Positions 1 to 40,459 of a DNA stretch of 40,459 nt are shown here, in pieces. Under the pieces are notes generated by a model, which did no database searches, was not told where the DNA came from, and worked only from the letters and a program-made list of their open reading frames with translations. Location of the stretch: positions 1 to 40,459 of the forward strand of contig VBCG01000034.1 of NCBI GenBank assembly GCA_005881895.1, read 5' to 3'. The position numbers and the translations under genes were made by a program. The DNA comes from Betaproteobacteria bacterium. GTDB lineage: Bacteria; Pseudomonadota; Gammaproteobacteria; Burkholderiales; Casimicrobiaceae. Within the stretch, counting starts at the first letter, position 1. Each line of letters starts with the position of its first letter.

Positions 1-1
1 C

Positions 2-31
2 ATTATAGCGGATCGCGCCGTTTCGGGTCAA
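2..31 (-). promoter_or_regulatory. Predicted sigma70-type promoter reading left, out of the window
   Basis: On the minus strand there is TTGACC (complement of 26-31), an 18-nt spacer, then a perfect TATAAT (complement of 2-7). This is a near-consensus housekeeping promoter. Its gene would lie to the left of the window, divergent from the gene at 128. Seen directly as sequence; promoter activity is inferred. Confidence 0.55.
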
Positions 32-42
32 CGGAATACGCC

Positions 43-71
43 GCCATGACGACGTGCCCTGTCGTCATGGC
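43..71. repeat. Perfect 11-bp inverted repeat, possible operator
   Basis: Positions 43-53 and 61-71 are exact reverse complements around a 7-nt loop (core CCATGACGAC / GTCGTCATGG). No T-run follows on either strand, so it does not look like a terminator. It lies just upstream of the leftward promoter and in the leader of the rightward gene at 128, a place where a dimeric regulator could act on both. Function unknown. Confidence 0.45.
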
Positions 72-127
72 AGTGTCGAAGATAACAATACATAATTGCC
101 TTACGCGATCGCAACCTAGGGAGGGGT

Positions 128-586
128 ATGTTGCGCTGGCAGCGCCATAAACGAATTTTGCTGTGCGCACTTGCGCTCATCGTGTGGGCGGACATCGCGC
201 AGGCGCAATGGGTGCTTCTCGCGCGACGTGCGATTGGACGCGTGGAGCAGATGTCACAAACGTCGCAAGACGGCAAGACAACCTACGACACGGCGACGGT
301 GATGGTCGAGGTTCCGGTCGACCGCGTCTACGATACGGTGCAACGCTCGGTGCGTGCAGCGCAGGGAATCACCATCACCAATGAAGATCCCGCCGCGCGA
401 CGCATTCAGTTCACGAACGGAACGCAGATCGCCGGCATCCAAGCGATCAGCTTCGGCGACAACCTCACGCAACTGATGGTCTCCTCGGCGCACAGCAATG
501 CGCCTAACCCGCCGACATCGATCATCGTCGAACGGATAATCGCCACATGCAAAGACATGAACGTCGAGTGCTCCCGAGCACCGTGA
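128..586 (+). CDS. Small secreted protein of unknown function
   Basis: 152 residues. The start ATG is preceded by a strong ribosome-binding site (AGGGAGGGG). The first 27 residues form a typical Sec signal: basic N-terminus, a hydrophobic stretch, then a cleavage site after AQA. The mature part is short and soluble, without transmembrane segments or a lipobox. It contains a region around VMVEVPVDRVYDTV that resembles the start of small DUF3568-like periplasmic domains, but I do not recognise the family with confidence. It is followed 18 nt later by the FecR-like gene, also with a good ribosome-binding site, so the two may be co-transcribed. A weak -10-like CATAAT sits at 91-96 upstream. Confidence 0.75.
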   Translation: MLRWQRHKRILLCALALIVWADIAQAQWVLLARRAIGRVEQMSQTSQDGKTTYDTATVMVEVPVDRVYDTVQRSVRAAQGITITNEDPAARRIQFTNGTQIAGIQAISFGDNLTQLMVSSAHSNAPNPPTSIIVERIIATCKDMNVECSRAP

Positions 587-604
587 TCGTCTAAGGAGAA
601 CGAC

Positions 605-1023
605 ATGGTGTGCATGTCGTCGTACTTCAACGTCGTTGCGTTTGCGTCCTGCTTCGCGACGTCGGCCGCCGCGGCCGACATCGGTCAAATCAAGGTCTCC
701 AAGGGATCGGTCACCGTCGAGCGCGCTGCGCAATCGCTGCCGGGCGTCATCGGCACCCGGCTGCAAGCGTCCGATGTCATCACCACGGGCGCCGACGGTT
801 CGGTGGGCATCACGATGAGCGACGACTCGCTCTTGTCCGCCGGGCCCAACAGCACGCTGTCGCTCGACCGGTTCGCGTTCGATTCGACCACGCATCAGGG
901 CCAATTCGACGCATCGCTTCGGGGCGCATTGCGAAACAGTCGCCGGACGCGATGACGCTGCGCACGCCGACGGCGATCCTCGGAGTACGGGGCACCGAGT
1001 TCGTCGTCAGCGTCGATGACTGA
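605..1023 (+). pseudogene. FecR-domain periplasmic protein, frame broken by an internal deletion
   Basis: Starts with AAGGAG upstream of ATG 605 and a signal peptide ending in AAAA. The first frame reads a FecR-like domain (IGQIKVSKGSVTVERA, then DVITTGADGSVGITM, then HQGQFDASLR) and stops at 955. The conserved end of the same domain (GRIAKQSP, then TPTAILGVRGTEFVV) is in another frame up to a stop at 1021-1023. FecR proteins of this kind normally have a stretch like RGTLAVIS between the two parts; here it is missing, which fits loss of about 25 nt near 919-922. Restoring 25 nt would give about 147 residues. The OmpA-type gene starts 8 nt before the second frame's stop, which supports that frame as the original end. 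FecR domains of this type occur with OmpA and CHASE2 proteins in secreted signalling modules. The frame could also be broken by a sequencing or assembly error. Confidence 0.7.
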
Positions 1024-1618
1024 CTTGCATTCGCGCGCCGCGGCGTTGGCGACAGCCGTGCTGTTGGTATCACTCTGCGGCTGCGCGCACCGTGGGACCG
1101 TCGTGCTGCTGCCCGAAAAAGACGGCAAGCCCACTGCAGTCGTCGTGAAGCAAGACGGTCGCGAGACCGTGCTCGATCAGCCTTACGCGGCCGCGCGGCA
1201 AACCCCTTTTGGGTTGCGTGCCTACACGTCGACGCCGGAAGAAGTGGCGTCGAAATTCGACGCCGCGATGAGCTCGCAGCCCAAGCGGGCCGTCGCGTTC
1301 ACGCTTTACTTCATCGAAGGCAAGGATGAGTTCACCGAAGACTCGAAGCACATCGTCGAAGTGGTCTCCGCCGAGATCGCGCAGCGACCGGTGCCCGATG
1401 TGATTGTGATCGGACACACCGATGCCGTCGGCAGCGATCCATTCAACGATGCGCTCGCACGCCAACGCGCCGACATGGTGCGCGCCGAGCTGATTCGTCG
1501 CGGCGTGCCGCCCGCAAACATTCAAGCGTCGGGACGGGGCAAGCGCGACCTGTTGATACCTACCGCCGATGGCATCGCCGAGCCGCGCAATCGCCGCGTC
1601 GAAATCCTTGTGCGCTAG
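1016..1618 (+). CDS. OmpA-family peptidoglycan-binding lipoprotein
   Basis: 200 residues. A signal peptide ends in a lipobox (LCGC, lipidated Cys about residue 23), so the mature protein is a lipoprotein. The C-terminal half is an OmpA_C domain: a beta strand FTLYFIEGKDEFT, then VIGHTDAVGSD, then the helix with NDALARQRADMVRAEL, then GRGKRDLL and the closing EPRNRRVEI. The conserved Asp in GHTD and Arg in RNRRVEI are the residues that hold diaminopimelate in this family. The gene overlaps the end of the FecR-like gene by 8 nt, suggesting translational coupling. It probably anchors an envelope complex to the peptidoglycan next to the FecR and phosphatase genes; that link is inferred. Confidence 0.88.
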   Translation: MTDLHSRAAALATAVLLVSLCGCAHRGTVVLLPEKDGKPTAVVVKQDGRETVLDQPYAAARQTPFGLRAYTSTPEEVASKFDAAMSSQPKRAVAFTLYFIEGKDEFTEDSKHIVEVVSAEIAQRPVPDVIVIGHTDAVGSDPFNDALARQRADMVRAELIRRGVPPANIQASGRGKRDLLIPTADGIAEPRNRRVEILVR

Positions 1619-2891
1619 CACCCGCTCATTGAACGCACGGCCACGCCAGCGCCAGCTTTCGGCGCGCGATATGGAAGTAATCCTCGGCGTCACGAGCGCT
1701 TTAGCGGCGCCGTTCGACCTCATGACGATGCTCGGAGAAGTGGTCGCAGCCGCGAAGCAAGTCCTGAGCGCCGATCGCGGCTCGGTCTGGCTATACGATC
1801 CGGCGACCGATGAGCTTGTCCTAGAAGTGGCGACCGGCATTCAGCCGGTGCGCGTGCCCTCAGGAGCGGGTCTCGTCGGTGCATGCGCTCGAGAGCGGCG
1901 GATCATCAACGTTCCCGATTGTTATGCGGATCCGCGTTTCGACCCGAGCGTCGATAAATCGTCCGGTTACCAAACGCGTTGCATGCTGACGTTGCCGCTG
2001 GTCGATCATAAGGACGGGCTCGTGGGTGTGATGCAAGTGCTGAACAAATCCGGCGGCGTCTTTGATGAAGACGACGAGGCGCTGGCGACAGCGTTGGCGG
2101 CGCAATGCGCGGTCGCACTCCAGCGCGTGCGCATGACCGAGGCGCTGATCGAAGGCGAGAAGATGCGACAGGCGCTGGAAATGGCGCGCGAGGTGCAGAT
2201 GAGCACCCTACCCGCGGCGATGCCCATGCTGCCCACTTACGACGTTTGCGGTACGTTTCGCTCCGCCGAACTGACCGGCGGCGACACCTTCGACCTCTCG
2301 ATGCTCGATCAGGGACTGTTGATCGTTCTGGGCGATGCGACCGGACATGGCATCGCACCGGCGCTCTCGGTCACCCAGATGCATGCGATGCTGCGCATGG
2401 CTTTCCGGCTCGGCGCCGATTTGCCAACGGCCTTCATGGAGGTAAACAACCGGCTCACGGAGACGTTGGCCGCGGACCGCTTCATCACCGCGTTTGTCGG
2501 GCTGCTGAATCCACGAACCCATCGCCTGCACTTCCATAGCGGCGGACAAGCGCCGATCCTTTACTATCAAGGCGCAGATGGCGCTTGCGCACGCTACATG
2601 CCGACGAGCTTTCCCCTGGGGGCGATGCCGTTGGCTTCGCTGAAGCCCGCGGTGACGATCGATATGCTTCCCGGCGACATTCTGGTGCTTTTGTCGGACG
2701 GTATCTACGAAGCGCAGAACGGGCGCGGCGAAGAATTTGGCGAGACACGGGTCCAGACGCTCGTTCAGGCGCATCACGAAAAGCCGATGGCCGAATGGCT
2801 GGTGCTGCTGTTCGAATCGGTGAAGGCGTTTGCCGGAGGAGCGCCGCAAGAGGACGACATGACGGCAGTTGTGGTGAAGCGCAAGGCGTAA
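1608..2891 (+). CDS. GAF-PP2C (SpoIIE/RsbU-type) serine phosphatase
   Basis: About 427 residues from TTG 1608; ATG 1569 would overlap the OmpA gene by 50 nt and ATG 1671 is also possible, none with a clear ribosome-binding site. The N-terminal half is a GAF domain (from LMTMLGEVV to ALQRV), with no membrane segment, so it is a cytoplasmic sensor. A short helical linker with AREVQMSTLP leads to the PP2C_SpoIIE domain. Metal-binding acidic residues are visible in ELTGGDTFD, GDATGHG, LLSDGIYEA and QEDDMTAVVV. In partner switching such enzymes dephosphorylate a STAS antagonist. An RsbW-like kinase and a STAS protein follow directly, so its likely substrate is the product of 3349-3642. Confidence 0.92.
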   Translation: MCASTRSLNARPRQRQLSARDMEVILGVTSALAAPFDLMTMLGEVVAAAKQVLSADRGSVWLYDPATDELVLEVATGIQPVRVPSGAGLVGACARERRIINVPDCYADPRFDPSVDKSSGYQTRCMLTLPLVDHKDGLVGVMQVLNKSGGVFDEDDEALATALAAQCAVALQRVRMTEALIEGEKMRQALEMAREVQMSTLPAAMPMLPTYDVCGTFRSAELTGGDTFDLSMLDQGLLIVLGDATGHGIAPALSVTQMHAMLRMAFRLGADLPTAFMEVNNRLTETLAADRFITAFVGLLNPRTHRLHFHSGGQAPILYYQGADGACARYMPTSFPLGAMPLASLKPAVTIDMLPGDILVLLSDGIYEAQNGRGEEFGETRVQTLVQAHHEKPMAEWLVLLFESVKAFAGGAPQEDDMTAVVVKRKA

Positions 2892-2894
2892 GAC

Positions 2895-3362
2895 GTGACG
2901 ACGTCCGCAGCGTTCAAACGCAGCTTCGACTCGATCCCCCGCATCTTCGCGCTGACGGCGGAGGCGTTTGCCCGCGACGGCATCGATCCGCGGTTGTTGC
3001 ACACCGTCGATCTCGCGCTGGAAGAGTTGTTCACGAACATGGTGAAATACAGCACGACGACCGATGCGGCGGTACAGGTCGAAATTGTCGCGATCGAAGA
3101 CGGAGTCGAGGTGACGCTGACCGATTATGATGTCGAGCCGTTCGATGTCACCCAGGCACCGGACGTCGACATCACGTTACCGATCGAACAGCGGCGCCCT
3201 GGGGGGCTTGGCCTGCATTTGATCCGCCGCCTGTTGGATTCGATCGAATACGACTATTCGAAGGAAAAGCGGCGCAGCCGTATCACGTTTCGAAAAACGC
3301 AATCCGGATCGCCCGCTTCCAGGCGCGTGGCGAATAAAGGCGAAGAGAATGCTTGCGATTGA
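2895..3362 (+). CDS. RsbW-like anti-sigma factor / serine kinase (HATPase_c_2)
   Basis: 155 residues from GTG 2895, only 3 nt after the phosphatase stop. It has the GHKL ATPase fold: an N box in LALEELFTNMVKYS (the conserved Glu and Asn), and a G box in RRPGGLGLHLIRRL near residue 100. No sensor or membrane part. This is the size of RsbW/SpoIIAB-type kinases, which phosphorylate a STAS partner and bind either that partner or a target protein. It overlaps the STAS gene by 14 nt. The target may be a sigma factor, but neighbourhood alone does not say which: the ECF sigma factor next door has its own anti-sigma, and RpoS lies 26 kb away. Confidence 0.88.
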   Translation: MTTSAAFKRSFDSIPRIFALTAEAFARDGIDPRLLHTVDLALEELFTNMVKYSTTTDAAVQVEIVAIEDGVEVTLTDYDVEPFDVTQAPDVDITLPIEQRRPGGLGLHLIRRLLDSIEYDYSKEKRRSRITFRKTQSGSPASRRVANKGEENACD

Positions 3363-3642
3363 TTTTGTGGACGGCGGCGGCGTCACCATCGCCGGTCGGT
3401 TGGACGCTGCCGAAGCGCCTCGCGCGCAGACTTTTTTCGATCGGCTCGAAGGCACGGTGACGCTCGATTGCAGCCGACTCGAATACATCTCGAGCGCCGG
3501 CCTCGGCGTGCTGCTCAAGACGCAAAAGCGGCTGCTCGCGTCGGGCGGCAAGATACGGCTGACGGGCGTCAGCAGCCATCTGAACGACATCCTCGGCTAT
3601 TCCGGCTTCGACCGGATCTTCGAAGTCGAGCGGGCGCGTTAG
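3349..3642 (+). CDS. STAS-domain anti-sigma factor antagonist (RsbV/SpoIIAA-type)
   Basis: 97 residues, essentially one STAS domain. The phosphorylation loop is clear: LDCSRLEYISSAGLGVLL, in which a Ser of the SSAG stretch is the residue phosphorylated by the kinase in this family. The start overlaps the kinase gene by 14 nt, so production of kinase and antagonist is probably balanced by translational coupling. In the known scheme, the unphosphorylated form binds the RsbW-like kinase and releases its target, and the PP2C enzyme upstream restores that form. A second, separate STAS protein is encoded at 12246-12635. Confidence 0.9.
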   Translation: MLAIDFVDGGGVTIAGRLDAAEAPRAQTFFDRLEGTVTLDCSRLEYISSAGLGVLLKTQKRLLASGGKIRLTGVSSHLNDILGYSGFDRIFEVERAR

Positions 3643-3679
3643 GCCCCCGCACCAACTTTTCGCGCCGCCGCGTGTAATT

Positions 3680-4228
3680 GTGGACGACGACACCGATCGG
3701 GTGTTAGTGGGCCGCTACCGCAACGGTGATCGCGCGGCATTTGCCGAGATCGTGATCCGCTACCAGCGGCCCATCTACAACGCCGCGTTCTGGGTGCTCC
3801 GCAGCGTCGAAGACGCGCAGGACGTCGCGCAGATCGTGTTCCTCAAGGTGGCCGAGCGGCTGGACGAATATGACGGACAGTACAAATTTTTCAGCTGGAT
3901 CTATCGGATTGCGGTCAACGAATCGCTTAACCTGCTGCGCCGGCACGGTCGCGAGGAGCCGCTCGACGACGAGATCGACTTGCCCGACGCAGACAGCGCC
4001 AACCCCGAATCGAAGCTCAATGACGCGCAGGTTTCCAAACGGATCCAGAGTGCACTGATGACCATGTCCGCCAACGATCGGCTGGTGCTAACGCTCCGGC
4101 ACTTTTCCGAATGCAGCTACCAGGAGATCGCAGAAATCCTCGACGTCGATGAAAAGACGGTGAAATCGCGGCTCTTCGAAGCGAGACACCGCCTTCGCGA
4201 CCTGCTCGTGGACCTGCATCAACACTGA
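3680..4228 (+). CDS. ECF-type RNA polymerase sigma factor
   Basis: 182 residues from GTG 3680. Region 2 is seen in FAEIVIRYQRPIYNAAF and DAQDVAQIVFLKV (the -10 binding helix), continuing into FFSWIYRIAVNESLNLLRR. Region 4 is the C-terminal helix-turn-helix, with LRHFSECSYQEIAEILDV followed by TVKSRLFEARHRLRD. No region 1 or 3, as expected for extracytoplasmic function sigma factors. The next gene starts 1 nt after its stop and looks like a membrane anti-sigma factor, the usual partner. The sequence shows no obvious autoregulated promoter directly upstream, and the 37-nt gap to the STAS gene suggests co-transcription with the partner-switching genes. Confidence 0.93.
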   Translation: MDDDTDRVLVGRYRNGDRAAFAEIVIRYQRPIYNAAFWVLRSVEDAQDVAQIVFLKVAERLDEYDGQYKFFSWIYRIAVNESLNLLRRHGREEPLDDEIDLPDADSANPESKLNDAQVSKRIQSALMTMSANDRLVLTLRHFSECSYQEIAEILDVDEKTVKSRLFEARHRLRDLLVDLHQH

Positions 4229-4229
4229 T

Positions 4230-5099
4230 ATGAACGATCACGAACGCGCGCGATTGATGCATGTGGTCCTCGACGGCGAAGCGACCCAAGCCGAGGCACG
4301 CGAGCTCGACCGCCTTTTGGCGGCGGAACCCGCGGCGCGCACCGAATTCGAGCACTTGCGGCGCCTGTTTGACGGGCTCAACCGGGTGCCCAAGGTCTTT
4401 CCGCCCGAAGGCTTGGTCGCCGCCGTGATGGCGAATATTCCGCAAAACTCGCCGCCACAGAAGCGTCTCGACCAACTATCATTGCGGTCACGTGTAATTG
4501 GGTTAGCTTCGATGAAAGCTCGGGGCAAAAGCCCGGGGAAATCGGCAACGGACCTTCCGGCTCACCAACCGGCGATTTATCTGAGGGAGTGGAAAATGAA
4601 CGAGCAGAACAGCAGTCTCTTGCGCAAGCGCAACGTCTGGATCGGCGGCGGTATCGCCATAGCGGCGGCGCTCATTGCGCTCTCTTACACGATCGACTTT
4701 CCGCCCGGCGCGCAGAACACCGTCGGGACGATCGTGCCGGCGCAGCGGTACAAGGCCGCGCAGCCGGTGATAGAAGACATCAAGGCGGGTGGTCAGGCCG
4801 CGACGCAATCAGTACCCGTGCAAGCCGGCTCGGCGACCAATGCCGCGGCGAGCAACGCGACCGACCGCGCCGCTGCCCAAGCAACGCTCCAAAACGCGAA
4901 TCAGGCGACCGACCGCGCCGCTGCCCAAGCGACGCTCCAGAACGCGAATCAGGCGACCGACCGCGCCGCTGCCCAAGCAACGGCCCAGAGCGCGAATCAG
5001 GCGACCGACCGCGCTGCTGCCCAAGCAACGGCCCAGAGCGCGAATCAGGCGCTCGACCGAGCCACGAGCCAAGCGATATCCAACGCCGCAGCCAGATAA
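4230..5099 (+). CDS. Putative transmembrane anti-sigma factor with 16-residue helical repeats
   Basis: 289 residues. Residues 1-75 resemble the cytoplasmic helical domain of anti-sigma factors (DGEATQAEARELDRLLAAEP is typical), but the zinc-binding H-C-C motif of many such proteins is absent. One membrane segment follows (VWIGGGIAIAAALIALSY, about residues 131-152), so the C-terminal part should be periplasmic. That part ends in four near-identical repeats plus one degenerate one, with the pattern ATDRAAAQATxQxANQ, probably helical. The linker around 4480-4590 looks poorly coding. ATG 4596 inside the frame has a very good ribosome-binding site (GAGGGAG), so this may instead be two genes that became one frame, or may also yield a separate 167-residue membrane protein. 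Pairing with the sigma factor is inferred from adjacency. Confidence 0.72.
   Translation: MNDHERARLMHVVLDGEATQAEARELDRLLAAEPAARTEFEHLRRLFDGLNRVPKVFPPEGLVAAVMANIPQNSPPQKRLDQLSLRSRVIGLASMKARGKSPGKSATDLPAHQPAIYLREWKMNEQNSSLLRKRNVWIGGGIAIAAALIALSYTIDFPPGAQNTVGTIVPAQRYKAAQPVIEDIKAGGQAATQSVPVQAGSATNAAASNATDRAAAQATLQNANQATDRAAAQATLQNANQATDRAAAQATAQSANQATDRAAAQATAQSANQALDRATSQAISNAAAR
4596..4598 (+). promoter_or_regulatory. Possible internal translation start with strong ribosome-binding site
   Basis: GAGGGAG followed by 6 nt and ATG lies in frame inside the anti-sigma-like gene. From here the reading frame encodes a 167-residue protein with an N-terminal membrane segment and the repeat array. It may mark the start of an originally separate gene. 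Confidence 0.45.
4857..5096 (+). repeat. 48-bp tandem repeats encoding 16-residue units (4 plus 1 degenerate)
   Basis: Units begin at 4857, 4905, 4953 and 5001, with a diverged fifth at 5049. Each is exactly 48 bp and in frame, so copy number can change without breaking the gene. The first two units read ATDRAAAQATLQNANQ; the next two have A for L and S for N. DNA identity between neighbours is very high, which suggests recent amplification or gene conversion. Confidence 0.93.
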
Positions 5100-5120
5100 C
5101 GCTCAGGGAAGCAGTCCGCG

Positions 5121-5152
5121 ACCGCCGGCCTCGGGCCGGCGGTTTTGCTTTT
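5121..5152 (+). terminator. Rho-independent terminator after the sigma/anti-sigma genes
   Basis: A perfect GC-rich stem (ACCGCCGGCC, loop TCG, GGCCGGCGGT) is followed by a T-rich tract TTTGCTTTT. It lies 22 nt after the anti-sigma stop and ends the transcript before the gene at 5204. Confidence 0.88.
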
Positions 5153-5203
5153 GTGCGACGATCGATTACGCTACGCGCGTCCAAATAACGAAGGGGAGAA
5201 TGG

Positions 5204-8137
5204 ATGCGCGGCCGCGTTCTATGTTTGCTGTTGGCTTTGATGTCTGCTACGTCCGCCGCCGATGAAAACTCTCTCGGACTATCGTATGTCGAAACGAAGG
5301 ACCTGAGGCTCATCTACTTCGATTCTCTGGATTACCTCGTACCGCACGCAGTTCGGACCTTCACCAACTCGCTCGAATGGCAACGCCGGATGTTCGGCTG
5401 GGTGCCGTCCGAATCAACTACGGTCCTGCTCTCCGACTTGTCGGACTACGGCAACGCCGCGACGTGGTCGGCGCCGCACAACACGGCGTTCTTCAGCATA
5501 GCCCCGCTATCCCACGCGTTCGAAACGTATCCCGCGAGCGAGCGCATGTACTCGCTGATGAATCACGAGCTCGTGCACGTCATGCAGGGCGACATCTCGT
5601 CCGAACAGGATCGTCGCTGGCGCCGATTTTTCCTCGGCAAGGTGTCCCCGCAATCGCAACATCCCGAATCACTGTTGTACAGCTACCTGACGGTCCCCCG
5701 CTTCACTGCACCTCGCTGGTACTCGGAGGGCGGCGCGGTATTCATGGAGACGTGGATGGACGGTGGACTTGGCCGAGCGCAGGGCGGCTATGACGAGATG
5801 GTGTTCCGCGCGATGGTGCGCGACGACGCGCATTTTTACGATCCGCTCGGGCTCGTATCGCGCGGCGTCCAGGTCGATTTTCAGGTCGTCTCGAACGCGT
5901 ATCTCTACGGCACGCGGTTCGTCACTTACCTCGCGTACACCTATTCGCCCGAAAAAGTTGTTGCATGGTTTCGGCGCGACGATGGAAGCGCGCGCTATTA
6001 CTCGGACAACTTCCGCGAAGTGTTTGGCCTTTCTCTGGAGAAAGCGTGGCAGGACTGGATCGTCTTCGAGCACGAGTTCCAGCGCCAAAATCTTGCCGAG
6101 GTCCGCAAGAACCCCATAACGCCCTACCGCAAACTGGTCGGGCGAGCGATGGGTTCGATTTCGCGGATGTACTACGACGAAAAAGATGGGACGATCTATG
6201 CGGCCTTTCGCTATCCGGGGTTCGTCGAGCACGTTGGCGCGCTGAATACGCGCGACGGTACCGAAAAGCGACTCGCCGACATCAAACGCGCGATGCTGTA
6301 CCGCGTGGCGTCTTTTGCCTACGATCCGGCGAGTGGAACGGCTTTCTATACCAACGACAACCTCGCACTGCGCGATTTGATGGCGGTCGACGTCAAGACT
6401 GGCGTGGTGACAATGCTGCTCGAGAACGCGCGGATCGGCGATATCGCCTTCAACCCGATCGACCGTTCGCTGATGGGCGTGCGCCACGTGGACGGTCTCG
6501 CAACGCTCGTACACATTCCGTATCCCTACAAAGATTGGACTACGCTCTACACGTTTCCGTACGAGTCGGTGCCCTACGATCTTGACATCTCGCCGGACGG
6601 ACGGCTGCTGTCGGCCTCGATGAGCGAAGTCACCACCGATCAGTTCGTGCGCGTTTGGCGGATCGACAAGCTGCTCGCCGGCGACGTTAAGCCGCTCTCC
6701 GAGTTTCGCTTCGGTCAATCGATCCCCGAAAGCTTCGTGTTCTCGCACGACGGACGTTACCTGTACGGCAGCAGCTATTACACCGGGGTATCGAACATCT
6801 TTCGTTATGAAGTCGCGACCGGCGACATCGAAGCGGTTTCGAATGCGGAAACGGGTTTCTTCCGTCCGGTAGAGCTCGCCGATGGCCGGCTCGTCGTGCT
6901 CACCTACACGGGCGAGGGATTCGTGCCCGCCATCATCGACCCGCGTCCGATCCAGGACGTGAGCGCGATCAAGTTTCTCGGCGCCGAACTCGCCGAGAAA
7001 TTTACGATCGTCAAAACCTGGCAAGTTCCCGCACCCAGTACCGTCGATGACGAAAAGCTGATCGTCGGCAAGGGTCCCTATGCGCCATTGCGCAACGTCG
7101 GATTGACGAACGGCTTTCCGGTATTGCAGGGCTACAAGAACCATGTGGGCGTCGGCTATCACCTGAACTTCGAAGATCCGATCCGGTTCGCGAAGTTCGG
7201 CGCCACGGCGGCCTACACGCCCGCCGAGAGTCTTCCCGGCAATGAACGCGGCCACGTGGACATCAACGGCAGTTATCTCGGCTGGCGAGGCGAGCTGTCC
7301 TGGAACCGATCGAATTTTTACGATCTATTCGGACCCACGAAGCGCAGCCGCAAGGGTCTCGCGGCGAAGCTCGGCTACGAATGGCTGATGATCTACGACG
7401 AGCCACGGAAATTGACGCTGACATCGGACCTCGAGTATTTCGACAAGATCGATACGCTGCCCACCGCACAGAACGTCGGTACTACGTTTACGCGGCTGAT
7501 GACGGGGAAGGTAGCGCTCGACTACACCGACGTGCGGCGCTCGCTCGGTTCAGTCGACGACGAACAGGGCCATAGCTGGACTGTGAAGCTCGACGTCAAC
7601 CAGGTGCAAGGTCAAATCATTCCGCTGGTGCACGGCGGGATCGATTTCGGCGTTGCGCTTCCTCTTCCGCATTCGTCCGTTTGGCTGCGGAGCGCGGCTG
7701 GCGTCGCGAGTGGAGACCGCAACAACCCGGTCGCCAATTTTTATTTCGGCGCGTTCGGCAACAACTACGTCGACGACGGCAACGTGAAGCGTTATCGCGA
7801 GTATTACTCGTTGCCGGGATTCGACATCGATCAGATCAGCGCTCACAGCTTTGTCCGCGAAATGGTGGAGTGGAATCTACCGCCTGTCGTTTTTGAATCG
7901 GCCGGCACGCCGGGCTTCTACCTGAATTGGCTGCGCCCCGCGGTCTTCGGTGCTGCGCTTTGGTCGGACCCCGGGAAAACGACCCGCAAGAACTATGGCA
8001 GCATCGGCACGCAGGCCGATCTCCGCTTCAGCGTCCTCCATTGGTATGAAACGATGCTATCCGTCGGCTTCGCCATCGGCCTTCAGGGAACGAAGCGCGT
8101 CGGCAGCGAGTGGATGATCTCGCTCAAGATCATGTAA
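5204..8137 (+). CDS. Large secreted zinc-metalloprotease / beta-propeller / predicted outer-membrane barrel protein
   Basis: 977 residues; start ATG 5204 has AAGGGGAG upstream. A signal peptide covers about residues 1-19. Residues 20-290 look like a gluzincin (peptidase MA-type) domain: HELVH at 121-125 with a likely third zinc ligand Glu175 in WYSEGGA. Residues 310-600 show repeated strand patterns of a TolB/WD-like beta-propeller (for example LDISPDGRLL, FVFSHDGRYLYGSSYY). From about 640 to the end are alternating amphipathic strands that look like an Omp85/surface-antigen-type beta-barrel. The last residue is Met, not the usual aromatic one. It may be an outer-membrane protein carrying a periplasmic or surface protease. 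The domain order is read from patterns, so barrel and propeller limits are approximate. It sits between the ECF/anti-sigma pair and PrsW. Confidence 0.82.
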   Translation: MRGRVLCLLLALMSATSAADENSLGLSYVETKDLRLIYFDSLDYLVPHAVRTFTNSLEWQRRMFGWVPSESTTVLLSDLSDYGNAATWSAPHNTAFFSIAPLSHAFETYPASERMYSLMNHELVHVMQGDISSEQDRRWRRFFLGKVSPQSQHPESLLYSYLTVPRFTAPRWYSEGGAVFMETWMDGGLGRAQGGYDEMVFRAMVRDDAHFYDPLGLVSRGVQVDFQVVSNAYLYGTRFVTYLAYTYSPEKVVAWFRRDDGSARYYSDNFREVFGLSLEKAWQDWIVFEHEFQRQNLAEVRKNPITPYRKLVGRAMGSISRMYYDEKDGTIYAAFRYPGFVEHVGALNTRDGTEKRLADIKRAMLYRVASFAYDPASGTAFYTNDNLALRDLMAVDVKTGVVTMLLENARIGDIAFNPIDRSLMGVRHVDGLATLVHIPYPYKDWTTLYTFPYESVPYDLDISPDGRLLSASMSEVTTDQFVRVWRIDKLLAGDVKPLSEFRFGQSIPESFVFSHDGRYLYGSSYYTGVSNIFRYEVATGDIEAVSNAETGFFRPVELADGRLVVLTYTGEGFVPAIIDPRPIQDVSAIKFLGAELAEKFTIVKTWQVPAPSTVDDEKLIVGKGPYAPLRNVGLTNGFPVLQGYKNHVGVGYHLNFEDPIRFAKFGATAAYTPAESLPGNERGHVDINGSYLGWRGELSWNRSNFYDLFGPTKRSRKGLAAKLGYEWLMIYDEPRKLTLTSDLEYFDKIDTLPTAQNVGTTFTRLMTGKVALDYTDVRRSLGSVDDEQGHSWTVKLDVNQVQGQIIPLVHGGIDFGVALPLPHSSVWLRSAAGVASGDRNNPVANFYFGAFGNNYVDDGNVKRYREYYSLPGFDIDQISAHSFVREMVEWNLPPVVFESAGTPGFYLNWLRPAVFGAALWSDPGKTTRKNYGSIGTQADLRFSVLHWYETMLSVGFAIGLQGTKRVGSEWMISLKIM

Positions 8138-8148
8138 CGGGACGAGCA

Positions 8149-9207
8149 TTGCGCGTTCTTTATGCACACACCATCGAGTCGGCTGTGGTCGGCTTGCTGC
8201 CGGTGGTGACTTTCCTCGCCGCGCTGCTGTATCTCGATAGCTACAAGTTGGTGAAGCTGCGCACGGTCATTGCAGTGGTGGCATGCGGCGCTGTCGTAGC
8301 GGCATTCTGTTATGTCGCCAATGCCTATCTCCTGGGTTGGTTGGCGATCGATTTCGTCACCTTCACCCGCTATGTCGGACCGATCACCGAGGAGTTGCTG
8401 AAGAGCCTTGTCATTGTTGCGCTGATCCGCTCGCATCGGATCGGCTTCCTGATCGACGCAGCGATCCTGGGCTTCGCCGTCGGCACCGGGTTCGCGACGA
8501 TCGAGAATCTCTATTATCTCGAGCGTGTTCGAGACGCCGGAATGGGGACGTGGATCGTCCGCGGCTTCGGCACCGCGTTGATGCACGGCGGATGCACCGC
8601 CGTCTTCGCGATGATGAGCGTGACGTTCCTGGAGCGGATGCGCAAAGCCACCTTCGCGCCGTTTGCGCCGGGTTTTGCGTTGGCCGTCTTGCTGCATTCG
8701 GCGTACAACCACATGTACGTTTCACCGAGGCTGTCGACGGCCGTCGTCATCGTCGTGCTGCCGCCGCTGCTGTTTCTGGTATTCCAGCGCAGCGAGAAAA
8801 CGGTGAGCAAGTGGCTCGTCGAAGGTTTCGACGCGGACACGCAGATGCTCGAATCGATTACCTCCGGCCATTTCGGAGATTCACCGGCCGGCCGGTATCT
8901 GAGCTCACTCAAACATCGCTTCAAGGGTCCGGTCGTCGCGGATCTGCTTTGCTACATTCGGCTTCATACGGAGCTCGCGCTCCGCGCCAAGGGCATGTTG
9001 CTGATGCGCGAGAATGGTTTCGACGTTGCCGTCGACGAAGAAACGCGCGCCAAATTCACCGAGGTGCGCTACCTGAAGCGAAGCATTGGCAAGACCGGGC
9101 TCCTCGCGGTCCTCCCGATGCTGTATGGAACGCATAAGGACATCTGGCAGCTCAACCTGCTGGGGGACGAGTCCGAGGCCCATTCCAGCGCAGCACCAGA
9201 ACCGTAA
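8149..9207 (+). CDS. PrsW-family intramembrane metalloprotease
   Basis: 352 residues from TTG 8149, which has GGGACGAG just upstream; an ATG at 8110 would overlap the previous gene by 28 nt. Several membrane segments are visible. The family's catalytic motifs are present: TEELLKS (EExxK), FATIENLYY, a His in TALMHGGC and another in LLHSAYNH. In Bacillus subtilis PrsW makes the first cut in the anti-sigma factor RsiW. Here a membrane anti-sigma-like gene lies 3 kb upstream on the same strand, so it is a natural candidate substrate, though unproven. The C-terminal 120 residues after the membrane part form a soluble extension. The end of the gene overlaps the convergent CHASE2 gene by 56 nt. Confidence 0.88.
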   Translation: MRVLYAHTIESAVVGLLPVVTFLAALLYLDSYKLVKLRTVIAVVACGAVVAAFCYVANAYLLGWLAIDFVTFTRYVGPITEELLKSLVIVALIRSHRIGFLIDAAILGFAVGTGFATIENLYYLERVRDAGMGTWIVRGFGTALMHGGCTAVFAMMSVTFLERMRKATFAPFAPGFALAVLLHSAYNHMYVSPRLSTAVVIVVLPPLLFLVFQRSEKTVSKWLVEGFDADTQMLESITSGHFGDSPAGRYLSSLKHRFKGPVVADLLCYIRLHTELALRAKGMLLMRENGFDVAVDEETRAKFTEVRYLKRSIGKTGLLAVLPMLYGTHKDIWQLNLLGDESEAHSSAAPEP

Positions 9208-11293
9208 GATCGTCGACCGGTTCCGCGCGCTCCACAAACGATGCGACATCGGCGCGAACGCCATCGACAATTCCGCGCGGCGTCGGACGCTCGCTGTCGA
9301 TGCGGGACAAGCATGCTTCGAGGCGCGCGCTGCCATAGAGCAGTCCCGCAGAATTCTGCGCATCGGTGACACCATCGGTAACGCAGCACAGCGATTGACT
9401 TTGCCGCATTTGACGGCATGCTCCGCGATAGTTGAAGCCATCGACCACGCATAGCGGCGGCCCATCGCCATCGCAAATGCGCTCCAACGGACCTGCGGCC
9501 GAAGAAAGGAGGAACGGATTTTCATGGCCCGCGTTGCAATACGAGAGGGCACCGGTATCGAGATCGAGAATCGCCGCAAACACCGTGACGAACAACATGT
9601 CGGGATTGTCGCGCGATACTTCGGCATTCGCCGCGACCATCAGTGCGCCGATGTCGGTGTCGGGCGCACGCAATGCCATGCTCTTGTACAACGCCTTGCT
9701 GACCGCCATGAAAATGCTCGCCGAGAGTCCCTTGCCCGCGACGTCGCCGATCAGGAAGAACAGTCGCCGCTCGTCGAGGCGAAAGAAATCGTACAGATCA
9801 CCGCCGACCTCGCGCGCCGGCGTCATCGCCGCCGCAAGCTCGATGCGATCGTCGTCACGCAGCAAATCCGCACGCGGCAGCATCCCCGTTTGAATCCGTT
9901 GCGCTGCTTCGAGCTCGCCAGCCATCCGTGCCGCCTGCTCGCGCGAGGCTTGCACGCTGCGCTCCAGCAACGTCTTTTGCCTTGTCGCTTCGCGGAACGT
10001 CAGAACCAGCAGCACGCCGGACAGCACGATCAGCGCAAGCCCTGGGGTTGCGGCATCGAACAGCCAGTGTTGCGAGCGGAAGAGTAGATAGCCGACGATA
10101 CCGGGAACGACGATGCTTCCGAAGGCGAGCAACCCCGCGCTCTGCGGCGCCCAGCGAGGCGCGGCAAAGATCAACAATCCGCCCAGAACAAGGAGCAACG
10201 CGATCTCGGGCACCCACGCCCATGCGGGCCGGAACAGCAGCGTCCCGTCGAGCAGATTTTCCAGCAACTGAGCTTGGACCTCCGTCCCTGTTATCGACTC
10301 TCTGAGCGGTGTGTTCTGATAGTCGGCAAGGCCGAGCCCTGTGACGCCCACCAACACGACCTTCTGGCGAAGACGTTCGTTGTCGATCCTGCCGTCGAGC
10401 ACATCAACTGCCGACACGAAACGGCGCGGATCGCGGCGCGAGTAGTACGGCCGCACTGCACCGTCGCCTTCGGGCGTCGTGCTCCAGTCGCCCGCCGCAA
10501 TGCGTTTGATCACAGCTCGGCGTGTCAGCAAGTGGAATGCCTCGGCGTGTTGTGCTACGCGCAGAAGCTCGATCGACAGCGCCGGCGCGAGCGTGCCGTT
10601 GATATCAAATACGAGTGGAACGCGGCGAATGATTCCGTCAGTGGGCAGCACTGATATCACTCCGCGTCCGGACGCCGCTCGATCGAGCTCGTCGAGGCTA
10701 CCGATAACGCCGTCGAATTTCGGTACGTCAAGTCGTTGCGGCGGCGCATCGTGTTGCGGGTCCGTGTCGCGCACCAGCATCGGAGTCATACGAAGGACGA
10801 CCCCGCTAGGCTCGCGTGTTCCCACCAGCGGAAGCACGGCGGACGTATCCGCGAGTACGCGCGCCAGCTCCTCATCGGTAGACGGCATCGCAGATAACCG
10901 CGCGGAGATCTCGATGTCGAATTGCCTGATCTGATCGAGCAGACGTTCGGCCGATAAGCGATCAGGCTCCCGCATCAGGATGTCGAGCCCGATGACGGCC
11001 GGTGGAGCGCGCGAGATTTCTCGAATCAGGCGGGCAAGCGTCGATCGCGGCCAGGGCCACTGGCCAAGGGCGGTAATGCTTTTGTCGTCGATCGCCACGA
11101 TGACGGCCGGCAGCGTGCTGACGTCTCGCGGCGCGATCCGTTGATACGCGTCGAACCAAATCGCTTGTAGGCGCGCCAGCGGCGCAAGCTCAAGCCAAGA
11201 GACAAACGCCAGTCCGGCGAGTACGACAATTCCGGTTTTTCGAATGCGGCTCGAGGCGCCGCGAGCCGGCCCCGACACCGGCGACGGAGTCAC
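9152..11293 (-). CDS. CHASE2-PP2C membrane sensor phosphatase
   Basis: 713 residues from GTG 11293. A first membrane segment (about 20-36) is followed by a large extracytoplasmic CHASE2 domain (about 45-345, including VIVAIDDKSI and QWPWPRS, a family hallmark, then VVLVGVTGLGLADYQNTPL). Three further membrane segments lie at about 353-430, then a short coiled coil (ATRQKTLLERSVQASREQ) and a PP2C_SpoIIE domain. Metal-binding acids are seen in AREVGGDLYDFF, IGDVAGKG, CVTDGVTDA and PVDDLTVLVL. It should sense a periplasmic signal and dephosphorylate a STAS protein. It overlaps the upstream MBL-fold gene by 4 nt (GTGA), and a STAS gene heads the same operon, which is the probable substrate. Confidence 0.93.
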   Translation of the reverse strand: MTPSPVSGPARGASSRIRKTGIVVLAGLAFVSWLELAPLARLQAIWFDAYQRIAPRDVSTLPAVIVAIDDKSITALGQWPWPRSTLARLIREISRAPPAVIGLDILMREPDRLSAERLLDQIRQFDIEISARLSAMPSTDEELARVLADTSAVLPLVGTREPSGVVLRMTPMLVRDTDPQHDAPPQRLDVPKFDGVIGSLDELDRAASGRGVISVLPTDGIIRRVPLVFDINGTLAPALSIELLRVAQHAEAFHLLTRRAVIKRIAAGDWSTTPEGDGAVRPYYSRRDPRRFVSAVDVLDGRIDNERLRQKVVLVGVTGLGLADYQNTPLRESITGTEVQAQLLENLLDGTLLFRPAWAWVPEIALLLVLGGLLIFAAPRWAPQSAGLLAFGSIVVPGIVGYLLFRSQHWLFDAATPGLALIVLSGVLLVLTFREATRQKTLLERSVQASREQAARMAGELEAAQRIQTGMLPRADLLRDDDRIELAAAMTPAREVGGDLYDFFRLDERRLFFLIGDVAGKGLSASIFMAVSKALYKSMALRAPDTDIGALMVAANAEVSRDNPDMLFVTVFAAILDLDTGALSYCNAGHENPFLLSSAAGPLERICDGDGPPLCVVDGFNYRGACRQMRQSQSLCCVTDGVTDAQNSAGLLYGSARLEACLSRIDSERPTPRGIVDGVRADVASFVERAEPVDDLTVLVLRWNGPRTRPPAG

Positions 11294-12249
11294 AAATCGA
11301 TTTCCATGCCATCGTACGCGGCACTCACGTGCAACGGCGCGCCAGTTCGCGTGATCTCTTCATAGCGCCGCGTGTCTTTCAATACTCCGGCGATCGTCTC
11401 GTCGCTCGACGCCGGCTCGTGGTGAAACAGGCACAGATGCCGCGCGCTCGCCCGTTGGCACAATTCAACTCCGACGAGGTTGCTCGAATGCCCCCAGTCC
11501 GCTTTCACGGAAATCGCGTCGGCGAGCGAATACATCGCATCGAAGATGACCACATCCGCGTCGCGAAAGAAATTGACGAACGCTTCGCTCGCTTGCGGAT
11601 CGGCAAGCTTGTGTTCCGAATCGGTCGAGTAGACAACGGTGCGGCCGCCCGATTCGAAGCGATAACCATAGGAATCGCCGCTGTGGTATTGCCGTATGAG
11701 CGTAACCGCCATCCCGGCAATCGAATGGCGCGTGTCCGGCTTGAGCCGGAAAAATTCGATCGTGGCGCGAAGCGCCGAGAAATCCACCGGAAACGATGGC
11801 GGCGACTGCTGCCGGCGCAGCGCGCCCTCGAGAGCCGCGTGGCCGCCGTAGATGCACAAGCGGTTGCCGGGAATGTAGGCGGGGGCAAAAAACGGGAACC
11901 CCATGATGTGGTCCCAGTGCATGTGAGACATGAAGATGTGATACGTCTGCGGTGCCTTGGCGCCGTGGCGCGCCAACGCCGCTTCGCCGAACGGTCTGAC
12001 GCCGCTGCCAAGGTCGCACAGTACGTAGTGCGGTTCGCCCGTCTCGATCTCGACGCAGGACGAATGCCCCCCGTAGGTTCCGCCGACGTGCAGGTCCAAC
12101 CCGTTGACGTAATCGGCCACGTCGCGATCGGTGACAAACGTACGGCCGTTGACGCCGCGTAACGCGGTGACCAATTTTTGGCGAACGCCCGCGGCGGTGA
12201 GCGCGACCGGCAAGGAGCCGCGGGTTCCCCAAAAGCGTATGCGCTTCAC
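11290..12249 (-). CDS. MBL-fold metallo-hydrolase
   Basis: 319 residues from GTG 12249. The metallo-beta-lactamase fold is shown by the metal-binding motif SHMHWDH near the middle, the earlier GTRGSLPV strand typical of this subgroup, YSTDSEH (a later metal Asp) and FHHEP near the end. The subgroup resembles predicted cyclic-nucleotide phosphodiesterases and RNase-Z-like hydrolases; the substrate is unknown. No signal peptide, so cytoplasmic. It overlaps both its neighbours by 4 nt (the STAS gene upstream and the CHASE2-PP2C gene downstream), so the three are almost certainly translated as a unit. A role in the same signalling pathway is inferred from this. Confidence 0.87.
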   Translation of the reverse strand: MKRIRFWGTRGSLPVALTAAGVRQKLVTALRGVNGRTFVTDRDVADYVNGLDLHVGGTYGGHSSCVEIETGEPHYVLCDLGSGVRPFGEAALARHGAKAPQTYHIFMSHMHWDHIMGFPFFAPAYIPGNRLCIYGGHAALEGALRRQQSPPSFPVDFSALRATIEFFRLKPDTRHSIAGMAVTLIRQYHSGDSYGYRFESGGRTVVYSTDSEHKLADPQASEAFVNFFRDADVVIFDAMYSLADAISVKADWGHSSNLVGVELCQRASARHLCLFHHEPASSDETIAGVLKDTRRYEEITRTGAPLHVSAAYDGMEIDL

Positions 12250-12635
12250 GCAGCACCTCTCTTGGGGACCGTATCATAGGCGGCAAGTGCCGCGGGCGAC
12301 AATTGCGCGAGCGCTTCGCGAACGGAGGAAAAAATCGCTAGGATCAGATTGAAACGACTGATCTCGAGGATTTCGCGAACGACCGGCTGGGGCGCGGCGA
12401 TGGCGATCTTCCGCTGTTCCGCATTCATCTCCTTCGCCGCCAGCATCAGGACGCGCAAGCCGACGCTGCTGATGTAGCTCACGCGGCTGAAGTCCAGTAC
12501 GAATGCGCCACGCTCCGGCTGATGCGCTAGCGCGGGCCAAAGCATGGATTTGAAGTCTTCGGCGTTGGTGTAATCGATCCTGCCTGCGGGTTCGGCCACG
12601 ACCACGTCGGCAAAGCGGCGAGTGGAAAGGTCCAT
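12246..12635 (-). CDS. STAS-domain anti-sigma factor antagonist (second copy)
   Basis: 129 residues from ATG 12635; the open frame continues upstream but only this start gives a clean STAS protein. The phosphorylation loop is LDFSRVSYISSVGLRVLML, with a Ser of SSVG as the likely phosphosite. The C-terminal tail (about 25 residues after the domain) is longer than in the other STAS protein at 3349. It is the first gene of the operon with the MBL-fold hydrolase and CHASE2 phosphatase. No RsbW-like kinase is encoded next to it, so it may be phosphorylated by the kinase at 2895-3362 or by one elsewhere. Confidence 0.88.
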   Translation of the reverse strand: MDLSTRRFADVVVAEPAGRIDYTNAEDFKSMLWPALAHQPERGAFVLDFSRVSYISSVGLRVLMLAAKEMNAEQRKIAIAAPQPVVREILEISRFNLILAIFSSVREALAQLSPAALAAYDTVPKRGAA

Positions 12636-12683
12636 GCGCTTAGTTTTAGCGTTTTGTCGTTTCTGGTCGAGGCCCGCCGGGGC

Positions 12684-12689
12684 ATTATA
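12684..12689 (-). promoter_or_regulatory. Possible -10 box for the STAS-MBL-CHASE2 operon
   Basis: A perfect TATAAT on the minus strand lies 49 nt upstream of the STAS start codon. No good -35 hexamer is visible at 16-18 nt, so it would need an activator or is a chance match. Confidence 0.3.
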
Positions 12690-12721
12690 GGAGCCCGGCC
12701 ACTTCACGGCGACCGTGTCTC

Positions 12722-13546
12722 CTAAAGCTCCGCGGCTTCCGCGGCCTTGGGCCGCCACACAAGGAGCCGCGCCTCGATCTTTGTAACGGCGAAATCGAGC
12801 AACAAGGCGAATAACGTCAACACCAGAATGCCGGCGATCACCGTGTTGATGTCGAACACGCCTTCCGCCTGCAAGATCAAATACCCGACACCGCGGGCGG
12901 AGCCGAGGTACTCGCCGACGACGGCGCCGACGAACGCCATCCCGACCGACGTATGCAGGCTCGAGAATACCCACGATGTTGCGGACGGCAAGTAGATATA
13001 CCGCAGTAATTGCCGTTTCGACGCGCCGAGCATGCGCGCGTTGGCGAGAACGACGGGGCTCACTTCTTTCACACCCTGATAAACATTGAAGAAGACGATA
13101 AAAAATACCAGCGTAACGCCCAGCGCGACCTTCGACAGCACGCCCAGGCCGAACCACACGGCGAAGATCGGCGCGAGAATCACGCGCGGCATCGCATTGA
13201 AGGCGGTAATGTACGGTTCGGCGATTGCCGACGCCGTAGGTGCGAGCGCAAGCCATAAGCCGATCGTCAATCCCAGCACGCTGCCGATCGCAAAAGCCAG
13301 CAGCGTTTCCCATAGCGTGATGGCGAGATGCGGATAAATCTTGCCACCCACGAACCATTCGATTACGACCTTGATCACCTGCAGCGGACGGCCGAAAAAA
13401 AACGCCGTATTCTTGGCGCTCGCTTCCGAAATGAGGATCGGCTCCGTCATCAGATACCAGAATGCGAACAGCGTCCCGACGAGCAGCGCCTGATAGAGCG
13501 CGAGCCGTCCGCGTGAAATGCGCGCATCAGCGCTTCGCTTGCGCAT
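12722..13546 (-). CDS. ABC importer permease (SsuC/TauC/ThiX type)
   Basis: 274 residues with about six membrane segments. The BPD_transp_1 coupling loop is visible at about residues 180-200 (NARMLGASKRQLLRYIYLP, the EAA-like motif that docks on the ATPase). Other family stretches are FNAMPRVILAPIFAVWFGLG and VGAVVGEYLGSARGVGYLI. It overlaps the ATPase gene by 20 nt and is the last gene of the three-gene transporter. The family imports small organic compounds such as sulfonates, taurine, nitrate or thiamine precursors; the sequence does not fix the substrate. Confidence 0.92.
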   Translation of the reverse strand: MRKRSADARISRGRLALYQALLVGTLFAFWYLMTEPILISEASAKNTAFFFGRPLQVIKVVIEWFVGGKIYPHLAITLWETLLAFAIGSVLGLTIGLWLALAPTASAIAEPYITAFNAMPRVILAPIFAVWFGLGVLSKVALGVTLVFFIVFFNVYQGVKEVSPVVLANARMLGASKRQLLRYIYLPSATSWVFSSLHTSVGMAFVGAVVGEYLGSARGVGYLILQAEGVFDINTVIAGILVLTLFALLLDFAVTKIEARLLVWRPKAAEAAEL

Positions 13547-14327
13547 AGCCTTTCAGCACTTCCGATTTGAGCACGCGCCAGATCGCTTCGTGCAGCTCGA
13601 CGAAGCGCGGCGACATCCGGATTTCGGCGACGTCGCGCGGCCGCGGCAAATCGATCCCGAATTCGCCCAGCGGATGTGTTTCCGGAGCCGCCGACAACAC
13701 GATGACACGATCGGAGAGCGCGATCGCCTCCTCGAGATCGTGGGTAATGAACAGCACCGATTTGCGATCGGCGGACCACAGCTCGAGCAGCTCGTTCTCC
13801 ATCAATTGACGCGTCTGGATGTCCAGAGCTGAAAACGGCTCGTCCATCAGCAGCATCTGTGGATCGAGGATCAACGTTTGCGCGAGCGCCACGCGCTTGC
13901 GCATCCCGCCCGAAAGCTGATGCGGATAACGGTCCTCGAACCCGGTCAGGCCGACACGACGGAGCCAGTCGCGAGCACGCGCAGCGCTTTCTTCACGCGC
14001 CATGTGGCGAAATTCGAGGCCGGCGATGACATTCGCCAGCGCACTTCGCCACGGCATCAGCGCCTCGCTTTGAAACATGTAGCCAGCGCGGCTGTTGATC
14101 GCCGCCAGCGGCGCGCCATCGACAAGCACGCGTCCCGCGGACGGCGCGAGCAAGCCCGCCGCGACATTCAGCAACGTCGATTTCCCGCAGCCGGTCGGAC
14201 CGACGACCGACACGAATTCGCCGGGCGCGACGGCGAACGAAGTGTCTTTCACGGCGATATAGCGACCTCCGCCGTTGCGCTCGGCAAACGCACAGCTCAC
14301 GTGATCGAAAGCGAGCGCAGCCGTCAC
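13527..14327 (-). CDS. ABC importer ATP-binding protein (SsuB/TauB type)
   Basis: 266 residues. Walker A is GPTGCGKST (about residues 44-52), the Q loop lies in YMFQSEALMPWRS, the signature is LSGGMRKRVALAQ, Walker B with catalytic Glu is LLMDEPFSALD and the switch His is in FITHDLEEA. This matches the nitrate/sulfonate/taurine importer ATPases. The start overlaps the binding-protein gene by 4 nt (ATGA) and the end overlaps the permease gene by 20 nt, showing a single translationally coupled operon. Confidence 0.94.
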   Translation of the reverse strand: MTAALAFDHVSCAFAERNGGGRYIAVKDTSFAVAPGEFVSVVGPTGCGKSTLLNVAAGLLAPSAGRVLVDGAPLAAINSRAGYMFQSEALMPWRSALANVIAGLEFRHMAREESAARARDWLRRVGLTGFEDRYPHQLSGGMRKRVALAQTLILDPQMLLMDEPFSALDIQTRQLMENELLELWSADRKSVLFITHDLEEAIALSDRVIVLSAAPETHPLGEFGIDLPRPRDVAEIRMSPRFVELHEAIWRVLKSEVLKGYAQAKR

Positions 14328-15343
14328 CGATAGTTCTGCGCGGCTTTTTGCTGAAACGTCATGTTGAAGCTCTTTGCGACATCGACCGGCACTGTTTGTA
14401 TTTGCGGATCGAAGCTCTTCAAATCGCGATAGACCGCCTGCGCGGCGTCGATGCCGATCGAGCCGTCATGCTTGTACGTCTCGATGTTCTTTTCCAGCGC
14501 CGCCTTGTACTGCGCCCTGTCGGTGTAATAATCGGTCGGCACGGCGGCGACGATCTGATCAGGGGTTGACTGCTGAATGAAGCGCAACGCGTGCACCATC
14601 GCGTTGACGATGGCCTGTGCCGTGTTCGGATACTTTTTCGAGAAGTCGACGGGCACGTAAATGCAACCGGCCGCATACGCGCTGCCGTAGACGTCCTGCA
14701 TCCCCTTGGCGGTTCGCGTGTCGACCACGGGGACGATCGCGCCGTCGGATTCGAGCTGTGAAATGACCGGATCGAGATTGGAGATCGCGTCGATTTCGCC
14801 GCGCTTCATGATCGCGACGGCGCCGGCGGTCGCGCCGACGCCGATGATGGCCACCGAGTCCGGCGGGAGCTTCGCCTTGGCGAGCAGGACGTTGACGAAC
14901 ATGTTGGTCGATGATCCGGGCGCGGTGACGCCGATCTTCATCCCCTTCAAGTCGGCCGGCGACTTGTAGCTTGCCGCTTTCGCCTTCGACATGCCCAGCA
15001 CGATGCCGGCGTACTTACCCTGCAGCACCAGCGCTTCGATGCTCTGGCCTTTCGCTTGCTGCGTGATCGTGTGCTCGAACGCGCCTGAGACGACGTCGAC
15101 ACTGCCGCCGAGCAGTGCCTGAAGTGCGCGGGCGCCGCCGGGAAAGTCCTGCACCTCGACGTCGAGGCCTTCGGACTTGAAATACCCTTTTTGAAGCGCG
15201 ATCGTCAGCGGTAGGTAATAGAAGAGCGACTTGCCGCCCACACCAATCGTGATCTTCGGTTTTTCAAGCGCCTGAGCGTGCGCCGGCGCGGCCGGCGCAA
15301 GTGCGATCAACGATGCTGCAACGAGGTCTAAGAAGCGCCGCAT
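14324..15343 (-). CDS. ABC importer periplasmic substrate-binding protein (SsuA/NMT1-like)
   Basis: 339 residues with a Sec signal peptide cleaved after AHAQA (about residue 25). The start ATG has a very strong ribosome-binding site (AAAGGAGG). The mature protein is of the NMT1/TauA/SsuA type: KITIGVGG opening strand, LPLTIALQKGYFKSEGLDVEV, then GGARALQALLGGSVDVVSGAFEHT, and LKGMKIGVTAPGSSTNMFV. Such proteins deliver the ligand to the permease and ATPase encoded downstream. The ligand is not identifiable by eye. The gene's first 80 nt overlap the end of the C13 peptidase gene in another frame. Confidence 0.92.
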   Translation of the reverse strand: MRRFLDLVAASLIALAPAAPAHAQALEKPKITIGVGGKSLFYYLPLTIALQKGYFKSEGLDVEVQDFPGGARALQALLGGSVDVVSGAFEHTITQQAKGQSIEALVLQGKYAGIVLGMSKAKAASYKSPADLKGMKIGVTAPGSSTNMFVNVLLAKAKLPPDSVAIIGVGATAGAVAIMKRGEIDAISNLDPVISQLESDGAIVPVVDTRTAKGMQDVYGSAYAAGCIYVPVDFSKKYPNTAQAIVNAMVHALRFIQQSTPDQIVAAVPTDYYTDRAQYKAALEKNIETYKHDGSIGIDAAQAVYRDLKSFDPQIQTVPVDVAKSFNMTFQQKAAQNYR

Positions 15344-16766
15344 GAGTTCCTCCTTTGAGGTCGCCCTTCCAGGTCTTTCTTGATTTTAACCGCGCAGTCG
15401 TACCCTGCTGTCCGCGCGAGCGAAGCGTCTTCAGCTTCTCGTTCATCGCACTCCCGACCCAGATCTGCGGATTCGACGCAGGCGTATAGCCCTCGCTCTT
15501 TTCCCGCTCGTCAACGCGCTTGCGCGCGATGTCGAATGCCGCCTCGAACGAGTCGGACGTGGCAAGCCCGCGTTGAAAGAACGCCTCGCCGAAGAATGTC
15601 GCGTCGCTGCGATCGCCGCAGCCGAACGATATGCGATCCGACTGCGATGCGGTGATCACCAGCGTCCGCTCGTCCTTCAACGGCTCGATGTACCCGCCCG
15701 AAAAGCACGAAGACACGACGACGATGCGCCAGCCGATGCCCGCGTCGTCCAGCATTTGCCGCAGCCCCGCGGGCGTCAGCTCGACCAAGGAGAGCGGCGG
15801 CTGCGTCGCCACGAGCTTGTGGTCGCGCGAGCCGTGGCTCGCCAGATAAAGCATCACGACGTCATTGTCGACGTCGATCGCGCCGCCGATTTCGTTCAAC
15901 GCTTCCCGCAGGTTTGTCACCGTTGCGAAGGGCGCAGACAACAGCGTCTTCGGATTGTTGACGAGAACGATCGAGCGCCCCGCCGTTCCCCAGCGCTCGT
16001 CCATCACGTGCTGCGCCGCTTCGACGTCCTTCCGAAAGACATCCTGGGCGCTGTAGGGCGCGAAGCCGACAAAATAGAGGTCGGTGACGCCGGGCCGCTC
16101 GTCTTCGAGCTTGCCCAGCAGTTGATCCAGCAGAAACGATTGCGTAGCCAGCACCGGCTCTGATCCGGCGTTGAGTCCGCCGTTCTCTTCCGTTTGCGCC
16201 GAGGGTTTCGCAAACCACGGATCATTGGGCGCGAGCTCGGTGCCAAACCAGATCGGCGCGGCAAGCAGCAACCCTCCCGCGAGTGCGCGCCAGACTCGCA
16301 CCGTCGTTGAAGGCGCCATGGCGAGCGCCATGCAACGGATGAAGACTACGACGATCCAGGTGAGCACGACATAGTAGGCGGTTGCACTGACGAGGGGTGC
16401 CCCCGTCATGTCGCGCAGCAGCGTCGGAATCTCCAGCGCGATCTGCAACGACGGCAATGCGGCGAGGACAATGAGTGGAATTCGCAGCATCATCCCGCGT
16501 TGCCGATAGGCGAGCGCGAGTATCGCCGCAATGAACAGCAACACGCCGGCGCCATACAGCTCCGTGCCGGCGCCCAGCAGGGAAAAAACGCGATCCGAAT
16601 CGGTGCGTAGCCAATCGCGCAGCAGATCGAGCAGCGCCGAAATGACGAACAACGCCACCAGCTGCGCAAGATCGACGCGGAACGCGAGCCGCGACACCGG
16701 CAGGAAAAATGACGTCCGCAGCCCCGCGACGAGATTGCGGCCCAGGCTGGAGAAGAAGTAGCGCAA
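15264..16766 (-). CDS. Membrane-bound C13 (legumain/caspase-like) cysteine peptidase
   Basis: About 500 residues from TTG 16766; the frame is open to an ATG at 16838 that would overlap thrC by 50 nt. The N-terminal 220 residues contain roughly five membrane segments. The C-terminal half is a C13 peptidase domain: the catalytic His is in YLASHGSRDH and the catalytic Cys in VVVSSCFSGGY. C13 includes legumains and GPI transamidase; the bacterial membrane forms have no known substrate. The frame runs 80 nt into the downstream binding-protein gene, and its last 50 residues look non-native, so the natural stop may have been lost by an indel (a TAA in a neighbouring frame lies near 15390). It starts 22 nt after thrC and probably shares that transcript. 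Confidence 0.85.
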   Translation of the reverse strand: MRYFFSSLGRNLVAGLRTSFFLPVSRLAFRVDLAQLVALFVISALLDLLRDWLRTDSDRVFSLLGAGTELYGAGVLLFIAAILALAYRQRGMMLRIPLIVLAALPSLQIALEIPTLLRDMTGAPLVSATAYYVVLTWIVVVFIRCMALAMAPSTTVRVWRALAGGLLLAAPIWFGTELAPNDPWFAKPSAQTEENGGLNAGSEPVLATQSFLLDQLLGKLEDERPGVTDLYFVGFAPYSAQDVFRKDVEAAQHVMDERWGTAGRSIVLVNNPKTLLSAPFATVTNLREALNEIGGAIDVDNDVVMLYLASHGSRDHKLVATQPPLSLVELTPAGLRQMLDDAGIGWRIVVVSSCFSGGYIEPLKDERTLVITASQSDRISFGCGDRSDATFFGEAFFQRGLATSDSFEAAFDIARKRVDEREKSEGYTPASNPQIWVGSAMNEKLKTLRSRGQQGTTARLKSRKTWKGDLKGGTHAALLRPRCSIVDRTCAGRAGARSGA

Positions 16767-16788
16767 GAGGAACCCTGAAGGTGGCGCG

Positions 16789-18210
16789 CTACGAATGAAG
16801 CGCGTGGTCGGCAATGAATGCCTTGAGCCGCGCCGCATCGGGTGGAAGCGCAGTAACGTGCTGCGGACTTGATTCGATTCCGACGAAGGACCGCGGGCGC
16901 GTCGGTTCGCGGCCGAGCGCTTCCTGGATCGTCTGGGCGAACTTGGTCGGCAAAGCAGTTTCCACGCAAATCAACGGCAGCTCGCTCGCTCGAAGCGCAC
17001 GGCCCACCTTGATACCGTCGGCGGTGTGCGGATCGATGATGATGCCATAGCGGGATTCGATCTCGCGGATTGTGGCGATGCGATCGGCGTGGAGGCTTCG
17101 TGCCGATACGAACCCCGACGCGCGTACCCGCTCGGCGTAGGCGGTTCCGGCCAGATTGAAGCCGCCTCGGTCGCTGACGTCGGCCCACAACCCGCGCACC
17201 ACTGCCGGATCACGGCCGACAATGTCGAAGATGTAGCGCTCGAAGTTCGACGCGTCGGAGATATCCATCGACGGTGATGACGTCGCGCGCGTCTCATCCG
17301 CCGTTCGAGGCCGATAGGCGAGCGTGCGGAAGAATTCGTCGAGCACGTCGTTTTCATTGGTTGCAAGAATCAGCTGCCCGATCGGCACGCCCATTTCGCG
17401 AGCGACCCATGCCGCGAAAATGTTACCGAAATTGCCGGAGGGAACCGCGAACGCGACCTTCTCACCTGCGTTCGAAGTCGCGGCGAAGTAGCCCTTGAAG
17501 TAATAGACAACTTGCGCGGCCACGCGTGCCCAATTGATCGAGTTGACCGCGCCGATGCGCCAGCGCGATTTGAACGCCGTGTCGCCCGCCACCGCCTTCA
17601 CCAGCGCCTGGCAATCGTCGAACGTCCCGTCGATCGCGATGTTGTGGATATTGGGCTCGGCTAGCGCGTACATCTGCGCTTGCTGAAATGGGCTCATCCG
17701 CCCGCGCGGCGACAACATGAACACGCTGATGCCGCGCTTGCCGCGCATCGCATATTCCGCCGCGCTGCCCGTATCGCCCGAAGTGGCGCCGAGGATGTTG
17801 AGGCTACGACGCTCGCCGGCGAGAACATATTCGAACAAATTGCCGATCAACTGCATCGCGACGTCCTTGAACGAAAGCGTCGGTCCGTTCGATGCCCGAA
17901 GCAGCGAAAACCCTGGCTCCAGTGTCACCAGCGGCGTCACGTCGTCGCTGCCGAACGTTTCCTTTCGATACGTTTTGTCGACCAGCGCGCGAAGGTCGCC
18001 TTCGGGAATATCGGTCATGAACCGCGCAAGAACGACGCTCGCCAGATCGCGATAACCCAGCGGACGCAGCGCTTCGAATTCAGCAGCGGAGAAGCGCGGA
18101 TAACGCAAAGGGACGGCGAGGCCGCCGTCAGGCGCGAGTCCCTCGAGCAGAATCGCGCGAAACGGTTGTGGATCGTTCGCCCACGCGCCGCGGGTGCTGA
18201 TATAGCGCAT
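16789..18210 (-). CDS. thrC: Threonine synthase
   Basis: 473 residues from ATG 18210 (MRYISTRGAW is the family's usual start; the open frame extends further upstream into hom). It converts O-phosphohomoserine to threonine with pyridoxal phosphate. The PLP lysine is in PTLSFKDVAMQ; glycine-rich phosphate binding is in GATSGDTGSAAEYAM. Length fits the long proteobacterial/fungal type. It lies 10 nt downstream of hom, the classic pairing for threonine synthesis, and the pathway end product probably feeds back on the hom enzyme through its ACT domain. Confidence 0.96.
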   Translation of the reverse strand: MRYISTRGAWANDPQPFRAILLEGLAPDGGLAVPLRYPRFSAAEFEALRPLGYRDLASVVLARFMTDIPEGDLRALVDKTYRKETFGSDDVTPLVTLEPGFSLLRASNGPTLSFKDVAMQLIGNLFEYVLAGERRSLNILGATSGDTGSAAEYAMRGKRGISVFMLSPRGRMSPFQQAQMYALAEPNIHNIAIDGTFDDCQALVKAVAGDTAFKSRWRIGAVNSINWARVAAQVVYYFKGYFAATSNAGEKVAFAVPSGNFGNIFAAWVAREMGVPIGQLILATNENDVLDEFFRTLAYRPRTADETRATSSPSMDISDASNFERYIFDIVGRDPAVVRGLWADVSDRGGFNLAGTAYAERVRASGFVSARSLHADRIATIREIESRYGIIIDPHTADGIKVGRALRASELPLICVETALPTKFAQTIQEALGREPTRPRSFVGIESSPQHVTALPPDAARLKAFIADHALHS

Positions 18211-18220
18211 CAGTTGGAGA

Positions 18221-19551
<1,331 letters not shown>

Positions 19552-19552
<1 letters not shown>

Positions 19553-20738
19553 TACAGAAGTCCGTCTTCGCGAAACATCTGCTTGATCCCCCTGATCGCC
19601 TGACGCGTGCGTGCCTCGTTCTCGATCATCGCAAATCGCACGTAGCCGTCGCCGAACTCGCCGAAGCCGATCCCCGGTGAAACCGAGACCTTCGCCTTGG
19701 CCAACAGCGCCTTCGAGAATTCGAGCGAGCCCATTTTCGCGTAAGCATCAGGGATTTGCGCCCATACGTACATAGACGCCTTCGGCGTGTCGACCTTCCA
19801 ACCGGATTCGTGCAGGCCTTTGACCAGTACGTCGCGCCGCGACTGGTAGCGCGCACAGATTTCTGTAACGCAATCTTGCGGCCCTTCGAGCGCGGCGATC
19901 GCGGCGACCTGCAGCGGCGTGAACGTCCCATAATCGTGATAGCCCTTGATGCGGCCGAGCGCGTGCACGAGATCGCGGTTGCCGACCATGAAGCCGATCC
20001 GCCAGCCCGCCATGTTGTAGCTTTTCGACATCGTGAAGAACTCGACGGCGACATCGCGCGCACCCGGCACTTGCATGATCGACGGCGCTTTCCAGCCGTC
20101 GAAGCAAATGTCGGCGTACGCGAGATCGTGCACGACGTAGATACCATATTCGCGCGCCAAGGCGATGATCTTTTCGAAGAACGGCAGCTCAACGCATTGC
20201 GCGGTCGGATTCGCGGGGAAATTCAGAATGAGCATCCGCGGCTTGGGAAAGCTCATCTTGATCGTGTGCTCGAGCTCGGCGAAGAAATCGATTCCCGGCG
20301 CGAGCGGTATTTGACGAATATCGGCGCCGGCGATGATCGGCCCGTAGATGTGGATCGGATAGCTCGGATTGGGGACGAGCACAGTGTCGCCGCGGCCCGA
20401 TGTGGCGAGCACCAAATGCGCGATGCCTTCCTTCGACCCGATCGTGACGATCGCTTCGTGGTCGGGATCGAACTCGACACCCCAGCGGCGCGCGTACCAG
20501 TGACAGATCGCCCGCCGCAATCGCGGAATGCCTTTCGAAACCGAATAGCCCCGCGCTGCACCGTTTCGACGAGCTTCGCGACAATGTGCGGCGGCGTCGG
20601 GCCGTCGGGATTTCCCATGCCGAAGTCGATGATGTCCTCGCCGCGCCGGCGTGCGGCCATCTTGAGCTCGGAGGTAATCGAAAAAATGTACGGCGGCAGG
20701 CGCGTCAAGCGCGCAAATTCGGTTTCTGGAGCGGACAT
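19552..20738 (-). pseudogene. alaC: Alanine/aspartate-type aminotransferase (AlaC-like), frameshifted
   Basis: Read from ATG 20738 ([11 protein letters not shown]) the first frame gives a normal class I/II aminotransferase start through [15 protein letters not shown] and VETVQR. The rest, from [15 protein letters not shown] to the end, is in another frame down to a TAA at 19552-19554. Between QR and GYS the family has four residues (PDTH in E. coli AlaC), but only 2 nt remain here: about 10 nt are missing near 20548-20554. Adding 10 nt restores a 398-residue protein, close to family size. The PLP lysine ([12 protein letters not shown]) and the rest are intact. In betaproteobacteria this gene precedes hom and thrC. 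The lesion may be real or an assembly error; the good state of the rest suggests it is recent or artefactual. Confidence 0.85.
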
Positions 20739-20855
20739 TCGAAGCCCTTCTAGCGTAAGCGCCCGGAACCGTCCGAGCGACGTAGAGGTCGTGGCGGGCC
20801 GCGTGTGCGTGAGGGTGGCGGTGAGCGGGCAACGACAACTATCTATAATCGTAAC

Positions 20856-20882
20856 CAATTGGCGCAATTGCCGCAATTTGCG
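20856..20882 (+). repeat. Three tandem 9-bp repeats (CAATTGGCG-like)
   Basis: CAATTGGCG, CAATTGCCG and CAATTTGCG follow each other without gaps, 6 nt after a TATAAT. They could be a regulator's binding array near the transcription start, or a chance short tandem. Confidence 0.6.
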
Positions 20883-20967
20883 ATGAGCGCCGCCGGGCCG
20901 TCCCAAGGCGCGAATTACTCCCCCTCGGGGGGCAGCGCAGCGGCGAAAGCCGCAGGCGTGGGGGCCC
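20883..20967 (+). repeat. Dispersed GC-rich element, copy 1, upstream of the Mth938 gene
   Basis: Shared blocks with copy 2 (24956-25050, opposite strand) are ATGAGCGCCG, GGGCCGTCCC, AGGCGCGAATT, CTCCCCCT, GGGGGCAGCGCAGCGGC and GCGTGGGGG, in the same order. CCCCC and GGGGGG form a tight hairpin; the last G-run (20960-20964) ends 15 nt before the start codon at 20980. Both copies point toward the start codon of the next gene. Confidence 0.85.
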
Positions 20968-20979
20968 GATTCTGCAACA

Positions 20980-21345
20980 ATGAAACTTCATCTTCAGACT
21001 CCGGCATCCAACATCGTCACGGGCTTTGGCGTTGGCTGGGTTCGCATCGGAATGGACGAATATCGCGAGAACGTCGTGTTGCTGCCCGATACCATCGCTA
21101 AAGGCTGGGCGCCGGCCGGCTTCGATGCGCTCACCGAACACGATTTCGCGCGATTGCTCGATTACGCGCCCGAGATCGTGCTGCTGGGAACCGGCGCGAC
21201 CCAGCGGTTTCCGCATCCGCGCTTGACCACACCACTCTCGTCAGCACACGTCGGCGTCGAGGTAATGGACACCGGTGCCGCATGTCGAACCTTCAATATC
21301 CTCGTCGCCGAGGGACGTCGCGTCGCGGCTGCGTTGGTCATGTAA
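20980..21345 (+). CDS. Mth938-domain protein (DUF498/NDUFAF3-like)
   Basis: 121 residues, a single Mth938-like domain covering the whole protein: [20 protein letters not shown] near the start, then [16 protein letters not shown], then a [28 protein letters not shown] end, all typical. The family includes human NDUFAF3, an assembly factor for respiratory complex I; bacterial members are conserved but of unknown function. No signal peptide, so cytoplasmic. In front of it lies a dispersed element that ends 12 nt before the start codon. Confidence 0.93.
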
Positions 21346-21361
21346 CGCTCTCCTGCCACCG

Positions 21362-21665
21362 ATCACCGATGTTCTAGCTTCCGCAGATTCTGACGACAGT
21401 AGAGTTGAGTGAACTGCGTGATCTCGCGGTGCGCGCGCCGTGGCTTGACGGCCGCGTCACCGCCGGTGCATCGGCCGCGCAACAAAAACGCAATCAGCAA
21501 GTCGACGAAATGACGGATGACGGTCGCGCGATTGCCCCGTCGATACGCGTCCACTACGTCGCGCCGGTCACGCGGGGCGCATGCCTTGGCGTCGTATTCT
21601 GGATCCAGAAATCATCCAGCTGACCGCGTGCTATCACCGGCTCGTCCGGATGTGGGCGCAGCCGC
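21362..21665 (+). pseudogene. Remnant of a PiuC/YbiX-type Fe(II)/2-oxoglutarate hydroxylase
   Basis: Four pieces of the PKHD-type hydroxylase family remain in order but in changing frames. ITDVL (21362-21376) matches the start. LSELRDLAVRAPWLDGRVTAG continuing to QQKRNQQ (21405-21500) matches the N-terminal part. VHYVAPVTRGACLGVVFWIQ (21549-21608) matches the region after the last iron-binding His, and EIIQLTACYHRLVRMWAQP (21608-21664) matches the C-terminus. The full protein has about 225 residues; here most of the middle, including the HxD iron ligands, is gone, and at least two frameshifts are present. The gene is dead. Recognition is from memory of the family; the order and number of matching pieces make it convincing. 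Confidence 0.78.
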
Positions 21666-21683
21666 AGGTATTAGAATTCGTGA

Positions 21684-22526
21684 TTACTCGCCCATCTGCA
21701 GCAGCATCCCGCGTTTTCGCGCGTAGGCGATCGCGACGCGGAACAACACGATTCCGATCGCGATGTACACGATGTTGAGCGCAAATGCCCGCAGCAGCAG
21801 GTCCCACCGGAACGTCTGCGACAGCAGCACCGCACGCATGCCTTCGAACACGTACGCCGATGGCATCGCGTACGCGATCGCCTGCAGAGCGGAAGGCAAT
21901 ACGGCGATCGGATAATAGACGCCCGACACCGGCGCGAACAGAAAGATCGCAGCCCACGCGAGCTCCTCGGCACCCAATCCCCAGCGCAGGACCATTCCCG
22001 AAACCGCGAGGCCGATCGCCCAGCCGAACATCAGGAGGTTCGCGAAGAAAGCAATCAGCGGAAGTCCGTACGAAAAAATCGAATAGTGGAACAGCACCCA
22101 TGCAAAGGCGCACGCGCCGCCCACGCCGATCAGCGTGCGAAGGACGCTCATCACCAATTGACCAGCGACCAATTCGTAATAACGCAATGGACTGACAAAC
22201 AGATTGCCGAGGTTCCGCGCGTAGAGCTCTTCGATGAACGTCAGCGACACGCCGAGCTGCCCCCGGAACAGCACGTCCCACAACAGCACGGCGCCCAGGA
22301 AAAATCCCGGCGCGCTTTGAAGGAAACTGTTCGTGGGCTTGAGATAGATCGTGACGAACCCCCACAGGACCATCGTCACCGTCGGGTAGTAGATCATCGA
22401 CACGAGCCGCGGCCACGATTTGAGCAACAGGTACGCGTGGCGACGAATCAGTGCGCGTACGCGCCGCGCGGAGGCGGCCACGCCGGTCTGTGGATACAAT
22501 GCGACGGCGGCCTGACCAACGCTCAT
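21684..22526 (-). CDS. ABC-2 type exporter permease
   Basis: 280 residues with about six membrane segments (for example LLWDVLFRGQLGVSLTFIEELYARNLGNL, and AAIFLFAPVSGVYYPIAVLPSALQAIAYAMP, the family's typical C-terminal loop). It is an ABC-2 membrane subunit of the kind found with NodI/DrrA-like ATPases. Its start overlaps the ATPase gene by 4 nt, so the two form an exporter. The substrate is unknown; relatives export drugs, polysaccharide parts or lipooligosaccharide signals. Confidence 0.92.
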   Translation of the reverse strand: MSVGQAAVALYPQTGVAASARRVRALIRRHAYLLLKSWPRLVSMIYYPTVTMVLWGFVTIYLKPTNSFLQSAPGFFLGAVLLWDVLFRGQLGVSLTFIEELYARNLGNLFVSPLRYYELVAGQLVMSVLRTLIGVGGACAFAWVLFHYSIFSYGLPLIAFFANLLMFGWAIGLAVSGMVLRWGLGAEELAWAAIFLFAPVSGVYYPIAVLPSALQAIAYAMPSAYVFEGMRAVLLSQTFRWDLLLRAFALNIVYIAIGIVLFRVAIAYARKRGMLLQMGE

Positions 22527-23335
22527 CGCACGCCCTCCGCGGTCGCAGACTCCGCCTCATCGAGACCTGCGCGCCCGCGCGCGATATCCAGAAACACTTC
22601 TTCCATGCTGTCGCGACCGTAGCGCGCAACCAGCGCGTCGGGCGCGCCTTGATCGACGAGAAGTCCCGCGCGCAGCATGATCACGTCATCGCACATCCGC
22701 TCGACTTCCATCATGTTGTGCGAAGCGAGCAGCACCGTGCAGCCGCTCGCGCGCTGGTAGGTCTCGAGATAGGTGCGCATCCGATCGCCGACATCGGGGT
22801 CGAGCGATGCCGTTGGCTCGTCGAGCAGCAGAACTTCGGGCCGATTGATCAACGCCTTGGCAAGCGACACGCGCGTGCGCTGACCGGCCGACAATTCGCC
22901 GTATGGCCGTTTGAGCAGCAACCCAAGATCGAATTCTTCGCTGAGCTCGATGATCCGCTCGCGCGGATTCACGACACCATACAGATCGGCGAAGACGCGC
23001 AGGTTTTCGCGCACGGTCAAACGTTTCGGCAGGTCGACATACGGCGACGTGAAATTCATCCGCGGCAACGCCTTGTAACGCGACCGCAGCATGTCGACAC
23101 CGAGCACGCTGATCGCGCCGGAGGTTGGGGTGAGCACGCCGAGCAGGATCGACAGCGTTGTGGTTTTGCCTGCGCCGTTGCCGCCGAGAAGCGCCGTCGT
23201 CGTACCTCGGCGAACTGCGAAGGAGATGCCATTGACGGCGAGCACGTCGTCATAGCGTTTGACGAGATCGCGAACGGCGATCGCCGCGTCGGCGCTCGCT
23301 GCCACCGCGCTCAACACCGGATTGTCGTCTTGCAA
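22523..23335 (-). CDS. ABC-2 exporter ATP-binding protein
   Basis: 270 residues. Walker A GGNGAGKTTT, signature GELSAGQRTRVSLAKAL, Walker B LLLDEPTASLDPD, and the switch His in LLASHNMMEVERM are all intact. The signature Ser-Ala-Gly-Gln form (LSAGQ) is typical of this exporter group. It partners with the permease at 21684. The chosen start overlaps the Rieske gene by 25 nt; a GTG at 23317 or 23305 would reduce the overlap. Confidence 0.93.
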   Translation of the reverse strand: MQDDNPVLSAVAASADAAIAVRDLVKRYDDVLAVNGISFAVRRGTTTALLGGNGAGKTTTLSILLGVLTPTSGAISVLGVDMLRSRYKALPRMNFTSPYVDLPKRLTVRENLRVFADLYGVVNPRERIIELSEEFDLGLLLKRPYGELSAGQRTRVSLAKALINRPEVLLLDEPTASLDPDVGDRMRTYLETYQRASGCTVLLASHNMMEVERMCDDVIMLRAGLLVDQGAPDALVARYGRDSMEEVFLDIARGRAGLDEAESATAEGVR

Positions 23336-24015
23336 TAGTTTTCGAGCTCGCGCACGACCGCGGTTTCCGTCACCAGGGTGCGACCGCGATTCGATCCGTA
23401 CTCGAGCGACAGGCGCACATCGTATTTGACGAAGAACGCATCGAACTGCTCGGGGCCGATCGTTCCAAGCGCGTAGAGCTCGTCGCGTGCCGGATCATGC
23501 GCAAGGACAATCGCGGCAAGCGGCTGCGGCGCCGGACCGGCGACGACGCGTGCGCCGGCGGCCGGATCGTAGATGCTGTGGTCGGCACAGCAATGAATGA
23601 CATTTCCGGTCGATGTGGGCGAGCGGTCTTTTTGAAACCGGATGAACGAAACGTCGCGCGTCGGGTAAGCCAGCTTGTGGGCGCAGATCGCGGAGAATGC
23701 AACCAAGTTGCGGCCGGGGCCGACGCCGCCCTGCCATGCATAGGTGGCGCCGTCTTCTCGACGTAAATCGTTGGCGGCCGCAACGCTGCGTCCGAGTTTC
23801 AGCAAAAAGCACGGCGTCGAGGCATACGGATAGTGAAAGACGAAATTCGTGTCTTCGGCAAGAGCGCCGATCCGAATCGAATTGCCGTGGATGTCAACGA
23901 GCCGAGTCTTCGCGTAATAACGGGGTGCTGCATCAGCCCATACGGATTCGCGCGAAGCGAAAGCAACGGCGCTCCCCGCAAGCGCACATGTGCGCAAAAA
24001 ACTTCGTCGTTCCAT
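23311..24015 (-). CDS. Tat-exported Rieske 2Fe-2S protein
   Basis: 234 residues. A twin-arginine signal (RRSFLR at residues 3-8, then a hydrophobic stretch) predicts export in the folded state with its cofactor. The Rieske cluster ligands are C111-A-H113 and C143-A-D-H146, separated by 29 residues. That gap is longer than in cytochrome bc1 subunits, and a beta-rich N-terminal part precedes it. Partner and reaction are unknown; no cytochrome or oxygenase is encoded next to it. It lies between the HDAC-family gene and the ABC exporter, on the same strand and with an 11-nt gap to the former. Confidence 0.88.
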   Translation of the reverse strand: MERRSFLRTCALAGSAVAFASRESVWADAAPRYYAKTRLVDIHGNSIRIGALAEDTNFVFHYPYASTPCFLLKLGRSVAAANDLRREDGATYAWQGGVGPGRNLVAFSAICAHKLAYPTRDVSFIRFQKDRSPTSTGNVIHCCADHSIYDPAAGARVVAGPAPQPLAAIVLAHDPARDELYALGTIGPEQFDAFFVKYDVRLSLEYGSNRGRTLVTETAVVRELENYCKTTIRC

Positions 24016-24026
24016 GTGCCGGCCAC

Positions 24027-24950
24027 CTAGGCAGCAACGAGCTCCCGCACATGCTCGGTCACACTTCGACCCAGCGCCGACAGCGCGTAGCCGCCTTCGA
24101 GGGACGAGACGATTCGCCCTTCTGCGTACTTTGCCGCCACCTGGGCGATCTCGCGCGTGACCCAGCCGTAATCGGCTTCGACGAATTTGAGATTCGCGAG
24201 CGGATCCTCCCGGTGCGCATCGAAGCCCGCGGAAACGAATATCAGCTCAGGTTGATGCTCTTCCAGCGCAGGCAGCCAATGGTCACGCACGGCCGTGCGA
24301 AATTCGGTGCTGCCGCTGCCCGGCGAGAGCGGGATGTTGACCATTTTGGGATCGTCGTTGTCTACACCACAGTACGGATACAGCGGGTGCTGGAAAGTCG
24401 ACACCATCAGGACGCGATGATCGCCGGTAAAGATTTCCTCGGTGCCGTTGCCGTGGTGCACGTCGAAATCAACGATCGCGACGCGCGAGAGTCCATGTGC
24501 AGCAAGTGCATGCGCCGCCCCGATCGCGACATTGTTGAACAGGCAAAACCCCATGGCGCGCGACTGCTCGGCATGGTGTCCCGGCGGACGCACCGCGCAA
24601 AATGCTCGGTTGCACTCTCCCGCCACCACGAGGTCGACGGCCTTGACAACGGCGCCCGCAGCGTGAAAGGCCGCTTCGAGCGTATGGGGGTTGAGCGCGG
24701 TATCGGGATCGACGAAATGCAAGCCGGTGGCAGGGCTGGCTCGCACGATCTCATCGATATAGCGCTCGCCGTGAACGCGGGCGATCTGCTCGCGTGTGGC
24801 TTTCGGCGCCGTGTAATGCTGCAGATAGCCGTCGATGCCCGCGGCGATCAGCCGGTCGCTGATCGCGGTCAGCCGATCCGGACATTCGGGATGGTAGGGA
24901 CCCATTTCGTGCAACAAACACGAGGGATGTGTCAAATAGGCGGTTGGCAT
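24027..24950 (-). CDS. Histone deacetylase-family amidohydrolase
   Basis: 307 residues, one arginase/deacetylase domain. Active-site motifs are AVRPPGHHAE (the general-base His pair), DFDVHHGNGTEEIF (zinc ligands Asp and His), SAGFDAHREDPL (zinc Asp) and the closing SLEGGYAL. The bacterial family includes acetylpolyamine and acetoin-utilisation deacetylases; the exact acetylated substrate is not visible. Cytoplasmic, no signal peptide. The start codon sits 6 nt after the G-run of the second dispersed element, which may supply the ribosome-binding site. Confidence 0.94.
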   Translation of the reverse strand: MPTAYLTHPSCLLHEMGPYHPECPDRLTAISDRLIAAGIDGYLQHYTAPKATREQIARVHGERYIDEIVRASPATGLHFVDPDTALNPHTLEAAFHAAGAVVKAVDLVVAGECNRAFCAVRPPGHHAEQSRAMGFCLFNNVAIGAAHALAAHGLSRVAIVDFDVHHGNGTEEIFTGDHRVLMVSTFQHPLYPYCGVDNDDPKMVNIPLSPGSGSTEFRTAVRDHWLPALEEHQPELIFVSAGFDAHREDPLANLKFVEADYGWVTREIAQVAAKYAEGRIVSSLEGGYALSALGRSVTEHVRELVAA

Positions 24951-24955
24951 CTAGA

Positions 24956-25050
24956 ACCCCCACGCTTGCGGCCGGGTTGGCCAATGCGGCCGCTGCGCTG
25001 CCCCCATAGGGGGAGCAATTCGCGCCTCGGGACGGCCCTTCGGCGCTCAT
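24956..25050 (-). repeat. Dispersed GC-rich element, copy 2, upstream of the HDAC-family gene
   Basis: Reads on the minus strand with the same block order as copy 1 (20883-20967). CTCCCCC, TAT and GGGGGCAG form a hairpin; an extra GC-rich insert lengthens the middle; GCGTGGGGG ends 6 nt before the start codon. Taken as a reading frame from its ATG, the differences between the copies are nearly all amino-acid changing, so it behaves as DNA or RNA, not as a conserved peptide. Confidence 0.85.
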
Positions 25051-25172
25051 GGTGGCCGGACGGCTCTTTTCCACCGCTGAACGGAGTGTAACGCCATGGT
25101 GGCCGTAATGACGAGCCGGCCTTCCCCACGCTACAGTGCGAATATTCCGCTCTCGCGACGCACCTCCAACTC
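25051..25172. other. Intergenic region between the HDAC-family gene and moxR
   Basis: Holds an 11-bp direct repeat (CATGGTGGCCG at 25048-25058 and 25095-25105). I see no clear promoter, terminator or gene in it. Confidence 0.4.
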
Positions 25173-26135
25173 ATGACGGTCCGCCCACTTTCGCAATCGT
25201 CGGTTCCGGTGGCTGAGCGCCTCGGCGCCGTCCTGCAACAACTTTCCCGCGTCGTCGTCGGCAAAACCGACCCGTTACGGGTTGCGCTGGCGTGTCTGCT
25301 CGCGCGCGGTCACCTGCTGATTGAAGACATCCCCGGCGTGGGCAAATCGACGCTAGCCCAGGCGCTGGCGACGACGCTCGGTCTTAACTACGCGCGCATT
25401 CAATTCACGAGCGATCTCTTGCCCGCGGACGTGCTCGGCGTCTCCATCTATGACGAGAACGCCCAAGCGTTTCGATTTCTCCCGGGGCCGATTTTTCATT
25501 CGGTCGTGCTGGCGGACGAGATCAACCGCGCGCCGCCGAAGACGCAAAGCGCGCTGCTCGAGGCGATGGAAGAGCGGCAAGTGTCGATGGATGGCCAGAC
25601 GCGCAAGCTACCCGATCCGTTCTTTGTCATTGCCACGCAAAATCCTGTCGAGCAGATCGGCACCTATCCGTTGCCGGAATCGCAGCTCGACCGTTTTCTG
25701 CTGGCGATCGAGCTTGGTTATCCCGATGCCGATGCAGAACGCGAGCTGCTGATGAGCGGCGACCGTCGTGCCCAGCTTTCCGAACTGCCGGCGCTCTGCG
25801 ATCCGCCGACGCTCGCGCAGTGGCAGCGCGATGCAGCGCAGATTCACGTCGCACCGGCTCTGCTCGATTACGTGCAGGCATTGCTGGCTGCTTCGCGCGG
25901 ACACCTAGCGGGCGCAAAGGGCGACCCCGGTGCCCGGCGCGGATTGAGCCCACGCGCAGGATTGATGCTGATCGCCGCCACGCGCGCGATGGCGCTGATT
26001 CATGGCCGCTCGATGGCGCTTCCCGAAGACCTGCAAGCCGTCTTCGCTGCGGTCGCAGGGCACCGGCTGGCCGGCGGCGCGCGCTCAGGCGCGGTCGAAG
26101 CGAATGCGTTGATTCGCGCAGTGGCGTTGCCGTAA
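25173..26135 (+). CDS. MoxR-family AAA ATPase
   Basis: 320 residues. Walker A is GVGKSTLA, Walker B with the following conserved stretch is LADEINRAPPKTQSALLEAM, and sensor regions are ATQNPVEQIGTYPLPE and SQLDRF. The C-terminal lid (SPRAGLMLIAATRAMAL) is typical. MoxR ATPases act as chaperones that help mature or activate partner complexes, very often with DUF58 and TgpA-type proteins, which are exactly the next two genes. Start ATG 25173 has no strong ribosome-binding site but the N-terminus fits the family. Confidence 0.95.
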   Translation: MTVRPLSQSSVPVAERLGAVLQQLSRVVVGKTDPLRVALACLLARGHLLIEDIPGVGKSTLAQALATTLGLNYARIQFTSDLLPADVLGVSIYDENAQAFRFLPGPIFHSVVLADEINRAPPKTQSALLEAMEERQVSMDGQTRKLPDPFFVIATQNPVEQIGTYPLPESQLDRFLLAIELGYPDADAERELLMSGDRRAQLSELPALCDPPTLAQWQRDAAQIHVAPALLDYVQALLAASRGHLAGAKGDPGARRGLSPRAGLMLIAATRAMALIHGRSMALPEDLQAVFAAVAGHRLAGGARSGAVEANALIRAVALP

Positions 26136-26144
26136 GGACCGTTC

Positions 26145-27131
26145 GTGCTAACGAGCGCATCGCAGGCTGCCTGGCCCGCGAACTGGATCGCGCGCGTGCG
26201 GCAGCGCGCGTTTCGCACGTCACCCGCCGATCGCGATCCGGTCATTCTGCGTCATTCGCGCATCTACATCCTGCCGACGCGCCGCGGCTTCATGTTGGTG
26301 CTCACGCTCGGCGTCATGCTGATCGCATCGCTCAACTACAGTCTATCGCTCGGTCTCGGCGTCACGTTTTTCGTTTCGGGTCTGGTCGCTGCCGCGTTGC
26401 TGCATACGTTTCGCAATCTCGCCGGAATCAAGGTGCGCCCCCTCGCCGCCGGCGACACATTCGCCGGCGAGCGCCTGGCGTTCTCCGTCGAGCTGATGGG
26501 AGGTGCGTCGGCGCGTAGCGAAATCAAGCTGCAGGCGCGCGGCACGCATGTCTTATCGGATGTCCGCGCGGGCGCTGCGCTGACGCTCACCTTGCTCGCT
26601 CCCACAGCGAAGCGCGGTCGCATCCCGCTGGGCCGGCTGACGTTGTCGTCCGACTTTCCGCTCGGACTGTGGCGCGGCTGGGCCTACGTACATTTTCCGC
26701 TGGAGGGAATCGCTTATCCGAAGCCCGAGGCCTCGGCACCGCCGTTGCCGCAAGGGCCGGGCGGCCCGGACGCATTCGCGACAGGGCGCGGCGGCGACGC
26801 CGATCTTGCCGGCATACGCGAATACCAACGCGGCGATCCGCCGCAACGCGTTGCATGGAAGGCGGTCGCGCGCGGCGCCGGCTGGTTCACCAAAGCGTTC
26901 GACGGCACTGGCGGCGGCGGTCCGGTGACGCTCGACTACGCGGCGTTGCCGCGCGAGCTTTCCGCCGAAGCGAAATTGTCGCGGCTCACGGCCTGGGTTC
27001 TCGCCGCGGAACGCGCAGCACGGCCATTCGAGCTTCGCTTGCCCGGCGCTGCGCTCGCCCTCGGCCAGGGACGCGAGCACCGTCGTCTCGCACTCTCGAC
27101 GCTGGCGCTGTTTCCTGCGGACCGAACGTGA
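26145..27131 (+). CDS. DUF58-domain membrane protein
   Basis: 328 residues from GTG 26145, 9 nt after the MoxR gene. Two membrane segments near residues 45-90 (FMLVLTLGVMLIASLNYSLS, GVTFFVSGLVAAALLHTF) are followed by a soluble part. The DUF58 hallmark is IREYQRGDPPQRVAWKA with WFTKAF shortly after. The usual C-terminal vWA-like extension is short. MoxR, DUF58 and TgpA genes form a widely conserved trio whose exact function is unsettled. It overlaps the tgpA-like gene by 4 nt (GTGA). Confidence 0.92.
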   Translation: MLTSASQAAWPANWIARVRQRAFRTSPADRDPVILRHSRIYILPTRRGFMLVLTLGVMLIASLNYSLSLGLGVTFFVSGLVAAALLHTFRNLAGIKVRPLAAGDTFAGERLAFSVELMGGASARSEIKLQARGTHVLSDVRAGAALTLTLLAPTAKRGRIPLGRLTLSSDFPLGLWRGWAYVHFPLEGIAYPKPEASAPPLPQGPGGPDAFATGRGGDADLAGIREYQRGDPPQRVAWKAVARGAGWFTKAFDGTGGGGPVTLDYAALPRELSAEAKLSRLTAWVLAAERAARPFELRLPGAALALGQGREHRRLALSTLALFPADRT

Positions 27132-29224
27132 ATTCGCGTCCCGCGCCATTCCGTTTTTTTAACGGCACGCGCGCTGTAACGCCGCGAGCCGACATCCTGG
27201 CGCCGATTCAAGTGCGCTGGCTCGGTGCGTTGATGGTCGCGGCGATGTTGCCGCAAGCCGCGCACCTGCCGCTCGGCATCGCAGCGCTTGGACTGGCGCT
27301 CGTCGCGCTACGCGTGTTCTTGATATCGCAACGCCGCGCACGCTATTTTGCGGCGCTCACGGAGCTGCCGTCATGGGCGCTTGCAGTCTTCGCGGTCGTG
27401 ATCGCGTTCGGCATCCGGCAGTGGTATGGCTATCTTCTGGGTCGCGAGCCCAGCGTCGCATTTCTGTTCGTGCTGTGCGGCATCAAGTTTCTCGAGGCAC
27501 GCGCGCGACGCGACGGAACGTTGCTCGTCTGTCTCGCAACGTTTCTGCTGATCACGCCGTTTCTTTCCAATCAATCGATGTTTGCCGCGCTCGCCGCGGC
27601 GCCGGCGTTGATGATCCTGGGTGGCGCACTCGACGCGCTCGAGCGCTCGACGGATTCCCTCGAACGTCAACGCGATTGGCGCGCAACGCTCGTTCGCACG
27701 TTGACGTTAATGGCGCAGGGTCTGCCGATCGCTCTGTTGCTGTTCGTGATGTTTCCGCGTCTCACCGGACCGCTGTGGGGACTGCCGACCGATCGCAGCG
27801 CGCGGACTGGTTTGTCCGACACGATGACACCCGGCATGTTCACCGAGCTTACGCTGTCCGACGACGTTGCGTTCCGGGTGGACTTCGAGGGCCCGACGCC
27901 GCGGCCGTCGCAACGCTATTGGCGCGGACCGGTGCTGTCGCGTTTTGATGGACGCGTCTGGAGTGCCGCCAATCCCCAGCTCGGCAGCGTCCAGATACCC
28001 AATAGCGGCAAGAACATCACGTACACGGTCACGCTCGAGCCCAGCGGCCAGCCATGGCTTTTTGCGCTCGATCTTCCCGCCGCATTGCCTCGCGTCGACA
28101 GTGAAAGCGGCGCCGCTACTCCGCCGTCGATATTCCTGGGCCTTACGCGCGATCAGCAACTGATTGCGCGGGCGCCGATCCTGCAGCCGCTGCGCTACAC
28201 GCAAGTCTCGAATCTGCGCAGCGCCTATCCTGCGACATCGGTGTTCGAAGCCCGCGCAAATCTTCGGCTGCCCGCGGGCAACCGACGCAGCGTCGAATTC
28301 GCGCGCGACCTTCGCGCGAATGTTGCGGATGACGCCGCGTTCATCAACGCAGTGCTTCAGTTCTACCGCAACGAGCCGTTCGTTTATACGCTGGCGGCGC
28401 CGTTGCTCGAACGCGAGCCGGTCGATCAGTTCCTGTTCGAGTCGCGCCGCGGATTTTGCGAGCACTATGCAAGCTCGTTCGTCGTTCTATTGCGGGCGGC
28501 CGGCATTCCGGCGCGTGTCGTGACGGGCTACCAAGGCGGGGAAATCAATCCGAATGGCGGCTATATGATCGTGCGCCAGTCGGATGCGCACGCGTGGGCG
28601 GAAGCGCTGGTCGACGGCGTCTGGCGCCGCTACGACCCGACCGCCGCCGTTGCGCCATCGCGCGTTGAACGTGGACTCGCGAGCGCGCTTCCCGCCGGCG
28701 AATCGGTGCCGCTCTTTGCCCGTTTCGACGGTGGTTGGCTCAAGGATCTCGGTCTTGCGTGGGACGCGGTGAATCACGGCTGGCGGCGGCACGTCATCGA
28801 TTTCAATTACGACCGCCAACGCGCGCTGTGGCACGAATGGAGCCTCGATCTGTTCTCGCCGTGGCAAGTCGTCGGCGGTCTCACCTTCGTCGCGGGCGTG
28901 TGGGGAGGCGCCGTTCTGCTGTGGCTCGCCATTCGCCGCCGACGTCAGGAGCGCGCGCTTGTGCTCTGGGAAGATGTCTGCCGCCGGCTTTCGCGCGCCG
29001 GATTGCCGCGGCATCCATATGAAGGGCCCCTCGCGTTCGTCGAGCGCGCCGCGGCGCGATGGCCGCAATTCGGAATCGCGCTGAAAGCGATCGGCGAGGC
29101 GTACGCGACGCTACGCTATGGAAATCTCGCTGCGGAGAGTCGTGAGCGCGCGGCGCTGATTGCGACGCTCAAGCATGCGATCGGCGCTCTGCCTTCGCCG
29201 CTGCGGCTTCGCCATGCAGCGTGA
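27128..29224 (+). CDS. TgpA-type membrane transglutaminase-like protein
   Basis: 698 residues from GTG 27128 (an in-frame opening much further upstream lies inside the DUF58 gene and is not used). The N-terminal 200 residues form several membrane segments (DUF3488). A periplasmic transglutaminase-like core follows with catalytic Cys444 in RRGFCEHYASS, His in QSDAHAWAEAL and Asp in RYDPTAAV. One more membrane segment (VVGGLTFVAGVWGGAVLLWLA) precedes a cytoplasmic DUF4129 tail. In Pseudomonas aeruginosa TgpA is needed for viability; its substrate is not settled. It completes the MoxR-DUF58-TgpA trio. Confidence 0.94.
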   Translation: MNSRPAPFRFFNGTRAVTPRADILAPIQVRWLGALMVAAMLPQAAHLPLGIAALGLALVALRVFLISQRRARYFAALTELPSWALAVFAVVIAFGIRQWYGYLLGREPSVAFLFVLCGIKFLEARARRDGTLLVCLATFLLITPFLSNQSMFAALAAAPALMILGGALDALERSTDSLERQRDWRATLVRTLTLMAQGLPIALLLFVMFPRLTGPLWGLPTDRSARTGLSDTMTPGMFTELTLSDDVAFRVDFEGPTPRPSQRYWRGPVLSRFDGRVWSAANPQLGSVQIPNSGKNITYTVTLEPSGQPWLFALDLPAALPRVDSESGAATPPSIFLGLTRDQQLIARAPILQPLRYTQVSNLRSAYPATSVFEARANLRLPAGNRRSVEFARDLRANVADDAAFINAVLQFYRNEPFVYTLAAPLLEREPVDQFLFESRRGFCEHYASSFVVLLRAAGIPARVVTGYQGGEINPNGGYMIVRQSDAHAWAEALVDGVWRRYDPTAAVAPSRVERGLASALPAGESVPLFARFDGGWLKDLGLAWDAVNHGWRRHVIDFNYDRQRALWHEWSLDLFSPWQVVGGLTFVAGVWGGAVLLWLAIRRRRQERALVLWEDVCRRLSRAGLPRHPYEGPLAFVERAAARWPQFGIALKAIGEAYATLRYGNLAAESRERAALIATLKHAIGALPSPLRLRHAA

Positions 29225-29230
29225 AGGGGG

Positions 29231-30202
29231 CTAAAGGAAATCTTCTTTCTCGAAGCCTTTCCGCGCGATCCTTCCACGTAGCTTTTCGAGCGCTTCGACT
29301 TGAATCTGGCGGATCCGCTCGCGTGTGACGCCCAACTCGGATGCGAGCTCGTCGAGCGCCGCGACGTCGCAACCGTTCAATCCGTAACGGCGCTCGATGA
29401 CAAGCCGCTGTCGGTCGGTCAGCTCGGCCAGCCATTCGCCGACGAAGCGCTCGATGCTGCTCACGTGCAGCATTAATTCCGGCGAGACGGCTGCATCATC
29501 GGCGACGCTGTCCCGTACGGTGAGCGCCGGATCGTGGTCGAGCGGCGCGTCGAGCGATACCGGCTGCTCGCGATAACGCAGCAGGCGCTCGACTTCACCT
29601 ACGTCTTTGCCAAGCAGATGCGCGACGTCCTCGAGCGTTGTATCGCGCTCGCCGGCGGGCGCGTGCGTCTCCAGATGACGCATCGCGCGAAGCACGACAT
29701 TCATCTCCTTCACGACACTCGCAGGCAGGCGAATCGTGCGCGATTGGCTCATCACCGCACGTTCGATCGATTGCCGAATCCACCAGGTTGCATACGTCGA
29801 AAAACGGAACCCGCGCTCGAGATCGAATTTTTCGAGTGCGTGGATCAGGCCCAGATTGCCTTCTTCGACGAGATCCGGCAGTGCGAGCCCGCGATGCAGA
29901 TAGTGTCGCGCAATGCTCACCACGAGACGGAGATTGCGCTCGATCAGCGTCTGGCGCGCCGAGAAATCGCCCGTACGCATTGCGCGCGCCAGCGCGAGCT
30001 CCTGCGGCGGCGTGAGCAACGGGTGTGCGCCGATGTCGTTCAGATAAAGCTGGGTCAAGTCGACGACAAAGTCGGCCGTCAGCCCTGGGCCGGGCGCGTC
30101 GAGCGGCAGCTCGAACGAGACCGTGTCGTAAGGCTCGGCGGCGTCGCTCGTGGTCGCGACGTCATCGCGCACCGGGATGTCGACAGCCGAGGTCGACTTC
30201 AT
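29231..30202 (-). CDS. rpoS: RNA polymerase sigma factor RpoS
   Basis: 323 residues, close to the E. coli length of 330. Region 1.2 is VVDLTQLYLNDIGAHPLLTP (the opening is RpoS-like), region 2 contains DLVEEGNLGLIHALEKFD and FSTYATWWIRQSIERAV, region 3 follows, and region 4 ends in GVTRERIRQIQVEALEKLR. It controls the general stress and stationary-phase response. Start ATG overlaps the nlpD stop by 4 nt. In E. coli a main rpoS promoter lies inside nlpD; the same arrangement is likely here, but I could not pick it out. It ends 6 nt from the convergent tgpA-like gene. Confidence 0.96.
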   Translation of the reverse strand: MKSTSAVDIPVRDDVATTSDAAEPYDTVSFELPLDAPGPGLTADFVVDLTQLYLNDIGAHPLLTPPQELALARAMRTGDFSARQTLIERNLRLVVSIARHYLHRGLALPDLVEEGNLGLIHALEKFDLERGFRFSTYATWWIRQSIERAVMSQSRTIRLPASVVKEMNVVLRAMRHLETHAPAGERDTTLEDVAHLLGKDVGEVERLLRYREQPVSLDAPLDHDPALTVRDSVADDAAVSPELMLHVSSIERFVGEWLAELTDRQRLVIERRYGLNGCDVAALDELASELGVTRERIRQIQVEALEKLRGRIARKGFEKEDFL

Positions 30203-31239
30203 GCCGGCGGCAAATACCGCACGGGATCCATCGGTTTGCCCAGCCGCCGAATCTCGAAATGCAGCTTCACTTGCTCGGCGTCCGTGTTCCCCATCTCGGC
30301 GATCTTCTGTCCTTTTGCGACTTGCTGACCTTCTTTGACTAGGATCTCGCGGTTGTGCGCATACGCCGACAGGTAGATGTTGTTGTGCTTGATGATGATC
30401 AGTTTGCCGTAGCCGCGAAGCCCAGTGCCGGCGTACACGACTCGGCCCGGCGCGCTCGCGAGCACCGGTTCGCCTGCCGTACCCGCGATATCAATGCCTT
30501 TGAGATTCGCGGTCTCGGAAAATGCGCCGATCAACTTTCCCTTCGCGGGCCACGACCAATCCAGCCGATCGTCGTCACCGTTGCCGCTCTGCGGCAGCCG
30601 AGCGGCTTCGCCCTTTGCGTCGGGACGCGACGGCGCGACCGCAATGCCATCCGGCGGCCCCGGCGTTGGCGCGGTGGCAGCCGACGTTGCGCCCGCCGCG
30701 GTCAGCTCGCGCACCGCCTGCTCGGAATACGGCTCCTTCAACGCCTTCGGCGCGGATTTCACGTTGTCCCCCGCACGCGCGACAGCTGGCGGCGGCGCGG
30801 GCTTCCCCTCGGCCACGACCGGCGGCGGCACGCGTAGCGGCGTCGTCGTCACGCCGGTTGCAGTGGGTGGCGCTGCACCTTCGGTCGGCGCCGCGATGCG
30901 AAGCACTTGGCCGACGCGAATGACGTTCGGATTCTCGAGGTTGTTCCACGCCGCAAGCTCGCGATAGTCGAGCCCGTTGTCGAGCGCGATTTGATGCAAC
31001 GTGTCGCCGCGCTTCACCGTATAGGTCTGCGGCCGCGCCTCGGTTTCCGCCGCAGTCGGAGCAGGAGGCGAAGTGGGGATCCCGGTCGCAGCGTTTGGCG
31101 GCGGCCTCGCCGCGCGATCCTCCACCGGCGCCGGTTCTCGCGTTGCGCACCCCACGAAGAGCAGCAGAATCAACAACGGCGCAACGATGGGCGCCCGTAC
31201 GGCTGATCGTCGAGTAAGAATCGGCAAGCGCAATGACAT
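30199..31239 (-). CDS. nlpD: NlpD-type LysM / M23 lipoprotein
   Basis: 346 residues from ATG 31239; a GTG at 31275 overlapping the pcm stop by 4 nt (GTGA) is the alternative. The signal ends in a lipobox (LFVGCA). A LysM domain follows (TYTVKRGDTLHQIALDNG to RVGQVLRI), then a Pro/Ala-rich linker, then a LytM/M23 domain (KGIDIAGTAGEPVLASAPGRVVYAGTGLRGYG). Of the zinc-binding residues of active M23 enzymes, the H-x-H region reads LHFEIRR and the first His is replaced (GIDIAG), as in NlpD. So it is probably a non-catalytic activator of amidases in cell separation. Confidence 0.93.
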   Translation of the reverse strand: MSLRLPILTRRSAVRAPIVAPLLILLLFVGCATREPAPVEDRAARPPPNAATGIPTSPPAPTAAETEARPQTYTVKRGDTLHQIALDNGLDYRELAAWNNLENPNVIRVGQVLRIAAPTEGAAPPTATGVTTTPLRVPPPVVAEGKPAPPPAVARAGDNVKSAPKALKEPYSEQAVRELTAAGATSAATAPTPGPPDGIAVAPSRPDAKGEAARLPQSGNGDDDRLDWSWPAKGKLIGAFSETANLKGIDIAGTAGEPVLASAPGRVVYAGTGLRGYGKLIIIKHNNIYLSAYAHNREILVKEGQQVAKGQKIAEMGNTDAEQVKLHFEIRRLGKPMDPVRYLPPA

Positions 31240-31271
31240 CGATTGAAGCAGCGCGGGATTCCGTGCAACGT

Positions 31272-31949
31272 TCACGCGATTCCCGGCAACAGTGGAACGA
31301 ATCTTACCGCATCGAATGTCTGTTCTCGATAGCCATTCCCCACCTCTTCGATGACGGTAAGCCGCTGCGTGCCCGCATCGTCGGGATTCGCGAGCGGCAG
31401 CACCATGCGTCCCGTCGCTCGCAGATAACGAAAGAGCGCCGTCGGAACGTGGGTCGCGCCCGCCGTCACGATGATCGCATCCACGGTGAGATCTTCGCCA
31501 AGGTCGGAGCTGCCGTCGCCATGCTTCAGCCGTACGTTCTTGATCTTGAGCGCCTGCAGGTTGCGCCGCGCCTTCGCGACGAGCGCGCCGATTCTTTCAA
31601 CGGTATAAACGGTGTTCGCGATGTGCGCGAGGACAGCCGTCTGATAGCCGCATCCGGTGCCGATCTCGAGCACGGTATCGAGAGCGCCGCCGCTTCGCGC
31701 CAATTCCGTCATTCGCGCAACGACCCACGGTTGCGAGATCGTCTGACCTTCGCCGATGGGCAGCGGCGCATCATCATAGGCACGAATGGCAAGCGCTTCG
31801 TCGACGAAAATGTGGCGTGGAACGGCGTTGATCGCAGCGAGCACGATCTCGTCGCGGATACCTTCTACGCGCAGCCGCTCGACCATCCGCGCGCGCGTGC
31901 GATCCGACGTCATCCCGATGCCGGTGTGCGTCGGCCCGCGCGTCCCCAT
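31272..31949 (-). CDS. pcm: Protein-L-isoaspartate O-methyltransferase
   Basis: 225 residues. It methylates isoaspartyl residues in aged proteins for repair, using S-adenosylmethionine. The cofactor motif I is LEIGTGCGYQTAVLA; the upstream stretch GEGQTISQPWVVARMTEL is the family signature that binds the isoaspartyl substrate. The start ATG has AGGGA upstream; ATG 31913 is also possible. It lies 33 nt after surE and its end overlaps the alternative nlpD start, in the conserved surE-pcm-nlpD-rpoS order. Confidence 0.96.
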   Translation of the reverse strand: MGTRGPTHTGIGMTSDRTRARMVERLRVEGIRDEIVLAAINAVPRHIFVDEALAIRAYDDAPLPIGEGQTISQPWVVARMTELARSGGALDTVLEIGTGCGYQTAVLAHIANTVYTVERIGALVAKARRNLQALKIKNVRLKHGDGSSDLGEDLTVDAIIVTAGATHVPTALFRYLRATGRMVLPLANPDDAGTQRLTVIEEVGNGYREQTFDAVRFVPLLPGIA

Positions 31950-31982
31950 TGCCGCGTCCCTATCGCTGCGAACGCCGGCGGT

Positions 31983-32723
31983 TCAACGCTCGAGCCATAC
32001 GCCGACATCCGTCATTTGATCGCGATTGGTGAGATCGATCTGCAGCGGGGTCACCGACACGAAGCGCTCCTCGACCGCATGAAAATCGGTGCCGTCACCG
32101 GCATCGGCAGCGGGACCTGCGGCACCGACCCAATACACGGTCTCCCCGCGCGGGCTCTCGGTGCGGATCACGTCTTCGGCGCGATGCCGGCGCCCGAGCC
32201 GCGTGATCTTGATTCCATTGATATCGTGACGGGGCACATCGGGGACGTTGACGTTGAGCAGCCACGGACTAGCGGTCCGGCGCGCATGGCGCTCGACCAG
32301 ATCAATGGCGATCTGTGTCGCCGTTTCGAAATGGCGCGCCGTCTTCGAGGCGAGCGAAATGGCGATTGATGGAATGCCCAGCAAGTAGCCTTCGGTTGCG
32401 GCGGCGACCGTGCCCGAATAGATCGTGTCGTCGCCCATGTTGGCGCCGAGATTGATGCCGGAAATCACCATATCCGGCAGCTGATCGAGAAGGCCGGTCA
32501 CCGCCAGATGCACGCAATCAGTGGGCGTGCCGTTGACAAAAAGGAATCCGTTGGGCGCGCGCCGAACCGATAACGGGCGGTCGAGCGTCAACGAATTGGA
32601 AGCGCCGCTGCGATCACGCTCGGGGGCGACAACGGTGATCTCGGCGCGGGGCGCAAGCGCCGCCGCAAGTTGTTCGAGGCCGGGGGCGAAGTAGCCGTCG
32701 TCGTTGGAAAGCAGGATGCGCAT
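31983..32723 (-). CDS. surE: 5'/3'-nucleotidase SurE
   Basis: 246 residues from ATG 32723 ([19 protein letters not shown], the invariant SurE start; the frame is open further upstream). The metal site is NDDG at the N-terminus with a later Asn in [33 protein letters not shown] is also typical. It removes phosphate from nucleoside monophosphates and is linked to stationary-phase survival. It is the first gene of the surE-pcm-nlpD-rpoS cluster. Confidence 0.97.
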
Positions 32724-32762
32724 GAGAGAAAGGGTCGACGACCGCTCTCGACCCAAGCAAAA

Positions 32763-32768
32763 ATTATA
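32763..32768 (-). promoter_or_regulatory. Possible -10 box upstream of surE
   Basis: A perfect TATAAT on the minus strand, 40 nt upstream of the surE start codon. The expected -35 region (about 32785-32791) is not consensus-like, so support is weak. Confidence 0.35.
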
Positions 32769-32842
32769 CGCGTCATGGGTCCCTCGGTGCGCCGTTCATC
32801 GGTGCCGCGCCCTCCGAGGCCCGCGAAGTTTGCTACGATGCA

Positions 32843-34504
32843 ATGCGAGCATCCCCAACGCTATTCGATATGTCATCGGTTCCCGATCTGATTGCCGGCG
32901 CCGCCCGCGCGTTGCGCCGCGAGCGGTTGATCGACCTGTTCGCGAATGACCGGTCGCGCGTGCCGCGGATGACGCTCGAATGGGGCGACTGGCGCGTCGA
33001 TTTCTCGAAGGAGAGACTGACGCCCGATGCGCTCGCGTTGCTGGTCGCGCACGCCGAGGCGTCGAACGTGCCGCACTGGGTCGCCGCGCTCTTCGCTGGC
33101 GAGAAAATCAATCTGTCGGAGGGCCGCCCGGCGTTGCACACAGCGTTGCGGCAGCGCAATGACACGCCGCTTCTGGTCGACGGTCGCGACGTCATTCCGG
33201 ACATTCGCGCGACGCAGTCGCGGATGCGCGACATTTCGCAGACGATGCACGAAGGCGGGCGAATCGGCGCGACCGGATTGCCGCTCAACTCGGTCGTGCA
33301 TATCGGCATCGGCGGCTCGGACCTCGGTCCGCGGCTCGTCTGTGACGCGATTTCTGCGGGTCCCCGCGCAATCGATGTTTCGTTCGTATCGAACGTCGAT
33401 CCTGAGCACCTCTCGCGCGCACTTGCCGATCGCGATCCAGCGACGACGCTTTTCATTGTCGTTTCGAAAACGTTCACGACGCAGGAGACGCTTGCGAATG
33501 CGCTGAGCGCGCGCGGATGGTTATCGGCGGCCCTTCCGCCGAGCGATGTCGGGCGGCACTTCATCGGCGTCACGGCCAACGTCGCCGCCGCCGCTGAATT
33601 CGGCATCGTCCGCGACAACGTGCTGCCGATGTGGGATTGGGTCGGCGGCCGCTATTCGCTTTGGTCGGCCGTCGGTTTGTCGATCGCGATCCGTCATGGG
33701 TACGAAACATTTGACGAGCTCCTCGCCGGCGCCGCTGCGATGGACGCGCACGTTCGGGAAACGCCGGCCGCAAAAAATCTAGCGATTGTCTTGGGTTTGA
33801 TCGGCTGGTGGAATGCCTGTGCGCTCGGCCACACACAGCGAATTGTCGTTCCGTATGCGCAGGCGCTCGCGCGCCTCCCGGCGTTTTTGCAGCAGCTGAC
33901 ACTGGAGAGCAACGGCAAACGCGTCACGCGCGACGGCGCGCCGGTCGACGGGCCTACGGCGCCGGCGCTGTGGGGCCACACCGGAACCGATGGCCAGCAC
34001 GCGTTCTTCCAGTGGTTACACCAGGGCACGCACGAAGTGCCGGTCGAGTTCATCGTACCGGTTCGTGCAACGCATTCGCTTGGTGATCAGCAAACGCTGT
34101 TGGTCGCGAATGCGGTTGCGCAGTCGCAGGCATTGCTCGTCGGTCGACGTGGCGACGAGCTGCGCCGCGAGCTTGCACAGCAAGGCTCGAGGGGCGCGGC
34201 GCTGGAAGCTGCGATCGCCGCCCGGGAATGTCCCGGGAATCGCGCGTCGACGACGCTCTTGTTGCCGAAACTCGATGCACACAATCTCGGCGCCCTGCTC
34301 GCGCTCTACGAGCATCGCACGTTCGTCGAGAGCATTCTTACCGGGATCAACGCATTCGACCAATGGGGCGTCGAGCTCGGCAAGTCGCTCGCGAAGCCGA
34401 TCGTCGCGGCGCTCGCGGAAAATCGCCCGTTGTCCGATTCGACCGATCCGTCGACACGGGCGCTGATCGAGCATGTGCGCGCACTGAAGCGCACATCCGC
34501 CTGA
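32843..34504 (+). CDS. pgi: Glucose-6-phosphate isomerase
   Basis: 553 residues; ATG 32870 is an alternative start. It interconverts glucose-6-phosphate and fructose-6-phosphate in glycolysis and gluconeogenesis. Phosphate-binding GIGGSDLGPRLV, first signature WDWVGGRYSLWSAVGL and second signature INAFDQWGVELGKSLAK are all present, with the catalytic Glu-His region in HQGTHEVPVEF. Full length for the bacterial family. It is divergent from surE across a 119-nt gap and ends 4 nt from the convergent mltB gene. Confidence 0.97.
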   Translation: MRASPTLFDMSSVPDLIAGAARALRRERLIDLFANDRSRVPRMTLEWGDWRVDFSKERLTPDALALLVAHAEASNVPHWVAALFAGEKINLSEGRPALHTALRQRNDTPLLVDGRDVIPDIRATQSRMRDISQTMHEGGRIGATGLPLNSVVHIGIGGSDLGPRLVCDAISAGPRAIDVSFVSNVDPEHLSRALADRDPATTLFIVVSKTFTTQETLANALSARGWLSAALPPSDVGRHFIGVTANVAAAAEFGIVRDNVLPMWDWVGGRYSLWSAVGLSIAIRHGYETFDELLAGAAAMDAHVRETPAAKNLAIVLGLIGWWNACALGHTQRIVVPYAQALARLPAFLQQLTLESNGKRVTRDGAPVDGPTAPALWGHTGTDGQHAFFQWLHQGTHEVPVEFIVPVRATHSLGDQQTLLVANAVAQSQALLVGRRGDELRRELAQQGSRGAALEAAIAARECPGNRASTTLLLPKLDAHNLGALLALYEHRTFVESILTGINAFDQWGVELGKSLAKPIVAALAENRPLSDSTDPSTRALIEHVRALKRTSA

Positions 34505-34508
34505 CGAA

Positions 34509-35585
34509 TCAGCGCCGGCCGTTCTCTCGCGCCGCCTTCACCGCCTGCGCGAGTTGAAAGACGGCCGCGGCATACAGTCGGCTGCGGTTATAGCGTGTGA
34601 TTGCATAAAAGTTCGGACACGCAATCCAATAGCTCGCGTGCTCTTCGGCGTTAACGGGTTGCTCTTCGAGCATCAGCAGTCCCACGGGCTCGGCGGGAAC
34701 CGCCGATGCCAGCGCGTCGGCGGTCACGCCGTCGGCTTCCCATGACCACATCGGCCGACGTTCGCTGATGCCGCCATCGAGCTTTCGCGCGATGGCGTCC
34801 TGCTCCGCCGCGTCGATTGTCGCGGGCAGAAGAACGGGTTGCCCTGCCTGCCAATCGTGGCGGGCAAGATAGTGCGCAACGCTCCCGACGACGTCGGCAC
34901 TGCTTTCCCAGAGATCGATCCGGCCATCGCCATCGAAATCGACGGCAAAGCGTCGATAGCTGCCGGGCATGAATTGCGGCACACCCATTGCGCCGGCAAA
35001 TGAACCCTTCGGCGTGAGCGGCGAGATCCCCTGCTCTTGCATCAGCAGCAGAAAATCCTTGAGCTCGCTCCGGAAAAACGCCGCGCGCCGCGGATAATCG
35101 AAGGCGAGCGTTGTCAGTGCATCGAAGACGCGATACGAGCCCACGTTGCGGCCGTAGAACGTTTCGACGCCAATGATGGCGACGATGATCTCGGCCGGCA
35201 CGCCGTATTCGCGTTCGGCGCGCGCAAGTTCGTCCTCGTGCGCGCGAAAGTAGGCGACGCCGCCGTCGATCCGCTCGGCGCTCAAGAATTGCGGCGCGTA
35301 TTCGAACCATTTGGGCGGCTCGACGATCGGCCGCTCCATCGCGGCGACGATTTTCGGCTGGAATTGCGCGGCGTCGAACCAGCGCAGCAGTTGGCGCCGA
35401 TTGTATTGATGCCCGGCGACCAATTCATCGACGAACATGCGAACGTCCGCGCGGTGTGCGTAACCATGTGCGGCGATCGCAGTTTTGCTTGCCGCCGATG
35501 CCGGCGCGATCGAAATGGGAACAACAGCGATAACGCACGCCAGTAATGCGGCGCGACGTGGCGGATGGGCGGTTGTGCGAGACAT
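34509..35585 (-). CDS. mltB: Lytic murein transglycosylase B
   Basis: 358 residues. The SLT-like catalytic region contains the key Glu in [12 protein letters not shown], followed by the family-specific stretch [17 protein letters not shown] and by [28 protein letters not shown]. It cleaves peptidoglycan glycan strands to 1,6-anhydro ends. The N-terminus is a Sec signal with a likely cut after ASA near residue 31. An LLAC sequence near residue 17 resembles a lipobox, but the hydrophobic stretch before it is too short, so it is probably a soluble periplasmic form, unlike E. coli MltB. Confidence 0.94.
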
Positions 35586-35630
35586 GAAAAGCGCGCGCGA
35601 ATGTTATCATCGCCGCGCTCTGCGCTCCTC

Positions 35631-36662
35631 ATGCATAAGCTGTATCCGCTGTTTCGCCCGCTGTTCTTTGCCGTCGACCCCGAGGCGGCGCACCACGTCG
35701 TTTTACGTGGATTGGACGGCGTAGCGGCGCTCGGCCTCGCACAGCTCGCCACGCCACATCTTCCGGCTTCTCCGGTTCGCGTGATGGGCATCGAATTTCC
35801 CAATCGCGTCGGCTTGGCGGCGGGCCTCGACAAGAACGCGGCGCATCTGCGCGGGCTCGCCACGCTCGGCTTTGGATTTCTCGAGGCCGGCACCGTCACG
35901 CCGCGGCCGCAACCGGGCAACCCAAAGCCACGGATGTTCCGCCTGAAACAAGCCGAGGCGCTGATCAACCGGCTCGGCTTCAACAACGACGGCGTCGATC
36001 GCTTCGTCGATAACGTGGCTCGCTCGCGCTATCAGGGCGTGCTCGGCATCAATATCGGGCGCAACTTCGATACGCCGAACGAACGCGCAGCGGGCGACTA
36101 TGTTGCGTGCATGCGCAAGGTCTACGCTTGCGCGAGTTACATTACCGTCAACGTCAGTTCGCCGAACACGAAGGGCCTGCGCGATCTGCAGGACGAAGAG
36201 GCCTTCGGAGCGCTGCTCGGACATCTCAAGACGGAGGAAGTCACGCTGGCGGAGCAGCACGGACGCCGCGTGCCGCTCGTCGTCAAGATCGCACCCGACC
36301 TCGACGCTGCAGCGGTCGACAGCATCGCGCGTCTGCTGGTCCGGTATCGAATCGACGGCGTGATCGCCACGAACACGACGATCGAACGCGAGCGCGTTCG
36401 CGGAGAACGGCATGCCGATGAGCCGGGCGGCTTATCGGGTAAGCCGCTGCACGAAAAGTCCACCGCCGTGATCCGAGCACTGGCCCGAGCGCTCGACGGT
36501 GCGTTGCCGATCATCGGTGCCGGTGGAATTTTTTCGGGCGCCGATGCCTGCGAAAAGATCGACGCCGGCGCCACGCTCGTGCAGCTCTACACGGGGATCA
36601 TTTACCGTGGTCCGGCGCTCGTAGCCGAGTGCGTGAAGGCCTCGGCGGCCCTTCGTCGCTAG
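35631..36662 (+). CDS. pyrD: Dihydroorotate dehydrogenase (quinone), class 2
   Basis: 343 residues from ATG 35631 ([13 protein letters not shown] is the class 2 N-terminal membrane-associating helix; an upstream in-frame ATG at 35565 overlaps mltB). It oxidises dihydroorotate with quinone as acceptor in pyrimidine synthesis. FMN-binding and active-site stretches: [58 protein letters not shown] (catalytic Ser in this stretch) and [11 protein letters not shown]. Only 45 nt separate it from the divergent mltB gene. Confidence 0.97.
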
Positions 36663-36693
36663 TTGCACAGCGTGAGGGTCGGCGTCCCAATAA

Positions 36694-39036
36694 TTACGCC
36701 GTCGCCGGTTCGTCCATTTGGTGACTGAGATTCGTGATGACGTTCACGAGCGCGCGGTCGAGCAGCGGCTCCGCCTCGACCAGGCGTGCGCGGTCGGCGC
36801 GGAAACGGTCGGCGAGCTCCTCGGCGGTCATTGACATCGCCTTCTGACCCTGACGGTTCGTGAACAAGTATGTCCCGCGAAGCGGACTTATCCACGCAAG
36901 CTTGGCGAACGCGAGCTGTCCCGATTCGTTTTCGAACTCCACCCACGCGCCGCGCTCGAGGTTTCGCGCAATCTCGAGATATTCGTCGTCGACCAGCGTC
37001 TGCACCGGTTCGGGCGGCGCGGGCTCCGCCGGAGCCATCGCTCGCGCGAGCGCCTCGGCTTTGGCGGCCGCCGCGATGTCGCCCGATGCCTTGGCGACCT
37101 CGGCCTGTGCTTTCGCCGCCTCGGCGACGGCCGCTGTCGGCGACGCCGTGGCCGCAAACGACGGCTTCACCGCCGCGGCGTGCGCTTCGACCAGATTGGT
37201 CATGAACCGGTCGCGTTCTTCCTGCGTCCACTGCTGATTGTGGACGCCGGCGCCGAGACGTTTCAGCAGCGACGGCAACAGCGCGACCAGATGCTTGCGA
37301 TCTTCGGTGCTGCGCTTCGGTTGGACGCTCCACACCAGATCCTCGAGCGTCGTGACGGCGGACGTCCACGCCTCGCTGTCGTCACCGTCCTTCAGGTACA
37401 CGTGCTCCAGCATCGCTTGCCAGTGCTCGCGCAGGAACGACGCAAGAAAATGCGGCAGCGGATAGTTCTCGACGCGCCGCTCGATCTCGGCCCGCCCGAC
37501 GACCGTCGCGATTTGCGAGCGATCGCGTTGATTGATTTCGTCCGCGGAGGAGGCGATGTTCGCTTCGGCCGCTTTTTCTTCCTCGGCGAGGAACGCTTCG
37601 AGGTTCTCGCGGAGCTCGTCGAACAGCGCAAGGTTGTCGGAAAAATCGTCGAGAATCCGGCGAACGATGCTCTCGACCTTGCGGTAGAGCGGATCGTCGT
37701 TGCCCATGTCGGGCGACCAGCCAAGACCGGCATCCGCCAGCGCATTGACGAGCAAGCGCGACGGGTGCGTCTTTTTCGCGAAGAACGCGCCGTCGAGCAT
37801 CGCCGCTTTGAGCACCGGGATCTGCAAACGGGCAAGCAGCGCCTTCATGCCGTCGGGCAAGTCGCGCGTTTCGAAAATGAAGTCGAACAGCATTGCGACC
37901 ATCTCGATCGTCATCGACTCGAGCTGGTTGGCCTTGCGGCCGAGCGGCGACTCCTGCAAGTCGCGCAGGACGTTGTGCATCCCCTCCGGCACCCCGGAGA
38001 ACGCAACTTGCGCGCCGCCGACGTCGAAATCGGTCTGACCGGCCTGCAGCCGCGTCAATCCTTCATGCAGATCGACGCTCGAAATGATCGGCGCGCCGGG
38101 GACGTAACCGGAAGGCGTCGGGTGTAGCGGCGCAAAGCTCGACGGACCGGGCACACCGCCGAACCCACCGCCGGCGAGGTCGCTCGGCGACACGCCGCCA
38201 CCGGCGCCGTCCTGGCGCATGCCGGGAAGCGAAAAGCTGCTTTGCGATGCCATCCGCCGAAACAGCGACATCACATCGATCTCGGCGGAACCAGGCGGAG
38301 GTGCGCCGGGCGGCCGCGGCTGCTGCGGTCGTTGTTTTTCGCCGGCACGACGGTTCGCGGGGGAAGCGCGGAGTGCGGCCGGCATCACGCCAAGATGCGT
38401 CATGTGCTTGTTCAAATCGGCGTAGATCGACGTGAAATCGGCGAGCGACGCCTGGTTCAGCACCTTCAGAATCTGGAACTTGATCTTGTCGTCGGCGTTG
38501 ACGCCCGTCAGCGCATCGGCGAACGCCTCGACGAACGTCGTCGGCGACAGCGGGTTCGCGTCGGTTTCGAGACCCGGCAGATCGAGCAGATTCCCGATAC
38601 CGCGATTGAAAGCGATCAACTGGTCGTGGGCGCTGTTCTCAATGACCCGGACGATATTGCCGGTGATCACCGACTCGTCCATCGACAGATGATCGACGAG
38701 CGTCAGCTCGCTCACGTCCAGCTTGGAAAAATCGGCCTTGGTCTCCTTGTTCTTGAGGCGCTCGTCGACGCTCTCGCGCAAACACTTTTCGAACTCAACG
38801 AGCAGATTCGCGCGTTCGCGCGAAAGCGCGGTCCGCGCGTCTCGATTGAGCTGGCCCTCCTCTTGCGACTCGGGCGCGTCGCCGCGCGCCATCAACATGT
38901 CGCTGATCTTGTCCAGCATCGTCGCGAACGCCACGAGCAGGCGCTCGATCGCCATGTCGCGGCAGCCCTGGAGAATCTTGGCCTTTTCCGGCGCAAGCGA
39001 GCGGCGCGCGGCAGCTTCTGGAGAGGTCGGGTTCAA
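36694..39036 (-). CDS. DUF1631-family protein
   Basis: About 780 residues from TTG 39036; the first in-frame ATG (39207) lies inside the hrpA end and its extra 56 residues look non-coding, while ATG 38955 is also possible. The N-terminal KAKILQGCRDMAIERLL and the C-terminal block with GAWVEFENESGQLAFAKLAWISP, then YLFTNRQGQKAMSMTAEEL, are typical of DUF1631, a large cytoplasmic family common in beta- and gammaproteobacteria. The C-terminal block resembles a PilZ-like beta barrel. A Gly/Pro/Ala-rich linker lies around 38100-38380. Function unknown. A promoter-like pair lies just upstream. Confidence 0.88.
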   Translation of the reverse strand: MNPTSPEAAARRSLAPEKAKILQGCRDMAIERLLVAFATMLDKISDMLMARGDAPESQEEGQLNRDARTALSRERANLLVEFEKCLRESVDERLKNKETKADFSKLDVSELTLVDHLSMDESVITGNIVRVIENSAHDQLIAFNRGIGNLLDLPGLETDANPLSPTTFVEAFADALTGVNADDKIKFQILKVLNQASLADFTSIYADLNKHMTHLGVMPAALRASPANRRAGEKQRPQQPRPPGAPPPGSAEIDVMSLFRRMASQSSFSLPGMRQDGAGGGVSPSDLAGGGFGGVPGPSSFAPLHPTPSGYVPGAPIISSVDLHEGLTRLQAGQTDFDVGGAQVAFSGVPEGMHNVLRDLQESPLGRKANQLESMTIEMVAMLFDFIFETRDLPDGMKALLARLQIPVLKAAMLDGAFFAKKTHPSRLLVNALADAGLGWSPDMGNDDPLYRKVESIVRRILDDFSDNLALFDELRENLEAFLAEEEKAAEANIASSADEINQRDRSQIATVVGRAEIERRVENYPLPHFLASFLREHWQAMLEHVYLKDGDDSEAWTSAVTTLEDLVWSVQPKRSTEDRKHLVALLPSLLKRLGAGVHNQQWTQEERDRFMTNLVEAHAAAVKPSFAATASPTAAVAEAAKAQAEVAKASGDIAAAAKAEALARAMAPAEPAPPEPVQTLVDDEYLEIARNLERGAWVEFENESGQLAFAKLAWISPLRGTYLFTNRQGQKAMSMTAEELADRFRADRARLVEAEPLLDRALVNVITNLSHQMDEPATA

Positions 39037-39073
39037 CGTGACGGGTAGTCGAAATCCGTGCCTGGAATAACTG

Positions 39074-39103
39074 ACTGTAGCACGGTCGAAAACGACGCGC
39101 CAA
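39074..39103 (-). promoter_or_regulatory. Promoter-like pair upstream of the DUF1631 gene
   Basis: TTGGCG (complement of 39098-39103), an 18-nt spacer and TACAGT (complement of 39074-39079), both 4 of 6 matches to sigma70 consensus. Transcription would start near 39067, which agrees with a translation start downstream such as 39036. Confidence 0.38.
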
Positions 39104-39130
39104 CGATAGGGGATTAGTCTGACATCGCCT

Positions 39131-40459
39131 CTATCGGGACAACTCGGACCATGCCCTTTCGACCCGCTTGAACGACACCGGAAAGGGCGTTCGTAACTCC
39201 TGAGCATACAGCGAGACCTTGAGCTCCTCGAGCAGCCAGCGAAACGCCGCGAGCTTGGCCGACCGCGTACCGTTTGCGCGCTCGCTCTCCTCGCGTTCTC
39301 GATAGCGCATCCACCATTGCGCGAGTTGCACCGCGTGCCGCGCGTCGCGGCCCGGCGCCTCGAGATGGCGGACGTAGCGGCGTTCGAGTGCCTTCAGGTA
39401 ACGTGGCAGATGTTGCAATTGCCCCCACGGCGTGGCGGAAAAAAAGCCCGGATAGACGAGGGCGTCGCGCTCCGCGCGCAGCTCGCCCGCGAATCGCGCA
39501 TGCGGCGTGGCCGCAGACGCTAGGCATTGCGACAGCGCGAAGTGTTCGTTGGCGATCAGCCTGAGCTGACGCCATGCGCCATCGACGACCGCCGGTAGGC
39601 GGGTGCGAGCGCGTTTGACTTGTTCGTTCCACGCGCGCTCGTTGCGTGGCAACGGATCATCGCCGATGAAAGCGCGATCGACGATCGCAGTTTGCACGTC
39701 GGTCCGCAACACGTCGACAGGCACGATGCTTTTGAGCTGGAGCGCGGTCTGGATAAACTCCGGCGGCGTTTTTTCGAAGCGCGCGAGCACGTCTTTCAAT
39801 TGCAGGCGCATCAGACGGAGGACGCCTGCGCGCGTCGATGCAGCGGCCGCTTCGCGCGTATCGAGCAAGGCGAGCGAGACGCTCGTTCCATCGTCGACGA
39901 GCGCCGGGTAGCCCATCAGCCGCGCGCCATCGCGCTCGATGGACAGCGTCTCCGGCAAGTCACCGAAATTCCAGCTCGTGATCCCTTTTTTCTCGAAGGG
40001 ATGACCGACGGCCGCAAACGACATTTGCGCCGCTTCGCCAAGCTTTTCGCGCAACGCTTTGAGATCGCGTCCTGTCGCAAGCTCGCGGCCGCTTGCATCG
40101 ACGACGCGGATATTGAAGGCAAGATGCGGTGGCAGCGACAGGGCGTCGAAGATCTGTGGCGGCAATGTGTCGTCAAGTCGGCGCTGCAAATAGTTGCGAA
40201 GCGCATCTTCAATCGAACCGTTATGCGGAGATGCATCCGTCAGAAAATCGGTGACGACTTCCGCCATCGGAATCACGCGACTTCGCCACGACTTCGGCAG
40301 CGCCTTGAGATACGCGGTCACCTTGTCCCGGACCATGCCGGGCACGAGCCACGATAGCCGCGGCTCGTCGATCTGATTCAACAACGCCAGCGGTACGTTG
40401 ACGGTGACGCCATCCTGCGGGTCGCCGGGCGCGAACCGATATTTGACCGGCAGCGTCGT
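39131..40459 (-). CDS. hrpA: ATP-dependent RNA helicase HrpA, C-terminal part
   Basis: 443 residues visible; the frame is open to the window edge, so the 5' part with the DEAH helicase motifs is outside. What is seen is the C-terminal DUF3418 region of HrpA: LPVKYRFAPGDPQDGVTVNV at the edge, then LSWLVPGMVRDKV, LKALPKSWR, and a helical end with PRYLKALERRYVRHLE and FRWLLEELKVSLYAQELRT. HrpA unwinds mRNA structure and rescues stalled ribosomes in E. coli. The C-terminus ends 94 nt before the likely start of the DUF1631 gene. Confidence 0.94.
   Translation of the reverse strand, partial: TTLPVKYRFAPGDPQDGVTVNVPLALLNQIDEPRLSWLVPGMVRDKVTAYLKALPKSWRSRVIPMAEVVTDFLTDASPHNGSIEDALRNYLQRRLDDTLPPQIFDALSLPPHLAFNIRVVDASGRELATGRDLKALREKLGEAAQMSFAAVGHPFEKKGITSWNFGDLPETLSIERDGARLMGYPALVDDGTSVSLALLDTREAAAASTRAGVLRLMRLQLKDVLARFEKTPPEFIQTALQLKSIVPVDVLRTDVQTAIVDRAFIGDDPLPRNERAWNEQVKRARTRLPAVVDGAWRQLRLIANEHFALSQCLASAATPHARFAGELRAERDALVYPGFFSATPWGQLQHLPRYLKALERRYVRHLEAPGRDARHAVQLAQWWMRYREREESERANGTRSAKLAAFRWLLEELKVSLYAQELRTPFPVSFKRVERAWSELSR

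What the first reader, a model, noticed from the sequence alone, without database searches (positions are those of the whole stretch)
605..12635. Two partner-switching modules around an ECF sigma pair, a barrel-linked protease and PrsW
Seen: GAF-PP2C, RsbW-like kinase, STAS, ECF sigma, membrane anti-sigma-like protein, zinc-protease/propeller/barrel protein and PrsW run on one strand, and STAS, MBL-fold hydrolase and CHASE2-PP2C meet them on the other. Known: PP2C/STAS/RsbW partner switching and PrsW cleavage of an anti-sigma factor are separate established mechanisms. Inference: here they may form one envelope-stress circuit with a cytoplasmic input (GAF), a periplasmic input (CHASE2) and a proteolytic step. 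I know of no described system with this set.
Basis: partly seen in the sequence, partly recalled or inferred. Interest (0 to 1): 0.75.

Follow-up and report, generated by a model that had tools for sequence, protein, structure and literature searches.

The report
Self-contained envelope-signalling gene cassette
Seven neighbouring bacterial genes form one conserved cassette that probably carries signals across the cell envelope by cutting a membrane-anchored brake with a highly variable repetitive tail, and it seems to control mainly itself.

Summary

Unit 1 (1671-9207) is a seven-gene cassette: GAF-PP2C, RsbW-like kinase, STAS, ECF sigma, RsiW-like anti-sigma, zinc-protease/TolB-like-propeller/barrel protein, PrsW. 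The ECF is found in 14 of 61 related genomes, always with the protease; the same parts recur together in Aminicenantia and Eisenbacteria MAGs.

Unit 2 (FecR, OmpA, CHASE2-PP2C, MBL, STAS) stands without the cassette in all 13 other loci read.

New: the anti-sigma domain matches RsiW, PrsW's known substrate (profile E 3e-11); its periplasmic tail is a tandem repeat whose unit changes between lineages; and a promoter-like motif occurs twice per cassette and almost nowhere else (21 of 22 hits in 41 genomes).

Best reading: a sigmaW/RsiW/PrsW-like proteolytic switch with a near-private regulon, an added outer-membrane-type protease and a cytoplasmic partner-switching input. Cleavage, signal and the partner-switch target are inferred. 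No description was found in the papers searched; one key ECF paper was not available.

The parts
605..1023 (+). FecR-like gene of unit 2; reading frame broken (605-955, continuing in the frame of 610-1023)
   Evidence: FecR PF04773 E 0.0014 on the first part; homologous FecR in 12 of 13 unit-2 loci
1016..1618 (+). OmpA-family gene of unit 2
   Evidence: PF00691 E 1.6e-15; beside CHASE2-PP2C in 12 of 13 unit-2 loci
1671..2891 (+). GAF-SpoIIE PP2C phosphatase (cassette gene 1)
   Evidence: metal-binding-type Asp residues at 95% or more in 18 orthologues
2895..3362 (+). RsbW-like kinase, HATPase_c_2 (cassette gene 2)
3349..3642 (+). STAS anti-anti-sigma (cassette gene 3)
   Evidence: SSAG site at 95% or more in 20 orthologues
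3652..3679 (+). promoter-like motif, copy 1, abutting the ECF start codon
   Evidence: 0 mismatches to CCAACTTT-N12-GTGTAATT; conserved
3680..4228 (+). ECF sigma factor, RpoE/SigW-like (cassette gene 4)
4230..5099 (+). anti-sigma protein: cytoplasmic domain, linker, one TM, motif, repeat tail (cassette gene 5)
4230..4475 (+). RsiW-like anti-sigma domain
   Evidence: profile A5 against PDB: RsiW E 3.3e-11
4472..4499 (+). promoter-like motif, copy 2, inside the anti-sigma frame
   Evidence: 1 mismatch; same place in relatives
4596..5099 (+). proposed nested TM-repeat protein without the anti-sigma domain
   Evidence: internal ATG with purine-rich site before it; stand-alone gene in L075, L081, L082, L084, L133
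4725..4763 (+). conserved juxtamembrane motif GTIVPAQRYKAAQ
   Evidence: G, A, R and Q invariant in 19 sequences
4857..5063 (+). tandem repeat, 48 bp x 4.3, 93% match
5204..8137 (+). zinc-protease (HELVH ... E175) / TolB-like propeller / C-terminal barrel-like protein (cassette gene 6)
   Evidence: invariant H121, E122, H125, E175; model and fold comparison
8110..9207 (+). PrsW intramembrane protease with conserved C-terminal extension (cassette gene 7)
9152..11293 (-). CHASE2-SpoIIE PP2C of unit 2
11290..12249 (-). MBL-fold hydrolase of unit 2
12246..12632 (-). STAS protein of unit 2

Best explanation
Window 1671-9207 is one self-contained, transplantable signalling cassette that works like B. 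subtilis sigmaW/RsiW/PrsW. An ECF sigma factor is held by a single-pass inner-membrane anti-sigma protein with an RsiW-like cytoplasmic domain, a conserved juxtamembrane motif (GTIxxAxRYxAxQ) and a lineage-specific repeat tail in the periplasm. PrsW, probably helped by the zinc protease that I place in the outer membrane, cuts the anti-sigma protein near that motif and frees the sigma factor. The sigma factor then uses two near-identical promoter-like sites, one at its own gene and one inside the anti-sigma frame; the second would drive a nested repeat protein without anti-sigma domain plus the protease and PrsW, so the circuit mainly feeds itself. GAF-PP2C/RsbW/STAS add a cytoplasmic input. 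Shown by sequence: gene set and order, active-site conservation, RsiW homology, motif distribution, repeat variability. Inferred: cleavage and its order, that the motif is this sigma factor's promoter, the nested product, outer-membrane location, signal, partner-switch target.
For: Gene set conserved in order and kept through rearrangement in Aminicenantia and L081. Anti-sigma profile best PDB match RsiW E 3.3e-11. ECF scores high with the SigW and RpoE models. Protease and phosphatase/kinase active-site residues conserved. Motif: 2 in window against 0.04 expected; 21 of 22 hits in 41 genomes lie in the cassette, 14 of 17 protease carriers have it and 0 of 24 other genomes. The locus that lost ECF and anti-sigma domain (L075) shows no motif. 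TM-repeat head found only in cassette carriers apart from one marginal hit.
Against: No experiment. The zinc-protease model is only moderate (pLDDT 67, residues 848-926 under 50) and the barrel hit is below Pfam's cut-off. Motif copy 1 touches the ECF start codon in 17 of 19 loci, odd for a promoter of that gene. L026 shows neither copy within 3 mismatches, and L136-L138 none. The linker frame is open in 12 of 12 loci but another frame is open in 8 of 12, so its coding nature rests mainly on the kept reading phase. A site-2 protease was not looked for. L075 keeps the partner-switch genes without sigma and anti-sigma domain, so sigma cannot be their only target there.
Confidence: 0.5

Rival explanations
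1. The cassette makes and processes the repeat protein as its product (a surface or periplasm-spanning fibre, released by PrsW and handled by the barrel protein). The anti-sigma fusion is a checkpoint that reports whether that protein was processed.
For: The repeat protein is a separate gene in L075, L081, L082, L084 and L133 and reaches 726-942 aa in L083, L084, L132, L133 and L134. L075 keeps it without sigma or anti-sigma domain. A published analysis proposes PrsW as a processing and release peptidase for toxins, some with long repeats (PMC3482391, passages).
Against: Only the head is conserved; the tail has no common sequence. No secretion or assembly gene beyond the barrel protein was seen in the cassette.
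Confidence: 0.24
2. One reading: both partner-switching units form one envelope-stress circuit with a cytoplasmic GAF and a periplasmic CHASE2 input.
For: They are neighbours here, with tail-to-tail overlap of PrsW and CHASE2-PP2C. Unit 2's own RsbW gene is not visible in the window, so sharing of RsbW is conceivable.
Against: Unit 2 stands without the cassette in 13 of 13 other loci read; genomes such as G010, G014, G015 and G019 carry both units on different contigs.
Confidence: 0.06
3. A loose cluster: the partner-switch trio and the sigma/protease genes do different jobs and merely share an operon.
For: No shared target is known; L138 lacks a visible PP2C.
Against: The parts stay together across distant lineages despite changes of order, strand and fusion and in several different chromosomal surroundings.
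Confidence: 0.1
4. A mobile defence or toxin system that uses PrsW for release.
For: Changing surroundings, variable tail, PrsW known from toxin systems.
Against: Ten proteins scanned against PADLOC gave only a 14-bit CARF hit on the ECF; no toxin or immunity domain in the Pfam scans.
Confidence: 0.04

Closest known systems
B. subtilis sigmaW / RsiW / PrsW regulated proteolysis
   Same: ECF sigma, single-pass anti-sigma with RsiW-like domain, PrsW-family protease with the conserved residues
   Different: PrsW is in the same cassette; repeat tail, zinc-protease/propeller/barrel protein and partner-switch genes are added; motif almost confined to the cassette, whereas sigmaW has a broad regulon (recalled)
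SigB-type PP2C / RsbW / STAS partner switching
   Same: All three protein types with conserved catalytic and phospho-site residues
   Different: The only sigma factor in the cassette is an ECF with its own anti-sigma protein; L075 keeps the trio without it
FecI/FecR/FecA-type cell-surface signalling (recalled)
   Same: Anti-sigma protein in the inner membrane paired with a protein that I place in the outer membrane
   Different: The barrel protein carries a zinc protease and TolB-like propeller rather than a TonB-receptor fold; the anti-sigma domain is RsiW-like
PrsW-dependent polymorphic toxins (PMC3482391, passages)
   Same: PrsW predicted to process an associated, sometimes repeat-bearing, protein
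   Different: There PrsW is fused to toxin domains, mainly in Gram-positives; here no toxin domain was found and an anti-sigma domain is present

Membership tests
sigmaW/RsiW/PrsW-type circuit | ECF sigma factor | tested here: met
   Sigma70_r2 and r4_2 above cut-off; sigma70-ECF superfamily above cut-off
sigmaW/RsiW/PrsW-type circuit | RsiW-homologous anti-sigma domain followed by one TM | tested here: met
   RsiW E 3.3e-11 with a 16-member profile; single sequence alone E 0.37; one TM by hydropathy
sigmaW/RsiW/PrsW-type circuit | PrsW-family protease with conserved glutamates and histidines | tested here: met
   PF13367 above cut-off; E94, E95, K98, H159, H196 at 95% or more in 22 orthologues; below the NCBIfam PrsW equivalog cut-off, 33 against 225 bits
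sigmaW/RsiW/PrsW-type circuit | PrsW cleaves the anti-sigma protein | not testable with these tools
   needs an experiment
sigmaW/RsiW/PrsW-type circuit | site-2 protease and ClpXP complete the degradation | not tested
   no search was made
SigB-type partner switching | PP2C, RsbW-type kinase and STAS with conserved functional residues | tested here: met
SigB-type partner switching | the kinase binds and inhibits the cognate sigma factor | not testable with these tools
   no complex could be predicted here
Outer-membrane Omp85-like barrel protein | Omp85 superfamily profile | tested here: inconclusive
   PF19143 E 0.0018, 18.1 bits under a cut-off of 23.1; strands 633-976 in the model with low confidence at 848-926
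Gluzincin (peptidase MA) metalloprotease | HExxH with a downstream Glu | tested here: met
   H121, E122, H125, E175 invariant in alignments of 18 and 14 rows; Peptidase_MA_2 only E 0.011

The most novel reading that the evidence does not exclude
A trans-envelope switch in which an anti-sigma protein's fast-changing repeat tail reaches across the periplasm toward an outer-membrane-anchored zinc protease, while the PP2C/RsbW/STAS switch controls the intramembrane protease PrsW itself through PrsW's conserved extra C-terminal domain (of the proteins kept in L075, which lacks sigma and anti-sigma domain, PrsW has a sizeable part that looks cytosolic). The sigma factor's regulon is essentially the cassette alone, and it makes a nested copy of its own inhibitor without the inhibitory domain.
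Probability: 0.2. Interest if true: 0.9.

Novelty: new variant of a known kind. Interest (0 to 1): 0.72.

Why it matters
It would join three signalling principles known mostly apart (partner switching, regulated proteolysis of an anti-sigma factor, and a protease that seems tied to the outer membrane) in one portable unit. What PrsW senses is, as far as I recall, not settled; a cassette that brings a substrate, a second protease and a cytoplasmic input together makes that testable. A hypervariable repeat tail on an anti-sigma protein, and an ECF whose recognisable sites lie almost only in its own cassette, are both unusual.

Tried and rejected
Rejected: the combined two-unit circuit. Rejected: accidental clustering. 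Kept open: that the stretch between anti-sigma domain and TM is only a promoter region and not translated. The anti-sigma frame is open in 12 of 12 loci and the nested ATG is in phase in 12 of 12, but a second frame is also open in 8 of 12.

Led nowhere or weak: PADLOC. PDB sequence search with the zinc-protease profile: only weak ribosomal-protein and propeller hits. AlphaFold of the first 500 residues of the L084 repeat protein: best model pLDDT 67.5, the other four 56, 49, 49 and 40; 7-residue helices every 9 residues; Foldseek top hits BurrH and designed repeats with TM 0.09-0.26; I build nothing on it. Pfam hits in the L084 repeats (STI1-HOP, Plasmodium HRP, MunI) look like low-complexity matches. 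The fold comparison of the zinc protease covered mainly residues 304-586; that no match was listed for the protease and barrel parts is no evidence that they are new. One search covered the same 142 genomes as and adds nothing. Papers: searches (listings) gave no description of this set; the ECF reclassification paper (doi 10.1093/nar/gkaa1229) is not held, so an earlier mention of this ECF group cannot be excluded.

Rows left out: one search dropped tblastn hits of 33 bits or less except the TM-repeat head; its RsbW/PP2C mark on the window's minus strand is unit 2's phosphatase. alignments hold partial or wrongly framed rows (L076 PrsW is mis-framed; the L083 RsbW row is the fused protein) and its numbers run 5 above the protein. 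A4 used 19 of 25 loci examined (L024 hit a wrong frame, L137 and L138 were missed by my regular expression, L023, L133 and L136 had a shortened start). A5 used 16 members; L027, L028, L077, L132, L133 and the four Aminicenantia loci without a recognised anti-sigma domain were left out. Of the 17 Aminicenantia carriers 11 were read, three of them short contigs (L086, L123, L135). Of the 20 other genomes with a CHASE2-PP2C relative 13 were read for neighbourhood. L077 is titled Gemmatimonadaceae but 65-66% identical to the betaproteobacterial proteases; it may be misbinned and is not counted as another phylum.
Full report
What is there. The window is bases 1-40459 of contig C146 (49,662 bp) of a 4.29 Mb genome, 96% complete in 260 contigs. 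The plus-strand genes from 1671 to 9207 are packed like an operon: RsbW overlaps STAS, the anti-sigma gene starts 2 bp after the ECF stop, and the zinc-protease gene overlaps PrsW.

Two units, not one. The ECF has a close relative in 14 of 61 genomes (own included; E at most 1e-30), the zinc protease in 19 of 61 (E at most 1e-20), CHASE2-PP2C in 21 of 61 (E at most 1e-60). All 14 ECF carriers carry the protease. PP2C-RsbW-STAS-ECF are consecutive in the 14 (two are cut by contig ends), and PrsW lies directly behind the protease on the same strand in 19 of 19. Five of the 19 hold the cassette in one piece (own, G010, G014, G015, G019). In 11 the halves are on different contigs, 7 of these broken in the repeat tail. 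In G002, G016 and G027 only the protease-PrsW half was found, and no close PP2C or ECF (best 32-35% identity). G005 and G012 have PP2C-RsbW-STAS on contigs that end just after STAS, and no close ECF.

Unit 2 consists of STAS, MBL and CHASE2-PP2C, with OmpA and FecR converging on it. It was read in 13 of the 20 other genomes with a CHASE2-PP2C relative: STAS-MBL-CHASE2-PP2C are together in 13 of 13, with OmpA and FecR in 12 (not in L097), and with a further RsbW-like gene beside FecR in 7; none has cassette genes there. In the window the cassette lies exactly between OmpA (ends 1618) and CHASE2-PP2C (stop at 9152). Among relatives the genes flanking the cassette fall into at least four other groups (grouping loci of one genome together). 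So the cassette seems to move as a block. A chimeric contig at this join cannot be ruled out, but each unit has one match in this genome and the two meet in a 56-bp tail-to-tail overlap.

Depth of conservation. A profile of the zinc protease found nothing in 397 other Pseudomonadota drawn evenly but 17 of 142 genomes in the class of L084, titled Aminicenantes. The eight such loci with enough sequence (L083, L084, L132, L133, L134, L136, L137, L138) all have ECF, PrsW and an RsbW; seven have STAS (L083 starts inside the fused kinase gene) and seven PP2C (not seen in L138). Order and fusions change: PrsW lies on the other strand in L083, L084, L132 and L133, and in L084 kinase, cyclic-nucleotide-binding domain and PP2C are one protein. 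L081 (Eisenbacteria) has all parts except a recognisable PP2C. Staying together through such changes argues for one function.

The anti-sigma protein. Its first 82 residues match RsiW only at E 0.37 alone, but as a 16-member profile RsiW is the best PDB match (E 3.3e-11), followed by BAG1 (0.006), RseA (0.014) and MucA (0.14). All 16 members match an NCBIfam anti-sigma model weakly (best E 5e-8). One TM follows, then GTIxxAxRYxAxQ, in which G, A, R and Q are invariant in 19 sequences. Then come tandem repeats: 48 bp x 4.3 here. In 23 of 25 loci TRF finds an array in the tail, with best periods of 15 to 189 bp, always a multiple of three, and mostly different residues in each lineage. In L025 and L134 TRF found none in the tail, although the translations look repetitive. 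In L081, L082, L084 and L133 the anti-sigma domain and the TM-repeat protein are separate genes; in L083, L132, the window and the other betaproteobacterial loci they are one frame. The ATG before the TM is preceded by a purine-rich site, by eye, in each of the 21 loci where I located that start. The TM-repeat head was found in 14 of 61 genomes: 13 cassette carriers and one marginal hit in G058 (E 6e-4).

A near-private promoter-like motif. CCAACTTT-N12-GTGTAATT occurs twice in the window (0.04 expected): abutting the ECF start, and inside the anti-sigma frame 96 bp before the nested ATG. Both places recur in relatives with exact spacing; the first also in L081-L084, L132 and L133 at 2-3 mismatches. 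L026 has neither copy within 3 mismatches, and L136-L138 have none. In 41 whole genomes at up to one mismatch there are 22 hits, 21 in the cassette and one elsewhere (G017); 14 of the 17 protease carriers have a hit, none of the other 24 genomes; the reversed control pattern gives 2 hits. Weaker sites would be missed by this search. L075, which lacks ECF and anti-sigma domain at this place, shows no motif there, and its genome has no ECF closer than 32% identity. I read the motif as this ECF's promoter: an AAC-containing -35-like half and fixed spacing fit ECF promoters (recalled). Unexplained: copy 1 touches the ECF start codon in 17 of 19 loci (10 GTG, 7 ATG; L026 was not scored), so a transcript from it would be leaderless or would begin inside the gene. 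One possible use is to make inhibitor without sigma factor; that is speculation.

The proteases. The zinc protease has invariant H121, E122, H125 and E175, a signal-peptide-like start (read from the sequence), a TolB-like propeller (1crz: Z 21.5, rmsd 2.9 over 239 residues; other propellers score Z 19-20) and a strand-rich C-terminus with a sub-threshold Omp85 hit. PrsW keeps the family's key residues and bears a C-terminal domain as conserved as its membrane part (mean 0.73 against 0.69 over 22 sequences) that matches no Pfam family. Arg and Lys after the last TM suggest that it is cytosolic (inference).

Mechanism. By analogy with RsiW, PrsW would make the first cut in the periplasmic part near the conserved motif. 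The zinc protease may trim or hold the tail from the outer-membrane side. The freed sigma factor would switch on the nested repeat protein, the protease and PrsW. The nested form could be a decoy substrate that damps the response, or the product itself. What RsbW and STAS act on is open; because L075 keeps them without sigma or anti-sigma domain, PrsW's C-terminal domain is my preferred but unproven candidate.

Known or new. The parts are known. I found no description of the set in eight paper searches (listings only) and in passages of PMC8103513, PMC3482391 and PMC7406223; the ECF reclassification paper was not available. I file it as a new variant of the sigmaW/RsiW/PrsW kind of circuit.

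Noticed in passing
window 605-1023: The FecR gene of unit 2 is split over two reading frames (605-955 and the end of 610-1023); a real frameshift or an assembly error.
   Followed up: partly
window 3652-3679: The conserved promoter-like motif directly touches the ECF start codon in 17 of 19 loci from several lineages; its use is unexplained.
   Followed up: partly
L075 8835-10000 (same contig as L139): A cassette without ECF and anti-sigma domain that keeps the TM-repeat protein, partner-switch genes, protease and PrsW.
   Followed up: partly
L024 about 11370-12870: In G014 a gene with a GGDEF-like stretch lies between the repeat protein and the zinc protease (motif recalled).
   Followed up: no
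L084 2896-4494: RsbW-type kinase, cyclic-nucleotide-binding domain and SpoIIE phosphatase fused in one protein.
   Followed up: no
unit-2 loci L092, L093, L095, L096, L104-L106: Unit 2 has its own RsbW-like gene beside FecR; in the window that side is near the contig end and holds an ORF of 152 aa without Pfam match (128-586).
   Followed up: partly
L134 13863-14456: A second ECF-like hit lies downstream of the cassette in this Aminicenantia locus.
   Followed up: no
window 15264-16838: A peptidase C13 (legumain-like) family gene (PF01650 E 4e-24) next to an ABC/NMT1 transporter pair.
   Followed up: no
relatives' contig ends, e.g. L016, L017, L018, L019, L023, L025, L026: Metagenome contigs often break in the repeat tail (7 of 11 split cassettes), so repeat lengths and gene content here are probably under-reported in draft genomes.
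   Followed up: partly
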